The position numbers and the translations under genes were made by a program. The notes under the pieces were generated by a model. The model was not told where the DNA came from. It was given only the letters and a program-made list of their open reading frames with translations, and did no database searches. This document shows positions 1-64,000 of a DNA stretch of 64,000 nucleotides, in pieces. Position 1 is the first letter of the stretch, and each line of letters begins with the position of its first letter. Source of the DNA: Taenia hydatigena (Eukaryota; Platyhelminthes; Cestoda; Cyclophyllidea; Taeniidae); the NCBI GenBank assembly GCA_036345935.2, contig JADWOT020000006.1, forward strand, positions 5,521,543 to 5,585,542. Direction: 5' to 3'.

Positions 1-1332
1 AGGTTCTGCTTCGGCCACTTTCGTGAAGTAGTCAACCATAACTAAGATCTATCGATTTCCCCTCTTGGTAAGAGGTAGAGGCCCCATGATGTCAATACCC
101 ACTCGTTCGCCCGAAAATCCTGTAGGCATGGGCCGCAAGGGCGCGACTGCTGTGGAATGAGGGTTCTTGAACCTGCTGCAAGTAATGCAGGTTCAACAGA
201 AGTAGTGCACGTCTGGGGAGAGAGAGGGCCGCCAGTATCGCTTCATCGAGGCCTCCACCATCTTTTTCTCGCCTACGTGGCCTAATTGTTCGTGCAAATC
301 TTGAAGGGCTGTTTGTATCAAGGAACCTGGAACAACCAGGCGCTTGGGAGACGTGACGTCTTCTTGGTACCACAAGACTTCATCTTCCAGAGAGAGTTTG
401 GACCGTTGCCGCCACATCTGCTCGGCTGCCTTGCCGGATGATTTCATCTCTTCCGCTGATGTTTAGTCGGCTCGCTTAAAAATAGGGTTCTTACTATACT
501 GCTCTGCCTTTCTACTGAGAGAGGTCTGCGGGATAATGCATCCGCGTTGCTATGCGAGTTCCCTTTACTGTACTGCACAGCAGAGTCATATTGTTGCAGA
601 TCCTCGCACCAGCATGCAACCGAACGGTCGATCTCCCTCATTGTCTTTAACCAGGTTAGCGCCCGATGGTCTGTTCTCAATATGAACTATCTCGCTATCA
701 GGTAGAGCTTAAAATGTCGCACCAATGTGCAGATGGCAACAAGTTCACGTTCTGTCGCACACTTCTGTCCCATTTTTTTGTTTAGTCCGGTACTAGCGTA
801 GGCGATGGCGTGTTCTCAGCATTCTATCCCTCTTTGGCAAAGTACACCTCCCAAAGCCACGTTACTGGCGTTCGTGTCTAGTACAAAGGGTGGTGCGTCG
901 GTCTCGAAGTTTGGTAAAGCCTGAATAGGAGGAGGGGAAAGCGTTCGCATTTGTTCTTTGAAGGCTTCGACATGCTTGTTATCCCACTTGAAATTCTTTT
1001 TCGCCTACTTCTCGCCTAGCTTGTGTAGGAGAATAACGACTCAAAGCCTTTAACGAAACGCATATAGTAGTTTGCCAAACAGAGGAAGCTGCGAAGTTCC
1101 GTCTAATTGGTTAGTGCTGGCAAAATCCCAACTTTTTCCTAGAATCCTCGGTGACTGTCATCCCACCGCTGCCACCAGTGCAGAGAGTTCCTCCTATTCC
1201 CTCTTTAAGCACTTGATATCGGAAGTCCAAGAACGCTACTGACATCCTTATAACGGGTAAGAGAAAAAAATAGAAAGGGATCTTGTAAAAGAGTTCAGGA
1301 CAGGGATATATCGCGCTCTTGAGTGTGACCAC
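1..1332 (-). pseudogene. Ty3/gypsy pol remnant, unit A (RT end, RNase H, integrase N-terminus)
   Basis: Read on the minus strand, 1332 down to 1 gives the end of a reverse transcriptase (a short run resembling RSFLxLANYYxRFVKGFE), an RNase H start of the FVLDTNAS type, the RNase H end with TDHRAL and ADALSRR (444-680), and a zinc-binding integrase N-terminus with HxxLGHxG and HYFC (193-447). In-frame stops and frame changes interrupt it at several points, so it cannot make a full Pol. The integrase core continues left of the window. It is nearly identical to 9241-10572. Confidence 0.85.
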
Positions 1333-1405
1333 ACTACTCTGCGGACAGTTTCAATTTGTCATCCGGCCTCTGGCCTGCAAAGCCCACTTAAAGAACATAA
1401 GTATC
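1258..1405 (+). repeat. Partial copy of the ~200-bp dispersed repeat family (unit A)
   Basis: The end of this segment (CCTCTGGCCTGCAAAGCCCA followed by CTTAAAGAACATAAGTATCA) matches the 3' end of the repeats at 7765-8190 and 54420-54615, with a recognisable upstream part (cgcgctcttg...). It lies exactly at the join between the gypsy remnant and the copied receptor 3' segment. Confidence 0.6.
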
Positions 1406-1416
1406 AGAGAAATGGT

Positions 1417-2589
1417 TAAAACTCTTAATGAAGTTGTCTGAGCCTGCTTGTGGGTGATGTCACTTCATTCGTCAATTGACCACGATTGTATAGGCACCAC
1501 TTCTCCACGTTGTCTTAACAACCACCCTCACCGTTGGCTTTCTTCTGTGATGGCTGCATAATGACAGTCATTCATTTACGTGGAGTTTCCATACCTCTCT
1601 CAACAATCGAGTGCATGAATCCTCTCCCAGACCATTGTAAGGTGTATACAACTGCAACTGCAACAACCACCACCATTACGGCCTCGATGATCACTGACGT
1701 CCAGACGTGCAGCCGCCTCCACACTGGTAACATGTGAACCACTCCATCGTCCACTGCTGTGTCTCACCACCTTTTCCCACGGTACTGGCAGTCTTTCGTA
1801 CGGGTTGACGTCTTCAGGCTCCACGCCTTTGTGCAAAGGAACGACCAACTCCACCATCCTCAAGCGCCATTCCACGCCAACACGTGCTTTCCCCGCCTGT
1901 ATTGCATGCAGCAACTACACGGTAGACCTGGTCTGACTTATGTGCGTCTCCTAGGGCACCCCTCCCCCCGCCCCCCCAATTGAAGACTCTTTAAACACCC
2001 TTCTGCACTTTAAGTTGACATCACTCAATAAGGCCGTTGCTGATGCCAAGCTACACTACCTAAATACGCCTCGATTAAGCTGACAACGAAGGAAAGAGAC
2101 AGGACTTGGATTGTGGAGGACAGGATGATCTATTCTATTGACGCAGGAAAACGTCCGACTCCCTTTTTTTACCGGACATCTCCACCTTCAGTTTCGTTAA
2201 ATCCTTTTTGACACGCAAAGCACTCAGTCGCGTCTCGGGGTCGCCATCCCAACATTCGGGTAGGAGGCTGTCGAAGAAGTCGGAAACGCGCCTCCATTCT
2301 GTTGCCTCGGAGGGCTGGAGTGGATCTGGGGCATTGATTTCTCCTGTAATTTGCAAAACAACGTTGAACTCAACGATAAGATGGATAAGTCAACGAATGG
2401 GATGGTTGGCTGCGCATTATTGAGTGAGCAAGTTACTGCTATGCTCACCTTTCTCCTGCAAATCGTTGTTACTAATGCCATCTCTCCGTGAGAAACAGAT
2501 TGGTCAGAATTAACGGTAGGCAAAAAACACACGACACCTACAACTCGGTCCTTTGTAGATGCGTTTATTGTGCCCAGATCGTGCAGTAT
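1417..2589 (-). repeat. Copied 3' end of the receptor gene, copy A
   Basis: About 1.17 kb, roughly 99% identical to 18165-19331 (genuine locus) and to 10657-11829. The left limit is where matching begins at the string AATGAAGTTGTCTGAGCC; the right limit is just after GCCCAGATCGTGCAGT. It contains the receptor's last coding exon (2135-2343) with its splice acceptor, 3' flanking sequence, and a copy of the ~210-bp repeat also found inverted at 24265-24475. Confidence 0.9.
2135..2343 (-). pseudogene. Orphan copy A of the TGF-beta receptor-like terminal exon
   Basis: An intact 69-codon reading frame preceded by a pyrimidine-poor but canonical acceptor (ttacag). It encodes the last kinase subdomain: an ECW followed by TRLSALRVKKDL, the C-terminal helix typical of type I TGF-beta receptors. 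Relative to the genuine exon at 18877-19085 it has one amino-acid change I can see near the C-terminus (KK for KT). No upstream receptor exons exist here; the nearest same-strand coding sequence is the alpha-SNAP fragment at 2674-3489, which ends in a stop. It is an exon without a gene, unless an unseen transcript splices into it. Confidence 0.8.
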
Positions 2590-2673
2590 GCATCCGCATT
2601 CGAAATAGTTTGCATTAAACTTTATACCAGCGCGATTGATGTCAATTTTGAAGTAGGCCACAGAAGCGTTTAC

Positions 2674-3489
2674 TTAGTGCATAGCGGCGTCCAACTGGCA
2701 CTTGTCGCTGACGCTCAGCTCAGCAGCTTGGACAAAGGCATCTCCGGCTTCCTTCCACTTGTGCGCCATTTTGAAGCAGTTAGCTGCACGCTCATAGAGA
2801 GCCACGCGCTCTTCTGTTCCATCAGAGCCACTGTATTTGAGAAAGGGAGTAAAGTCAGAAATTGTTTACTCACTCCGCCTCCGTCAATAAGTGAACGATA
2901 AGAAGCCACGCTCTTAACACTCACTCCACCAGCGCATGCAAAAAGTGATTCCTACACTTCCTTTACCTACATCTCATGTCCCACATAGGGAGTTGAACAA
3001 TGCTAAGCAGTGTGATGCATATCATTATAAAGTACGCAGAGTAATCGACACTTGCTCAGAACTGAAGTGCCTTAGTCTAAATCAGTGCCACCCAGAGAGG
3101 GACTGCAACACGTGTAGTGAAGACAAAATACTACACAAATACTGCCACAATGATGAAATAAACCACCTAACCTTTCATCTAAGCAGAGTGAACTGCAGCA
3201 CGACATACGAGTTGCAAAAGCCCCCCAAAATACCTCAAAATACAGAGCAATTGCAAGCAAATCGCCAGAGGCTGTCTCTTGATCCTATCTACAAGCATAC
3301 CAGCTCCAAATAACGCACACGGTTCTGAAGCATTATAGCAAGCCATCGCAGTTTAGCAAGAAAGATTTAACAAGAACAAACACCAATGCATTTCACACAC
3401 CCTGAGAACAATGAACGGAAGAACCCTCCTTTCGGGTGCTTAGCAGCACTAGCTAAGTACTCACGAGCCTTCCTCTCATTTTCATCCAT
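2674..3489 (-). pseudogene. alpha-SNAP N-terminal fragment, copy A (exons 1-2 only)
   Basis: Exon 1 (3489-3401) starts MDENERKAREYLASAAKHPK and continues into GGFFRSLFSG, matching the alpha-SNAP (NAPA) N-terminus with its FFSGLFGG signature. Exon 2 (2830-2674) joins in phase across GT-AG sites and encodes YERAANCFKMAHKWKEAGDA plus FVQAAEL, the first TPR-like helices. It then reaches a TAA stop directly where the exon should be spliced (TAA followed by GTAAAC). The product would be only about 82 residues, against roughly 295 in the family, and I find no further alpha-SNAP exons. alpha-SNAP recruits NSF to SNARE complexes; this fragment lacks the NSF-activating C-terminus. A relic is most likely; a short regulatory product is possible but unsupported. 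Confidence 0.8.
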
Positions 3490-5268
3490 CTTGTAACTCC
3501 ACCCCCAAGCGGCACCGCACCAGCAATTTGAAAGTGTGCCCGCGTCCATCATCAGCAGTAGTTTATGCCCCAACAGCACGATCTACGTGGTTCAACCTGT
3601 AACGATTTAGATGCATCTCCACCAGTTGGTGTTGCGAACGGGTTACTTAAGTGTAAGATAGCTGATGCAATATTATTTGTTAGAGACGTAATTAACGCAG
3701 TTCTAGAATATTAACCGCAAGTCTCGAATTATTTTATAAAACAAAAGAGGATACCTTAATCAGGTAAACGCAAGGTGGTCTCCTTAAGTTGGATCCACTT
3801 GACCCTATTTTTAACATAGCTTTGGTGCAGATAAAAAATGCTTCACTTTGAAGATGCTCGATCATCGTGCAGTCCTGGACACGATTGGTTCAAATTCTGA
3901 TGCGCTTAGTTAAGAATAAGCACCCACCTTAAGCACTATTAGTTTGTTCGTTTACTTGACCAACAAAATTGTTTGACAAGCTTCATTGCTTGTGCCCACT
4001 TCAGCCAATGTGACTTGATGTTTTAAGCTGCTTCATGAAGCAAACCAGTTAAATGGTCTGAAAACGTCCCAACTGTCAGCTGCTGATATGCCGAGTTTAG
4101 TGGTCTCTTCTATGCTCTCCTTGAGGGCGATCTCCTACATCAAGTACTCAATATTCACGCCTCATCTCAAAGTTCCATCACTGACAGGTTGTGCAGAATT
4201 GTTTCAACCACTCTCAAATTTATTGAAGAAGAACAACAAGCGAACAACACAAGCTACCCATACTTCACCTACTTCACCATTATACTTCTTAACGCTTCCA
4301 AATGCATTACCGTGATGATTTGGTAGTCAATTTGATCCCCCCATGTATGTGCAAAGTCCCTAGTGTCAGTGGTTTGTGAACCCGTCTCCCGCCTTAGCAT
4401 ACCCCATCACAGCTTCGAAAGGGCTCAGAATGCTGCACCACACCGCCTAAAATGTCAGACCTCACTGACATTATTTTAACCTTCGAGTGCTGCCAGTCCA
4501 CAGCCTAACACCAGATATTCCACTTCACTGCATTGGCTCAGACGCAACATGCTTTCGGCATCTCCGTTACCCAACTGAAGCACCCGTGCGAAATCCACCC
4601 ACGACCAGTTCGAACCACACTTCACACCACTACCTATCATCCTAAGGTTACTACTATTATTATACTTCATTCTTGCGTCACTCATTCTTCGTTAGCTACC
4701 GCAATGCTTCATTGATTTAAAGCTTCCATCTATGCTATTTCGTGAGCACCTCCAGCGCCATCTGACTCAGGCTCTTCTTAAAGAAATCAGCGGCGTGTGT
4801 AGGCGGATGTATTCCCGTTACTATGTGCATAAACCCGTTAATCTAACAACTTTTTACGGTAGCTGTTTCACCGCAGTTCTTTACACGAAAAGGACTATTA
4901 AGTACAACACCAGTTCCTGCATCCCTTTCCTTCTTTGCGTCAGTCAAAGTGGTCCATCTCACATTCAACCACGACAATTAGCCACTGCCCATCTATCGCA
5001 TTTATATGTGCGATAAGCCTCCTTACGTACTTTTCGCCCAAATTGGATAGGCAATCGGTTCACGAGCCACACATTAATCAGACTGGACCTTCGAAAGGAT
5101 CGCCATCCAAGATTAACTTCCAATAATGAATACTATTGTTAATTCACCCCAAACCCAATTGTTGCCGATCGCACAAAACTGTACAGCACCTTAGGCACCA
5201 CCACTGACAGGAAGGAAGGTGAAAGCAGTAAGTGGACATTGTTAGAAGACGTCGCACATTTAAAAGGA
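3490..5268. other. No gene recognised (unit A)
   Basis: Contains the upstream flank of the alpha-SNAP fragment and the 3' flank of the RBR gene. The short open frames here (for example 4088-4315 and 4732-5016) show no family resemblance, no splice consistency and no compositional support. A perfect 12-bp palindrome (GCTTCATGAAGC) lies near 4029. I see nothing else of note. Confidence 0.5.
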
Positions 5269-7368
5269 TTAACAAAGGCAAGTTTTATGTCGAGCAAAGC
5301 AACGCCAACAAAATTCGTATAGGCACTTGCGGCAGGTCATGTGGTTGCAGCCTCCATTTTTCTAAAACACACGCACATACCGAAGTGTTACAATCGGCAA
5401 CGTGTTCCTCCTCAACTAGAATAGTATACCTTCTTGCCAGTTTGTGAAGGACTTGGAAAACCCTCCACCTCAAATCTACTCACTTTCAATGAGAAGGAAA
5501 CTTCTTCGAAAAAATAGAAAATTGCGTCTGCAATTAAACTAGCTGTAATTGATAAATCTCGTTCAACACAGGCATAGTCTGGAGTGAAAGAAAATGCTGA
5601 GAGCTCGTGGAGAGCACTCAGAGAGCAGGTAACTCAACGCTACAAAAGTTTGCACCCAGTATCGGAAAAGTGATTGTAGGGATTTGCAGCGTCTATGACA
5701 ACCAAGCATCTCCAGCAAAAATTCTTTCGGCATGAGGAACACAGCACACGATTGCAGCCGGTGTATTTCTGCATTGAAACGAAAGACACAGACGTGAAAA
5801 GGGAGAAATATGCAAACTATTCCATTAGCTGTAGATTCTAGACAAACTGAAAGGCGTATTTATGCACAGAGAAAAACACAGGCTGCTCAAGTGCCATCGG
5901 TGATAAGCGATCTGCGATCACATCTTGTTTAAAGAAAGACGCGGAACTCACCAAAATGGGTGACTTGCAGTTGGGGCAGGGCTTGCACTCTGTATTTATA
6001 AAAGTGTTTGACGCCACCTCCTGGATCAATTTAAGGATGTTGAGTTTTCCATGCTGCATCTCAAGCATGTTTTTACCTTCCGGACCAGCATTATTGTACC
6101 GCTCGACCAAGTCGTGAGCTACAGGAAAAAAAGTATATTCAAACGAAAACATTAACATATGACCTATATTTGCAATTCATATGGATGATCTGATATAATA
6201 TAGGGAGAGACACCAAATGGGTACCTTCTGCAGCACTCAATTCGGCAAGCGAGCCAGATACGCAAGCCGTGTCGGGGTGAAAGTGTTGTCGACACTTGGC
6301 ACAAAAATGAAACATGCACCGTGCACACACACCCTCCGTGAAATCGTCACTCAGCATCACATGTGGGTTTCGACACTGCGCATTGGGACACTCAACCACG
6401 TTTTTCATTGAGCTCAGTGTCCGGTTCAGAAGCATCGTCTCGTACTGCTCGTAGACTTCAGGGCTGACAATCTGTCTTATCTGAAATGAAACTCCACACT
6501 AAGCAAATACCTTCGGGTGAGTCATCCTGGCAAAAAGAAAACACTTCGTTACCTCTACTGGATGCACCTCCTTACTACATGCAGCGCATACTGGTGAGCC
6601 AGAGTTAGCCCCACTTTCTACATTCTCGGCAATAGCTTTAGCAGCACAATCCTTGCAAAAAATGTGACCACAACCTCTCAACCGTATGCAGCTTACACCC
6701 TCGCAGTATTCAAAACAAACCAGACATTCATACGTGCCTGATTCAAATTCTTTATCGCGCATTTCCTCCTCGAAATCGATCAGGGTTTCCACGAACTGAC
6801 AGCGATCCTCTAGTTCAACGAAATATTCTAGAGCATTTAGAGACAAAGAGGTTGAGCCACCAGAACTGAACAAAGAGGAAAGAGCGACATTCTGAAGATA
6901 TTCACAACACGTCGTAAGGGAGCTGCCAGTGGAAACGGACGCCATAATATTGGACAAATTAGATGTAAGTACTTCGATGAGCGTGGATGGAAGCCAAGCA
7001 GACTCAATCCAAAAAGCAAAATTCGGATCAAATGGGTAGCCACCATTTAGTTGAAAATTGAAAAATATTGGCGGTAGGGATGTGAGAATGTAGGTCATCG
7101 CATTACTGGACGAATCAAATATGCATATGTCTGAATACTTGACATTGCGTCTAATAGGTGGGCCCGAAAGATAAATATTATGCATTTTAGAATATTCTGC
7201 TTTGTATTCACCCGATAATTCATCCTCGTTGTTTATCTTAAACCGCCCATTATATGCATTCACGAGCTCATTCATTTCCATAAGGGCCATCTTCCTATTT
7301 CGGCTTGCAACAAATTCTAAAGAAAGACTTTGAAGCTTCCTTTCAAGTTCTTGGACAACGTCAGCCAT
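5269..7368 (-). CDS. RNF14-like RBR E3 ubiquitin ligase, copy A
   Basis: Four exons, 7368-6553, 6480-6225, 6118-5952 and 5361-5269, join in phase with GT-AG introns of 72, 106 and 590 nt to give 443 aa (human RNF14 is 474). An RWD domain occupies about residues 5-195, containing [24 protein letters not shown]1 (about 213-265) has YEC-x2-C and [10 protein letters not shown]. The IBR (about 290-350) has [15 protein letters not shown] and [15 protein letters not shown]2 has [11 protein letters not shown], then [10 protein letters not shown] with the expected thioester cysteine at 418, and ends FCWRCF. RBR ligases pass ubiquitin from an E2 bound by RING1 to the RING2 cysteine and then to substrate. 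The start is the first in-frame ATG (an upstream TTG is also open). Relative to copy B, the RING1 E2-facing loop and the N-terminus are divergent: CLVC replaces CPIC. Confidence 0.92.
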
Positions 7369-7380
7369 GCTGGAGTACAA

Positions 7381-7754
7381 CTATTTTAAAAGTAAGCAAC
7401 CAGCTGAAGATCCGCGGACAACAATGCATGCTGCCCAGCCAATTTATAGGAAGCGCGATTGGTAGCAGTTAGCCTAACCTCTAAAGCAGAAGGTTAAAAC
7501 ACGATTTCATTTTTAGGCTGCAAAATACAGCACTTCTTACACATTGCGAAAAATCGAAAAATTTGTATGAATATTATAAGTAAGACTTGTGGTTTGAAGC
7601 TTTTTATAGATGAAATTAATTAGAAATTTACGTGATGGCCGTAATTAATTCTTTTTACAAATTTTTGCAAGCAAACAAAAACTTTCTTACTTTGCTAATT
7701 TTTTACTCTTAGGTAGATGGTGCTTGTAGTGGGTTTTTCTCCTCCGTCCTTTCG
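7381..7754 (-). promoter_or_regulatory. 5' flank of RBR copy A
   Basis: AT-rich sequence upstream of the copy A start codon. It is alignable with 16606-16900 upstream of copy B, but with many substitutions and indels, in contrast to the near-identity of most of the transcribed parts. No core promoter motif is clear enough to name. Confidence 0.35.
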
Positions 7755-7764
7755 TTGTTACCAT

Positions 7765-8190
7765 TAGAAAGCCGAGTACTCTTTGACGTCTTTATTATGG
7801 GCCACATGGAATATACAGGAGAGATAGTAGGAGGTTCAAAACGGGAACGTGTCGCGCTCTGGAGCGGTGGTTCAAGTTGTCCTCTCGCCTTTGCCCTACA
7901 AAGCACATTTAAAGAACATAAGGACTTGGCATCCCACTTCTCTTTTGATCGCAGTCCCCGGTGTTGTGGGCCCCTCCTCTTTCTTCTGGTTGCCCTTGTT
8001 AGTAGAAGTCGAAACACGTTTCGACATCTTTATTATGAAGGAAAAAATTTTACAGCGAGGTCAAATACGGAATTTAGGACGGGGAAGTATCACGCTCTTG
8101 CAAGTCACTACGCGGCTCCGCCACAAGGTTCAAATTGTTTTCCCGCCCCTCGCCTACAAAGCACATTTTAAAAATTTAAGTATTACATAG
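7765..8190 (+). repeat. Two direct copies of the ~200-bp dispersed repeat
   Basis: Units at about 7765-7925 and 8005-8190 share the order: gacgtc/gacatctttattatg, then a CAG-rich part, then GGTTCAAATTGTTTTCCCGC-like sequence, then CCTACAAAGCACAT with TTTAAA, ending in AAGTATTAC. The same unit occurs at 54420-54615 (plus) and 54630-54830 (minus), and partially at 1258-1405 and 10498-10645. It encodes nothing recognisable. The GGTTCAA string resembles a pol III B box, but no A box was found. Confidence 0.7.
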
Positions 8191-8191
8191 C

Positions 8192-8382
8192 TGTAGTACT
8201 TTGTTTGTTGGAACTACCGGTTTCGGTCAAGGTCACAGGGGTGGCCGTACTGCCCTAACGGCGTGGGCTGGTCTCCGGCCATGCCAGCAGCCTATTTCTC
8301 TCTGTCCTTTGAATATATATATATATATTCTGCCCTAGCATTTTGTCTTTATTTGCCTTCGAGGGAGCCTCGGGACGCTACA
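8192..8382 (+). mobile_element. Solo LTR (same family as the 16.9-17.8 kb element)
   Basis: A 191-bp sequence starts TGTAGTACTTTG and ends GGGACGCTACA. It is the reverse complement of the LTRs at 16941-17125 and 17651-17835 apart from substitutions and an (AT)n stretch at 8312-8329. The tetranucleotide TAGC occurs immediately before (8188-8191) and after (8383-8386), consistent with a target-site duplication. No primer-binding site follows, so a solo LTR left by recombination is the simplest reading. It could alternatively be the 3' LTR of the adjacent minus-strand pol remnant, but its orientation argues against that. Confidence 0.7.
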
Positions 8383-8389
8383 TAGCCAC

Positions 8390-10572
8390 CTCGTATTTTG
8401 AGCGCCACCCCCGGCGCTACCCCTATTGATTCGCTTTGGTTAAACCATCGGGTGGTTTGCCTTCTTCTACGATTACATAGGTTTCGTCCTCGTAACCGAC
8501 CGGCGGAGCACCTCTGTAAGGTCGGGTCTTATTGTGATGGACGGTTATGGGGTAGTACGGAGTTCTGCATTCCGGACGAGGTAGTCCGTAGGGGACAGAA
8601 CTTTTACTACGCGGAAGGGATCGTTACTCCAAGGGCGGTAAAATTTGCGATGTGTCCCAGGTGGGGGAATCGGCCAATATATTTGGACGAGATCTCCTTC
8701 GTGGTAGGCAATGAGTCAACTGTGCTTGTCGTAGTATTTCTTTTGTCTGGTATGAGGCCTTTGAAGTTGTCGACGGGCAAGATTAAGCGTCTTTCTTATT
8801 CCTTCTTTGAAACGTAGTACGTACTGCGGGGCATTGTCAGTAGCCACTTTACTCGGTAGGGATACATCGGAGGGAACTCTAATCTCGCGGCCTGTGAGCA
8901 TCTTGAACGGAGAGCCACCGGTTGATGTATGGACCGTAGCCCTATAGGCAAGAAGAGCGCGTCCAAGGATTAAATCCCAATCTTCCTGTCGTGCCTCCTT
9001 CGTAAAAGCCTTTAGTAACCCTATCAGGGTTCGGTTAGTTCTTTCCACTTGTCCGTTGCCCTGAAGGTGTCCAGGTGTCGTGCGCGTCTTTGCGATTCCG
9101 AGAAATCTGCATAGTTCAGCGAAGAGTTGACTTTGGAAATTAGGACCTTGGTCGCTATGGACTGATTCAGACACACCGAGTTGACAGATCCAACGATTGA
9201 AAAAGGTTGACGCGACTGTCTCGGCGTCTTGGGACCTCATAGGTTCTGCTTCGGCCACTTTCGTGAAGTAGTCAACCATAACTAAGATCTATCGGTTTCC
9301 CCTCTTGGTAAGAGGTAGAGGCCCCATGATGTCAATACCCACTCGTTCGCCCGAAAATCCTGTAGGCATGGGCCGCAAGGGCGCGACTGCTGTGGAATGA
9401 GGGTTCTTGAACCTGCTGCAAGTAATGCAGGTTCAACAGAAGTAGTGCACGTCTGGGGAGAGAGAGGGCCGCCAGTATCGCTTCATCGAGGCCTCCACCA
9501 TCTTTTCCTCGCCTACGTGGCCTAATTGTTCGTGCAAATCTTGAAGGGCTGTTTGTATCAAGGAACCTGGAACAACCAGGCGCTTGGGAGACGTGACGTC
9601 TTCTTGGTACCACAAGACTTCATCTTCCAGAGAGAGTTTGGACCGTTGCCGCCATATCTGCTCGGCTGCCTTGCCGGATGATTTCATCTCTTCCGCTGAT
9701 GTTTAGTCGGCTCGCTTAAAAATAGGGTTCTTACTATACTGCTCTGCCTTTCTACTGAGAGAGGTCTGCGGGATAATGCATCCGCGTTGCTATGCGAGTT
9801 CCCTTTACTGTACTGCACAGCAGAGTCATATTGTTGCAGATCCTCGCACCAGCATGCAACCGAACGGTCGATCTCCCTCATTGTCTTTAACCAGGTTAGC
9901 GCCCGATGGTCTGTTCTCAATATGAACTATCTCGCTATCAGGTAGAGCTTAAAATGTCGCACCAATGTGCAGATGGCAACAAGTTCACGTTCTGTCGCAC
10001 ACTTCTGTCCCATTTTTTTGTTTAGTCCGGTACTAGCGTAGGCGATGGCGTGTTCTCAGCATTCTATCCCTCTTTGGCAAAGTACACCTCCCAAAGCCAC
10101 GTTACTGGCGTTCGTGTCTAGTACAAAGGGTGGTGCGTCGGTCTCGAAGTTTGGTAAAGCCTGAATAGGAGGAGGGGAAAGCGTTCGCATTTGTTCTTTG
10201 AAGGCTTCGACATGCTTGTTATCCCACTTGAAATTCTTTTTCGCCTACTTCTCGCCTAGCTTGTGTAGGAGAATAACGACTCAAAGCCTTTAACGAAACG
10301 CATATAGTAGTTTGCCAAACAGAGGAAGCTGCGAAGTTCCGTCTAATTGGTTAGTGCTGGCAAAATCCCAACTTTTTCCTAGAATCCTCGGTGACTGTCA
10401 TCCCACCGCTGCCACCAGTGCAGAGAGTTCCTCCTATTCCCTCTTTAAGCACTTGATATCGGAAGTCCAAGAACGCTACTGACATCCTTATAACGGGTAA
10501 GAGAAAAAAATAGAAAGGGATCTTGTAAAAGAGTTCAGGACAGGGATATATCGCGCTCTTGAGTGTGACCAC
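8390..10572 (-). pseudogene. Ty3/gypsy pol remnant, unit B (RT end, RNase H, integrase)
   Basis: Minus-strand order from 10572: end of reverse transcriptase, RNase H (about 10160-9684), integrase zinc-binding domain (9687-9433), integrase catalytic core (9279-8716), and an integrase C-terminal part around 8700-8500 with a proline-rich PPPGTHRKFYRPW motif. In-frame stops lie after the HYFC zinc ligand region and just before the core, and more near the C-terminus, so it is inactive. Gag, protease and most of the RT are missing. An LTR lies at its left end (8192-8382). Confidence 0.88.
8716..9279 (-). pseudogene. Integrase catalytic core of the gypsy remnant
   Basis: The longest undisturbed part of the remnant. 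It shows the three acidic positions of a retroviral-type integrase: the D of VDYFTK, the D of HSDQGPNF and the E of GQVERTNR. It is followed by a C-terminal stretch ending RQKKYYDKHS. It is out of context because stops lie upstream and downstream in the same gene. Only the first 39 bp of this segment (from 9279) have a counterpart inside the window, at position 1. Confidence 0.88.
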
Positions 10573-10645
10573 ACTACTCTGCGGACAGTTTCAATTTGTC
10601 ATCCGGCCTCTGGCCTGCAAAGCCCACTTAAAGAACATAAGTATC
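10498..10645 (+). repeat. Partial copy of the ~200-bp dispersed repeat family (unit B)
   Basis: Same as 1258-1405, at the join between the gypsy remnant and the copied receptor segment in unit B. Confidence 0.6.
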
Positions 10646-10656
10646 AGAGAAATGGT

Positions 10657-11829
10657 TAAAACTCTTAATGAAGTTGTCTGAGCCTGCTTGTGGGTGATGT
10701 CACTTCATTCGTCAATTGACCACGATTGTATAGGCACCACTTCTCCACGTTGTCTTAACAACCACCCTCACCGTTGGCTTTCTTCTGTGATGGCTGCATA
10801 ATGACAGTCATTCATTTACGTGGAGTTTCCATACCTCTCTCAACAATCGAGTGCATGAATCCTCTCCCAGACCATTGTAAGGTGTATACAACTGCAACTG
10901 CAACAACCACCACCATTACGGCCTCGATGATCACTGACGTCCAGACGTGCAGCCGCCTCCACACTGGTAACATGTGAACCACTCCATCGTCCACTGCTGT
11001 GTCTCACCACCTTTTCCCACGGTACTGGCAGTCTTTCGTACGGGTTGACGTCTTCAGGCTCCACGCCTTTGTGCAAAGGAACGACCAACTCCACCATCCT
11101 CAAGCGCCATTCCACGCCAACACGTGCTTTCCCCGCCTGTATTGCATGCAGCAACTACACGGTAGACCTGGTCTGACTTATGTGCGTCTCCTAGGGCACC
11201 CCTCCCCCCGCCTCCCCAATTGAAGACTCTTTAAACACCCTTCTGCACTTTAAGTTGACATCACTCAATAAGGCCGTTGCTGATGCCAAGCTACACTACC
11301 TAAATACGCCTCGATTAAGCTGACAACGAAGGAAAGAGACAGGAATTGGATTGTGGAGGACAGGATGATCTATTCTATTGACGCAGGAAAACGTCCGACT
11401 CCCTTGTTTTACCGGACATCTCCACCTTCAGTTTCGTTAAATCCTTTTTGACACGCAAAGCACTCAGTCGCGTCTCGGGGTCGCCATCCCAACATTCGGG
11501 TAGGAGGCTGTCGAAGAAGTCGGAAACGCGCCTCCATTCTGTTGCCTCGGAGGGCTGGAGTGGATCTGGGGCATCGATTTCTCCTGTAATTTGCAAAACA
11601 ACGTTGAACTCAACGATAAGATGGATAAGTCAACGAATGGGATGGTTGGCTGCGCATTATTGAGTGAGCAAGTTACTGCTATGCTCACCTTTCTCCTGCA
11701 AATCGTTGTTACTAATGCCATCTCTCCGTGAGAAACAGATTGGTCAGAATTAACGGTAGGCAAAAAACACACGACACCTACAACTCGGTCCTTTGTAGAT
11801 GCGTTTATTGTGCCCAGATCGTGCAGTAT
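10657..11829 (-). repeat. Copied 3' end of the receptor gene, copy B
   Basis: Matches 18165-19331 with an offset of 7,502 bp and 1417-2589 with an offset of 9,240 bp, with few substitutions. At two diagnostic sites (AGGAATTGG and CCCTTGTTTT) it agrees with the genuine receptor locus, while unit A differs, so A carries private changes. Confidence 0.9.
11375..11583 (-). pseudogene. Orphan copy B of the TGF-beta receptor-like terminal exon
   Basis: Intact 69-codon frame with acceptor, as at 2135. It differs from the genuine exon by N to D three residues into the frame (EID for EIN). The other kinase exons are absent from this unit. Confidence 0.8.
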
Positions 11830-11913
11830 GCATCCGCATTCGAAATAGTTTGCATTAAACTTTATAGCAGCGCGATTGATGTCAATTTTGAAGTAGGCCA
11901 CAGAAGCGTTTAC

Positions 11914-12729
11914 TTAGTGCATAGCGGCGTCCAACTGGCACTTGTCGCTGACGCTCAGCTCAGCAGCTTGGACAAAGGCATCTCCGGCTTCCTTCCACTT
12001 GTGCGCCATTTTGAAGCAGTTAGCTGCACGCTCATAGAGAGCCACGCGCTCTTCTGTTCCATCAGAGCCACTGTATTTGAGAAAGGGAGTAAAGTCAGAA
12101 ATTGTTTACTCACTCCGCCTCCGTCAATAAGTGAACGATAAGAAGCCACGCTCTTAACACTCACTCCACCAGCGCATGCAAAAAGTGATTCCTACACTTC
12201 CTTTACCTACATCTCATGTCCCACATAGGGAGTTGAACAATGCTAAGCAGTGTGATGCATATCATTATAAAGTACGCAGAGTAATCGACACTTGCTCAGA
12301 ACTGAAGTGCCTTAGTCTAAATCAGTGCCACCCAGAGAGGGACTGCAACACGTGTAGTGAAGACAAAATACTACACAAATACTGCCACAATGATGAAATA
12401 AACCACCTAACCTTTCATCTAAGCAGAGTGAACTGCAGCACGACATACGAGTTGCAAAAGCCCCCCAAAATACCTCAAAATACAGAGCAATTGCAAGCAA
12501 ATCGCCAGAGGCTGTCTCTTGATCCTATCTACAAGCATACCAGCTCCAAATAACGCACACGGTTCTGAAGCATTATAGCAAGCCATCGCAGTTTAGCAAG
12601 AAAGATTTAACAAGAACAAACACCAATGCATTTCACACACCCTGAGAACAATGAACGGAAGAACCCTCCTTTCGGGTGCTTAGCAGCACTAGCTAAGTAC
12701 TCACGAGCCTTCCTCTCATTTTCATCCAT
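11914..12729 (-). pseudogene. alpha-SNAP N-terminal fragment, copy B (exons 1-2 only)
   Basis: Same structure as 2674-3489: exon 1 12729-12641, exon 2 12070-11914, ending in the same TAA at the presumed donor. The shared stop shows the lesion predates duplication or was spread by conversion. Confidence 0.8.
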
Positions 12730-14508
12730 CTTGTAACTCCACCCCCAAGCGGCACCGCACCAGCAATTTGAAAGTGTGCCCGCGTCCATCATCAGCAGTA
12801 GTTTATGCCCCAACAGCACGATCTACGTGGTTCAACCTGTAACGATTTAGATGCATCTCCACCAGTTGGTGTTGCGAACGGGTTACTTAAGTGTAAGATA
12901 GCTGATGCAATATTATTTGTTAGAGACGTAATTAACGCAGTTCTAGAATATTAACCGCAAGTCTCGAATTATTTTATAAAACAAAAGAGGATACCTTAAT
13001 CAGGTAAACGCAAGGTGGTTTCCTTAAGTTGGATCCACTTGACCCTATTTTTAACATAGCTTTGGTGCAGATAAAAAATGCTTCACTTTGAAGATGCTCG
13101 ATCATCGTGCAGTCCTGGACACGATTGGTTCAAATTCTGATGCGCTTAGTTAAGAATAAGCACCCACCTTAAGCACTATTAGTTTGTTCGTTTACTTGAC
13201 CAACAAAATTGTTTGACAAGCTTCATTGCTTGTGCCCACTTCAGCCAATGTGACTTGATGTTTTAAGCTGCTTCATGAAGCAAACCAGTTAAATGGTCTG
13301 AAAACGTCCCAACTGTCAGCTGCTGATATGCCGAGTTTAGTGGTCTCTTCTATGCTCTCCTTGAGGGCGATCTCCTACATCAAGTACTCAATATTCACGC
13401 CTCATCTCAAAGTTCCATCACTGACAGGTTGTGCAGAATTGTTTCAACCACTCTCAAATTTATTGAAGAAGAACAACAAGCGAACAACACAAGCTACCCA
13501 TACTTCACCTACTTCACCATTATACTTCTTAACGCTTCCAAATGCATTACCGTGATGATTTGGTAGTCAATTTGATCCCCCCATGTATGTGCAAAGTCCC
13601 TAGTGTCAGTGGTTTGTGAACCCGTCTCCCGCCTTAGCATACCCCATCACAGCTTCGAAAGGGCTCAGAATGCTGCACCACACCGCCTAAAATGTCAGAC
13701 CTCACTGACATTATTTTAACCTTCGAGTGCTGCCAGTCCACAGCCTAACACCAGATATTCCACTTCACTGCATTGGCTCAGACGCAACATGCTTTCGGCA
13801 TCTCCGTTACCCAACTGAAGCACCCGTGCGAAATCCACCCACGACCAGTTCGAACCACACTTCACACCACTACCTATCATCCTAAGGTTACTACTATTAT
13901 TATACTTCATTCTTGCGTCACTCATTCTTCGTTAGCTACCGCAATGCTTCATTGATTTAAAGCTTCCATCTATGCTACTTCGTGAGCACCTCCAGCGCCA
14001 TCTGACTCAGGCACTTCTTAAAGAAATCAACGACGTGTGTAGGCGGATGTATTCCCGCTACTATGTGCATAAACCCGTTAATCTAACAACTTTTTACGGT
14101 AGCTGTTTCACCGCAGTTCTTTACACGAAAAGGACTATTAAGTACAACACCAGTTCCTGCATCCCTTTCCTTCTTTGCGTCAGTCAAAGTGGTCCATCTC
14201 ACATTCAACCACGACAATTAGCCACTGCCCATCTATCGCATTTATATGTGCGATAAGCCTCCTTACGTACTTTTCGCCCAAATTGGATAGGCAATCGGTT
14301 CACGAGCCACACATTAATCAGACTGGACCTTCGAAAGGATCGCCATCCAAGATTAACTTCCAATAATGAATACTATTGTTAATTCACCCCAAACCCAATT
14401 GTTGCCGATCGCACAAAACTGTACAGCACCTTAGGCACCACCACTGACAGGAAGGAAGGTGAAAGCAGTAAGTGGACATTGTTAGAAGACGTCGCACATT
14501 TAAAAGGA
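12730..14508. other. No gene recognised (unit B)
   Basis: Counterpart of 3490-5268, nearly identical. Short open frames only. Confidence 0.5.
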
Positions 14509-16605
14509 TTAACAAAGGCAAGTTTTATGTCGAGCAAAGCAACGCCAACAAAATTCGTATAGGCACTTGCGGCAGGTCATGTGGTTGCAGCCTCCATTTT
14601 TCTAAAACACACGCACATACCGAAGTGTTACAATCGGCAACGTGTTCCTCCTCAACTAGAATAGTATACCTTCTTGCCAGTTTGTGAAGGACTTGGAAAA
14701 CCCTCCACCTCAAATCTACTCACTTTCAATGAGAAGGAAACTTCTTCGAAAAAATAGAAAATTGCGTCTGCAATTAAACTAGCTGTAATTGATAAATCTC
14801 GTTCAACACAGGCATAGTCTGGAGTGAAAGAAAATGCTGAGAGCTCGTGGAGAGCACTCAGAGAGCAGGTAACTCAACGCTGCCAAAGTTGGCATCTAGC
14901 TTCGGAAAAGTGATTGTAGGGATTTGCAGTGTCTATGACAACCAAGCATTTCCAGCAAAAATTCTTTCGGCATGAGGAACACAGCACACGATTGCAGCCG
15001 GTGTATTTCTGCATTGAAACGAAAGACACAGACGTGAAAAGGGAGAAATATGCAAACTATTCCATTAGCTGTAGATTCTAGACAAACTGAAAGGCGTATT
15101 TATGCACAGAGAAAAACACAGGCTGCTCAAGTGCCATCGGTGATAAGCGATCTGCGATCACATCTTGTTTAAAGAAAGACGCGGAACTCACCAAAATGGG
15201 TGACTTGCAGTTGGGGCAGGGCTTGCACTCTGTATTTATAAAAGTGTTTGACGCCACCTCCTGGATCAATTTAAGGATGTTGAGTTTTCCATGCTGCATC
15301 TCAAGCATGTTTTTACCTTCCGGACCAGCATTATTGTACCGCTCGACCAAGTCGTGAGCTACAGGAAGAGATAAAATCAGAATAAAACTTTGGCATCTGA
15401 CCTAATTTTGCACCCTGCTCGGTTAAAATGAATGATTATATGGAGAGATGCGAAGTGGTACCTTCTGCGGCAGTCAATTCGGCAAGCGGGCCAGATACGC
15501 AAGCCGTGTCGGGGTGAAAGTGTTGTCGACACTTGGCACAAAAATGAAACATGCACCGTGCACACACACCCTCCGTGAAATCGTCACTCAGCATCACATG
15601 TGGGTTTCGACACTGCGCATTGGGACACTCAACCACGTTTTTCATTGAGCTCAGTGTCCGGTTCAGAAGCATCGTCTCGTACTGCTCGTAGACTTCAGGG
15701 CTGACAATCTGTCTTATCTGAAATGAAACTCCACACTAAGCAAATACCTTCGAGTGAGTCATCCTGGCAAAAAGAAAACACTTCGTTACCTCTACTGGGT
15801 GCACCTCCTTACTACATGCAGCGCATACTGGTGAGCCAGAGTTAGCCCCACTTTCTACATTCTCGGCAATAGCTTTAGCAGCACAATCCTTGCAGAAAAT
15901 GTGACCACAACCTCTCAACCGTATGCATCTCACACCATCGCAGTCATCAAAACAAATCGGACACTCGTACGTGCCTGATTCGAATTCTTTATCACGCATT
16001 TCCTCCTCGAAGTCGATCAGGGTTTCCACGAACTGACAGCGATCCTCTAGTTCAACGAAATATTCTAGAGCATTTATCACCAGGGATGTCGGGTCACCCA
16101 AACTGAACAAAGAGGAAAGAGCGACATTCTGAAGATATTCACAACACGTCGTAAGGGAGCTGCCAGTGGAAACGGACGCCATAATATTGGACAAATTAGA
16201 TGTAAGTACTTCGATGAGCGTGGATGGAAGCCAAGCAGACTCAATCCAAAAAGCAAAATTCGGATCAAATGGGTAGCCACCATTTAGTTGAAAATTGAAA
16301 AATATTGGCGGTAGGGATGTGAGAATGTAGGTCATCGCATTACTGGACGAATCAAATATGCATATGTCTGAATACTTGACATTGCGTCTAATAGGTGGGC
16401 CCGAAAGATAAATATTATGCATTTTAGAATATTCTGCTTTGTATTCACCCGATAATTCATCCTCGTTGTTTATCTTAAACCGCCCATTATATGCATTCAC
16501 GAGCTCATTCATTTCCATAAGGGCCATCTTCCTATTTCGGCTTGCGACAAATTCTGGAGAAAGACACGGGGGCTTCTTTATAAGCTCTTGAATAAGGTCA
16601 GCCAT
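14509..16605 (-). CDS. RNF14-like RBR E3 ubiquitin ligase, copy B
   Basis: Exons 16605-15790, 15717-15462, 15358-15192 and 14601-14509 join in phase to 443 aa. The domain order is the same as copy A: RWD, RING1, IBR and RING2 with the catalytic cysteine in [10 protein letters not shown] at residue 418. RING1 reads [15 protein letters not shown], which is the more canonical CxIC form; copy A has CLVC with four further changes nearby. The N-terminus also differs ([19 protein letters not shown] against [19 protein letters not shown]). From about residue 25 to 160, and through the IBR and RING2, the two proteins are almost identical. Both copies are intact, so two ligases with different E2-binding loops may be made. 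Confidence 0.92.
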
Positions 16606-16940
16606 ATTGGGCTATACCTATTCGAATGATGCACCCCTGTGAAAACTTGGACACAACGGTCGGCAAACTTGTGGGAAGCGCAAGCAGCAGCAAGCAGCCT
16701 AAACTCAAAAACAGATAGTTAAAACACGATTATATTTTTAATCTGCAAAACTCAAAAGCAGCCTACTTACATGTACTAAGTTTTTTTAATGAAATAAAAA
16801 TTCTACGCCCTTGGTGGCAAATCGTTTAAGGTTATTGAATAGACGCTTACTTAACAAAAATCAATTACTTATTAATGCAAAGTCTAAGTCGAATCGTTGC
16901 CGCGATTTTTTAAAGTAACCACAAAATTAGTTGCATTGCA
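16606..16940 (-). promoter_or_regulatory. 5' flank of RBR copy B
   Basis: AT-rich flank, partly alignable with 7381-7540 but strongly diverged; no motif I can name. It ends at the small LTR element, whose insertion lies about 335 bp upstream of the start codon. Confidence 0.35.
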
Positions 16941-17835
16941 TGTAGCGTCCTGAGGCTCCCTTAAGGCAAAAGAAGGCAACGTGGCAGGGTATCTTACATA
17001 TATTCACCGGACAGAGGGAAATAGGCTGCTGGCATGGCTCGGAGGCCAGCCCACACGGCTAGGGCAAAACAGCCACCTCTGTATCTTTGACAGAAACCGG
17101 CAGTTCTAACAAACAAAGTACTACATTGCCCCTCTCCTCTTTCGAGCGTCGTCCCTGACGCGCCCCTTCACACACCTCCCGTGTCAGCCATCACAACATA
17201 CTTGGTGCTGCAAGAAGCACCCACGAGCTAACCATGCCAGTCGCCAACATTCGACGCGATTGAGGCGATGCTTGACACCAACGTCAGTGATCCCTCTTGA
17301 CAGTGCATTGCAACTCGAATTTCGTCCAGCTTGGAATCGAAATTCGGACTAAGTGGTTCTGTCGACCATCAGTATGTCCGTAGGGAGGCATTAGCACGTC
17401 GATCTTTTTAAACAAATATAATAGGGGTAATCTTCAAAACGAAACTTTCCAAGTGGTTCATGGCTAGTGTCGCTTCATTTGTTGATAGCTTTCTTGTAGA
17501 ACACGGAGAAGGGGTAGATGCCGGAGGTGGACGTCGTTCGTGGCCTATCCGTAGCACGTGCACTTCTTTCGCACCGCTGCAACATGCCGCAGGCGGTAGA
17601 GATCGGGATAGTAACCCTATAGAGTAGGGTCCGCTTTCCGCTGCCACCAATGTAGCGTCCCGAGGCTCCCTTAAGGCAAAAGAAGGCAAAGTGGCAGGGT
17701 ACAATACATATATTCACCGAACAGAGGGAAATAGGCTGCTGGCATGGCCCGGAGGCCAGCCCACACAGCTAGGGCAGTATGGCCACCTCTGTGTCCTTGA
17801 CAGAAACCGGCAGTTCTAACAAACAAAGTACTACA
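16941..17835 (-). mobile_element. Small non-autonomous LTR element (TRIM-like), complete
   Basis: Two direct LTRs of 185 bp (16941-17125 and 17651-17835) differ at about 14 sites by my count. They enclose a 525-bp interior without a reading frame of recognisable type. TTGCA flanks it on both sides (16936-16940 and 17836-17840), a 5-bp target duplication. On the minus strand the 5' LTR is followed at once by TTGGTGGCAGCGG, a plausible tRNA primer-binding site. The 3' LTR is preceded by AAAGAGGAGAGGGGCAA, a good polypurine tract. This fixes the orientation and shows a real retrotransposition product. It could be a TRIM or an internally deleted gypsy copy. Confidence 0.85.
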
Positions 17836-18164
17836 TTGCACTTAAGTAATTTTTTCGAATCGTCAAATAATTTAACTAATGTATCTCTGTGTATGTAGTC
17901 GTCACGTATTTCAAGTGACTTCTTGCAATTTGCAAAGAGTGCTATTCGCACATTCTAAGAGTCTTTGTCGAGGAGCGGAACTATGTGGTAATTTATATGA
18001 CATGGCCTTCTGGCTTATGATCTGCATCTATCCCTCTTTCCACCTTGTTTCCATCATAACACCGCTAAGCAGTCTAACTATATTCCCTTTCCGGTTCATA
18101 GCACGAGATACAGGTGTCCTGTCTTCCACTTGATTTATATACCTGCAAAGAAACAGCAAAAAAC
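17836..18164. other. No gene recognised
   Basis: Sequence between the LTR element and the start of the 1.17-kb triplicated segment. It has a 60-codon minus-strand open frame (17951-17769) that runs into the LTR and resembles no family I know. Confidence 0.4.
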
Positions 18165-19331
18165 GCTTAATGAAGTTGTCTGAGCCTGCTTGTGGGTGAT
18201 GTCACTTCATTTGTCAATTGACCACGATTGTATAGGCACCACTTCTCCACGTTGTCTTAACAACCACCCTCACCGTTGGCTTTCTTCTGTGATGGCTGCA
18301 TAATGACAGTCATTCATTTACGTGGAGTTTCCATACCTCTCTCAACAATCGAGTGCATGAATCCTCTCCCAGACCATTGTAAGGTGTATACAACTGCAAC
18401 TGCAACAACCACCACCATTACGGCCTCGATGATCACTGACGTCCAGACGTGCAGCCGCCTCCACACTGGTAACATGTGAACCACTCCATCGTCCACTGCT
18501 GTGTCTCACCACCTTTTCCCACGGTACTGGCAGTCTTTCGTACGGGTTGACGTCTTCAGGCTCCACGCCTTTGTGCAAAGGAACGACCAACTCCACCATC
18601 CTCAAGCGCCATTCCACGCCAACACGTGCTCTCCCCGCCTGTATTGCATGCAGCAGCTACACGGTAGACCTGGTCTGACTTATGTGCGTCTCCTAGGGCA
18701 CCCCTCCCCCCGCCCCCCCAATTGAAGACTCTTTAAACACCCTTCTGCACTTTAAGTTGACATCACTCAATAAGGCCGTTGCTGATGCCAAGCTACACTA
18801 CCTAAATACGCCTCGATTAAGCTGACAACGAAGGAAAGAGACAGGAATTGGATTGTGGAGGACAGGATGATCTATTCTATTGACGCAGGAAAACGTCCGA
18901 CTCCCTTGTTTTACCGGACATCTCCACCTTCAGTTTCGTTAAATCCTTTTTGACACGCAAAGCACTCAGTCGCGTCTCGGGGTCGCCATCCCAACATTCG
19001 GGTAGGAGGCTGTCGAAGAAGTCGGAAACGCGCCTCCATTCTGTTGCCTCGGAGGGCTGGAGTGGATCTGGGGCATTGATTTCTCCTGTAATTTGCAAAA
19101 CAACGTTGAACTCAACGATAAGATGGATAAGTCAACGAATGGGATGGTTGGCTGCGCATTATTGAGTGAGCAAGTTACTGCTATGCTCACCTTTCTCCTG
19201 CAAATCGTTGTTACTAATGCCATCTCTCCGTGAGAAACAGATTGGTCAGAATTAACGGTAGGCAAAAAACACACGACACCTACAACTCGGTCCTTTGTAG
19301 ATGCGTTTATTGTGCCCAGATCGTGCAGTGC
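18165..19331 (-). repeat. Genuine receptor 3' segment (copy C of the triplicated 1.17 kb)
   Basis: This copy alone is contiguous with the other receptor exons on its right (21783-29172), so it is the source locus. Identity with units A and B stops near 18165 and again at about 19331, inside the receptor's last intron. Confidence 0.88.
18391..18640 (+). repeat. ~210-bp repeat R2, plus orientation
   Basis: Matches the reverse complement of 24265-24475 at roughly 80% by eye (for example cacggtactggcagtcttt against cacggtactgggagccttt). Also present inside copies A and B (about 1649-1898 and 10889-11138). It lies 3' of the receptor stop codon. Confidence 0.65.
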
Positions 19332-22300
19332 GCGTCCGCATTTGACTCTGCATTAGCTTAATAAACCTCTCTTGCCCTTATTCAACTGTTTCGCAATTTA
19401 ACTTGGTAACTTTCTGACATCTAAAGATGGTTTTTCGTGGCTGCTTTACCACGGAGCAGAACATAGCCATTGCTTTGCGACGCACACTTCGTCGTGTGTC
19501 AGTCTGAACCAAGTGGTGTTCTTCGGTTCGGTGGTTGTCAGGCGGGAAGCTTGATAAAACCCACTGAAGACTTAATGCGGCATCTTCTGCTGTTCAATGC
19601 TTTGCCAGAAAGTACGTCCCATTCTCACCCCAAGTAAATTCCAACATCTTGTTGCCTTGCATGTTTCGATGTTGTATAGCCAAATTGATCTGTGGCTGAA
19701 CTTTTTGTGTGTAAATGATATAATGCGATGGGATTTAAATGGAAAATGTGGTACACACTTTTTTTAAACGTCCATATCTTTCTTACTTTAATCCTATTCC
19801 GAGTTTGACTGGAATGCCTCCCTAAGTAGAATAATATCTCGGTATTGGAGGACTCTTATATTCAAACGTGGAATTAAACAGTGAACAAGGTACACAGAGA
19901 ATGTTTCGTGCGTTATCGACGGAGTACTAAATCTTAGAAAATTTACCATCGCTGGGAACTGATCTCTGACCCTTAATGCGTGAATCTAAATGATAAGCAG
20001 CATTTGCATCACTGGAGTTACAATCCCCAGTCCAGACGAGGTACTCGTGGGGCACAATCAAAAGATGAATTAAAATTGGTAAAAGAAAACAACACAAAAG
20101 CATTTTGGATCACATTTTACTTGAACAGCGAAGCGCTTAGACCGTATTGGCTGAACCCGTCATGCCAATCACTTTGATCTCAACCCTCCTCCCGGGGAAC
20201 ACGACAAAGATATCCATTGCCTTTGTGCGACCCGCATGTCTACAGGCCTCGCCCCTCCCGCCGTCAACTCTATGATCATCATTACCACCACTAAATAAGA
20301 CATATAAATCAATGGAAAGAGGGGAAGTCTTGGACCTCCCAGGAAGCCTCCCGCCTCAAGCAGCCAGCTTGATTACTCGGGCATCCGATGGCCAAAGCGT
20401 GAAATCTCCATCGCACGTTCTTCTCGCAAAGCTGAATGTTTACGTAGCGTCCACCATTAAGCCTACCTTGCCTAACGCCTTCAAGCAAACAGAGTAATGT
20501 GGCCGTCGCGGCTTCCCAATTTTGTCTTTTCATCCATAAATGACAAACTGCTATAGGTGTACACAAGTTTTCCAGTTAGTATAGCTCGATTGCGCTGTCG
20601 ATTTTTCACTGCCTTCAAGGCAGGCAAGACTATTTGCTCGAGTTTCTATTTAAACCGCGCCCCCTGTGCTCTCAGAGGTCGGCAGGAGGGGTGTCTTTTT
20701 TGCTGATCCAGAGGCACGGCACACAGCACACATCGCCGCGGTCGAATGACTTATATCAGCGCACACGGGTGGCGATAACGTCGATGCTGTTAACACAATG
20801 CCGCGTTGCATCGTCGGTCCAGATTGCGGATAATGGCAAGGTGTGGAGGGGGTAGGGGGGCACGTACGCACGCACACGGCCGATCAGGGTGCGCCGCACA
20901 GCATATGTGCGCGCGCACGCACTTGATTGGTTGCTGGGCTGATTGACGGAGGGGGCGGGGATGAAACACAAGAAAATTGCTTCGATGTTTGCCTCCGTGT
21001 GTGTATGCGATTTTTTTGAAAGTGGACTTTGAAAATGAAACGATGAACTTTCGAAAGCGACTGATTAACACTTTCCAGGTCTGATGTAACCTGAATGTGG
21101 CGTGTTCTTCACCGTTTGCGTCAAGCTAATATTGGCATGATTGTGCCTCCGATCTCCTACAATTAACATGAATGGCACGTCTAATTCAATTTACTTAGAA
21201 TCGGTACTTAGCTAATTCGGTCTAGAACAGCCTAGTGTTCCCATTTCTCATCACTACGCCAACCAGCTAATCTGTGTCGTAAATGGACACTGGGTTAGGC
21301 GGTGGTCTTTCAGACAGTTTTATTATGCTGAACTATGTCGTCCACCGTCGACAAAATGAAAGGGAAAATGCGATACATACCTTCTTCGACTTTGAATAAT
21401 TTTTGTACATAACTCTAAGGTGGGATCAACTGTTCTCCTTATAGAGGTAAGTAAATAATAAAAGGCAGTTCGTTCAGAATAGACGAATAGGAGGAAATCC
21501 AGCTAAATCGACCCCACCGTTCCTCACTCAATCACTAGTCTGGACGCATTTTTATCCTGTGGCAAACATTTTGACATTTGAGAACACCTTATTTTTGGCT
21601 GAAAAAAGTGTCCCGTTTTTACAGCCCTCAGCGACGTGAACCACAGTTTCCCGCTTAATAATTAATCAGCGCCTTTATTGCAACAACGGGGAATGGGAGC
21701 CCTTCTCCAATATTCAGTAATCCGGCGTAGATCAGTGAGACAAGGGAATAATTAAGAAATTAACCACTATATTTTAACCTACCGGATAAAATGGGCAGGC
21801 GAGGTCGCTGACCTTTGACGCAAACCATCGCCTTCGCCGTGGGTATGTCGGCATCTCGGGGCACCTGGAATGGGAAGTGGGAGGAGGAGGAAGGTAAAAT
21901 AATGTCAAAAAGTGGGATAGGCTTGCTGGTTTAGTGAGTTACCCAGAAACGGCCGGCATTTTGTCCCAAAGCCCAGGTAGCAATCTCCCAAATTACGATG
22001 CCAAGGGCGTAGATATCTGCGCGCTTGTGTGATTCAAAGCAGAAGGGAAAAAGGGTCTCTTCCATAATCTAAAGAAATCATTGCATGGATGAGAGTGTTC
22101 AATTCCCTGGATTGTTTGGTAAATATTTTGGTCATTTTGAAGTCTCTTTAATTTACCTATCATTTTGGAAGAGTATGATTTCAAAAAGGAATATCGTTGA
22201 GTGCATCCCACGTAGCATTGCAACGATGAATCACTTTTCCTGTCGCCTCTATAAAGTTTCATAATGGCTTTCATTTTTATGTTTACTTGCTTAATTTTTC

Positions 22301-25300
22301 GTCTAATAACCAATTCTGCTATTCAGCCTTTCTACTCAGGCGGTTTTCTCAAGAGTAAAATAATGTTAAGTTGAGTTAATTGGATCCAATAAAGGCAGAG
22401 TGGACGCTGGTGGAAATTAAACAACAAACTAGATTATTCTCTTCTTCTATGGTCGCCGACGCTTTGAAAATTCATGTGGCACAGGTGACAGCATATTAAT
22501 AAACACCCTTTACATTATATTAGCGCACATCGTTTGCCTCACAATTCTTCATCCTGGTTACGCTCCATGTCTTTCACACGGGATGCTCACTTTCAAGACA
22601 ACAGTAGTATGCTAGAATAGGAAGTCTTAAGCCCCGGATGGGGCGTGGCACAACTGTTAAAGTGGTTTTCAAACATCCCGTCTTTAATCTCCCCATTTCT
22701 GCACTCTGAACAAATACATATACAAAGAGAACGCAACTTAGCTATCAATGAGTGCATTAAAAAATTTGCTAAATGGAACAAGTGACAAAAAATAAGAAAG
22801 TGTTCTAGCTACCAAAAATAATGTCAAGTACAAGCGTAAAAAATACCGAAACGCATATAAGCTTACGGAAATTAAGCCGAAAAGAGTAAAGATATGCGGA
22901 AGCAAAGTGTTTGGCAATGTAACACAACGCTACTTATTACAGTTTAAGCGTCCGCTGCCAATTTCACTTAGCTGAATCTAGTATCACAATTATGCCACAT
23001 GCAACTTTAATACGTTTACAAGGCAGGATAATAGTGGTCTGAGAACGAACTCCGTTTGAAAAAGTGAATGGCACTTGAATTAGGAAACCCCCGGTGGAAA
23101 TAATGGTGTCAGACTAGGTCCAGTAAAACGCCTGGTTGACTTTCGTATGAGATCTAATTGGTGGACGTTGAACATACGCAAGTGAGAATCAGTTAAGTTT
23201 CTCACAGTTCGGACTCCACTACGATGTCATTGAGTCCCGTTCATGCCGGTAGTCGCCTGGACCTTGCAGTTCAGCTAATTCTGGATCCGCACTCTTTAGA
23301 GCATATGCCTAGAACGCACAAACTATGTGATGGGACTTCATCCAACTTCTTTAACTTGATTTTCTACTCATCCACGTGTAGTTTCAGTTTTCAATGGATT
23401 ACCAAAATGACTAATGCATGAATTTCTCTCGGTACTAAAGCCACTAGAAGGCTGCAAATCGTCGATCTTTCGACTCACTTTTATTATTGGGAGTCTAAAA
23501 CAACAAATCGAGGGAATATAAGCGCAAGTGAGTCTGTACACAAAATAGGGATGAACCGCCTTCAAAGCAATAAAAAACCATTAATAACTAACGTGACATC
23601 AAATCTAAAAATTTAGCTTTAGAACTAAATAACTAGGGACCACTATTTCGATCTCAAGGAGCTGCATGTTTGCTGTGGGCACACACCTCCGGTGCCATGT
23701 AAGTCGGGAGCCCAACTTGCAGGCCGCAGACAGGCCACCAATCGGGGAAAAGTGGCACGGAGGCAATCGGGGAGCGACGATCACCGTCAGTGAGGGCGTT
23801 TGAGCAAGGGAGGGTGGGTTGAGTTGGGAGGTGAGATGCCGACCATTCACGGAGGTGAGCATTAAAGGTCTGCATCAGCTGTTCCACGGAAAGGGGTAGG
23901 GGAGAGGGTGGAGCGCAGACGGCGTATTCTAGTCCACCTATACAGATGCCACCGTCGACCTTTAGGTAGATGTTCTCCAGACAGATGTTGCGGTGAGCCA
24001 AGGCCGGTCGTCCTCTTGTACCTGTCATGTCTACAAGGCGTTAGTTGGTGTTAGTTTGTCTTATTGAGGAGTTCTGTGTATATGGCTGCTGTTGGAGGGA
24101 CGTTCAGATCAAATTGGAACTTCCAATTTGACGCGGCGGTTCTACGTGTAACTGAATCGCATTGCCTTGAGACAGAACTCGAGTCGTAGGTTAGGCTATT
24201 CTAGACATCAGCCATAGAGATGGCTGACATCAGCGAAAGTACCTGTTTGCACGGAATAACATTTGACGATGTTAGAGTTAATCATTCCTCTGCACGAACG
24301 CGTGAAACCTGAAGATGTTAGTCCGTACAAAAGGCTCCCAGTACCGTGTGAAACAGTGGTGAGACAGCAGTGGACATTTGAGTGGTCCACATGTCATCAG
24401 TGTGAAGTCGACCGCGCGTCTAGACGTCAGTGGTAATCGCGGCCGTGATGGGGATGGTGGTTGCAGTTGCAATCCCCTATCTCGGCAGTCATTTAGCGTT
24501 ACGAACTTGAGGCGATCTGTCGACGCTGATCAACACATAATTAACCTGTACCGTGACAAAACGGTGCAAATAACTGGTCTTCTAGTGGTAACAGTGAGCA
24601 CAATCACTGAGGCGCATGTGGAATTGGGAAGGGCACACACGGGGATGTCAAGGTGAATGAAGTGGAGTAGGTGGGACCTGGATTCATCAACCAAACTGAC
24701 AAATCAACCAAGCTACTTTTAATGCCGAAATATTGAGTAGATGAGTAGAACTTCAAAATAAATATACGAGTAAGGGGCAAAGAAGAAGGCAGGTTACTCT
24801 TCCTGCAACTTAGCTACTTTCCAGATTGATCATAATTTCTCTCGCAAAGCAAAAGAATGCAACCGAATCGCGCATGAAACGCACAAAGACACTCAATCCT
24901 TCGCTACTTGGCCTTCACAACAATGACTTTGAATCTTATGACATAACGGTTTTCTTGTCGACTCCTCTGTGCATTTACCATAAATCCTCTTTCAGACTGG
25001 TGTGCTCATAACGTCTTCGGTAATATCTGGATAGCATAATATACAACTCGCCCTTTACGGCGTGGGCTTCCAGCCGCCTGGCGGCTAATAAGACCTATGC
25101 CATCTTCTAAAGTTACTCGAGTTACTGATGACAGCAGTCTGTGTTCAAGGAGCTTCATTTTTATAGTTTGGGACAAATCGTTATGAATGAATGAAAGCTA
25201 AGCCCACAATCTAGCCTAATAAAAAGGTATAAAAGATTGTTATTTGAATGGAAGGAAGGAACGGAGAAACAAAACACGATGAAGCAAGCTTACTTTTTCT

Positions 25301-28300
25301 TGGCCGTTCCAAAAAAACTGAATTCATTTATCCGCCTATTCTAAAGGTCTAATTGAGCGGGAGAAACCAGTGTCAACTGCCATCCACCAGTGCGCAATCC
25401 CCCTTATAGCCACCGGCCATTTTGGCATTAGTCAGTGGGGACCAAGAAGGGACTAGAATGGGGAGGTGGGGGAGGAGAAAAATGCCATAGACATGTTGCA
25501 CTGGACGGGTCTGTACGTGTACCTACACAAACATTTGCTGTCTTCCGCCACGGCCACAAAATTTACCGCAAGCGTCTGCCTCGTCGCCTTGACGACGGTG
25601 TGTGCTGATTGATGACCACTGAATCATGCATGCACACACAACGTACCCTTAGAAGCACGTAGGGGCTTGCTTCGATTTCCCATGTGAGTGTTTGCCTGCT
25701 CTTTCTCCCCTATGACTGTTTTTTATTTAAATAAAGATGAAAACATGTTCCAAACTGGAGCATGGCGTCGACACAAGGCAGCACTGCCCTCCCTCTCCGG
25801 CCTGTGAGCAGATTGTGTTCGAAGTCGTGTCTTATGATGGACATGCATCTAAGCGATCCACAATCTGTCAGAGAGTGGAACTCTTACCACTCCCTTCCCC
25901 CCTTTCCCTATCACCACCACCGCCACCACGAGTCGGCCGCCATGAGGAGGTTCAGCACGGTGTTGAAAAATCTCACTGTCAGTTGGATGATGGTAAAATA
26001 TAGTGACAAATGCGTGCACGTAGGGTATCGGACATCTGATTATAAGTGTAATGCCAAAAATTTGGTTGACAGATGAAGATGGTGGCTTCAATGTAAAAGC
26101 ACAACATACAGCGATTCCTGCTGCTTTTTAAATGCGACTCATTCGTATGCGACGATAGGAATTTTAAACGTATTGGAGGATTGGATATTCGCACACTCTA
26201 AACCGCAAAGCAGGAGCAACTTAAGACAGAACAATGCTTAACGAAATGACCGAGGTCCCCTAAGCATAGCAACGTAGGAAAATATATAGTTTCTACTACT
26301 TAAACTTCCGAATATATCATGTGGGTCAGAGAAGAACACACACAAAGATCGTGAATAGAAATAGTGCAAAATATTCTCAAGTTTGAGGAATCACTTACCG
26401 GTGTGAAGAAAGGTTATTCCGTTCACAATATCGATGAGAGCGCGCAGGACAAAGGTGAGGGCTGAGGTGGTTTGCGGGGACTCCATTGGAGCGCTATGCC
26501 GCATAAAATTGAAGAGTGAGCCCCAAGGGTAAAACTCACTAACAATGAAGGCGCAGACGGTGTTGGTAGAAACGAGGTCAGGCGTAGAAGGCGCTATTGT
26601 ACAGTATCGGAGGTCCGTAAGCAGACAAACGTCAGCCGCTTTAATGCCACTCAGAGAGGAGTGCCGAAGAACGCACTTTCCGTGAAGGTAGGTGAGACGT
26701 TTCCACAACATCAGCGACCTTGATGCACTGGCGAGAGGCAGGAGACGTACACTCACTATCTCATCCTCGTACTTGGCTGAGAGAGAAAGAGGGGAAGGAA
26801 TTCACATATGGTATTAATCACCAAACTAGTGAATTTATACAAGAGCATGCAGTTAGCAAAAAACCTCTAAGGTTTTACCGAACTACAGCAAAAAAAGTAA
26901 ATGCTGTTAAAAAACCAACGTATATGAATAATATTCAAAAGATGATGAGGTTAAAGGTAGGTATCAATGAGATCTATGGATCAAGGAAGCTTAAAAAACA
27001 AAAAGGATGCGGGTAACACGTTGCGTGCTTAACTATAAGTTTTGGTAACAAGCCACTTAAAGCCCCTGTCGGGTGGCCTAACCTCTGCGCGTCGCCAGTA
27101 GCCCTGAGCCTCACCGCACGTTAACACTGCATGTCCCGCTCGAGCATTGTGTCTTCTTTTGGCTTCAGCTAAGTCTAGTGGAGCTACAGCAACCGTTCTT
27201 TATTTGAATTGTCTCCACTGATAAACATTTGATAGTTAAGCTACTTTTTACGCTTCATTAAAGAAAAAAATATCCCCAATATTAACATAGTATACATTTA
27301 AGTTAAAAAACCAAATGCCTCTTAAGTGCTAATCCGCTGATAATTGACCGGCAGGTGAGGTGATTAACAATTTCTTTTATAATAGAAGAATAACAAAGAC
27401 AAAATTCACCTTTGGTTGCTCGAGAAACGCAGAAGAATAAAATTACCACCCAGTTTACAAACTCTTTGCATAAATGTAGGTGGATACCATCATTAATGAC
27501 AGAGGATAAACTTAAAGTGGCAGACTAAAAGAGTGTTTTTGTGATAATTCTAGAGCGTTTACTTGCTTAAAAAGCATAGTTAGTACTTAAACAAGATGTC
27601 ATAGCGCTAAGATCGCAGCAAAGGTGAACAAGACCTAAATATAGTTTTAAGGAAACAATTGCCACCTCCACAGATAGATAAAAAAGTACTAATTTTCCAC
27701 ATAAACTTTTGGAACCTATGGCTTAATACGATGCGTAGGAGCTTAGAGATCTGCGGTTGGAATAAATGCCTTTCATAAAATCCTAGGCAACGAAAAAACT
27801 GCTGTTAAAATAGTCAATATTATACTGGCAGTGTTAAATTGTTAACCGCAAAGGACATTAATCGTGTGCGATGAATTTAGATTAAAAAGATCAAAAAGGT
27901 AAAGAGTTTAAACATTTATTCACAACCGGCTGTTAGAAAATTTCTTAGTTGGCCATCAAGAAGAGCCAGACTTATCACCGCTGCAGCATTCGCAGGCCAA
28001 AAACTACATACAGAAGATTCTTAGGGTAAAAGGATAAAATCCAAAAAACAGAAAAGCTTATTGAAGGTAAAAATTTGACCGAAATTAACCACAACCGACA
28101 AAACATAAAGATGCAAATAAAAAGACAAATGACCTTAACACCTTTTTCTACAAAATAAAAATAAAAAACTTCAACGTCTCGCATTTTCAAATCAAACTAT
28201 TCTAATGCAAACATCAGACAAACCTGATAGGACTTCGGAATACCGATTATGAGTAAACGAGGCCAATAATTCCAACTTATGAACCAGCATTTGCCCATTA

Positions 28301-29172
28301 AAAGCTTTGTTTTGGATAAATTGAGAGGAAAAGAATGATTGGCTTTCTTGCAGATTTGTTGAATTTGTCGATGCGGCAGAAGAGCTGTTCAAAATAAACT
28401 TTGGCTGGGGTGAGGGAAGACAGTACACCCAGGAGCATTGTTCACTTTCCTTTTGTTTTTGATGGAAATAATTGGAAAACAGTAAAAAAGACACCAGCCG
28501 AACGATAATGAGTAGAAACACCATCCCGACTAGAACAAGCATGGGGATATAGGAAGATAGTCTTTTCATTGACATGGGAACTGATAAAGTGGTTTTCTTT
28601 TCAAAGGATTGGGAAAAGTGTTTGTTCGATTCCAGCACCGAATACGATTCCATTAGGAGCTGAGGTCCAAGAGGAATATTAGAAGCAAAAGGTACTGCGT
28701 TTAGAGAAATGCTATCTAAGTTAGTTTTTGAAAATTCAAAGTTTTGATTATGCACATTTTCACTACCGTTGACACTATATAATGTCTTAGTGTACGGTCT
28801 TCGAAATCTTAAATAATAGTTACATGTGCTGTTTTCTTTGCAGCATGAGAATAAAGAGCTTGTACGGCGATTGGAAGAATGTCCAGAACACATAAAAATT
28901 AGGAATGGGGAAAAATTGAGGCACCCGTACCTAAAGGAAGCATCTTGGTTGAAATAATCATGATTTGCTGAAGTCGCTTCAACTTTCGAGGCGGACCAGT
29001 AAAAATTTCGTGAGCGAATAGGTAAGTCATGAGATTTATCAAGAGAAGCATAGCAATAACCACGAGACGGTGCAATACAAAACCTGATTTCATTTGACAG
29101 ATTGAATATAGAGTTCATGGTTTGGTTTTGGAAACAATGCGTATTGTCGTTGCAGATGCATACTAAATTCTC
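18877..29172 (-). CDS. TGF-beta type I receptor-like transmembrane pseudokinase
   Basis: Six exons (29172-28224, 26776-26399, 24030-23687, 22068-21943, 21864-21783, 19085-18877) join in phase to 696 codons. The first has a ten-cysteine ectodomain (CxC start, GYCY, YGCL, CC-x5-CN), a membrane span at about residues 209-232 and an S/T-rich stretch where the GS box would be. The kinase fold follows human TGFBR1 closely in spacing: LRHSSLSGIKAAD, SEFYPWGSLF, GTRGRPALAHRN, YMAPE, FESHKRADIYALGIVIWEIA, ECW and RLSALRVKKDL. Catalytic sites are replaced: glycine loop NRYSEV, VAIK lysine to R (VSVR), helix-C Glu apparently Tyr, HRD to HRN with the next Lys to Cys, and DLG to GLE. Activation segment about 45 residues longer than in TGFBR1. 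All frames are open, so it is probably a maintained pseudokinase that modulates TGF-beta/activin signalling. The signal peptide exon was not found. Confidence 0.88.
19332..21782. other. Receptor intron 5; no other gene seen
   Basis: The last intron of the receptor model spans 19086-21782. The part right of the triplicated segment has only short unsupported frames and a GC-richer patch near 20640-20960. No coding or RNA feature is recognised. Confidence 0.5.
22069..23686. other. Receptor intron 3
   Basis: Between the APE exon and the FESHKRADIY exon. Low-complexity and AT-rich; nothing recognised. Confidence 0.5.
24265..24475 (-). repeat. ~210-bp repeat R2, inverted copy inside a receptor intron
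   Basis: Reverse complement resembles 18391-18640. It sits in the intron between the exons at 24030 and 26399, so the receptor transcription unit holds the two copies in opposite orientation about 6 kb apart. Confidence 0.65.
24476..26398. other. Receptor intron 2, remaining part
   Basis: No coding sequence recognised. Open frames at 25737-26091 on both strands overlap one another and lack any family signature. Confidence 0.45.
26777..28223. other. Receptor intron 1
   Basis: AT-rich 1.45-kb intron between the ectodomain/membrane exon and the first kinase exon; nothing else seen. Confidence 0.5.
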
Positions 29173-29772
29173 CTTCGAAGTCATTAAGAAAAAAACGCAG
29201 CTTTTGTACAATTGCTTCAAAAGAGTCAACAACCCTACGAGGAAAAGCCAACTTTATTCCACATATGATATCGCGCAAAATATCCTTGAAATGCATTTGA
29301 TTAGACACAACAATGCATGTCCTTGTAGTGACGGATACGATTTTATTATGAAAATCGTAGTAAATTTATTCGCATTTAAATAGACAAACTATGAATAGAT
29401 TATTGGAATCAATGATTTTGGGTTTAGCGTATGCAATAGTGAAAATTGAAATTGGTGCTCAATGCGACATCTTAAATGGGTTAGTCGATCACGTATTCGC
29501 TAAAGTACAAAAATACACCAAAATAGTTCCGGAATTTGACACAGATACAGTGGGTGCAGATAAAGCGTTGGCCTAAGCAATTACTGGTAGAACAAGTCAA
29601 ATCTTTATTTGAAATAATCTGCGAACATTTTCATTAGCAACGCTTTTGCATCCACTAGCCAGGTTCTAAAAACGTTTTGTAATTTTTATTTGATTAGTGA
29701 CTGAAACATTTTGTTTGGGTCGGTTGAAATATGCATTCGTCGTTTGAATAGCGCTTTTAATGTGGTGGTGCA
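29173..29772. promoter_or_regulatory. Shared upstream region of the receptor and RanBP2 genes
   Basis: The receptor's first identified exon (minus) and the RanBP2 start codon (plus, 29773) diverge from this 600-bp AT-rich stretch, which must hold the RanBP2 promoter and probably the receptor's leader exon. A hydrophobic minus-strand frame runs directly upstream of 29172 (LLTLLKQLYKSCVFFLM), which might be a signal sequence read without an intron, but no ATG heads it within the open frame. Confidence 0.4.
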
Positions 29773-32700
29773 ATGTTTTCTACGAGAGCTCAAGTGGATA
29801 AATACGTTCAGAGCACTCTGTCTAAAGTTTTGAATGCACGAGAAGTAGTTGAATAAGTAACCTCAATCTCGTATAGAAAAACTCCTATGGGTATCATTTC
29901 GCTAAGCTTTACCTTGATGTTCGTGACTACCATAGTGCTCGAAGGTGGGTTGCTTTACAATTTTTAAGCTTCAGGCATCTTAATGACTTTCTCTCCATAC
30001 GAAAAGATTACTCACCAGGGTTTCAGCTCCTTGGGCAAATCTTGGAGGCCCAATTTGATGCTTTAGGAGCCGTTGAAGCCTATGAGAAGGCTTACGAGCT
30101 GGACCCCCTAAATACGCAACTTATTTTAAGAAGTATGACATGTTTCTGGCTTTCCTTGATTTCCTCTAGTTCATGATCTGGTTCTAAGATTTCATCTTCC
30201 AATGAAGAAATATGAAGTAATTTTATACCATATCTAGTATTGCTTTAGAAATATCGCGATATTGGGCGAGTTTCATCGCTCTCCTTACCCTTTTTTAAGG
30301 CTTTGTATAAAAGCGTCGAAGTTGTTGAAGATGTAAGTTTTGTAGGCCTTATGGTTCCTGTAGCCGTCGACATCTCTGGGGCAGCGTATTTCACTCTTGA
30401 GAAATTTGTCATCTCGTGGAGAATGCGATGAGGCCTTCGATTTGTGCGTCAAAACTATTAATGAGCTTGTTTGTATTGACAGAGCTGCCTGGTACAATGC
30501 CGTGCTGGATTTTATTTCGGTATTTCATCGTATTTGTTACCTACCTCCATTAAGCATGTACCGGAATCATATAATAAGTACTCCTGGTGCAGTCATCTTG
30601 ATACACTCCGAGGTTTCGCCTTGGTTGAAGTTCTTCGCCTTACTGCACACACGGCTTGTCTGTCTGATTTCTTATCTAATTTGGCCCGAGTCGATGAATA
30701 CATTGTTGAATTACTGTGTTCATCACGTTCCCATGCTAACGACTTTGTAATCGAAGTTCAGTTACGTCTCTTTTTCTACCTTTCCGTATATTTTCGGAGG
30801 CTCACTCAAAAGGTAGTTTTATTCTGCTCCACATTTACTATTCATTTCCGTCTCATTAGAAGAAGGTGGATTCGGATGTACACATCCTCATTGAGTCTTG
30901 CCTTTACCGCGCAGCTGCTCTCGAACTGACTGCTCCTTCTGGTGATCCGATCCTCTCAAAATCAGTATGGGAGCACTTGTATAGCGACGGGTTGTCACTA
31001 AGATTGCAGTCAGTGTTATTGGCTGATAAGCCTAGCCAAAGCCACTCCCCTTGGAGGGTGGTCTTGCTTGAGGCCTTGAGCCAAGACGGTCTATCAAAGA
31101 ACGAACAACTCAAATTTGAATTCCTTTGTGGGCTAGCGGAACTTGATAAAAGTGGAGTCGCTTGCTTGCACAACCCAGAGGAGCTTTACTCAAAACTGCT
31201 TGAATACAGACCGGGTGATCTAAGCACTATTCTCTGGTACGTCCTGCGTCCCGTCAAGGCGGAAATCACGTCAGACACTGATTTGGCTCTTCCGGTAGCT
31301 CGTCTCAAAATTATCGTTGATTGTGAGTTTTAACTTTTACCAATTTTGGCTATTTTCCCGTCCTAAATAATCCGTTTTTTACGCTTAAGCGGTTAAGCGG
31401 GTTTTTCCAATGACGCCACTATCTGTAGAGGACTGTGAAGCTTGCCAACTTGACGCAATAGTGTTTTTAGTGGCTCTATCTGTTTCTTATCTGATTCGGT
31501 ATGCATCCTCGGAGACCTCAGGACGCAAAACTCGAGAGACATCATTGTCGTGGCCACCCCAACCACTCTGTCTCCTAAAAACTCGTCTGTTACCAAGTGG
31601 TATACAGCGTCGGTGTTGGAATAATTTGTGTGCATGTGCAAAAAACAAGTCATTGTAAGTCGTCTCATGAGTTTGGTTAAGATTTTTGTTTGTTTCACCC
31701 AGAGGATATGTTCTTTTACAGTGCTACTGAATCCCCTCTGACACACTTTATCGACCAGCTGCGTTTCACAATGCGAACACGGGCTGTGTCAGCTCGTTTG
31801 ATCCTTCGTGTGGCTCTGGCTACCACTCGCCTACCCTTGGATGCCTCTGCTATTGACTGCACCTTGGCAAGAGCGGCTAGGTCATGGGAGGCTGGCCTCA
31901 AGGCCTTGATGGAGAATTCTGAATTCGCTCAGCCTGGTTCCCCTGCCCTAAGGTACTTTTTTTCTTTGAGTCTTATGATCCGGCCTTTAAACACAGTAAT
32001 TAAGAATCGGTTCTTTGCTTAAAGCGTTCATGAAACGTACTCTGACGAGGACATCCTTTTCCCGGCTAAACTTAACTCCGATTGGTGGCACGGTACTCAT
32101 GTGGAGAATCTAATCACTGTGGCTTCGAAAGATCAGGCGTGGTTCTTCCTTGGTTGGCGTTGGCTTGCCTCATATTGGCTGGACCATCCACTGCCCAATT
32201 TGGAGACATTGATGAGGCATCTGCAATATCTGAGAGATCGATCTCTTCCTAGTGACATAGAGTGCACACTTTTGGCAGCAAAATTAGTCGAAAATGCGAC
32301 GAGCCTGAACAAAACTTCGCTTCTCATGAAACCTCTGGGGAATCTCGCAATGAGTCTTCTGAACACTGCGCTAATGTCTGTCCAAAGGATCCCACTCACT
32401 GATGAATCCATGGTACGCCTATGAAAGACGGGAGAGCAATTTAAGATTTAACTTCTGCTTCTTGTGTGTATCTTTGTGTCTGTAGACAATGCCAACAAGG
32501 GATCTTTCTGATGCTATCACATCATTGCAAAAGGCTTTGGGATCGCTGAACGCTTCTGGTGAGCAGCTCTTCTCGTCCGCTCGCTGTGCTTCCGGCCTCG
32601 ATTCTCTTTATTGTAGATTTTCTTCTTACGCTTTAATTCTGATCGGGTTTTCAGATTGCTTTTGTGTAGATTAGTTTTTAGGGCAATTATATGATTGGAG

Positions 32701-35700
32701 GTGGTTCTAGCCTTTATGCTACAGATATAAATTCAAATGCAAGGTCTTTCCAAGCTTGGTATCATTGATGTCCACATCAAAGCCTATTGAATTAAGTGAT
32801 ATGTGGGTTAGAGTTCGAAGGATTTTTCATTTATAATTTTTCTTCTTTATACACTGCTTTGTCGTCGTATGTTGCTTTTGTGCTCATATTTCGCTGAATA
32901 AACGATATTTCTTCTGCCTTCGATCTTTTCCCGCGAACTACTGTATTGTTTTCATTCCCATTTTGATCCGTCTCGTTTTTTTTCTTGTTTTGCTCTCGCT
33001 CTCCTTGGCGCTGCCCATATCACCACAACAAGCTCAACCCACTGAAGTTCAGTCAACTGATCCAGCTCAAACGAAAATCATGCCATCTGGATACGGATCC
33101 TACGCTAACGGAGGTCGCACCTCCCTATTTGGTAATTATCGATCACCCGGGGTTACCAATTCTCCTGCTTCAATGAACACTGCTGCGGCCTCCAACTCTC
33201 TGGCTTCCGACTTGCAGGTAATTCTACGTTTCTGGGTTTGCATCGAATTTGTTTGGCGTTGTATTTCCAGACGTTGTAATATCCTCTTCTGAGCTATTCC
33301 GTGTCGGGAGGTTAGCCATTCTGGTTGGTTAATGCTTTGTAGGGATGTATTTTCGGCTCTCAGATTGCTTAAAGAAATGAATGCGCAAGGGTTGTTAAAA
33401 TCAGGAACTTTTAAATTCGCCTTTTTCGTAGACAAAACTAATGACACAAGTCGTGGAACAATGGATGCCTTCATTCATGGAGTTTTCGCGCATAATGTCG
33501 GAGACATCTGCGGAGTTGGCGAAGAGTCGCCTGCAGAACGAGGAGCTGTCACGCCTGTTGAAGGAAACGCGGAATCAATTAGACACAGTTATTGCGGAAC
33601 AGCAAAAGCAACAGCAGCGTACTCCAGTTCCAGTCCGACAGCCCACTCCGCCGTCTCATCCCGCGCCCTCTTTGGAGGATTGGCGCGCATTGCAAGAGTC
33701 TCTGCGTGAAGTGACTTCCATTTTGAGGGACTTTCGCCAGTGGCTGCCCACTGCTGTGCCTTCTTTTGCTCCACCCCCTCCCTTCCCTCATCCACCCCAT
33801 ATACCACCAGCGCAACCATCTGCCATGCTTCGGCCCGGTGACATTTTCACGTTAGAGAGCCAACAAAAGGCTCAGCTGGCGCTTTCTCAACTTGCTGCCT
33901 TTCAACAGCAGCAACAACAACAGCAAATGCCAAGGACGACGGGAGGATCGTGCTTTTTGCTTCCACCCCCTTCTCATCCGCCTCCCGCAATGCCGCCTCA
34001 AGGTTGGTTTTTCTATTATCCCTTCTGTAACACGCTGGGTTTCGAACGTTGGTTATCCATATCAGTGCGAGATATTAATGTGCCTAGAGGAGTGAAGAAG
34101 AGAGATCATACCGCGGTGGCGTTAAACGTCCATTAAAGGTGGTTCTTTGCCGCATAACTATTGTTTGTTCGTCATTCTTTTGCCGCTCGTGATCCGCTGA
34201 GACCGTCTCGAGTCTTTTCGCGAATTGTGACTGAATGTGAGATCGGACTGATAATGGTACGTTAAATTCGCATTGTAGAGGTAATCCTGAAGGCCTTATT
34301 GAGATTCTTAACATTGGCTTCTCCAAAAGGCCGACTCCATTGGGGATTTCATTTGAGCCTGCGCCAACGACTGGACGATACTCTGTGGCAAGTGTAGTGT
34401 TTCATGCGTTCCCACGCCATACAGTCGACTTTGATTCATTGGAACTTGATCTCGCTTTATTATCGATCATTGCGCAGAGCTCGAATCTAGGGTTTGCTGC
34501 AAGTTTATGTCTGTTCAGTCCTTCACAATTCCGTCGGCCCACAATAGATACTTCTATCCAAGGCGAATGGCATTTTGTGTTGTAATGCAGCGTAGCCTCG
34601 CTTAATCGTAATTTCGTACTTGTAATGTTATATTGGTTGTTTCTGAAAGGGGTAGAGTGCGCCTTTTTTCTGCTTGCATTCGACTAGGGATTGGAGAATT
34701 TTATGCTCAGTTTGATCACATCTGTCTTAATAAATCCTAGGTTAATCGGCTTTTCTAAAACCTTCATTTTTAAGAGGGCTGAAGTTGTGACAACCTTAGC
34801 CGATTTTTGGTGTAAAAGTTATGTTCTGATCACTACTTAGTGATGGTGGTGGTGACACTGCTGAGTACAGCACCAGGCTGATTGGATCCTTTATTCTTTT
34901 GCAATTTCAGCGGCCTCTGTGGACTTCCGCGTTCCGCCTGCGGCAACTGGCCTTTTTCCTGCTGGTACGAACACGTCTGCTACCTTGACATCGACTCCAG
35001 CCCCTTCTGCTGACCTACCAAAAGGCGCCTCATCAGTTACCATGGCAACCGCACCGATACAACCGGTAAAACCACCGCTGACTTCGCCTGTTGCTTCTGC
35101 TGGTGCTTCAGCTACGTGGCCATCGAAGAACACACCTCCTGACCCAAAACAAGTACTAGTCGCATTTCCTTCTTTGCTGAAATTTACCAACAATTTTGCC
35201 AGCATTTTGTTGCATCCTTTCAAGGATATCCCACCAGTGGGAAGCGCGTCATCACCTGTACCAAAACCGCTGCCGTTCGCGTTTAAGCCTGCCGCTACCA
35301 CCACAACTGATACAATCAGAACGGAGACTTCGTCACTGTTTAGTTTTAGCAAGCTCGGAAGTCCAGGCGCTGTTGGCCCATCAGCTCTCGTTGGCGCTCT
35401 CCCCTTCGGTCACAAGCCTGCCATTTCACAGTCCTCCGGCAGCCCTGATGTCTTGAGGAAAGTGGAGGGGGTGACAGAGGCAGAGGCGGAAGATGACGAG
35501 GATAAGCCGGAAGCATTTGAGCCTAAGGTTGAGTTCACGCCGTGTGTAGCGAAGTTACCGGAATTGGTAGAACAAATCACTGGCGAAGAGGGTGAGCGAG
35601 TGCTCTTTTGTCACCGTGCTCGTCTCTTCCGTTGGGATAAGTCGGATTCGGCTCCTAGTGGGGAATGGAAAGCTCGAGGCGTTGGTGAACTTAAGGTTTT

Positions 35701-38700
35701 GGCTGATGATGTGGCTGTCAAGTTTCGCATTGTAATGCGACGAGAGCAGGTAAGATTTTCACATGTTAAATGACGAACTCTTTCATTTTTGGAAATCTCA
35801 CCGACATCTACTCTGTCTTGTTTTAAATAGATAATGAAGTTATGCGCCAACCACTACATTCTTCCCGGAATCAGCATAAAGCGTCACCCACAAAGAACTG
35901 AGGCATGCATGTGGAAAGCGCGAGACTTTGCAGTTATGGATATCGACAAGCCCATCCCCGATGGCAAGGATGAGCTCTTTATGGCTAACTTCAAGACTGA
36001 GGAGATCACGGACGAGTTTGAGAAGATTGTAAAGTCCTGTCTTGAAAAGGCCAAAGAAGTAACTCAAAAGAATCCTGATGAGAAGGAGAAACCTAACCCG
36101 GCTGCCATCGCCAGTTGTTTGCAGAAACTCAGACCAAAGGTGGGCTCTTGGACTTGCACCACATGTGCTCTCATTGTTGATCAAGAGCTCGAAAAGTGTC
36201 CCGCCTGCCAGGCACTCAAACCCGGCGAAAATCCTACTCAGAACACTACGGCACCGGCACCGCCCACCTTCAACTTCTTCTCAACACCCTCCTCAACGTC
36301 GCCGACAGCTGTGTCAACGAGTTTCATTTTCGGTGGTAGTGGTGGTGCTTCAAGTAATCCTACTACTACTACTCCTTTCCCGAAATTCATTTTTGGCAAC
36401 GCGCCTGCTTCAACGACCGAAACGGATAAGTCATCTTTTTCCCCTTCCATCCTCAACGCCTCGGGGACCAAAACTGTGGGATCCACTGGTGGCGCGTTTG
36501 CGAACCTAGATTTAGCTAAGAATCTAGAGAAGCCCAACGCTACTTTCACCTTTAAAATGAAGCCTCCAACACCAGGGAGGAGTAAGAATATTGATGACGC
36601 CAAAGAGGCAGAAGAGGGGAAGGACACAACTACAGATTACGATGACAACGAGGAGGATGAGGTCACTCCTAGCGATCTCTCACAGATCAGCTTTAAACCT
36701 GTGGTGGAGCATCTACCGGAGAAGGTGGAGGTGCGCACTGGGGAGGAAGACGAAGAGGTGATCTTTGAGGCTCGTGCTAAGCTTTTCCGTTTCGACGGTA
36801 TCGTCTGGAAGGAGCGGGGTCTGGGACAGCTTAAGTTGCTTCGATCTCCAGACTCTGATAGGGTACGCATTGTGATGCGAAGGGAACAGGTACACAAGGT
36901 GTGCTGCAATCACCCCATCACTTCTGGCATGATCCTGAAACCAATGGAAGGGAGCAAGGCGCCACTGGTTCCTTGGGTTTGGTGGGCTATCGACTTTTCT
37001 GATGATGAGGCCGGACCTGAGGGTAGGAAGGAGTTGTTCTCGGTGCGATTCAAGACGTCGGAGGAATCACAGGCCTTTCATGATGCCTTTATAAAAGCCG
37101 CTGCAGTCCCGGGTGCTGGAGTCCCCGCCGATCTAGAGGCTGAAGGAGACGAATTGGTGATTGTTGAGAATCCAGTAAGTTGTCCCCACTTTTTTGTAAA
37201 TTACTGACTCTTCGTACTTGACCAGATAATCTATACTTAAGCATTATACATAGCAATTTCTTGTGGGCTTGGCCGAAGTCATTTCAGTTTACTGTATTTT
37301 TAATGGTTCATTGCATCAAATTCCATGGAGGCCTCTTCTAAGTCCTTTTTTGATAACCTAAATTTGGATCGTTTCTCGTGAGTTTGCGTAGCTTGTTGAC
37401 TTGCATCTTTTTCTTATCAAAATTCCATCATTCTCATGTTCGTCTTTCGCCTTTTTATGTTCTGATGCTCTTATGAGATCAATTAAAGTTTGGCCTGAAA
37501 CTTTGTGGCCATGTGAAGTATCTTTTCTGGCGCATTTTTTTCACTAGTATTGAAGTATCCTTAAGCAGACTGCATCTTCATTGATATCGAGCATTAAGTA
37601 AATAATTCGCTCATCATTTTCACAGGAGGATTCGTTAAAAGAGGTTAATGTTTTAAGAAGAGGTTCCATCCGCTTGCTGTATGTTCATGGGGTTGGCTAC
37701 TGTGCTGCTAGGTGGCAACGACACTACTACGATCGAGGTCGTCACATTCTTTGAGAAGTTGGCACCGTCAGAACGTCTTTGCCACATCCACACACTATTT
37801 CTGTTGTCTGCCATCTTGACAGTGTCCATGGTGGATCGCGACAACGCCACCGGCTGCTAATGATAGAACGCACCTAAAACCTACTGTACCATGTAGTACC
37901 GTCACGGCAGAATACCATTTCACAGCTGTAAACTTAAAATCCCAAATTTAGCCGGAAGCTTTATGTAGAAACGATTTTGCTGCCTTAAAAGGAAGTAATT
38001 TATACCCCACCATCCTTCAAAATTAGTTATCGTCTGAGCAAGTAGCGCGCGCGCGAGCCCTTCAACTGCCAGATGATTTCTACGCCTACGAACTGAAGAA
38101 GCCGGGAATCAGTAGTCGCCATTCGCAGCAGGAAGATTTGACACCCGCCGAGGAGGCAGAAGAGGACGCGCTGTTGGAAGCTGCTGTTAATCGGGGCACC
38201 TCATCCACCTCATCCTCCCTCGTGGTCGTCAAAAGCACCGAGTCCCTTGTCATTGCTACTCCACCCACCTCTCCTCCTCCTACCTCCAGTGATACCACTA
38301 GCGCTTTGCAGGCGCTTCGCGGAAAACCAGGCTCGTGGAAGTGTGAATCTTGCTTCTTGTTGGTGAACCCGGAGGAGACTGTCTGTCCTGCCTGTCATAC
38401 TACCAAATCCGAAACTAGTGAGGCGCCAAAGGTGACTACACCTGTTACAATTGGTAAGGTTTCAGTACGCCTGACGACCGTTATCGGGAAGTCTCCCTGC
38501 TTATTCTCTCCTATCCTCCGATTTTAGGCAAACTCTTTGAAAGCGATGGGCTCAAGGATTTCTCCGGTTCCCTGTTTGGCAGTGTTGGTAGATTTGGCGG
38601 TTTTGAAGCTCTCAGTAAGGAAGCCTCGACGAAAGCCTCGTTCTTGACTGCCTCTGGGTCTTCGTCGTCACCTCCAACCTGGGCTGGTGCAGGGTCCACT

Positions 38701-39806
38701 CTCTTCTCCGCGAAGGGCGATGAAAAAGACGATAAGGACGACGACAACGAAAGCGATCCAGATCCTCAGTTTGAACCCATCATCCCTTTGCCGAATCTTG
38801 TGGAGGTCTGTTACTCTACATAAGGTTTTTAATGTACCGAATCTCACCTTCCTCAGAGGATTGATTTTTGAATAATTAGACAAAGACAGGTGAAGAGGAG
38901 GAGGTGTGCTTGTTCCTGAGGCGCTGCAAGCTCTACCGACTTATCGACAACCAGTGGAAAGAGCGCGGAATCGGGGACATGAAGATTCTCGTCCATCCCA
39001 AAAAGCCGCCTCCTGTCGATTTCCTCGATCCGCGAACCGAACTGTCCACCGACAAGGACATCGAAGGTGGCATCAAATATGCACGTCTTCTGATGCGTCG
39101 TGACCATGTGCTGAAGATCTGCGCCAACCACACCATCTCTGTGGATATGCCTCAGTTCAGGTCGCTCGTTGTCGCCAACTATGGCGTCTGTTGGGTGGCC
39201 AAGGACTACTCTGAGGATCCCAACGGTGAAGTCGTGACTTTGGGACTGCGGTTCAAGGTGGGTGGTCTCTTGACAACTCAGTTGCAAGTGGATGCTTTTT
39301 GGCCACTTTATTCGTACAGCTCACTGATTTGTAACGCCAGCAAATTTAATTTCTGGTGATAATACTAATCTCATTACATTTTTTAAGAATTTCCTCTCCC
39401 CTCATTATATTCTTTAATTGACTCAAGATAAGTGAGAGTCTTCGAGAGAAATTGGCCTCCGCATAGCTGATGTTCTCTTGATATGCCACCTATTGGGATT
39501 GCTCTTCGTGTAACCACTTAAAACTAAATTTCTTTATTCCCCAGACGGCATGATTTGGTGCGGTCCATAGGAAAATCGTGGCTTCAGATGTTGAGCCTTT
39601 GGCGATTGAAACCATTCCTCTTTTCATACCTTTTTGCTTTGCAGACTGAACAGGACCTTACTCATTTTCACGCAAGTATTGAACGCGCCCGAGCAATGCT
39701 TAAACGTGAGTTCTTCCCAAATTTCTCCTCTAAATCTGTAAATTCTCCTCCATGGTCGATAAATAATCCTCCCTTCTTTCTTGTAGGAAGTAGTGCAACA
39801 CCGTAG
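29773..39806 (+). CDS. RANBP2: RanBP2/Nup358-like nucleoporin
   Basis: Twenty-one exons, all in phase, total 2,121 codons. The N-terminus (29773-29844; [13 protein letters not shown]) and TPR exons ([37 protein letters not shown]) match the Nup358 N-terminal TPR region, with the alpha-solenoid following to about 32560. A proline/glutamine-rich part with a coiled coil (33432-34002) and an LFSF/LPFG-containing linker come next. Three Ran-binding domains follow: 35510-36060, 36690-37130 and 38770-39700, each with the FEP/PVV...GEE...RAKLFRF...MRREQV type core. Two RanBP2-type zinc fingers (W-x-C-x2-C-x10-C-x2-C) lie at about 36145-36215 and 38333-38400. I see no cyclophilin domain and no vertebrate-type E3/IR repeats. 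Nup358 forms cytoplasmic filaments of the nuclear pore and binds RanGTP. The final 81-nt intron is in frame. Confidence 0.96.
34003..34910. other. RanBP2 intron 14
   Basis: The largest RanBP2 intron (908 nt). Exons on both sides join in phase (G|CG). The short frames inside show no similarity to the gene. Confidence 0.6.
37175..38026. other. RanBP2 intron 16
   Basis: 852-nt intron between the second Ran-binding domain and the exon that starts [20 protein letters not shown]; splice sites fit and phase is 0. Confidence 0.6.
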
Positions 39807-41123
39807 GTGGCGTCTCAAATGAAGACTCCATCCCCTCCTCTGCATGTTTTTACATTGCTATACAATGCTACACAAAAGCATTGGAATAAAATATACAGAC
39901 ATTTTTATTCCCCTGCTTTTTCTTCTTCGATGCATTTCCACTGAGTTTCGTGATGTTTCGCTGCAACTGTGGTTTTTTTGCACGAAACCGAACTACACCT
40001 TTCCACCTAGCACTAATGCAGTATCGGTTGCCTTGGTGGGTCTTGTGTTGCTCATGGTCCGATCGCGAATAGGTCCGTAGATGAGCCGATCAAGGTCGGT
40101 CTGACTCGCTCCTTCACCATTCCTGGGGAGCCGCACGTAAGCATCTGTCTCCCACTGTTTGTTGTTGTTCGCGAAGTGGCTGGACTTCCTCATTTATGTC
40201 GTTACTGGCTAGTAGAAATGGGGTAGACTGTCACCAACTGATTCACTGGATGACACACGAAGAAGCACCATAAAGTTGAAGTCTTTCGTGCTCCCTTATG
40301 GTTGTTTCTTTTATCGGTCTCAACTACTTTCCCACTTGGAAACACTACGATTTCGACTCAAAGATATCATGGAACATCCTAGTGTACAACTCGTAGAAAA
40401 GGCCAAAGTTCTAGAAAACATGAGCGAAGAATTTTTAGGGTCATACCATGTGTTCATTTTCTGCTTTTACGTTGTTGACATCCAAATAAGTTCCAGCTTC
40501 TTGCAACACCAGAGGTATAGGGTCAGGACGGTTCTATAAGTGGTTGTGATTTCTTTGGCCCCGGTCTCGTTTCATTGCTGGTCCTTACTCAGGGCTGAGG
40601 AGCTGGTTGCCAAAAAGTTGTCATGGTTTCGATAACCCTTTTGTTGTAGTCCTGCGTAAGTTTGTCCATTCACTTACAATCAAACGCCTTCCTATGGCAA
40701 CCTTTGAGTTTCATTGTTACGCTTGCCTTCACAACTGTTAGATTCTGGGATTTTAGGCCACGATGCGGAATAATTTAGGGTTCAATTATGTATTGTTGGC
40801 ACTTGAACCCAGTTTGGTCTATCAGGCCTCGCCTGAAAGTACATTTCGCGCTGCAGTAGCTTTTCTTCCCGTATGCCCCTATTTCTGCACTAAAAAAGTT
40901 GAACAAATCGGATGTACAAGTTTGTCATGAATTCAAATTCCTGTCTGGTACTTTCACGGAGCAAGCAGACAATAGACTTGGGGTCTTCGTCCAGGACTAC
41001 CCCACTTTCCATCCAAACCGCAGAAGAAACAGATCAGAGAAGGAAAGGTAGCATTTGACTAATAAGTAATCGTAAATACACAGACGAAGCGTGAGTTCGC
41101 GCGTCCATACACCCAAAACGCCG
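39807..41123. other. Intergenic, tail-to-tail RanBP2 / PPCS
   Basis: Convergent 3' ends of two genes. AATAAA occurs at about 39885, some 80 bp after the RanBP2 stop, a plausible poly(A) signal. No other gene recognised. Confidence 0.5.
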
Positions 41124-44100
41124 CTAGGAAGTGGTTCCCTTTTGGAGCGCCAAGAAAATGGTGTGAAGGTGAGCGACGCGACGGGTGAGGACGTCTTCGA
41201 GCTCCTCAGAAGACGATGGCATCACAGTAAGATGCTCGGAGGACAGGCCGGGATCACCACCGCCTTCGTCCAGTTCGTGAACGAGCCAGGCCTCTTGTTT
41301 GCGTGTCTGCAGGAGGTTCGCTATCACTGCATGTGTCCTATAGCGCTTCAAAGCTGTCTTGGCTCGGTCCAAAAGGAGGGAGGCGTCCGTCTCCAGCTGG
41401 AAAGTAGGAAGCTACACTGAATTATTGATGTAGCTGAGCTACATATCATATCAAATGCATCATGTGCCATGTCCTCGATTAGCTGTGCCTTATGCACCTG
41501 CCTGCGTCATAAGTGTGCCGATTCAGAAAATTTTAACCGCCTCCATTTTTATCCACCCTTTTACTCCTCGCCCAAATTTCCAGTCTGCTTTGCATTTGAT
41601 AACAGACGATGAGGCAATATTCCACTTCCAGTTAAAAGTGTAAAATGAGGTGCCCATTCACGGACAAGTCTTGCAGCGGTAGAAAGTAACACCAATAAAT
41701 AAACTTCCTTCTAACTGGCTGATGGATCTCAGTCGTAGTTGTTGCTTGGTCTTCAGAAAGTAAAAATGAATAGTGAATTAGTGGATCTGCAGTTCTCCAC
41801 CAACACAGAACAATCCTGAGAGGGTGAAGTGGCGTTTGCCTCAAAAGTGCGATGATGAGTTGGCATCTTGGTCAGCTCAAAGCTGTCACACAAAACCCAT
41901 TTATCATCGCATGTCTTTCACTAAATAATTCTTTCCCAGGAAACAAAATGCCAATCTACGAACCCACTTGTCATCTGTCAATGCCTAACACGTGGAACTC
42001 GTTTTTTCAGCTCACCACAACTTCCATTTCCAAGTCGATGTCGGTGTAAACCTGTTGCTTCATAACCTCGAAAACGTAACCAACATCTCTTGATATCAAA
42101 TGACCGAATCAGCAGTCTTAAAATTGGTTGACACACCTTGAAAGAGACCACCATCGTTGAAGTAACCCACTTTGTCGAGATGAGACCGAGGACTTTGGGA
42201 ACAGGCGAGAGATGTATTGTCAAAGAGCCATCAGTGCCGTATTGGATGCTGTCGTTACCAGTCCATTTGAGAGTTTGACTTGCGTGCAATTTGTGTTGAG
42301 GCAGATGATCGCGTGGGATGAAGAAGTCAGAGACGGCTGCAGCGAGAAAGAGCAGTGTACCTTGACCACATAAATCACTCCGATTGAGCAAGGAACATAA
42401 CCAACGAAGCTTCACCAGATAATCTTCAACCGTTATGAAGTCGAGGAGTAGAAGACGGTCTCCTGAAAGAATAGTGGTCTCGCTTAGGCAGAAAAAACCG
42501 TTGCTATAAAAACTCTACCCAATTCCGGAATGTACTCACGGAACTTGGCGTAGCTTTGGACAACGTTATAGAGGCTCTGAGCGAATGCTGGGTTAAATGT
42601 AGGTGTAGAATGGGGAAGTGTGAAAGTGGCGTTAAGATCGAACCAAGCATCGAGGGTTGAAGCCCAGCCTCCAGGAGGACAGCAGCGATTTGTGAAAGGA
42701 GTCAGGGAATGAAAGCGGTGCAAGAAGATGACCGCGTAACCCAACTTTAAGAAGTACTCCGCACTCACTGCACCCCGGGAGCCCGTACTATGGAAAGAAA
42801 AAAAACCAGAAACAGGGTTACTGAAAGTTTCCCCCCGACGGTCACTAACGCGTTGGCTACCACCTTCGCAAATAGGTGATTCATTTACCGATTCGGTTTG
42901 GGAAATCGAAAGGCAAAATAAGGGCGATTAGTTTGATATTAGGAGGTTAAACCATCAGCAGTAGTCGATTCCCCCCCATATATCAGTGGTAAGCATGATT
43001 ACTTATGGAGGCACGGGCCATTTGCACTGATTCACTAGTCTCGCTACATTACTGCAGCACTTATGAGTGAAGCAGCACCATAGGGAACTGCTTTACAATT
43101 TTAGCTATTTGTTTGGCCACCTTTTTGCATAGAGTCCTTTTCTGCGCAAGAGATTCCTGCAAGAAATAGGATTACCAGAAAGTGAAGCCTAAAAATGCTC
43201 AATTTTGAGCCCACAAAATCGAGGCAATAAGCATTCACAAGTCGCCATGATGCTATCCCAGTTCTCATGGCAGGCCTATAGGAATTGATACGAATTGCAA
43301 AACAAAAACTCACCCTAATCAAGGAGCTCCAAGTTAATACTTTGGTGATCCAGGAGCCGATTTTTGATTACTCCAAAGTGTCTTGAACACATACGCTGCT
43401 GGAAGCACAGGAGGGAATCGACCAGCACAAAGTAAATGGTTCATTGTTATACTGCGGCATTGAGTTTTGAGTTCAATTAACTACCTTTGAATGTGCACTA
43501 CACGTATGACGTGTGAGTTTAGCGGAAACCTGAGCGTCACACTCGTGACGGTGGCAGCCAACATGCTGACCAATTCAAATGCCACCAGAGGTGTTTCCTG
43601 TCAGACCAAGAGCATTCTATGCATAATTTATTGTTTTAAGCTCGGCTACTATCTTAGCGACCCAATTCGGTGCAGGAATTGTCAAGCACATGTGTGTAAA
43701 GGCGGTAGTGAGATGTAAAGTGTTGCCCCGCATTTCTACTTCAAAATCAAAGTTTCGAGTTTGGCGCAGGCAACGAAGATGGTACGCACTTCGCCTCTTC
43801 CGAGATCGTATTCTATTTAAATAGCGCCAATTCCATCGCATTAAATAAAAGGGTTCCAAAAGTCTGCCGAGAATGTTTCCCTCAAGGATCACCGATTGTT
43901 CAAAGTGAAGTTTCTCAAGTAAGCTTCGGTCATAATAAAACAAAACTACAGCAAATTAACAGGCACCACCGGGCGTGCAATGCATAAAGGCATTGTGTAT
44001 GAATTTTTAGTCATAAAAAGAGCAAAATTTACACCCCGTGCCCAATTCACACAGAAACTTCCAATATGGAGGACTTAAAAAGGGCTGCCATTGTGAAGGC

Positions 44101-45902
44101 ATCATGTCGTGGTGCAGTCTGGATACCGTCAATCGAGATAGCGAGTGACGACGATAGTGTGTGAATGGAACAACATCCATTTCCATATGAGCGAAGACGT
44201 GACACTAGGAGATAATCGTGCTTATAGACAATATTACCCACACACACGATGTTACGGTGATGGGACGCCTATTCGAATAGTAGACGTTTCTTACCGAACT
44301 ATACATTTTTAAACGTCGATGCCACCTTTGATGTTCCCCGCAGTATCGTACTGTAAAGCACAGTAGAGCACACAGGGAAACCCTACTTCTAGCCAGGTGG
44401 TCGACACACAACCCATTGCGAAGTTGTACAGAAAACGAGTCTTCTTGTGGGAAAGGAAAACAAAGGCATTCATGCAAAACTAGTGACCAATGAATACAAA
44501 GACTGATGGAGTGAGACATACCGCTAAGTTGACATGTCTTTTTGCATTGAAGCTGCTTTCCAGGTAGTAGTGAGCGCTGTGTGTAGATGAAACAGGAGAC
44601 TGAGCCAGGACTCGTTGAATTTCCTTGTTAAATCCAAAAGTCTCAGTTTGATCAGAACCATTTTTTTTTCATAGTAGATGAGATGTAGAACAATAAAATT
44701 AGCAAAGTGAACTGTCCCATGCTATGATCTCTTGCTAAATATGCTCTAGTTACTCCCGGTTCGAAAACTGAGCAACGTCAGAATGCAAACATGAAGAACG
44801 ACGTGGCCTCACACAAGTCTTACTGAAGCCACTTACTCACACAGGTCGCGTGGTCTAGGGGAGCAGGTTAGTAGCTTTTAGCGATCATGCGACCCATGTC
44901 ATTTAGCTCCCATTCAGTTACTTTGTTTAGAGCATAATTGAAAGAGTGACAGGCTATACAATCCCATTGGAATCCCTGCCAAGGCAATAGTTAATGTCGG
45001 GGGCAGCGTTCCTTGGGTGGGTTTTCAAGATCTTTATCGTGAGTTGCGTTCGCCAAAGCCTCTATGACGGTACCACAATAAAATTGCACATTTTAGCACA
45101 CAAGCCTTTTCAGGCTCCAGCGATTCGACAGCTACAATGACATCGTGAGATTCTACTTATGCTCTTGGTTTGTCACACTTTCTTCAGAGATAAATCAAAT
45201 TTGAATCGCTTATAGAGTTAGTGAATAGGAACAGGCCCATTTTTCGCTGGGTGACTTCTGAGATAAGACTGCACATCTGTATTTGTGGCTAGTGGCTGAG
45301 TCCAAACAGAAACAAAGCATAGCCAACTATTGGGAATCAACCCAAGGAGGAGTAGATCCAACTAAAAGAAATTTGCAACGAGAGAACCGTTCTCAGGACT
45401 GACACAAGGCAATAATTTACTTTACAGCGAATCGCATCGCAATATCTATAGTTATTTTGTTATAGAAGGAATGAGGCACTTACTTTATAATTTACCTTGT
45501 GGTTTTTAAGAATGGATTGCATACGAGTGAGAAACGGATCTGAATTTAGAAACGCGAACTCATCAAGACTTACCTAAAATTGTCAATAAAACGGACGGTG
45601 TTCAGCTCCAGTGGAGCCGTCGTTCCACCCGATGTGACACAGGCAATAGGGAAAGCGGGTCCAAATTTCTCCACAAAGTCGTGCGTCCGTCGAGTGAAAT
45701 CTTGCCACTCCTTCGTGGAGCTGTGCGCTGCTGTTTCGGCCTCCAACCACCTCTCAGCCGAGTTCAGCGAATCCTCATAAGAATAGAAATTACATTGCCT
45801 TACCCAATTTATTAAAGGTAGCCGCACTAAGGAGTATCTTAGGTCCGGTTTATGAGTGGATTCTTTTTTGAAGGATATACAAAGACCTAACAACATTATC
45901 AT
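41124..45902 (-). CDS. PPCS: Phosphopantothenate-cysteine ligase (PPCS)
   Basis: Four exons join in phase: 45902-45574, 42787-42519, 42462-42137, 41396-41124; 398 codons (human 311 aa, so the N-terminus may be over-extended). Signatures in order: CVTSGGTTAPLELNTVRFID and NFSTGSRGAVSAEYFLKLGY (nucleotide-binding N-terminal part), LLFLAAAVSDFFIP, VPKVLGLI with VVSFKLETD, and RAKTALKRYRTHAVIANLL at the C-terminus, all at the expected spacing. The enzyme couples 4'-phosphopantothenate to cysteine, the second step of coenzyme A synthesis from pantothenate in the cytosol. The first ATG at 45902 is provisional; an internal start or an upstream exon is possible because residues 1 to about 40 have no family match. 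The first intron is 2.8 kb, the others 56 and 740 nt. Confidence 0.94.
42788..45573. other. PPCS intron 1
   Basis: 2,786-nt intron, very long for this gene neighbourhood. Short frames on both strands (for example 43491-43718 and 44205-44519) lack any family resemblance. No repeat of the window's known families was seen. Confidence 0.55.
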
Positions 45903-46802
45903 CCCGTGGTTATTTTGAAAAACTTAACTTAAATCGCAATCGAAACCTCCAGCAGTTAGGCTGCAGTTGAAACGGTTCAGACCCCATGAGGACAAATTCA
46001 GAAAGTTGATGTTAGTGGTTGTTTCAAAGCTGTTGCATGATAAAACCATGGGATCACCTACTTCCACAGCATCTCACTGTTCAGTGTAAGCAAGGTGGTA
46101 TTGTAAAATCTCCAATGTGGTAGCCATATCAAGAATACCGGAAGTGGACAACGACTCATCAAGCAATTCAACTCGATCGCGCTACGAGCTATGTAATAGT
46201 GAAGCAATCATCTGAAGATCGTGCTGCAGCAGTCTCAACATTGCAATGTAGATGAGGTGAAGACTACTGGCTAAAAGCACACTAACGGACGTCGAGAGAT
46301 CGCGTTTCAGAAGCCACAAAAACATTATGGAGCTGAAATGGATACAGGGCGTCTAGGTGCGCACTGATGGTAGGCGTCTACCTTGAAAACACACACACAC
46401 ACACACACGGGAAGACTCAAAGGATTAGAGCTCACGCAAACTACCTCATGAAGCATAAGACACTGAGCCTTAACTGGTGCGGAGTATTATCATGCACCCA
46501 AAACCTTTATTTTATTTTTTGCGGCTATCATACAAGAGAGATGGAGGAGAAGGCGGAAGTCGCATCATACAAAAAATTACAAGTATGCACAGCATCTGAA
46601 GATACGGTGGAAAACAAGAGGAGTGAATATTGTATCGTGGAAGTGTATATGCATGTATGCATTTATGCGTGTATGTATAACAGTCGTATTTACACGAAAA
46701 AGATATGGGATCTCTACAGATCAATTATGCTCCGAATCGCAGCATCAATTGTGGGATCTTCTGAGTGCTGCAACCGTTGGTAGGGCACCCCATCGTCGGT
46801 TT
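45903..46802. other. Intergenic; (CA)n microsatellite
   Basis: Region between the PPCS start and the end of the BICRA-like gene. It holds a (CA)10 run at about 46389-46408. It may also contain the last exon(s) of the BICRA-like gene, which I could not define. Confidence 0.45.
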
Positions 46803-49800
46803 CTACTCGAGATTTCGGCATCTCCGGCATTGAGGCGGAGGGTGGAAGCAAGTTCTAAAACAAGAGAGATGAGCTTTGAAAGGGAAACGTTTCAACTTGA
46901 ACTGAAATGCGTAAAGACGCCTTACTACGGAGAGGCCGTTCAGAGGAGACCCCGGTCCACGAACACCGAAATTATTTACCACTACCTCTTCCTCCTCCTC
47001 TACAACAACATTTGTAATGTCCACTCCGGGAGAACTGGTGGGTTGGAAATCCATAGCCTCCTCTGCTACCATCACTCCCTCGTCCTCCTCTTCCCACTCA
47101 GGCCAAGCACCCTCTTCCACAGAGGCAGTGCACTTTACCAAAGTCCTGGGAGACTCTTTAAATAAAGTTCCCACTTCCTCCACTTCCGACTTTGACTGTT
47201 GCTCCTCCAACTGAAGATCGGCTGGTCGAGAGTTACCCTTTTCATCAAACTCCAAAGGGACGAAGTCAGGGGCTGCCTCTTCGAGGAATTGGCGTATGCG
47301 TTTGGCTGGCAGCGGATGGCATTCTTCAGCGTCTAAGCGAGCCTTCAGCTTCTCAAATGCGGCTTGTTCAGCTGCAAGACGCTCACGATCACTTGCTAAC
47401 GCTAGTCGGAGGAGCGGTAAACGGTCGGCTCGAGGACAGTCCATTAGTTGCTGAAAGTTTGAATAACCCTGGTCAAAACAAAACCAGTCTGGAATACGCT
47501 TAAATAGACGCACTGAAGAATAAAGTAAACTATCCTAGAACACAAGTTCAGGAACAAAAAACTGATTTAAAAATATGCACTCACAAATTCAATTTACAAC
47601 AGTTTGAAGTCGAGAGGAAGTGAACATACCCATTTTTCAGCACACAGTATGGAATAGATAGCGACTTCAGTTTGTCGCTTCCTCGTGAATAATTGATGAA
47701 ATGCCTTATCAAGTATATCCTCCACTGAAATGGTCAAAAAATGGAAAACATTTACGCAATAAAGAGGAATTGAAATCACTAAGACTAACTATCCCTCCAC
47801 ATAGACGAAAAAGCGAACCCTTAGCTATGGCCTCTGGCGTGTTATCCATATCTTGTTGGACGTGGTAGGGTGCCAAGAGACTAAGAAGTTCTTCCAGTGA
47901 AGGCAATGAGTGCTCATCAGACGCCGCCAGAACCGGTGGTCGAGAGATTGCCGCGATCTGATCAGCATGGAGGAGAGTTCGGACAGCACTGAGACGACGG
48001 GACTGTAGCACGGACAGCTGATTTACCGACGGTACGTTAGTGGGCGCACTGGTGGTGGCAGCTGCGATAGACGAAGATGGAGCAGGAGAAACCACCCCAG
48101 GAGCCCGGACGAGCGTTGATGACGCACCGAATAGAGGCACCTTCAGTGGCAAACTTGATTTAGATGGATCTGAAAGAAAAAAAAAAGTACTGCAGTTAGC
48201 GAACACTACCTCCACATGGAAAAGGGCACGTGGAAAACTTACCAGAAGGAGTATTAGCAGCACTAGCGGGTACAGGAGCAAGAACGCACATTGTGCCAGT
48301 TGAAAGTGATTGCCTGGGTGATTGAACCGTCTGCTGTGAGACCGAGGGTTGTTGTGGCGTAGTTTGAGGTTGGGATGGTGGGGGCGGCGGACGGAGCAAT
48401 CGGAGCTGCGTTGCCACAGGCGGCGCAGGTCGGGGATGGGCAGCGAAGAAGCGGGCCTGTTCCTGCTGGTATACCACGAGCACTTCCGCCTTGCGCTGAT
48501 TGGTAGGAAGAGTGTAGAGCAGTTGTTCCAAATCCACTTTTTGTGCTCGCGTTAACCATAATTGGTAGCGTTGTGAGGTGAGACGGAATTCCACCAATAC
48601 ACTTTCCCCGGCGGCCATCGCAACGTTTACAGGAAGGAGACGATGCTTTACCAGAAGGCTGACCACCTCCGAACGCTGAAAGGAGGGAGCAGCATACATT
48701 CATACAAGCCGCCCTGCCGATATGTTCAAATCGATACGACAGAGCGTTTGTGTGTGTGTGTGTGTATGATGGCGTAAGGCAGTAACTGCGAGCCACCAGA
48801 GTAATGTTCTACTTAAGCTGAATCAGTAGGAACGTCGATAAATGAATCGCTAAGAAAAACTGACCTCCTGCTTTGACCCACAGAGAGTGGACCAAGCTAA
48901 TGTGATGTTTCAATGGGCTCTTAGCTCAGCAGCCTACATAGAGTAGCAAGTTTCATCACTTTCTTACACGGCATATAAACTTATTCTAACGAAGAGAGAA
49001 CAACAAAACAAACTTCAAAAGCAAAAAGCACAAAGTAGCGCAAGCCGCAGGCGCACCTACTTAAAGTTCAGGAAATAAAAAGGAAGGGAAATTGAGGCCA
49101 AAAGGCACGAACTGGACGGCGAAATGGTCTTACCGATGGGAGTCTTTGGCCATTCGGATTCAACTGTCTGGAGTGCATTGTGGTCTAGGAGAAACGCGTG
49201 AATCAAACGGAAACTATCATCACAAGACACGCCCTTCAAGACACGTCTCAAAGTGATCAAACTTGGAAGCTGAAGGCTTACCACAGAACTGGGAGAACGC
49301 GGGGTAATTGAAGACGACAGTCTTGGCTGTATGGCAGACGATGAACTCAATGGAGCCTAGTTAGATGGAGAGGGAAGGGGAGAGGAGAGTTGCGTTGAAA
49401 CGAAAAGAAAAAGGAAAGATACCACTGCTGGCCACAGCAAGCAAAGGCAATATCAGAACAGGGGCGAACCGAAATGCACGCTACGCGCAGAAGAAAGAGC
49501 TAACGAACACGCGCATGGGGGAACTTACCAAGGGCGATCGGGACGCATTGACGTATGCCCGGAGGGTGGCCAGACTTTGTGACACACTCCGTCGTGCCTC
49601 CCTGGCTGGAGGGCTCTGATTCAGAAGCACAAGTAAAGAGTGGAAATTGTGGATCGTTAGCACGTATGTCACATGTGCACCCAAGCAAGGCGATAACTCC
49701 AAGGAAACACAACTCGCTTGGCAAATAGTAGAAGGGATGAAGAACTGGTAAATTTCGACTGACACATCTCTCCCCTTTCCCAGTAGAATAATTTGACGTT

Positions 49801-52800
49801 TTCAAGCTTAATCAGCAAACCCCAGTTTATATGAGGAACGAAAAGAGAAGTCAACGCTTCCCTTATCAAGCGTTGAAGCGAAGCAATAGCCCATGAAGAG
49901 AGGAAAATGGTAGAAAGTTGGAAAGTGACACACAATCAACAGATACTGAGGAGAATAGCGAAGTGGACAAGCGGCAGATGGGCGGACACTTACCGAAATG
50001 GGCCTAATGGGGACTTTTGAAGTTCCCACTGTCGGCGAGGGTGAAATAGGACCTTGACTCCTCTGTAGCAGATAAAGTACAGGGAATTTACGGCCCACCC
50101 ACACTGCATACTAAGGTTTCGCACACACAATTCCACCCCAAAATCGCCAATTGCCCAGCTCATAGGTGAAAGAGAAATGAAACATGACAAAATTCGACCA
50201 ATGAATCCACCGACTTTGGTATCTAAGATGATGTTGAGAATTGGCACAACTCATAGATTGGAATTATAGAAACATTTTATGAATTCCAATCATGTAGAAT
50301 ATTGAGTCAGAACTCAAGTGCCGAATCTGAGCTTCCATAAAACTAACAAAACCCTGTTATCAGAGTTGTAACAGTATACTTTTTGCGAGGGATGGAGCAC
50401 TAGCGAATTGCCTTAACCACTCACACAATCAATTCTTCATCAAGCTGTTGAATGAAAAAACAGCATAACCTCCGTTCACTAAACTACCATCCGGGTCAAA
50501 TCACTCTAGAGTGGCACAAGACAGAAATTAAATAATGAATTTCGAGCAATCGCTACATCTAAAAAATTTGCTAGGCCTATAACTCACCAAGAAAATCAAA
50601 GTAGGTAATCGAAACTAAAGTATAAAAACGACAAGCCTCGCAAAAAAGCACGGTGATAAGTGATAGAGACCCACCACAGCTGGGAGAATGGAGGCGGGCG
50701 TAGTACCAGGAGGGCGAGGTCTGAGAGTGGTATTGGTAGCAGGGGAGATGGAGGGTCTAATGACACCCCCGGAGGAGCGAAATTTTGCATTTTCTATGGT
50801 CCTCAGGACCTGATCACGAGCTTGGAGAAGACGTTGCAAACGATTCGATTGCTGCAGAGTCAGTGGGGTGGTCGAAGTCGTGGCTAACTGCTCGAGGTTG
50901 CTTATTTCCTTGTTCAGCTCAAGCAGCACCGACTCTGGGGTTGCTATGAGCGGTCTCGTGTGCGTGGAGCCGGTGACAGCAGTAGAAGTAGCAATGACGG
51001 GAACACTGTTTATCGTAGGGGCGGAGATGTTAGCAGCAGTCGTTAACGCCACCGTTGCTGTCGTCGAGACAGCGGTGATGACAGGGGTAGGCGTAGTATT
51101 CGGCGCAATGGGACATCCATTGGGGAAACGGGCCACTGCAACTCCTGGATGAATCTGTAGAGATATTGATAGTCTGCTTATTAACCACCTTTCCATGGCC
51201 TTTAAATCATACTGTTAAGGAATCCTGGATGATTTTGGTGTAAGAGAGCTGTGCTGACTATAAAGTCCCAATAAAAATGAGAAAAAAAATGGTTTAAGTT
51301 GAAAGGTAAGGTACCGGGATGTGACCAGTGCTGTTTGGCTAGAGTTGAACTCACTACCAATCTAACAGATTGAGGCGAGAAGGCAGCCGCTGACAAGAGC
51401 CAGACACACATAAGAGAACTTAAAGCCACACACTCATGCCAATGGATTTATATTTGTGTGTGCAAACGCACAAACACACAAAGAACGCTAGTCACATATT
51501 TTAGGCAAAAAAGTTAACTCGGATCATGCAGCGAGGTCACGCAGCCCATGTAATGATGATAATCTTAAAAAGTTTAGACGCCTCTTTAAAAGGAACACCA
51601 TTGGACTGGACTTTAATGCAATGGCTTTGTCCATATCTTTACTGACCTCGGATTACGCGTTCCCTACTTCGCCGTCGTAGCAGCCTTTGCAATCAGCTGG
51701 GAATTAATAAAAAGGCGTGAGATTGAGTCAAAGAAAGGATTGGACTGCCGTATTTACAAAAAGCGTTAGGAGCAACACAGAGGAAATTGGATTTCTGATT
51801 CATTAATTTGGTTTGCACAAGGGTTTTCCACAAACGCAGATTTTGAGTTCAGCATAAGTCACAATGAATATGAATGCTAATAAAAAGAGTTGATGCAGAC
51901 TATAACTAAGCTCTGCAGATAGAGCAAAAGCTAGTCATAAAGTTACAGAATATTGCGATTTACCGTAAGGAAATTTGAGCCGATATGAAAAAAATAGACA
52001 ATGTAGGCGAACGAAAACCCCAACATAGCAAGCGCCTGACACCAAAATTGCGATGCAAACCTAGCTGACCCCAAGTCATGCACATCATTTGCCAAACAAA
52101 TATTAATAGTAAATGTCGATCAAAGACAGCCGCGATATACATAAGGGGATTGGCTGAAATATTTAACGAATCAAGGAGAAATGAGTCTCGACAATATGGA
52201 TGCGGAATAGCGAATAGCGGTTGGCTGTTGCTTAGAGAGAAAGCGTTGATTGGTAGAAACCTCAAAACAGTTTAATTGGCAAAACTTAGTGACAGGCCAT
52301 TGGATGTTTCTCGAACGGGTGGATGACACATGGTTAAAGAATTACACGCGCATGTATGCAGCATAAAAATCATGCAAGAAGATATACACCTGATGACAAG
52401 GAGACTGTTGAAGGTTCGGTTGAACCGCAACCGCAGGATTCGCACAAACGATGGGAGGGTTGGCCGCAGAAATCACGTTAGCCGTTGCGGATTGTTGGGG
52501 CAATTGAATCAGACCTGAGGTGGGTTGAGTGCCAAGGACAAGAGCCATTGGAATCGCCTGACCGCCTGTGGGAGCTCGGACTTGGAAGTGGGATTGGGGG
52601 TGGGCGATCATGTAGGAAGTTCCCGGAGGCTGGGCGATAACAAATCCATTTTGGGGAGTACTGCAAGCCACAGAAAAATAACTCATGAACAAATGGAATG
52701 TTAAAGCAAACGTGAGGGTTTTACGATATTAAATGCGTGAGGAATATATTCGAAACCTAATGACTCAAAAACAACTGTACGTTGTAAATAAAGTCGAAAA

Positions 52801-53345
52801 ACCAAAAAACTTGAGCGAAATAGAACAGCGAAATTCAAGGCTGATTTGGTCACTTTTTTAACCCAGATCGCCAAATGGAGAATGAAAGCCGGACAGAATA
52901 AGTGAATGGGTTACTTGGCAAGGAAGATCTGTTGACCGAGAGGAATACTCTGATAGACGTAAGGAGATGAAGGTATGAGACTGGGAGGCTTGCTGGAAGA
53001 TGTACTATTCACAAGGCTGTTGGAAGCCTGTGGAATGGAGATGGTGCTACTAGTGGCCAAGTAAGTTACCATCGGGGAAGATGCGGGAGCGGTCATGATA
53101 AGCGGATTAAGACAGGCGGTTTGGTCGCGGATGGGTTGACCAGATACGGGAGAGGGGCAAGCTGCTGGAATGGGTTGGACAACTTGGATTGGTTTGGGAA
53201 GAGACCCTGGCGGAGTTTCAAGCGATGCCAGAGACTCAACGGAGGGGCTGCGAATCAAAACACACAAACAAAAGGATCGTGGCACCAGATCAATAACAAA
53301 AGATGAAATAGCTACGATGCTCTGTGCTAAAATAATAAAGCACAT
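46803..53345 (-). CDS. GLTSCR1/BICRA-like protein, probable ncBAF (SWI/SNF) subunit; partial model
   Basis: Clear exons include 48675-48243, 48169-47819, 47724-47630 and one starting at 47498. The last three junctions join in phase (G|AT, G|TG, phase 0). Across them runs a GLTSCR1-type domain: SLEELLSLLAPYHVQQ, then VEDILDKAFHQLFTRKRQ, a variable part, then ALASDRERLAAEQAAFEKLK, paralleling the BICRA LLPYHVYQ ... QAMLNKYRLLLLEES ... IQEEK layout. It is followed by an acidic tail (EEEEE near 46990). Upstream open segments at 49350-49130, 51150-50690, 52660-52390 and 53250-52915 are Pro/Ser/Thr/Gln-rich and look like further exons of a transcription cofactor; one has LQQSNRLQRLLQARDQVLRT. First and last exons are not settled. 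BICRA proteins hold BRD9 in the non-canonical BAF remodeller. Identification rests on one domain. Confidence 0.62.
48748..48765. repeat. (TG)n microsatellite
   Basis: Nine TG units upstream (in transcript terms) of the exon starting at 48675; intronic in the BICRA-like gene. Confidence 0.9.
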
Positions 53346-54419
53346 GAAGGGCAGATGTAATCAAGTATACAGAAATTTGCCCACAGAATACAAGAGATTC
53401 GACTATAAAATAAGCGATGATTCACCTGACAAAAGTAATGTCATAAGCAAAAGTCAAGTGAAGCATGACAAGCTTTTACAAGGAAAATAACGGAAAAATA
53501 GGATTTTGGGCGAGGTAGCACTGGTAGAAGCAACCCCCAATGTCGGGGTGTAGAAAGGGCAGTATCATTCCAAAAAACAGCACCTTACAAAAATACACCT
53601 TTCATCACGTAAAAATGGCGAACCTCACAAAATATATGATTAAACTACTTAATCTATGGGGAAAAAGCCACGCATCTCTCAGAACTTACTAAGTAGGGTT
53701 CATAGGTCCAACTCCAGAAATGTTAGCGCACGGACTCGTCAGCAATGTGTAGGAGGACAAAAATCTGTATGCTCCTTTATGAAAAACGAGAGACAATATA
53801 AATAAACCGCAAACTTTACAGAACGAGTCCAAAAAATATTAGGCAGAATACCGCCAACGCTTTTCGACAGTTGACCTCACTTTTACTATAGATACAGATA
53901 AACAAACTCTTATTCAGAAAAACTTGCATAATTTACTATAATCAAGGGTTTCGCTGTTTTGATGTATAAAGAAATAGCATGCATAGAATTTATTAGATGC
54001 AAAGCTAAAACAGTAAGCAGACGTTTTTAAGAACATTTGTCTTTTTAAAATATCATGGCAGTAGAATTCGGTGCGTAAGGCCTGTAAATGAGCACATAAC
54101 CTTCATAGTTCATTTCCAATAAAAGTGTGGAACTGTACTCACTACTAATATTTCAGTGGCTTAAACAAGCTCTCCTTTAGGAATATTTAATCAATCTACA
54201 GGGCTTATAATGCTTTTCCCTCGTATAAAGTAGAGCGATTTCGGTACCTTTTGAGACATGAAACAACAGTTTAGGCACACTTTTATAAATATAGTGGCAA
54301 TAGGCCTTTTTTAGACCATATACGTTTCCAAAACGCATCTTGATTAAGCCGCAATTTTTTAGTCATACACCGGATATCAGGGTCTGCTGTAATACTTGTT
54401 GTAGAGGGTTATTCCGCAC
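53346..54419. other. Intergenic, BICRA-like / importin
   Basis: AT-rich; no coding sequence recognised. Upstream of both flanking genes, so it likely includes the first exons or promoter of the BICRA-like gene. Confidence 0.45.
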
Positions 54420-54830
54420 CCTCCTGGTTATCCTTGATAGTAGAAGTCTGTGTACGTTTAGACATCTTTAATGTATATGGGATGAAAAATACAGCTAGGC
54501 GAGATATGGGGTTCAGGCCGAGGATGTGTCACGCTCCAGCAAGTGTCCAGGCTGCTCCGTCACGTGGTTCAAATTGACTTCCCGCCTCTGGCCTACAAAG
54601 CGCATTTAAAGAATTAAGTATTACACTTGTATTCTTTATATGTGCTTTGTAGGCAAGAGGCGGGAAAACGATTTGAACTTTGTGGCGAAGCGGCGTGGAG
54701 ACTCGCAAGAACGTGACTCTTCCCCGGCCTGAATCCCACATCTTGCCTAGCCGTATAATTTTCACCCTCTGTAGTAAAGATGTCAAAGCATACTCAGACT
54801 TCTGCTAACAAGGGCGACCAGCGGGGAGAG
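54420..54830. repeat. Inverted pair of the ~200-bp dispersed repeat
   Basis: A plus-orientation copy (about 54420-54615) is followed after about 15 bp by a minus-orientation copy (about 54630-54830). Both share CCTACAAAGC, CCCGCCT, GGTTCAAAT-like and GACATCTTTA segments with 7765-8190. The two arms would fold into an imperfect hairpin with arms of about 190 nt. The 85-codon minus-strand open frame here is only repeat sequence. Confidence 0.75.
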
Positions 54831-55181
54831 GGGGAACTCTCTACATCTGCAGGCACAGATTAGACTTTAGTACGTAAAAAAACTTTTTGTCATGAAGTGT
54901 ATGTGAAATATGGCACATCGTGACGCGAGCGTCTATATAGTTCCAGCGCTTCCTTCAAGCGTTTTTACTCATCTTGGATTTTCTGGAATTTTTCCAAATG
55001 CTTTTAGTTTAATTCGCGATTTTGATAGGGCAAAACGTATTTGTTTTTTGCTATTAATAAAAAGAATCGCCCTAATTTATTAAAGGTGTGTTGTTATAAT
55101 TACTCACTCTCTGCAATTTACCGCTTTTTTTGGTGTGATTCAAATCACGTTGTGGAATTTTACAGGTTTGGGGTTGTGTAA
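54831..55181 (+). promoter_or_regulatory. 5' flank of the importin gene
   Basis: AT-rich 350 bp directly upstream of the importin start codon, bounded on the left by the inverted repeats. No distinct motif. Confidence 0.35.
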
Positions 55182-58100
55182 ATGGATCCGCACCGCATAG
55201 TTCAAGCTTTACAGGCATCTTTGCAACCAGAACAACGTGAGAATGCGGAGAAATTACTGGTTGAGGTAGTTCCCATATTTCTTAAACACCAGATCTAGAT
55301 GCATAAGATTATCGGCTTTGCGCCTACACTCCTCCAAATCGTGCTGGAACAAACACTTGATCTATCAGTTCGCCAAGCTGGAGCCGTGTTGCTGAAAAAT
55401 ATGATTCTAAGCTCTTGGAGACAAAGGCTGCCGTTGACCCCTGATGAGCCTATTCCTTTTCAAATTCACGAGAATGATAAAGCCCATATTCGGAATGTTA
55501 TTGTGCCTGCGGTCGCCTCTTCAGTCATTCCTATACAGTATGCTAAGCTTAGTTAATGTATGGCTTCTTTGAGGTCTATTCTCCAGGTTGCCCTAGCTAA
55601 GATTTTGAAGCTTGACTTTCCGTCCCGTTTCCCGAATTTCGTGGATCAAATTACAGGCTACCTCGATTCCATGAACTTTCGTGAATTTCACGGAGCTCTC
55701 CTTTGTTTGCATGGTCTAGTTCAGGCTTACGAGCACAAAACCACTGATAAAGGACCACTTCCCCAAACAATGAATACCCTCCTTCCTCTCCTTCACCATC
55801 GGATGAATGTCTTGCTTTCCGACTCTTCTGACGAGTCTCTCACTCTTCAAAAGCTCATACTTAAGATTTTCTATCGTTATATTAACTACCATTTGCCGAC
55901 CTCCTCAATTAACGAAGAGGTAGGAATGTTTTTGGCGACAATCAAAATTTTCTAGTGGGTCACCCAATGGCATCTAGTCTGTTCCCTTTTGGAAAACTTT
56001 GATTGCGCCAACGATGATCCGAATAGTGTGTATTGGAAACGGCAAAAATGGGCTGCCCGTATTCTTTATCGTTGGTTTATCTCCTACGGAAGTCCTGGCA
56101 ATGTTCAGAAAAAATATGCATCTTTTGCAGAATGGTACCTGAAGAACTTTTCGAAGCAGGTTCTCACCACTTTTCTCAAAATCTGCGATGCCTATCGGCA
56201 GCAGATATTCATTTCTCCTATTGTCCTAGCCGAAACACTCTCCTACTTATCTGCTGCGTAAATATCCATTTTAACCTCTTGTAACCTATCGTTAGGCTTA
56301 CCCATGCATTCTGTTGGAAAATCATTCGGCCGTACTTTGACACCCTTCTGCAGGATGTAATCGTCCCCCTCCTCTCCTTCACAACGGACCTTGCCGAATT
56401 GTGGGAGGATGATCCTCTGGAGTACATCCGCTACAATACTTCCATGTACATGTCAGTAGATAGTCCTTCTGATGCAGCTGCCTCCTTTATCAAGGAGGCC
56501 TGTTTAAAACGCAAGGGCATTTTAGACAAGGCGATACAGTACTGTACTCAGGTGCTTAATCACGATGTTAAGCCCGAAGTTAAGGACGGTGCGTTGCATC
56601 TAATCGGCACGGTTTGCAACATCCTTCTCAAAGACAAAGTGTACAAGGTATGCTTCTTTATGTCTTGGCTACTCACCTGTAGGAACAACTGGAAAACTTC
56701 TTGGCCGCTCACGTTCTCTCGCTGTTCGAAGCTCCGGAAGGCTATAGAAGAGCTAGGGCCTGTTGGTTGGTGGGGAAGTTGTCGCGTGCCCAGTTCAGTA
56801 ATGTGGATATTTTGTGCCAAATTGCCATGGTGTGTCGACATCTCATGTGCTCGGATTCAAATCTGCCCGTGAGGGTCGCCGCAGCTACCACCATCTTCTC
56901 TCTAATTAAGGATCAGAAAGAAGGTCGATTAAGTTCTTTTCTGATTTAGGCTTCCTAAATATTGTTGGATGTTTTTCTTTAACTGCTGCTTGCCTTTTAG
57001 TTGAGAAAGCAATGAGTACACACCTTCCAGAACTCGTTATGCGTGAGTTTTAACGTGTTCTGCTCAAAGCTAAATGTAATTCCTGTCACCCCTTCATTGG
57101 GCTAAATTTTCCTTTGTTAGAGTTGCTTAAGCTCCTTCGCGAGACAGAATTTGACGACCTGAATTCTGTTCTTCGTGAGGTACTGGTCTACTCTGACGAA
57201 CTTCAACCCATTTCAGTTCAAATGCTGCAGCATTTGGTAAGTACATTGGGGAACTATGTTTCACATTTTAAATCTATTGTATCACGCTCCTTTACCTCTA
57301 TTTTCAGTCTGGTACCTTTGTGAAACTGGTTGGAGTACAAGAGAACGGCGTAGGATTGGTATCCAGTGGTGATAGTGAAAGGGATGGTGAGTTTAACCTC
57401 GATGAGGCAAAGGAGTATCAATCCCTAGTCGCTACGGGTGTCATGGAAAACATTGAAACCCTGATTTCGGTTATGGAGGACAATGCGGAGCTGGTGGCCA
57501 GTTCAGAGAGCGTGATAGTGCAGTTAGTACAAGTTATTCTCAAAAATGAAATTGCCGATTTTTACGACGAGGCCTTCTCTCTGGTGTGTTCCGTCACTCA
57601 CACACGTATCTCTCCACTTCTCTGGACTGTGTACGACTGGCTCTACCAGGCCTTTTCGAGCGATGCTAGCGATTGCTTCGTGTCCATGGCGCCTTCTCTA
57701 CACAATTATATCACTGTTGATCCAAAGAGCTTTGTCTCGTCTCCTGATCGTGTGAAAATGTTCATATCGATGTGCGCACAAGTCAGTATTCTCTGGCTCT
57801 GATGTGTGGGATCTGATATTTGTCGAGTTATTTATTCGGGTTTGTCCTTTTCAGGAACTTCAATCTGAAGAGGACCAAGCCGATGGGGGTGTCCACGCTG
57901 CGAAACTGTTGGAAGTTTTTGTTCTCAATTTTCGTGGTCAGTTGGATAGCTTTATTCCGGAGGTCATTGAACCAGCGATCACTTGTCTTACGCGAAAATC
58001 TACAATCCTCGAACTTCGCATTAGGTGTCTTCTGGTAAGGTTGAAGCTACCTTATCTTTTAAATCCCTGTCGTCCATGTTTGTCACTTCTCTCTCGCTAG

Positions 58101-59681
58101 GTTGTCATAGCAGCGATCATTACTTCATCTTCAACAGTACTGCCTATCCTCTGCAGTCACATGTGGCCGGAGACCCAAACTCCAATCATTGAGAGCATTC
58201 TCAAAATGTGGATTGACAATATCCAGAAGTTTAATGGGTAAGTCGGCGGTTCTTGCGTGCTTAACGCTGCTAAATGGTACACATTGTTCAGTGCAGTGAT
58301 TGGTGTTGCAAAAAGCATTGAATTCACGTGTAATTTTTTGCTGGCAAAAAAATTCAAGGAGTTATCCAACGTAAAGCCTGCGGTTTAAAAAGTCTACCCC
58401 TAAGCCAGTGCAGGATCACCCTTCATGTGCACAGTAAAACCTCTAGGAGGACACTTACTAGGGTATCCAAGGTATACCAATCTGCGCGATCCCTATGGTA
58501 TATTGCTCCAAAATGATATCAACCTCCACTTTCATTCGTGATCTTATTACCTTGCAAATAAATGTGCTATCTGAATTTGGGTTAGAAAGTTGGTGCATCA
58601 TATTTGATATTATTAAACTTTTTGCTGTAGTTTGCATGATCGGCGAGTATGCGTGTTTGGTATGTGCACCCTCCTCTCTCTGAGCGCTGACCAACGACCT
58701 CCCGCTGTCGATGCTATCGCGGCGCAGTACCTTCCATCCCTCCTTCACGTCCTCACTAGTCTCAAGGATGCATACGCCGCAAAAAGGGAAATGGAGAGTA
58801 GGTTTGACTATTCCTTTCTCTGTTAGTGGGGCTGCCTTCTACATGCTTGTTTATGCTGCGTCTCTTCTAGAAGAGGAGGAAAGCGATTCTGACGACGATG
58901 GTCTGGTTTGTGAAGAGGGTGATGGTGATGTGGCGGTTGACAGCGACGCTGATGTGGTTGACGAGGAGGGAACTCGGTATCTTGAGCTTCTCGAAGCAGT
59001 TGTAAGTCATTTGTTCCTGAATGCATGGATTTAATTCCTTTCCACCTCAAAATCAGCTCACATTTTCTAGGAAGCGGAAATGGGAGACTCAGACGACGAC
59101 GACGATGATGATGATGATGACGATGATGATGATTTCGAGGCTGCTTCAGTAATTGAGTCTTTCGAAACCGAGCTTGACAAGGAGGAAAATGAGATGGACG
59201 AGTATGTGACCTTTTATCAGTTGATGACTCAAATGGAGACGGGTGATGCTGCCTGGTATCAGCGTCTTGTTAGTCCTCTTTCGGACTCACAGAAAGCCGA
59301 ATTCAAGGAAATCGCTAAGACTGCTGTCAATTGCATTGCCCAGAAAGGTGGGTTTGGGTAATTTGGAGTCAATATTGTCCATTTTCTACTTGATAATCAG
59401 AAGGAGCCTCCTCGGAACTGCTGGAAGCGGATTTATTTTTTTTTCAGGACATTATGTGAGACTTTCTTAGTAATGATTGTGATAAGTGCTTATGCTTTGC
59501 TATTGCTTTCGAGTAGGTTTTATGTTTACGCGCTTTATTCCGAATTTCGGACAATTTTTGCAACTGTTTCATTCTCTGTTCTGCAGAATCTAAGCGAATC
59601 GAGAAGGCCGGTGGCTACAATTTTCAGCAGACAGATGTTCCAAGCAGCTTTAACTTTTCAGGCGATCAGCCACCCCATTAA
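55182..59681 (+). CDS. IPO7: Importin-7/8 (karyopherin-beta family)
   Basis: Fifteen exons join in phase to 1,060 aa (human IPO7 1,038): 55182-55265, 55299-55537, 55574-55919, 55956-56257, 56296-56647, 56683-56923, 57001-57042, 57121-57236, 57308-57781, 57855-58034, 58101-58237, 58631-58797, 58871-59001, 59071-59347, 59587-59681. The start MDPHRIVQALQASLQPEQRE, the importin-beta N-terminal stretch LDLSVRQAGAVLLKNMI, SYGSPGNVQKKYASFAE, HDRRVCVFGMCTLL and the terminal ESKRIEKAGGYNFQQ...PSSFNFSG all match the family in order and spacing. An Asp run of about 13 residues (59089-59136) lies in the acidic loop typical of IPO7/8. The protein carries ribosomal proteins, histone H1 and signalling proteins into the nucleus under RanGTP control. 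The first five introns are 33-38 nt; later ones are mostly 66-78 nt. Confidence 0.97.
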
Positions 59682-62600
59682 CACAGAACTTCTTCCCCAC
59701 TATTTTTGGCTTCCTACCCTTCTCTGTTCTGTCACGCATCTCCACTCAAGTGATTGTTTATATGTAAAAAATTGTCCACACTACTGACTTTTCTTGGCTC
59801 CATTGTTGACCTTTTCTCACTCTGCCTTTTTATTAACCTCATCAAAACTCTCGCAATTATACACCCTTTCTGCCACTTGCTATTGCCTCCTTGCACCTGT
59901 GGGATCCTCTTTCATGAGCCTAGCTTCTTCCCCTCCTGCGCTCCCGATGTAGATTCCTGCGGTTTCTTGAATTGGAATTTCACCCTGCTAGGTTCAGCAA
60001 TTCAGTTTCACTGTTGGGGAGGCAAACTCCTTTGTCATATCAACGTCGCGACTGGGACGTTGATATTCCTCTGTATTGAGCAGATTGACGAGGTGACAGG
60101 ACGAGTGGCGCCACCTTGCGTGCATTGTTCACTTCTTTTGCACGTTTGCTGACCTTTAAGGTGTGTCGGAGGTTCGTTGTCGGGCCTATCCTAGTGTCTT
60201 GCTGAGGATCCATTTGATCTGCTTTTGTGGACGATGGCCAATCTGGTCCCGTGCGAAGAGTTGCATTGTTGCGACGCGAAGTAACGGCTGGTTGGGATCG
60301 TGTCGCCATTGGAACGGCGAGCCGAGGGGGTGGCCGTTTGTGTGAACACTGGGCTGTCCTCGCGTAACGGCATTTGTGTGGTCGTACCTCGGCCAGACCT
60401 CTCAAAAGCGCTCGAGGTCAGCACCAAACTAGTCGTGACATGATTTTTGCAGGTGTCTACGATGGTGATGGTATAGCTTGTGCGTTGGCGTCTGCACGTA
60501 TCGGTGAATGTGAGGGCAATTGAACACTCGTACTTACACAAATCGCTACCGCCTGCATCCAGACTTCCGCTTTCTCGTCTAAGAACGTCACTTGTTAATC
60601 AAGCTCTATCGATCATCAGCTTAGTGCCTCTCCACCCTAACTCTTAGCTTCACATTCTGAGGAGGACATAAATGTTGGCTCATTGCGATTCAGTGGATAG
60701 TTTGAGAAATTTCGTCTCAGTTCACGTCACGCCTTGGGAGTGACTCGAGAGTCGAGACTAAGGCAACTTGCCGTAAGTCGAGGGTAGTCCTGATGGACTT
60801 TGAGGGTGTACTTGGGAATTGACCTTGGGCTGATGAAGCAACCTTGAAAAGGGTCGTACTTCTTCCAAAACTTGGGCTTATTTTTAATGAATCACAATAG
60901 CTTATAGTGGAAACTTACTAGCATGTAAGAAGAGGTAGAAAAACCACACCACGGAGGAATCGTACCTCGAAGATTGAGCAGCAATGACAAGGTATTGGTA
61001 GAGAGTGCTCTACCTGCTTTTACATAGCACGGTACCACCGTTTCTAGACATCAAGTCGGATCCTCTATTGTGAAAAATAACTTTTTCTGCTCTATTCGTG
61101 GTCACGCGCCTTTTAGATGGTGAATGACGTTACTTCTTCTTGAACACGATCTTTATGCTTACCTGCTTACTCAAATTTTGACAGTGCATACAAAAATACA
61201 TGTTCCCTTAGCCTCGAAGACCGACTTAACCAATCGTCAACACTATTCACTACCATCTCGTTTATCATGGCAGGGAAATCTTTATGCAATGTTGGTCTAT
61301 TTTTTTAGACATTTCCAAGCAATTTTCTTTTTGATCCCCAATAGGAGTCATGAACACGAAGGCCTTCGCGTACCATGTCCCGTACCTGTGACACTTCCTC
61401 AGCATTTTCGGTTTAGTCCATCAGGCCTTCGCCGATCGGCTAGCGCGACTTTTAAGCATCCAGCTGTTAATACAAATGGAAACGATCGTAGGGTCTCAAG
61501 AAGGAACACTGAAGCTCCATTACTTGGGCGTTGCCAAAGCGTATCTGGTAGGTATAAGTTCAAAATGAGGTTAGTAAGATTATGAAACCTTTACATTTTG
61601 CATGGGGAACACTAGGTCACGTTTTTAATACCAAGAAAAGGCATTTTTACCACTGCGAAGCCCAAATTCCACACGCAACTTTGTAGGCTACATTTTGCAT
61701 TGCAAACGCATGCAGTCGATTTGCATGGCAACATCCCCACTCATGCGCATAAATTGTGACACAGATAACGCAAGCGATTTTTGGATCATTATATCTCGCT
61801 GCCACCGTGCGGTTTACGCAGGGTACAGCGGAACCACCAGATGCCGGTGCAGTTGTCTAGCCTACGGGCGCATGGTGATGGAACAATGTGCTAACGACGC
61901 GAATGCGCAACTTGACTGTTGCCAGGTCAGTTGGATGGTTAAGAGGTTTTGAAGGCATGCTCGGTTGCACTTGCATGACCCACTTTTGCTAGCTATTTTA
62001 TCGATGCGGAGAGGTCACTCGTCTCGAGCACAGCCTTGAACCGACACACAAACGGGCGCTGGTGTGCGGGTGTGTGAAATTGCTTGAGCTCGGAGCCCAG
62101 GTGTGGATTCGTCCCATACCGCTTATGCAATGAGCGAAGCATCTGAGTTAATTAATTTGTCGAAAAAACGAAGGCATGTAAGCACAAGATGATGCACAAG
62201 TCCATAAAAAAACAATGAACATTCATAGGCATAGGTGAGTGAAAAGCCGAAGTTCTGCAAAACTCGAGCCTTAATAAGTAGTACACAAAAAGTGCTGTGT
62301 GAGCCAGTTTTTATTAAATCAACTTATGGTTCAACTATGCCTCTACTACCCCGTAATTTCACCGAAGGTCACGCGTCCTGGATATGGACAGCGCACACGA
62401 TGAGCCCAGCCACAACCCACTCGATCATGCCATATAATCGTGGACGGCATTCTAGGATGAGGATTTTGCCAATCAACGTTATCACAACCCTGCCACATCC
62501 ACTTTCATTCACAGTGACATGTAAATGACAAAGCTCAAGAAATTGACCGCTTCTGTTATATGCGATTCAAATTTGGCCGACACTTATGTGACCACCATCA

Positions 62601-64000
62601 CGAACCTATTGTGCATTTGGCCGTGGTTGTAAACCAAAAGCATTTACTCCCATGATGTGATGACTGCAGCGTGACATTCTGCTTTGATTAAAGCATTTAC
62701 CAAGGCTAAAATATCACGCCAATTCACACGAGTTGTTAGGATGATGTCGTTCACATGTCGTTGTTTCCGTCAAAGAGTGCTTCAGAAATAAGGTTCTGGG
62801 CCAAATTACGCTTTATACACCGTAAAACCTAAAGGACAAAAGCTCTTGACGAAGGAAAACTATGGATTTGTCCCCTTATTCAGGGTTAAAAGCAGCTCTA
62901 TGGGGCTAACTCAGATTTGCCTGACGACGTTCCCAGCCTAGATTCCAGGCATAGGATCTAAAAGACATCATAGCAATTATTGTAAGGGAAACCTAGTAAA
63001 GCAGAAGATCTGAATTTAGTCAAAATAATCACAGCAAGCCCGTAGTGGCATTCACTATGAGCATAACTTAGTTGCATGCTAAAAAGAAAAAAGCAGCATT
63101 TCTAGAATCAGAAATAAATAGAAAAATTTGGCAGGTAAGACAAATGCTCTGTTTCGCACGGGCGCTCAACGACATGGAAAGGGACTACATGTTGTTTTAG
63201 GCAGGAAGTAAATTTGTGCAAATCAAAAACCAAAAAAACAAGGAATATACAACGTTTTTTGCAATTGGTGAGGAATGTTATAAAGCCCATCATTTTTACA
63301 AATTTTTCTTAAATTAAAAAGGGATAAATTATTAAGTTAAGTGGATGGTTTGAACACTCAAGAAATTCACTTTGTTTTATTAAACACGGGTATGGTTTCT
63401 ATTAGTGACCCGGCAATTTGGCTCAATCTACTAGATATGACTGATGCAACCTTAAAATGTACGAAAGCCGAGAAATACTCGTAATCAAAATTAAGTAAAT
63501 TACGGGTAACACTGATGGCCTATGAAACCTCATTATAGGCATGTTTTTGTAATGTGATGATTGCGCGGATAATTCTGTGCATTTTCGTAGCACTTGGTTT
63601 AGTTGTGCACTTCAGTTAATCATTTATGTGGATTGAATGGCAAAAGACTGCCTTCGCATGCGAGGTTTTTTCGTTTTCAGGTACTTGTACCAATTCGATA
63701 TTTGGTTTGTGCCTTTAACCATGCACTGATACAAAATCTTCATGCCTGCCGGCGGAGAAGTTAATATAATTGGGAGTATTTGCAAAGTATTTTGCTGACT
63801 GGGCCAGTTTGCTTTTATTTTAAAGTGTTTGTGTGGGATTTCACTCTCTTGGTCACATTTTATACCTGTTTTTATTTACTTTTGCACGTAAAACGTTTTT
63901 CCATTGATTAGGCCGACACTTTTGTATGTTCCACTATTTATTTGGGTGTGAAATAACGTAAAACGTTTTGTCTTGGGAAATTTTTTTGCATTTTTTATTA
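59682..64000. other. No gene recognised
   Basis: 3' flank of the importin gene, then 4.3 kb with short open frames on both strands that match no family I know and show no linked splice sites. It becomes AT-rich after 63 kb. A perfect 11-bp inverted repeat with an 8-nt loop lies at 60037-60066 (ATATCAACGTC ... GACGTTGATAT). Confidence 0.5.

What the first reader, a model, noticed from the sequence alone, without database searches (positions are those of the whole stretch)
18877..29172. A type I TGF-beta receptor whose kinase has lost every catalytic residue I can place
The fold and exon layout track TGFBR1 residue for residue, including FESHKRADIYALG and RLSALRVKKDL. Yet the glycine loop, VAIK lysine (R), helix-C Glu (apparently Y), HRD aspartate (N) and its following Lys (C), and the DLG aspartate (G) are all changed, while the reading frame and splice sites of six exons stay intact. 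That combination points to selection for a non-catalytic role, for example a decoy or a scaffold in heterotetramers, comparable in logic to BAMBI, which lacks the kinase altogether. I know of no described flatworm receptor of this kind.
Basis: partly seen in the sequence, partly recalled or inferred. Interest (0 to 1): 0.88.

Follow-up and report, generated by a model that had tools for sequence, protein, structure and literature searches.

The report
Tapeworm TGF-beta receptor with dead kinase
A tapeworm gene encodes a TGF-beta-type receptor whose kinase domain has lost the residues needed for catalysis but is otherwise kept in related tapeworms, so it likely binds growth factors and partner receptors without passing the signal on; a receptor of the same description was reported from the fox tapeworm in 2023.

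Summary
The catalytic-loop Asn and APE motif remain. Full-length models exist in Taenia solium (81%) and Echinococcus granulosus (71%), partial or partly mispredicted ones in T. crassiceps and Mesocestoides. Added here: (1) kinase signatures favour a type I, not the published type II, origin, though the tree alone does not decide; (2) three of four trematode kin keep the catalytic Lys and Asps but lack the helix-C Glu, suggesting a graded series; (3) five C-lobe residues tested in ALK2 for type II receptor binding are kept while catalysis, the GS box and the Smad-docking L45 loop are gone; (4) a conserved Ser/Thr block replaces the GS box. This fits a non-signalling decoy or dead subunit. Function, expression here and dN/dS are untested.

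The parts
28224..29184 (-). Exon 1: ectodomain, membrane segment, juxtamembrane, P-loop region; 5' end (MTSKEN...) uncertain, signal-peptide exon not found
   Evidence: T. solium and E. granulosus models start at the same place; no signal-peptide ORF found upstream in 29150-31500 by a simple scan
28819..29160 (-). Ectodomain, 10 cysteines ending in CCKENSTCN box
   Evidence: same number and order of cysteines as the three canonical cestode type I rows compared (two receptor types)
28477..28548 (-). Hydrophobic membrane-spanning segment IPMLVLVGMVFLLIIVRLVSFLLF
   Evidence: read by eye from the translation; no predictor run
28342..28374 (-). ASTNSTNLQES block at the position of the GS box
   Evidence: identical in 4 of 4 cestode proteins compared; a run of 11 or more in 77 of 20000 shuffles
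26399..26776 (-). Exon 2: N-lobe, VSVR (Lys lost), helix C (Glu lost), enlarged L45 region
26745..26747 (-). Arg codon at the place of the ATP-binding lysine
23687..24030 (-). Exon 3: catalytic loop HRNICLEN, GGLE for DLG, 88-residue activation segment to YMAPE
23987..23989 (-). Asn codon at the place of the HRD aspartate
23933..23935 (-). Gly codon at the place of the DLG aspartate
21943..22068 (-). Exon 4: FESHKRADIYALG, helix F
21783..21864 (-). Exon 5: helix G region VCVKGQRPRLP
18877..19085 (-). Exon 6: C-lobe end, NANDOR box, stop
   Evidence: near-identical intact copies at 11375-11583 and 2135-2343
18934..18972 (-). RLSALRVKKDLTK: five basic residues equivalent to ALK2 R485, R490, K492, K493, K497, in the type II receptor interface
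   Evidence: interface residues from PMC8368100

Best explanation
The gene encodes a receptor that most likely derives from a TGF-beta type I receptor; its kinase domain lacks the catalytic lysine, the helix-C glutamate and both catalytic aspartates, and it likely works as a non-signalling decoy that would occupy ligand and type II receptor. Shown: intact frame, 10-cysteine ectodomain, loss of the catalytic residues, loss of the GS box and of a type-I-sized L45 loop, retention of the C-lobe basic residues, presence in other tapeworms. Inferred: it reaches the surface, binds a BMP/activin/TGF-beta ligand (the worm's or the host's), pairs through the C-lobe with the worm's type II receptor (one is known in E. 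multilocularis; it was not located in this genome), cannot be activated at a GS box or phosphorylate R-Smads, and so lowers signalling through the canonical type I receptors, of which this genome has three GS-motif loci.
For: Residue losses in 5 of 5 cestode proteins at Lys, HRD Asp, Lys+2, DLG Asp and Gly, with the same replacement residue in all five (R, N, C, G, E), against none lost at these columns in the 16 canonical flatworm rows readable there (17 rows, P0034 gapped; P0022 is from an unnamed source). Ectodomain: same 10-cysteine order as the three canonical cestode rows compared. The ALK2 residues R485, R490, K492, K493 and K497, tested in group mutants that impaired BMPR2 binding and signalling (PMC8368100; singly K493A disrupted it, K492A did not), are kept in 4 of 4 cestode proteins with a readable C-terminus; the three human type II kinases differ at R490, K492 and K493. 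L45 region 39-41 residues in 5 of 5 cestode pseudokinases, 24 in 20 of 20 non-human canonical type I rows. The Pfam GS motif matches three other places in the own genome above cut-off and not this protein. Pseudokinase more conserved than ectodomain (T. solium 87% against 77%, E. granulosus 77% against 65%, M. corti 50% against 44%). Neutral simulation: no stop in 3 of 2000 runs at 81% and 0 of 2000 at 71% identity.
Against: No binding, localisation or signalling data exist. The E. multilocularis gene is weakly expressed in larvae (PMC10073696). The pseudokinase evolves faster than active paralogues over the same species pairs (window genome to E. granulosus 82% of 283 against 93% of 214; T. 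solium to E. granulosus 84% of 281 against 96% of 295; E. granulosus to M. corti 61% of 241 against 87% of 294), which fits relaxed constraint as well as new function. The kept basic residues could be structural, and R485 is also present in the human type II rows. No signal peptide was found. Relatives' models are predictions that avoid stops, and the simulation has no indels. Kept type II binding would also fit a required subunit rather than an inhibitor.
Confidence: 0.5

Rival explanations
1. A required non-catalytic subunit: it pairs with an active type I receptor and the type II receptor around a heterodimeric ligand and adds ligand or partner choice, so its net effect is positive.
For: In zebrafish BMP2/7 signalling the kinase of Bmpr1a is dispensable although the receptor is required, and only Acvr1l kinase is used (Tajer et al. 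2021 as cited in PMC12632381, passages read). The kept C-lobe residues fit this as well.
Against: The GS box, where type II kinases activate type I receptors, is gone. No heterodimeric ligand was looked for here.
Confidence: 0.25
2. A scaffold that signals outside Smads, using the conserved Ser/Thr block ASTNSTNLQES and the enlarged L45 and activation-segment loops as docking sites for other proteins.
For: The block is identical in 4 of 4 cestode proteins although the whole protein is 44% identical to M. corti. PPxP and WWP(V/I) motifs in the activation-segment insert are shared with trematode kin.
Against: No partner known; the juxtamembrane before it is poorly conserved (27% of 26 to M. corti); two other stretches of the protein have runs of 12, so the block is not unique.
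Confidence: 0.13
3. A gene on its way to becoming a pseudogene, kept open by chance.
For: Faster evolution than active paralogues; weak larval expression of EmTRL; last exon in three copies in a tandem duplication.
Against: Open frame and splice sites here, full-length models in two other species, neutral simulation, same replacement residues in five cestode proteins. Models are predictions and avoid stops, which weakens this for relatives but not for the window itself.
Confidence: 0.05
4. An unusual but active kinase that uses other residues.
For: Catalytic-loop Asn, His-Arg and APE kept; some kinases work without one of the canonical residues (recalled).
Against: Lys, helix-C Glu, HRD Asp and DLG Asp are lost together in 5 of 5 cestode proteins. 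A motif scan of the minus-strand frames of 18877-29300 found no VAIK, HRD or DFG-type exon, only one G-loop-like match at 25908 (the tblastn list of that call was cut after 6000 characters).
Confidence: 0.03
5. It derives from a type II receptor, as published for EmTRL.
For: Kaethner et al. group EmTRL with Smp_124450 and a planarian receptor and call it probably type II derived. On my tree the clade with type II as one side cannot be rejected (log-likelihood 0.45 lower, p 0.443), and joining it to the other flatworm type I rows is worse (5.60 lower, p 0.089). The tree program warns of long branches meeting.
Against: Window protein: type I signature columns 11 of 22 matched against 2 of 22 for type II, type II signature 1 of 11; trematode kin 8-9 of 21-22 against 1-3, and 0-1 of 11. 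Solved-structure searches rank every type I row above every type II row for the window protein (36 rows) and, among the 60 rows shown of 303, for the trematode kin (2.9e-55 against 3.5e-27). Cestode pseudokinases alone with type II are rejected (p 0.0002). PMC3820750 lists Smp_124450 as ActRI/BMPRIa. Human type II rows only; no flatworm type II was in the test.
Confidence: 0.1

Closest known systems
EmTRL, E. [quoted passage not shown] Kaethner et al. 2023, PMC10073696)
   Same: Cys box plus 7 further ectodomain cysteines, membrane segment, no recognisable active kinase, one of six kinase residues left; the E. granulosus protein (71% identical to the window's) fits this description
BAMBI (vertebrate pseudoreceptor)
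   Same: TGF-beta-type ectodomain and membrane anchor without kinase activity; proposed inhibitory logic (recalled, and named in PMC10073696)
   Different: BAMBI has no kinase domain at all (recalled); here a full kinase-like domain with residues of the type II receptor interface is kept
[quoted passage not shown] EmTR1, EmTR3, EmTR4)
   Same: Ectodomain cysteine order, GTxGxPAxAHR and FESxKRADIYAxG signatures, NANDOR box
   Different: Catalytic residues, GS box and type-I-sized L45 loop lost
Trematode receptors P0005-P0008 (inferred, not compared, kin of Smp_124450)
   Same: Same clade (100/100), shared PPxP and WWP(V/I) activation-segment insert and enlarged L45 region, no Pfam GS match in the three scanned
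   Different: Three of four keep the Lys, HRD Asp and D of DIG/DVG and have T for the helix-C Glu; Heterobilharzia has also lost the Lys and HRD Asp

Membership tests
EmTRL-type receptor | Cys box plus 7 further cysteines in the ectodomain | tested here: met
   10 cysteines in total in window and E. granulosus proteins; description
EmTRL-type receptor | Only one of six invariant kinase residues left | tested here: met
   Of P-loop Gly, Lys, helix-C Glu, HRD Asp, catalytic-loop Asn and DLG Asp only the Asn remains; the six are my choice, the passages read do not list theirs
EmTRL-type receptor | Sequence orthology to EmuJ_000906600 | not tested
   no record of that name was returned; E. granulosus relative 71% identical
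TGF-beta type I receptor | Type I kinase sequence signatures and NANDOR box | tested here: met
   11 of 22 type I columns against 2 of 22 type II; R485, R490, K492, K493, K497 equivalents kept
TGF-beta type I receptor | GS box next to the kinase | tested here: not met
   no PF08515 match at E up to 1; three other places in the genome match
TGF-beta type I receptor | Catalytically competent kinase | tested here: not met
   residue table, (sequence only, no assay)
TGF-beta type I receptor | L45 loop for R-Smad choice | tested here: not met
   41 residues against 24, without the TQLW that follows it in canonical flatworm rows
TGF-beta type II receptor | Type II kinase signatures | tested here: not met
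   1 of 11 columns; type II matches far weaker
TGF-beta type II receptor | Place in a kinase tree | tested here: inconclusive
   rooted tree puts it with type I but one clade with type II not rejected, p 0.443
BAMBI | No kinase domain | tested here: not met
   kinase-like domain of about 380 residues
Pseudogene | Broken frame or splice sites | tested here: not met

The most novel reading that the evidence does not exclude
Parasitic flatworms hold a separate lineage of TGF-beta type I receptors that is losing kinase activity step by step: helix-C glutamate and GS box already gone in flukes, catalytic lysine and aspartate lost again on its own in Heterobilharzia, nearly everything lost and then frozen in tapeworms, while the surface that grips type II receptors is kept. 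The tapeworm form would be a purpose-made dominant-negative receptor, tuning how the worm hears its own and its host's growth factors.
Probability: 0.35. Interest if true: 0.7.

Novelty: new member of a known kind. Interest (0 to 1): 0.45.

Why it matters
TGF-beta/BMP receptors of Echinococcus answer host cytokines and are needed for protoscolex formation (PMC10073696, abstract and passages). A conserved kinase-dead type I receptor with an intact type II interface would be a built-in brake in that pathway, and would show that a receptor kinase can be kept for its docking surface alone. The fluke-to-tapeworm series makes the order of loss testable.

Tried and rejected
Alternative exons that restore VAIK, HRD or DFG: none seen in a motif scan of the gene span. 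Assembly or exon-choice artefact: rejected, since T. solium and E. granulosus proteins carry the same changes. A second copy elsewhere: exons 1-5 match at high identity only here and exon 6 three times; two weak matches elsewhere (45% and 32% identity) look like other receptor kinases (counts are lower bounds). Widening the homologue search with an alignment gave 4 proteins, all known, and lost the trematode ones (E up to 1e-10), so absence from other tapeworms cannot be concluded. The canonical search listed the best 120 of 3281 matches. Signal-peptide exon: not found by a simple scan. The regular expression for the L45 loop failed and was replaced by the alignment. Helix-C Glu was first read two residues off and corrected. 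M. corti: its model's 3' end looks mispredicted, so it was left out of C-terminal counts and trimmed by hand for the tree; T. crassiceps: its model lacks the ectodomain and is fused to the RBR neighbour, left out of whole-length counts and of the 4-way comparison. Tree rows: the window, 28 of 129 held proteins chosen by hand, and 6 human kinases. Leaving out the trematode or the cestode rows did not make the type I/II placement firmer. dN/dS: no DNA of relatives in reach. Structure: tool off.
Full report
What is there. The minus strand from 29184 to 18877 carries six exons with GT-AG introns and one open frame of 699 codons. The protein has a 10-cysteine ectodomain ending in a CC-x5-CN box, one hydrophobic segment (by eye), a juxtamembrane stretch, and a kinase-like domain. 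Pfam sees a weak kinase (PF07714 32.8 bits, over its cut-off; PF00069 27.2 bits, under it; no GS motif). Solved chains rank ACVR1 first (6.5e-33) and all type I receptors above all type II (best 1e-11; 36 rows).

What is lost and kept. In an alignment of 35 kinase domains the window has T, N, S for the P-loop glycines, R for the VAVK lysine, L for the helix-C glutamate, N for the HRD aspartate, C for the lysine two further on, G and E for the D and G of DLG. Kept are the H and R of HRD, the catalytic-loop Asn and APE. The five cestode proteins (window, T. solium, T. crassiceps, E. granulosus, M. corti) agree on R, N, C, G, E and Asn; at helix C four have L and one F.

Relatives. One protein search gave 8 proteins: T. 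solium 81% over 699 residues, E. granulosus 71%, T. crassiceps (model without ectodomain, fused to the neighbouring RBR gene), M. corti 44%, and four trematode proteins at 23-28%. In its genome exons 1-5 match at high identity only here, with two weak matches elsewhere, and three other places hold canonical GS motifs, the same number as the active type I receptors reported for E. multilocularis.

Known already. Kaethner et al. 2023 (PMC10073696; outline, section 12 part 1 and passages seen) found a fifth receptor-like gene, EmTRL, with a Cys box plus 7 cysteines and one of six invariant kinase residues, held it to be probably inactive, noted low larval expression, mentioned BAMBI as a possible parallel, and thought it derived from a type II receptor. 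The E. granulosus protein fits that description: 10 cysteines and, of my six residues, only the Asn left. EmTRL's sequence itself was not compared. A 2025 paper on E. granulosus receptors (PMC12772319, passages) has no hit for TRL, receptor-like or pseudo. Further searches showed no other report of it among the papers listed; the lists were capped, and the library is open-licence only.

Type I or type II. The nine rows (five cestode, four trematode) form one clade at 100/100. Rooted on human type II kinases it lies among type I, but holding it together with type II costs only 0.45 log units (p 0.443); holding it with the other flatworm type I rows costs 5.60 (p 0.089); cestode pseudokinases alone with type II are rejected (p 0.0002). 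The program warns that long branches meet. So the tree does not decide. Sequence signatures are clearer: for the window 11 of 22 type I columns against 2 of 22, and 1 of 11 type II columns; trematode kin 8-9 of 21-22 against 1-3; M. corti, with fewer readable columns, 5 of 17 against 3. The trematode profile gives 2.9e-55 for TGFBR1 and 3.5e-27 for TGFBR2. PMC3820750 lists Smp_124450 as ActRI/BMPRIa (passages) and PMC12688102 calls it an outlying BMP receptor (passage). I take type I as more likely. That P0005-P0008 are kin of Smp_124450 is inferred, not compared. Only human type II rows were used.

A graded series. Three of four trematode proteins keep Lys, HRD Asp and the D of DIG or DVG but have T for the helix-C glutamate; Heterobilharzia also has R for Lys and N for the HRD Asp (one predicted protein, so provisional). 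Cestode and trematode proteins share an enlarged L45 region (39-43 residues, against 24 in 20 of 20 non-human canonical type I rows) and a PPxP...WWP(V/I) insert in the activation segment.

Selection. Neutral simulation from the window's codons reached T. solium's divergence without a stop in 3 of 2000 runs and E. granulosus's in 0 of 2000; it has no indels, and relatives' models are predictions. The pseudokinase is better conserved than the ectodomain but faster than active paralogues in the same species pairs (82% against 93%, 84% against 96%, 61% against 87%). The block ASTNSTNLQES at the GS position is identical in 4 of 4 cestode proteins; it is one of three runs of 11 or more, the others being FPFCFESHKRAD and GTRGRPALAHRN; a run of 11 or more arises in 77 of 20000 shuffles. 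dN/dS could not be computed.

Mechanism. In ALK2 the residues R485, R490, K492, K493 and K497 lie in the surface that binds BMPR2; the double KK and triple RRK mutants lose or greatly impair binding and signalling, K493A alone does so and K492A alone does not (PMC8368100, passages). All five are kept in the 4 cestode pseudokinases readable there, whereas the human type II kinases differ at R490, K492 and K493. With an intact ectodomain but no catalysis, GS box or type-I-sized L45 loop, the simplest reading is a decoy that takes up ligand and type II receptor (inferred; the type II receptor of this worm was not located, unanswered). The main rival is a required dead subunit, as for zebrafish Bmpr1a, whose kinase is dispensable (PMC12632381, passages).

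Verdict. A real, conserved pseudokinase receptor; the kind was described in 2023, so the window gene is a new member. The likely type I origin, the graded series and the kept type II interface are the additions.

Noticed in passing
1-7368 and 9241-16605; 1418-2600, 10658-11840, 18160-19342: Tandem duplication (98.6%) holding an RBR-type E3 ligase gene (about 5272-7314 and 14512-16551, minus), with the receptor's last exon in three near-identical intact copies; could give alternative last exons or be an assembly effect.
   Followed up: partly
8716-9288, minus: Open frame resembling a retroelement integrase lying at the junction of the tandem copies (by eye).
   Followed up: no
29877-37207, plus: Divergent neighbour with RanBP2-like TPR and Ran-binding stretches (by eye); the first open frame seen begins 693 bases from the receptor's first known exon.
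   Followed up: no
54432-54813: Stretch of about 380 bases that matches its own reverse complement at 78%.
   Followed up: no
56285-57802, plus: Open frames resembling importin-7/8 (by eye).
   Followed up: no
P0008 (Heterobilharzia americana): Trematode member with Lys to Arg, HRD to HRN and DIG to DIE, a seemingly independent loss of kinase residues.
   Followed up: partly
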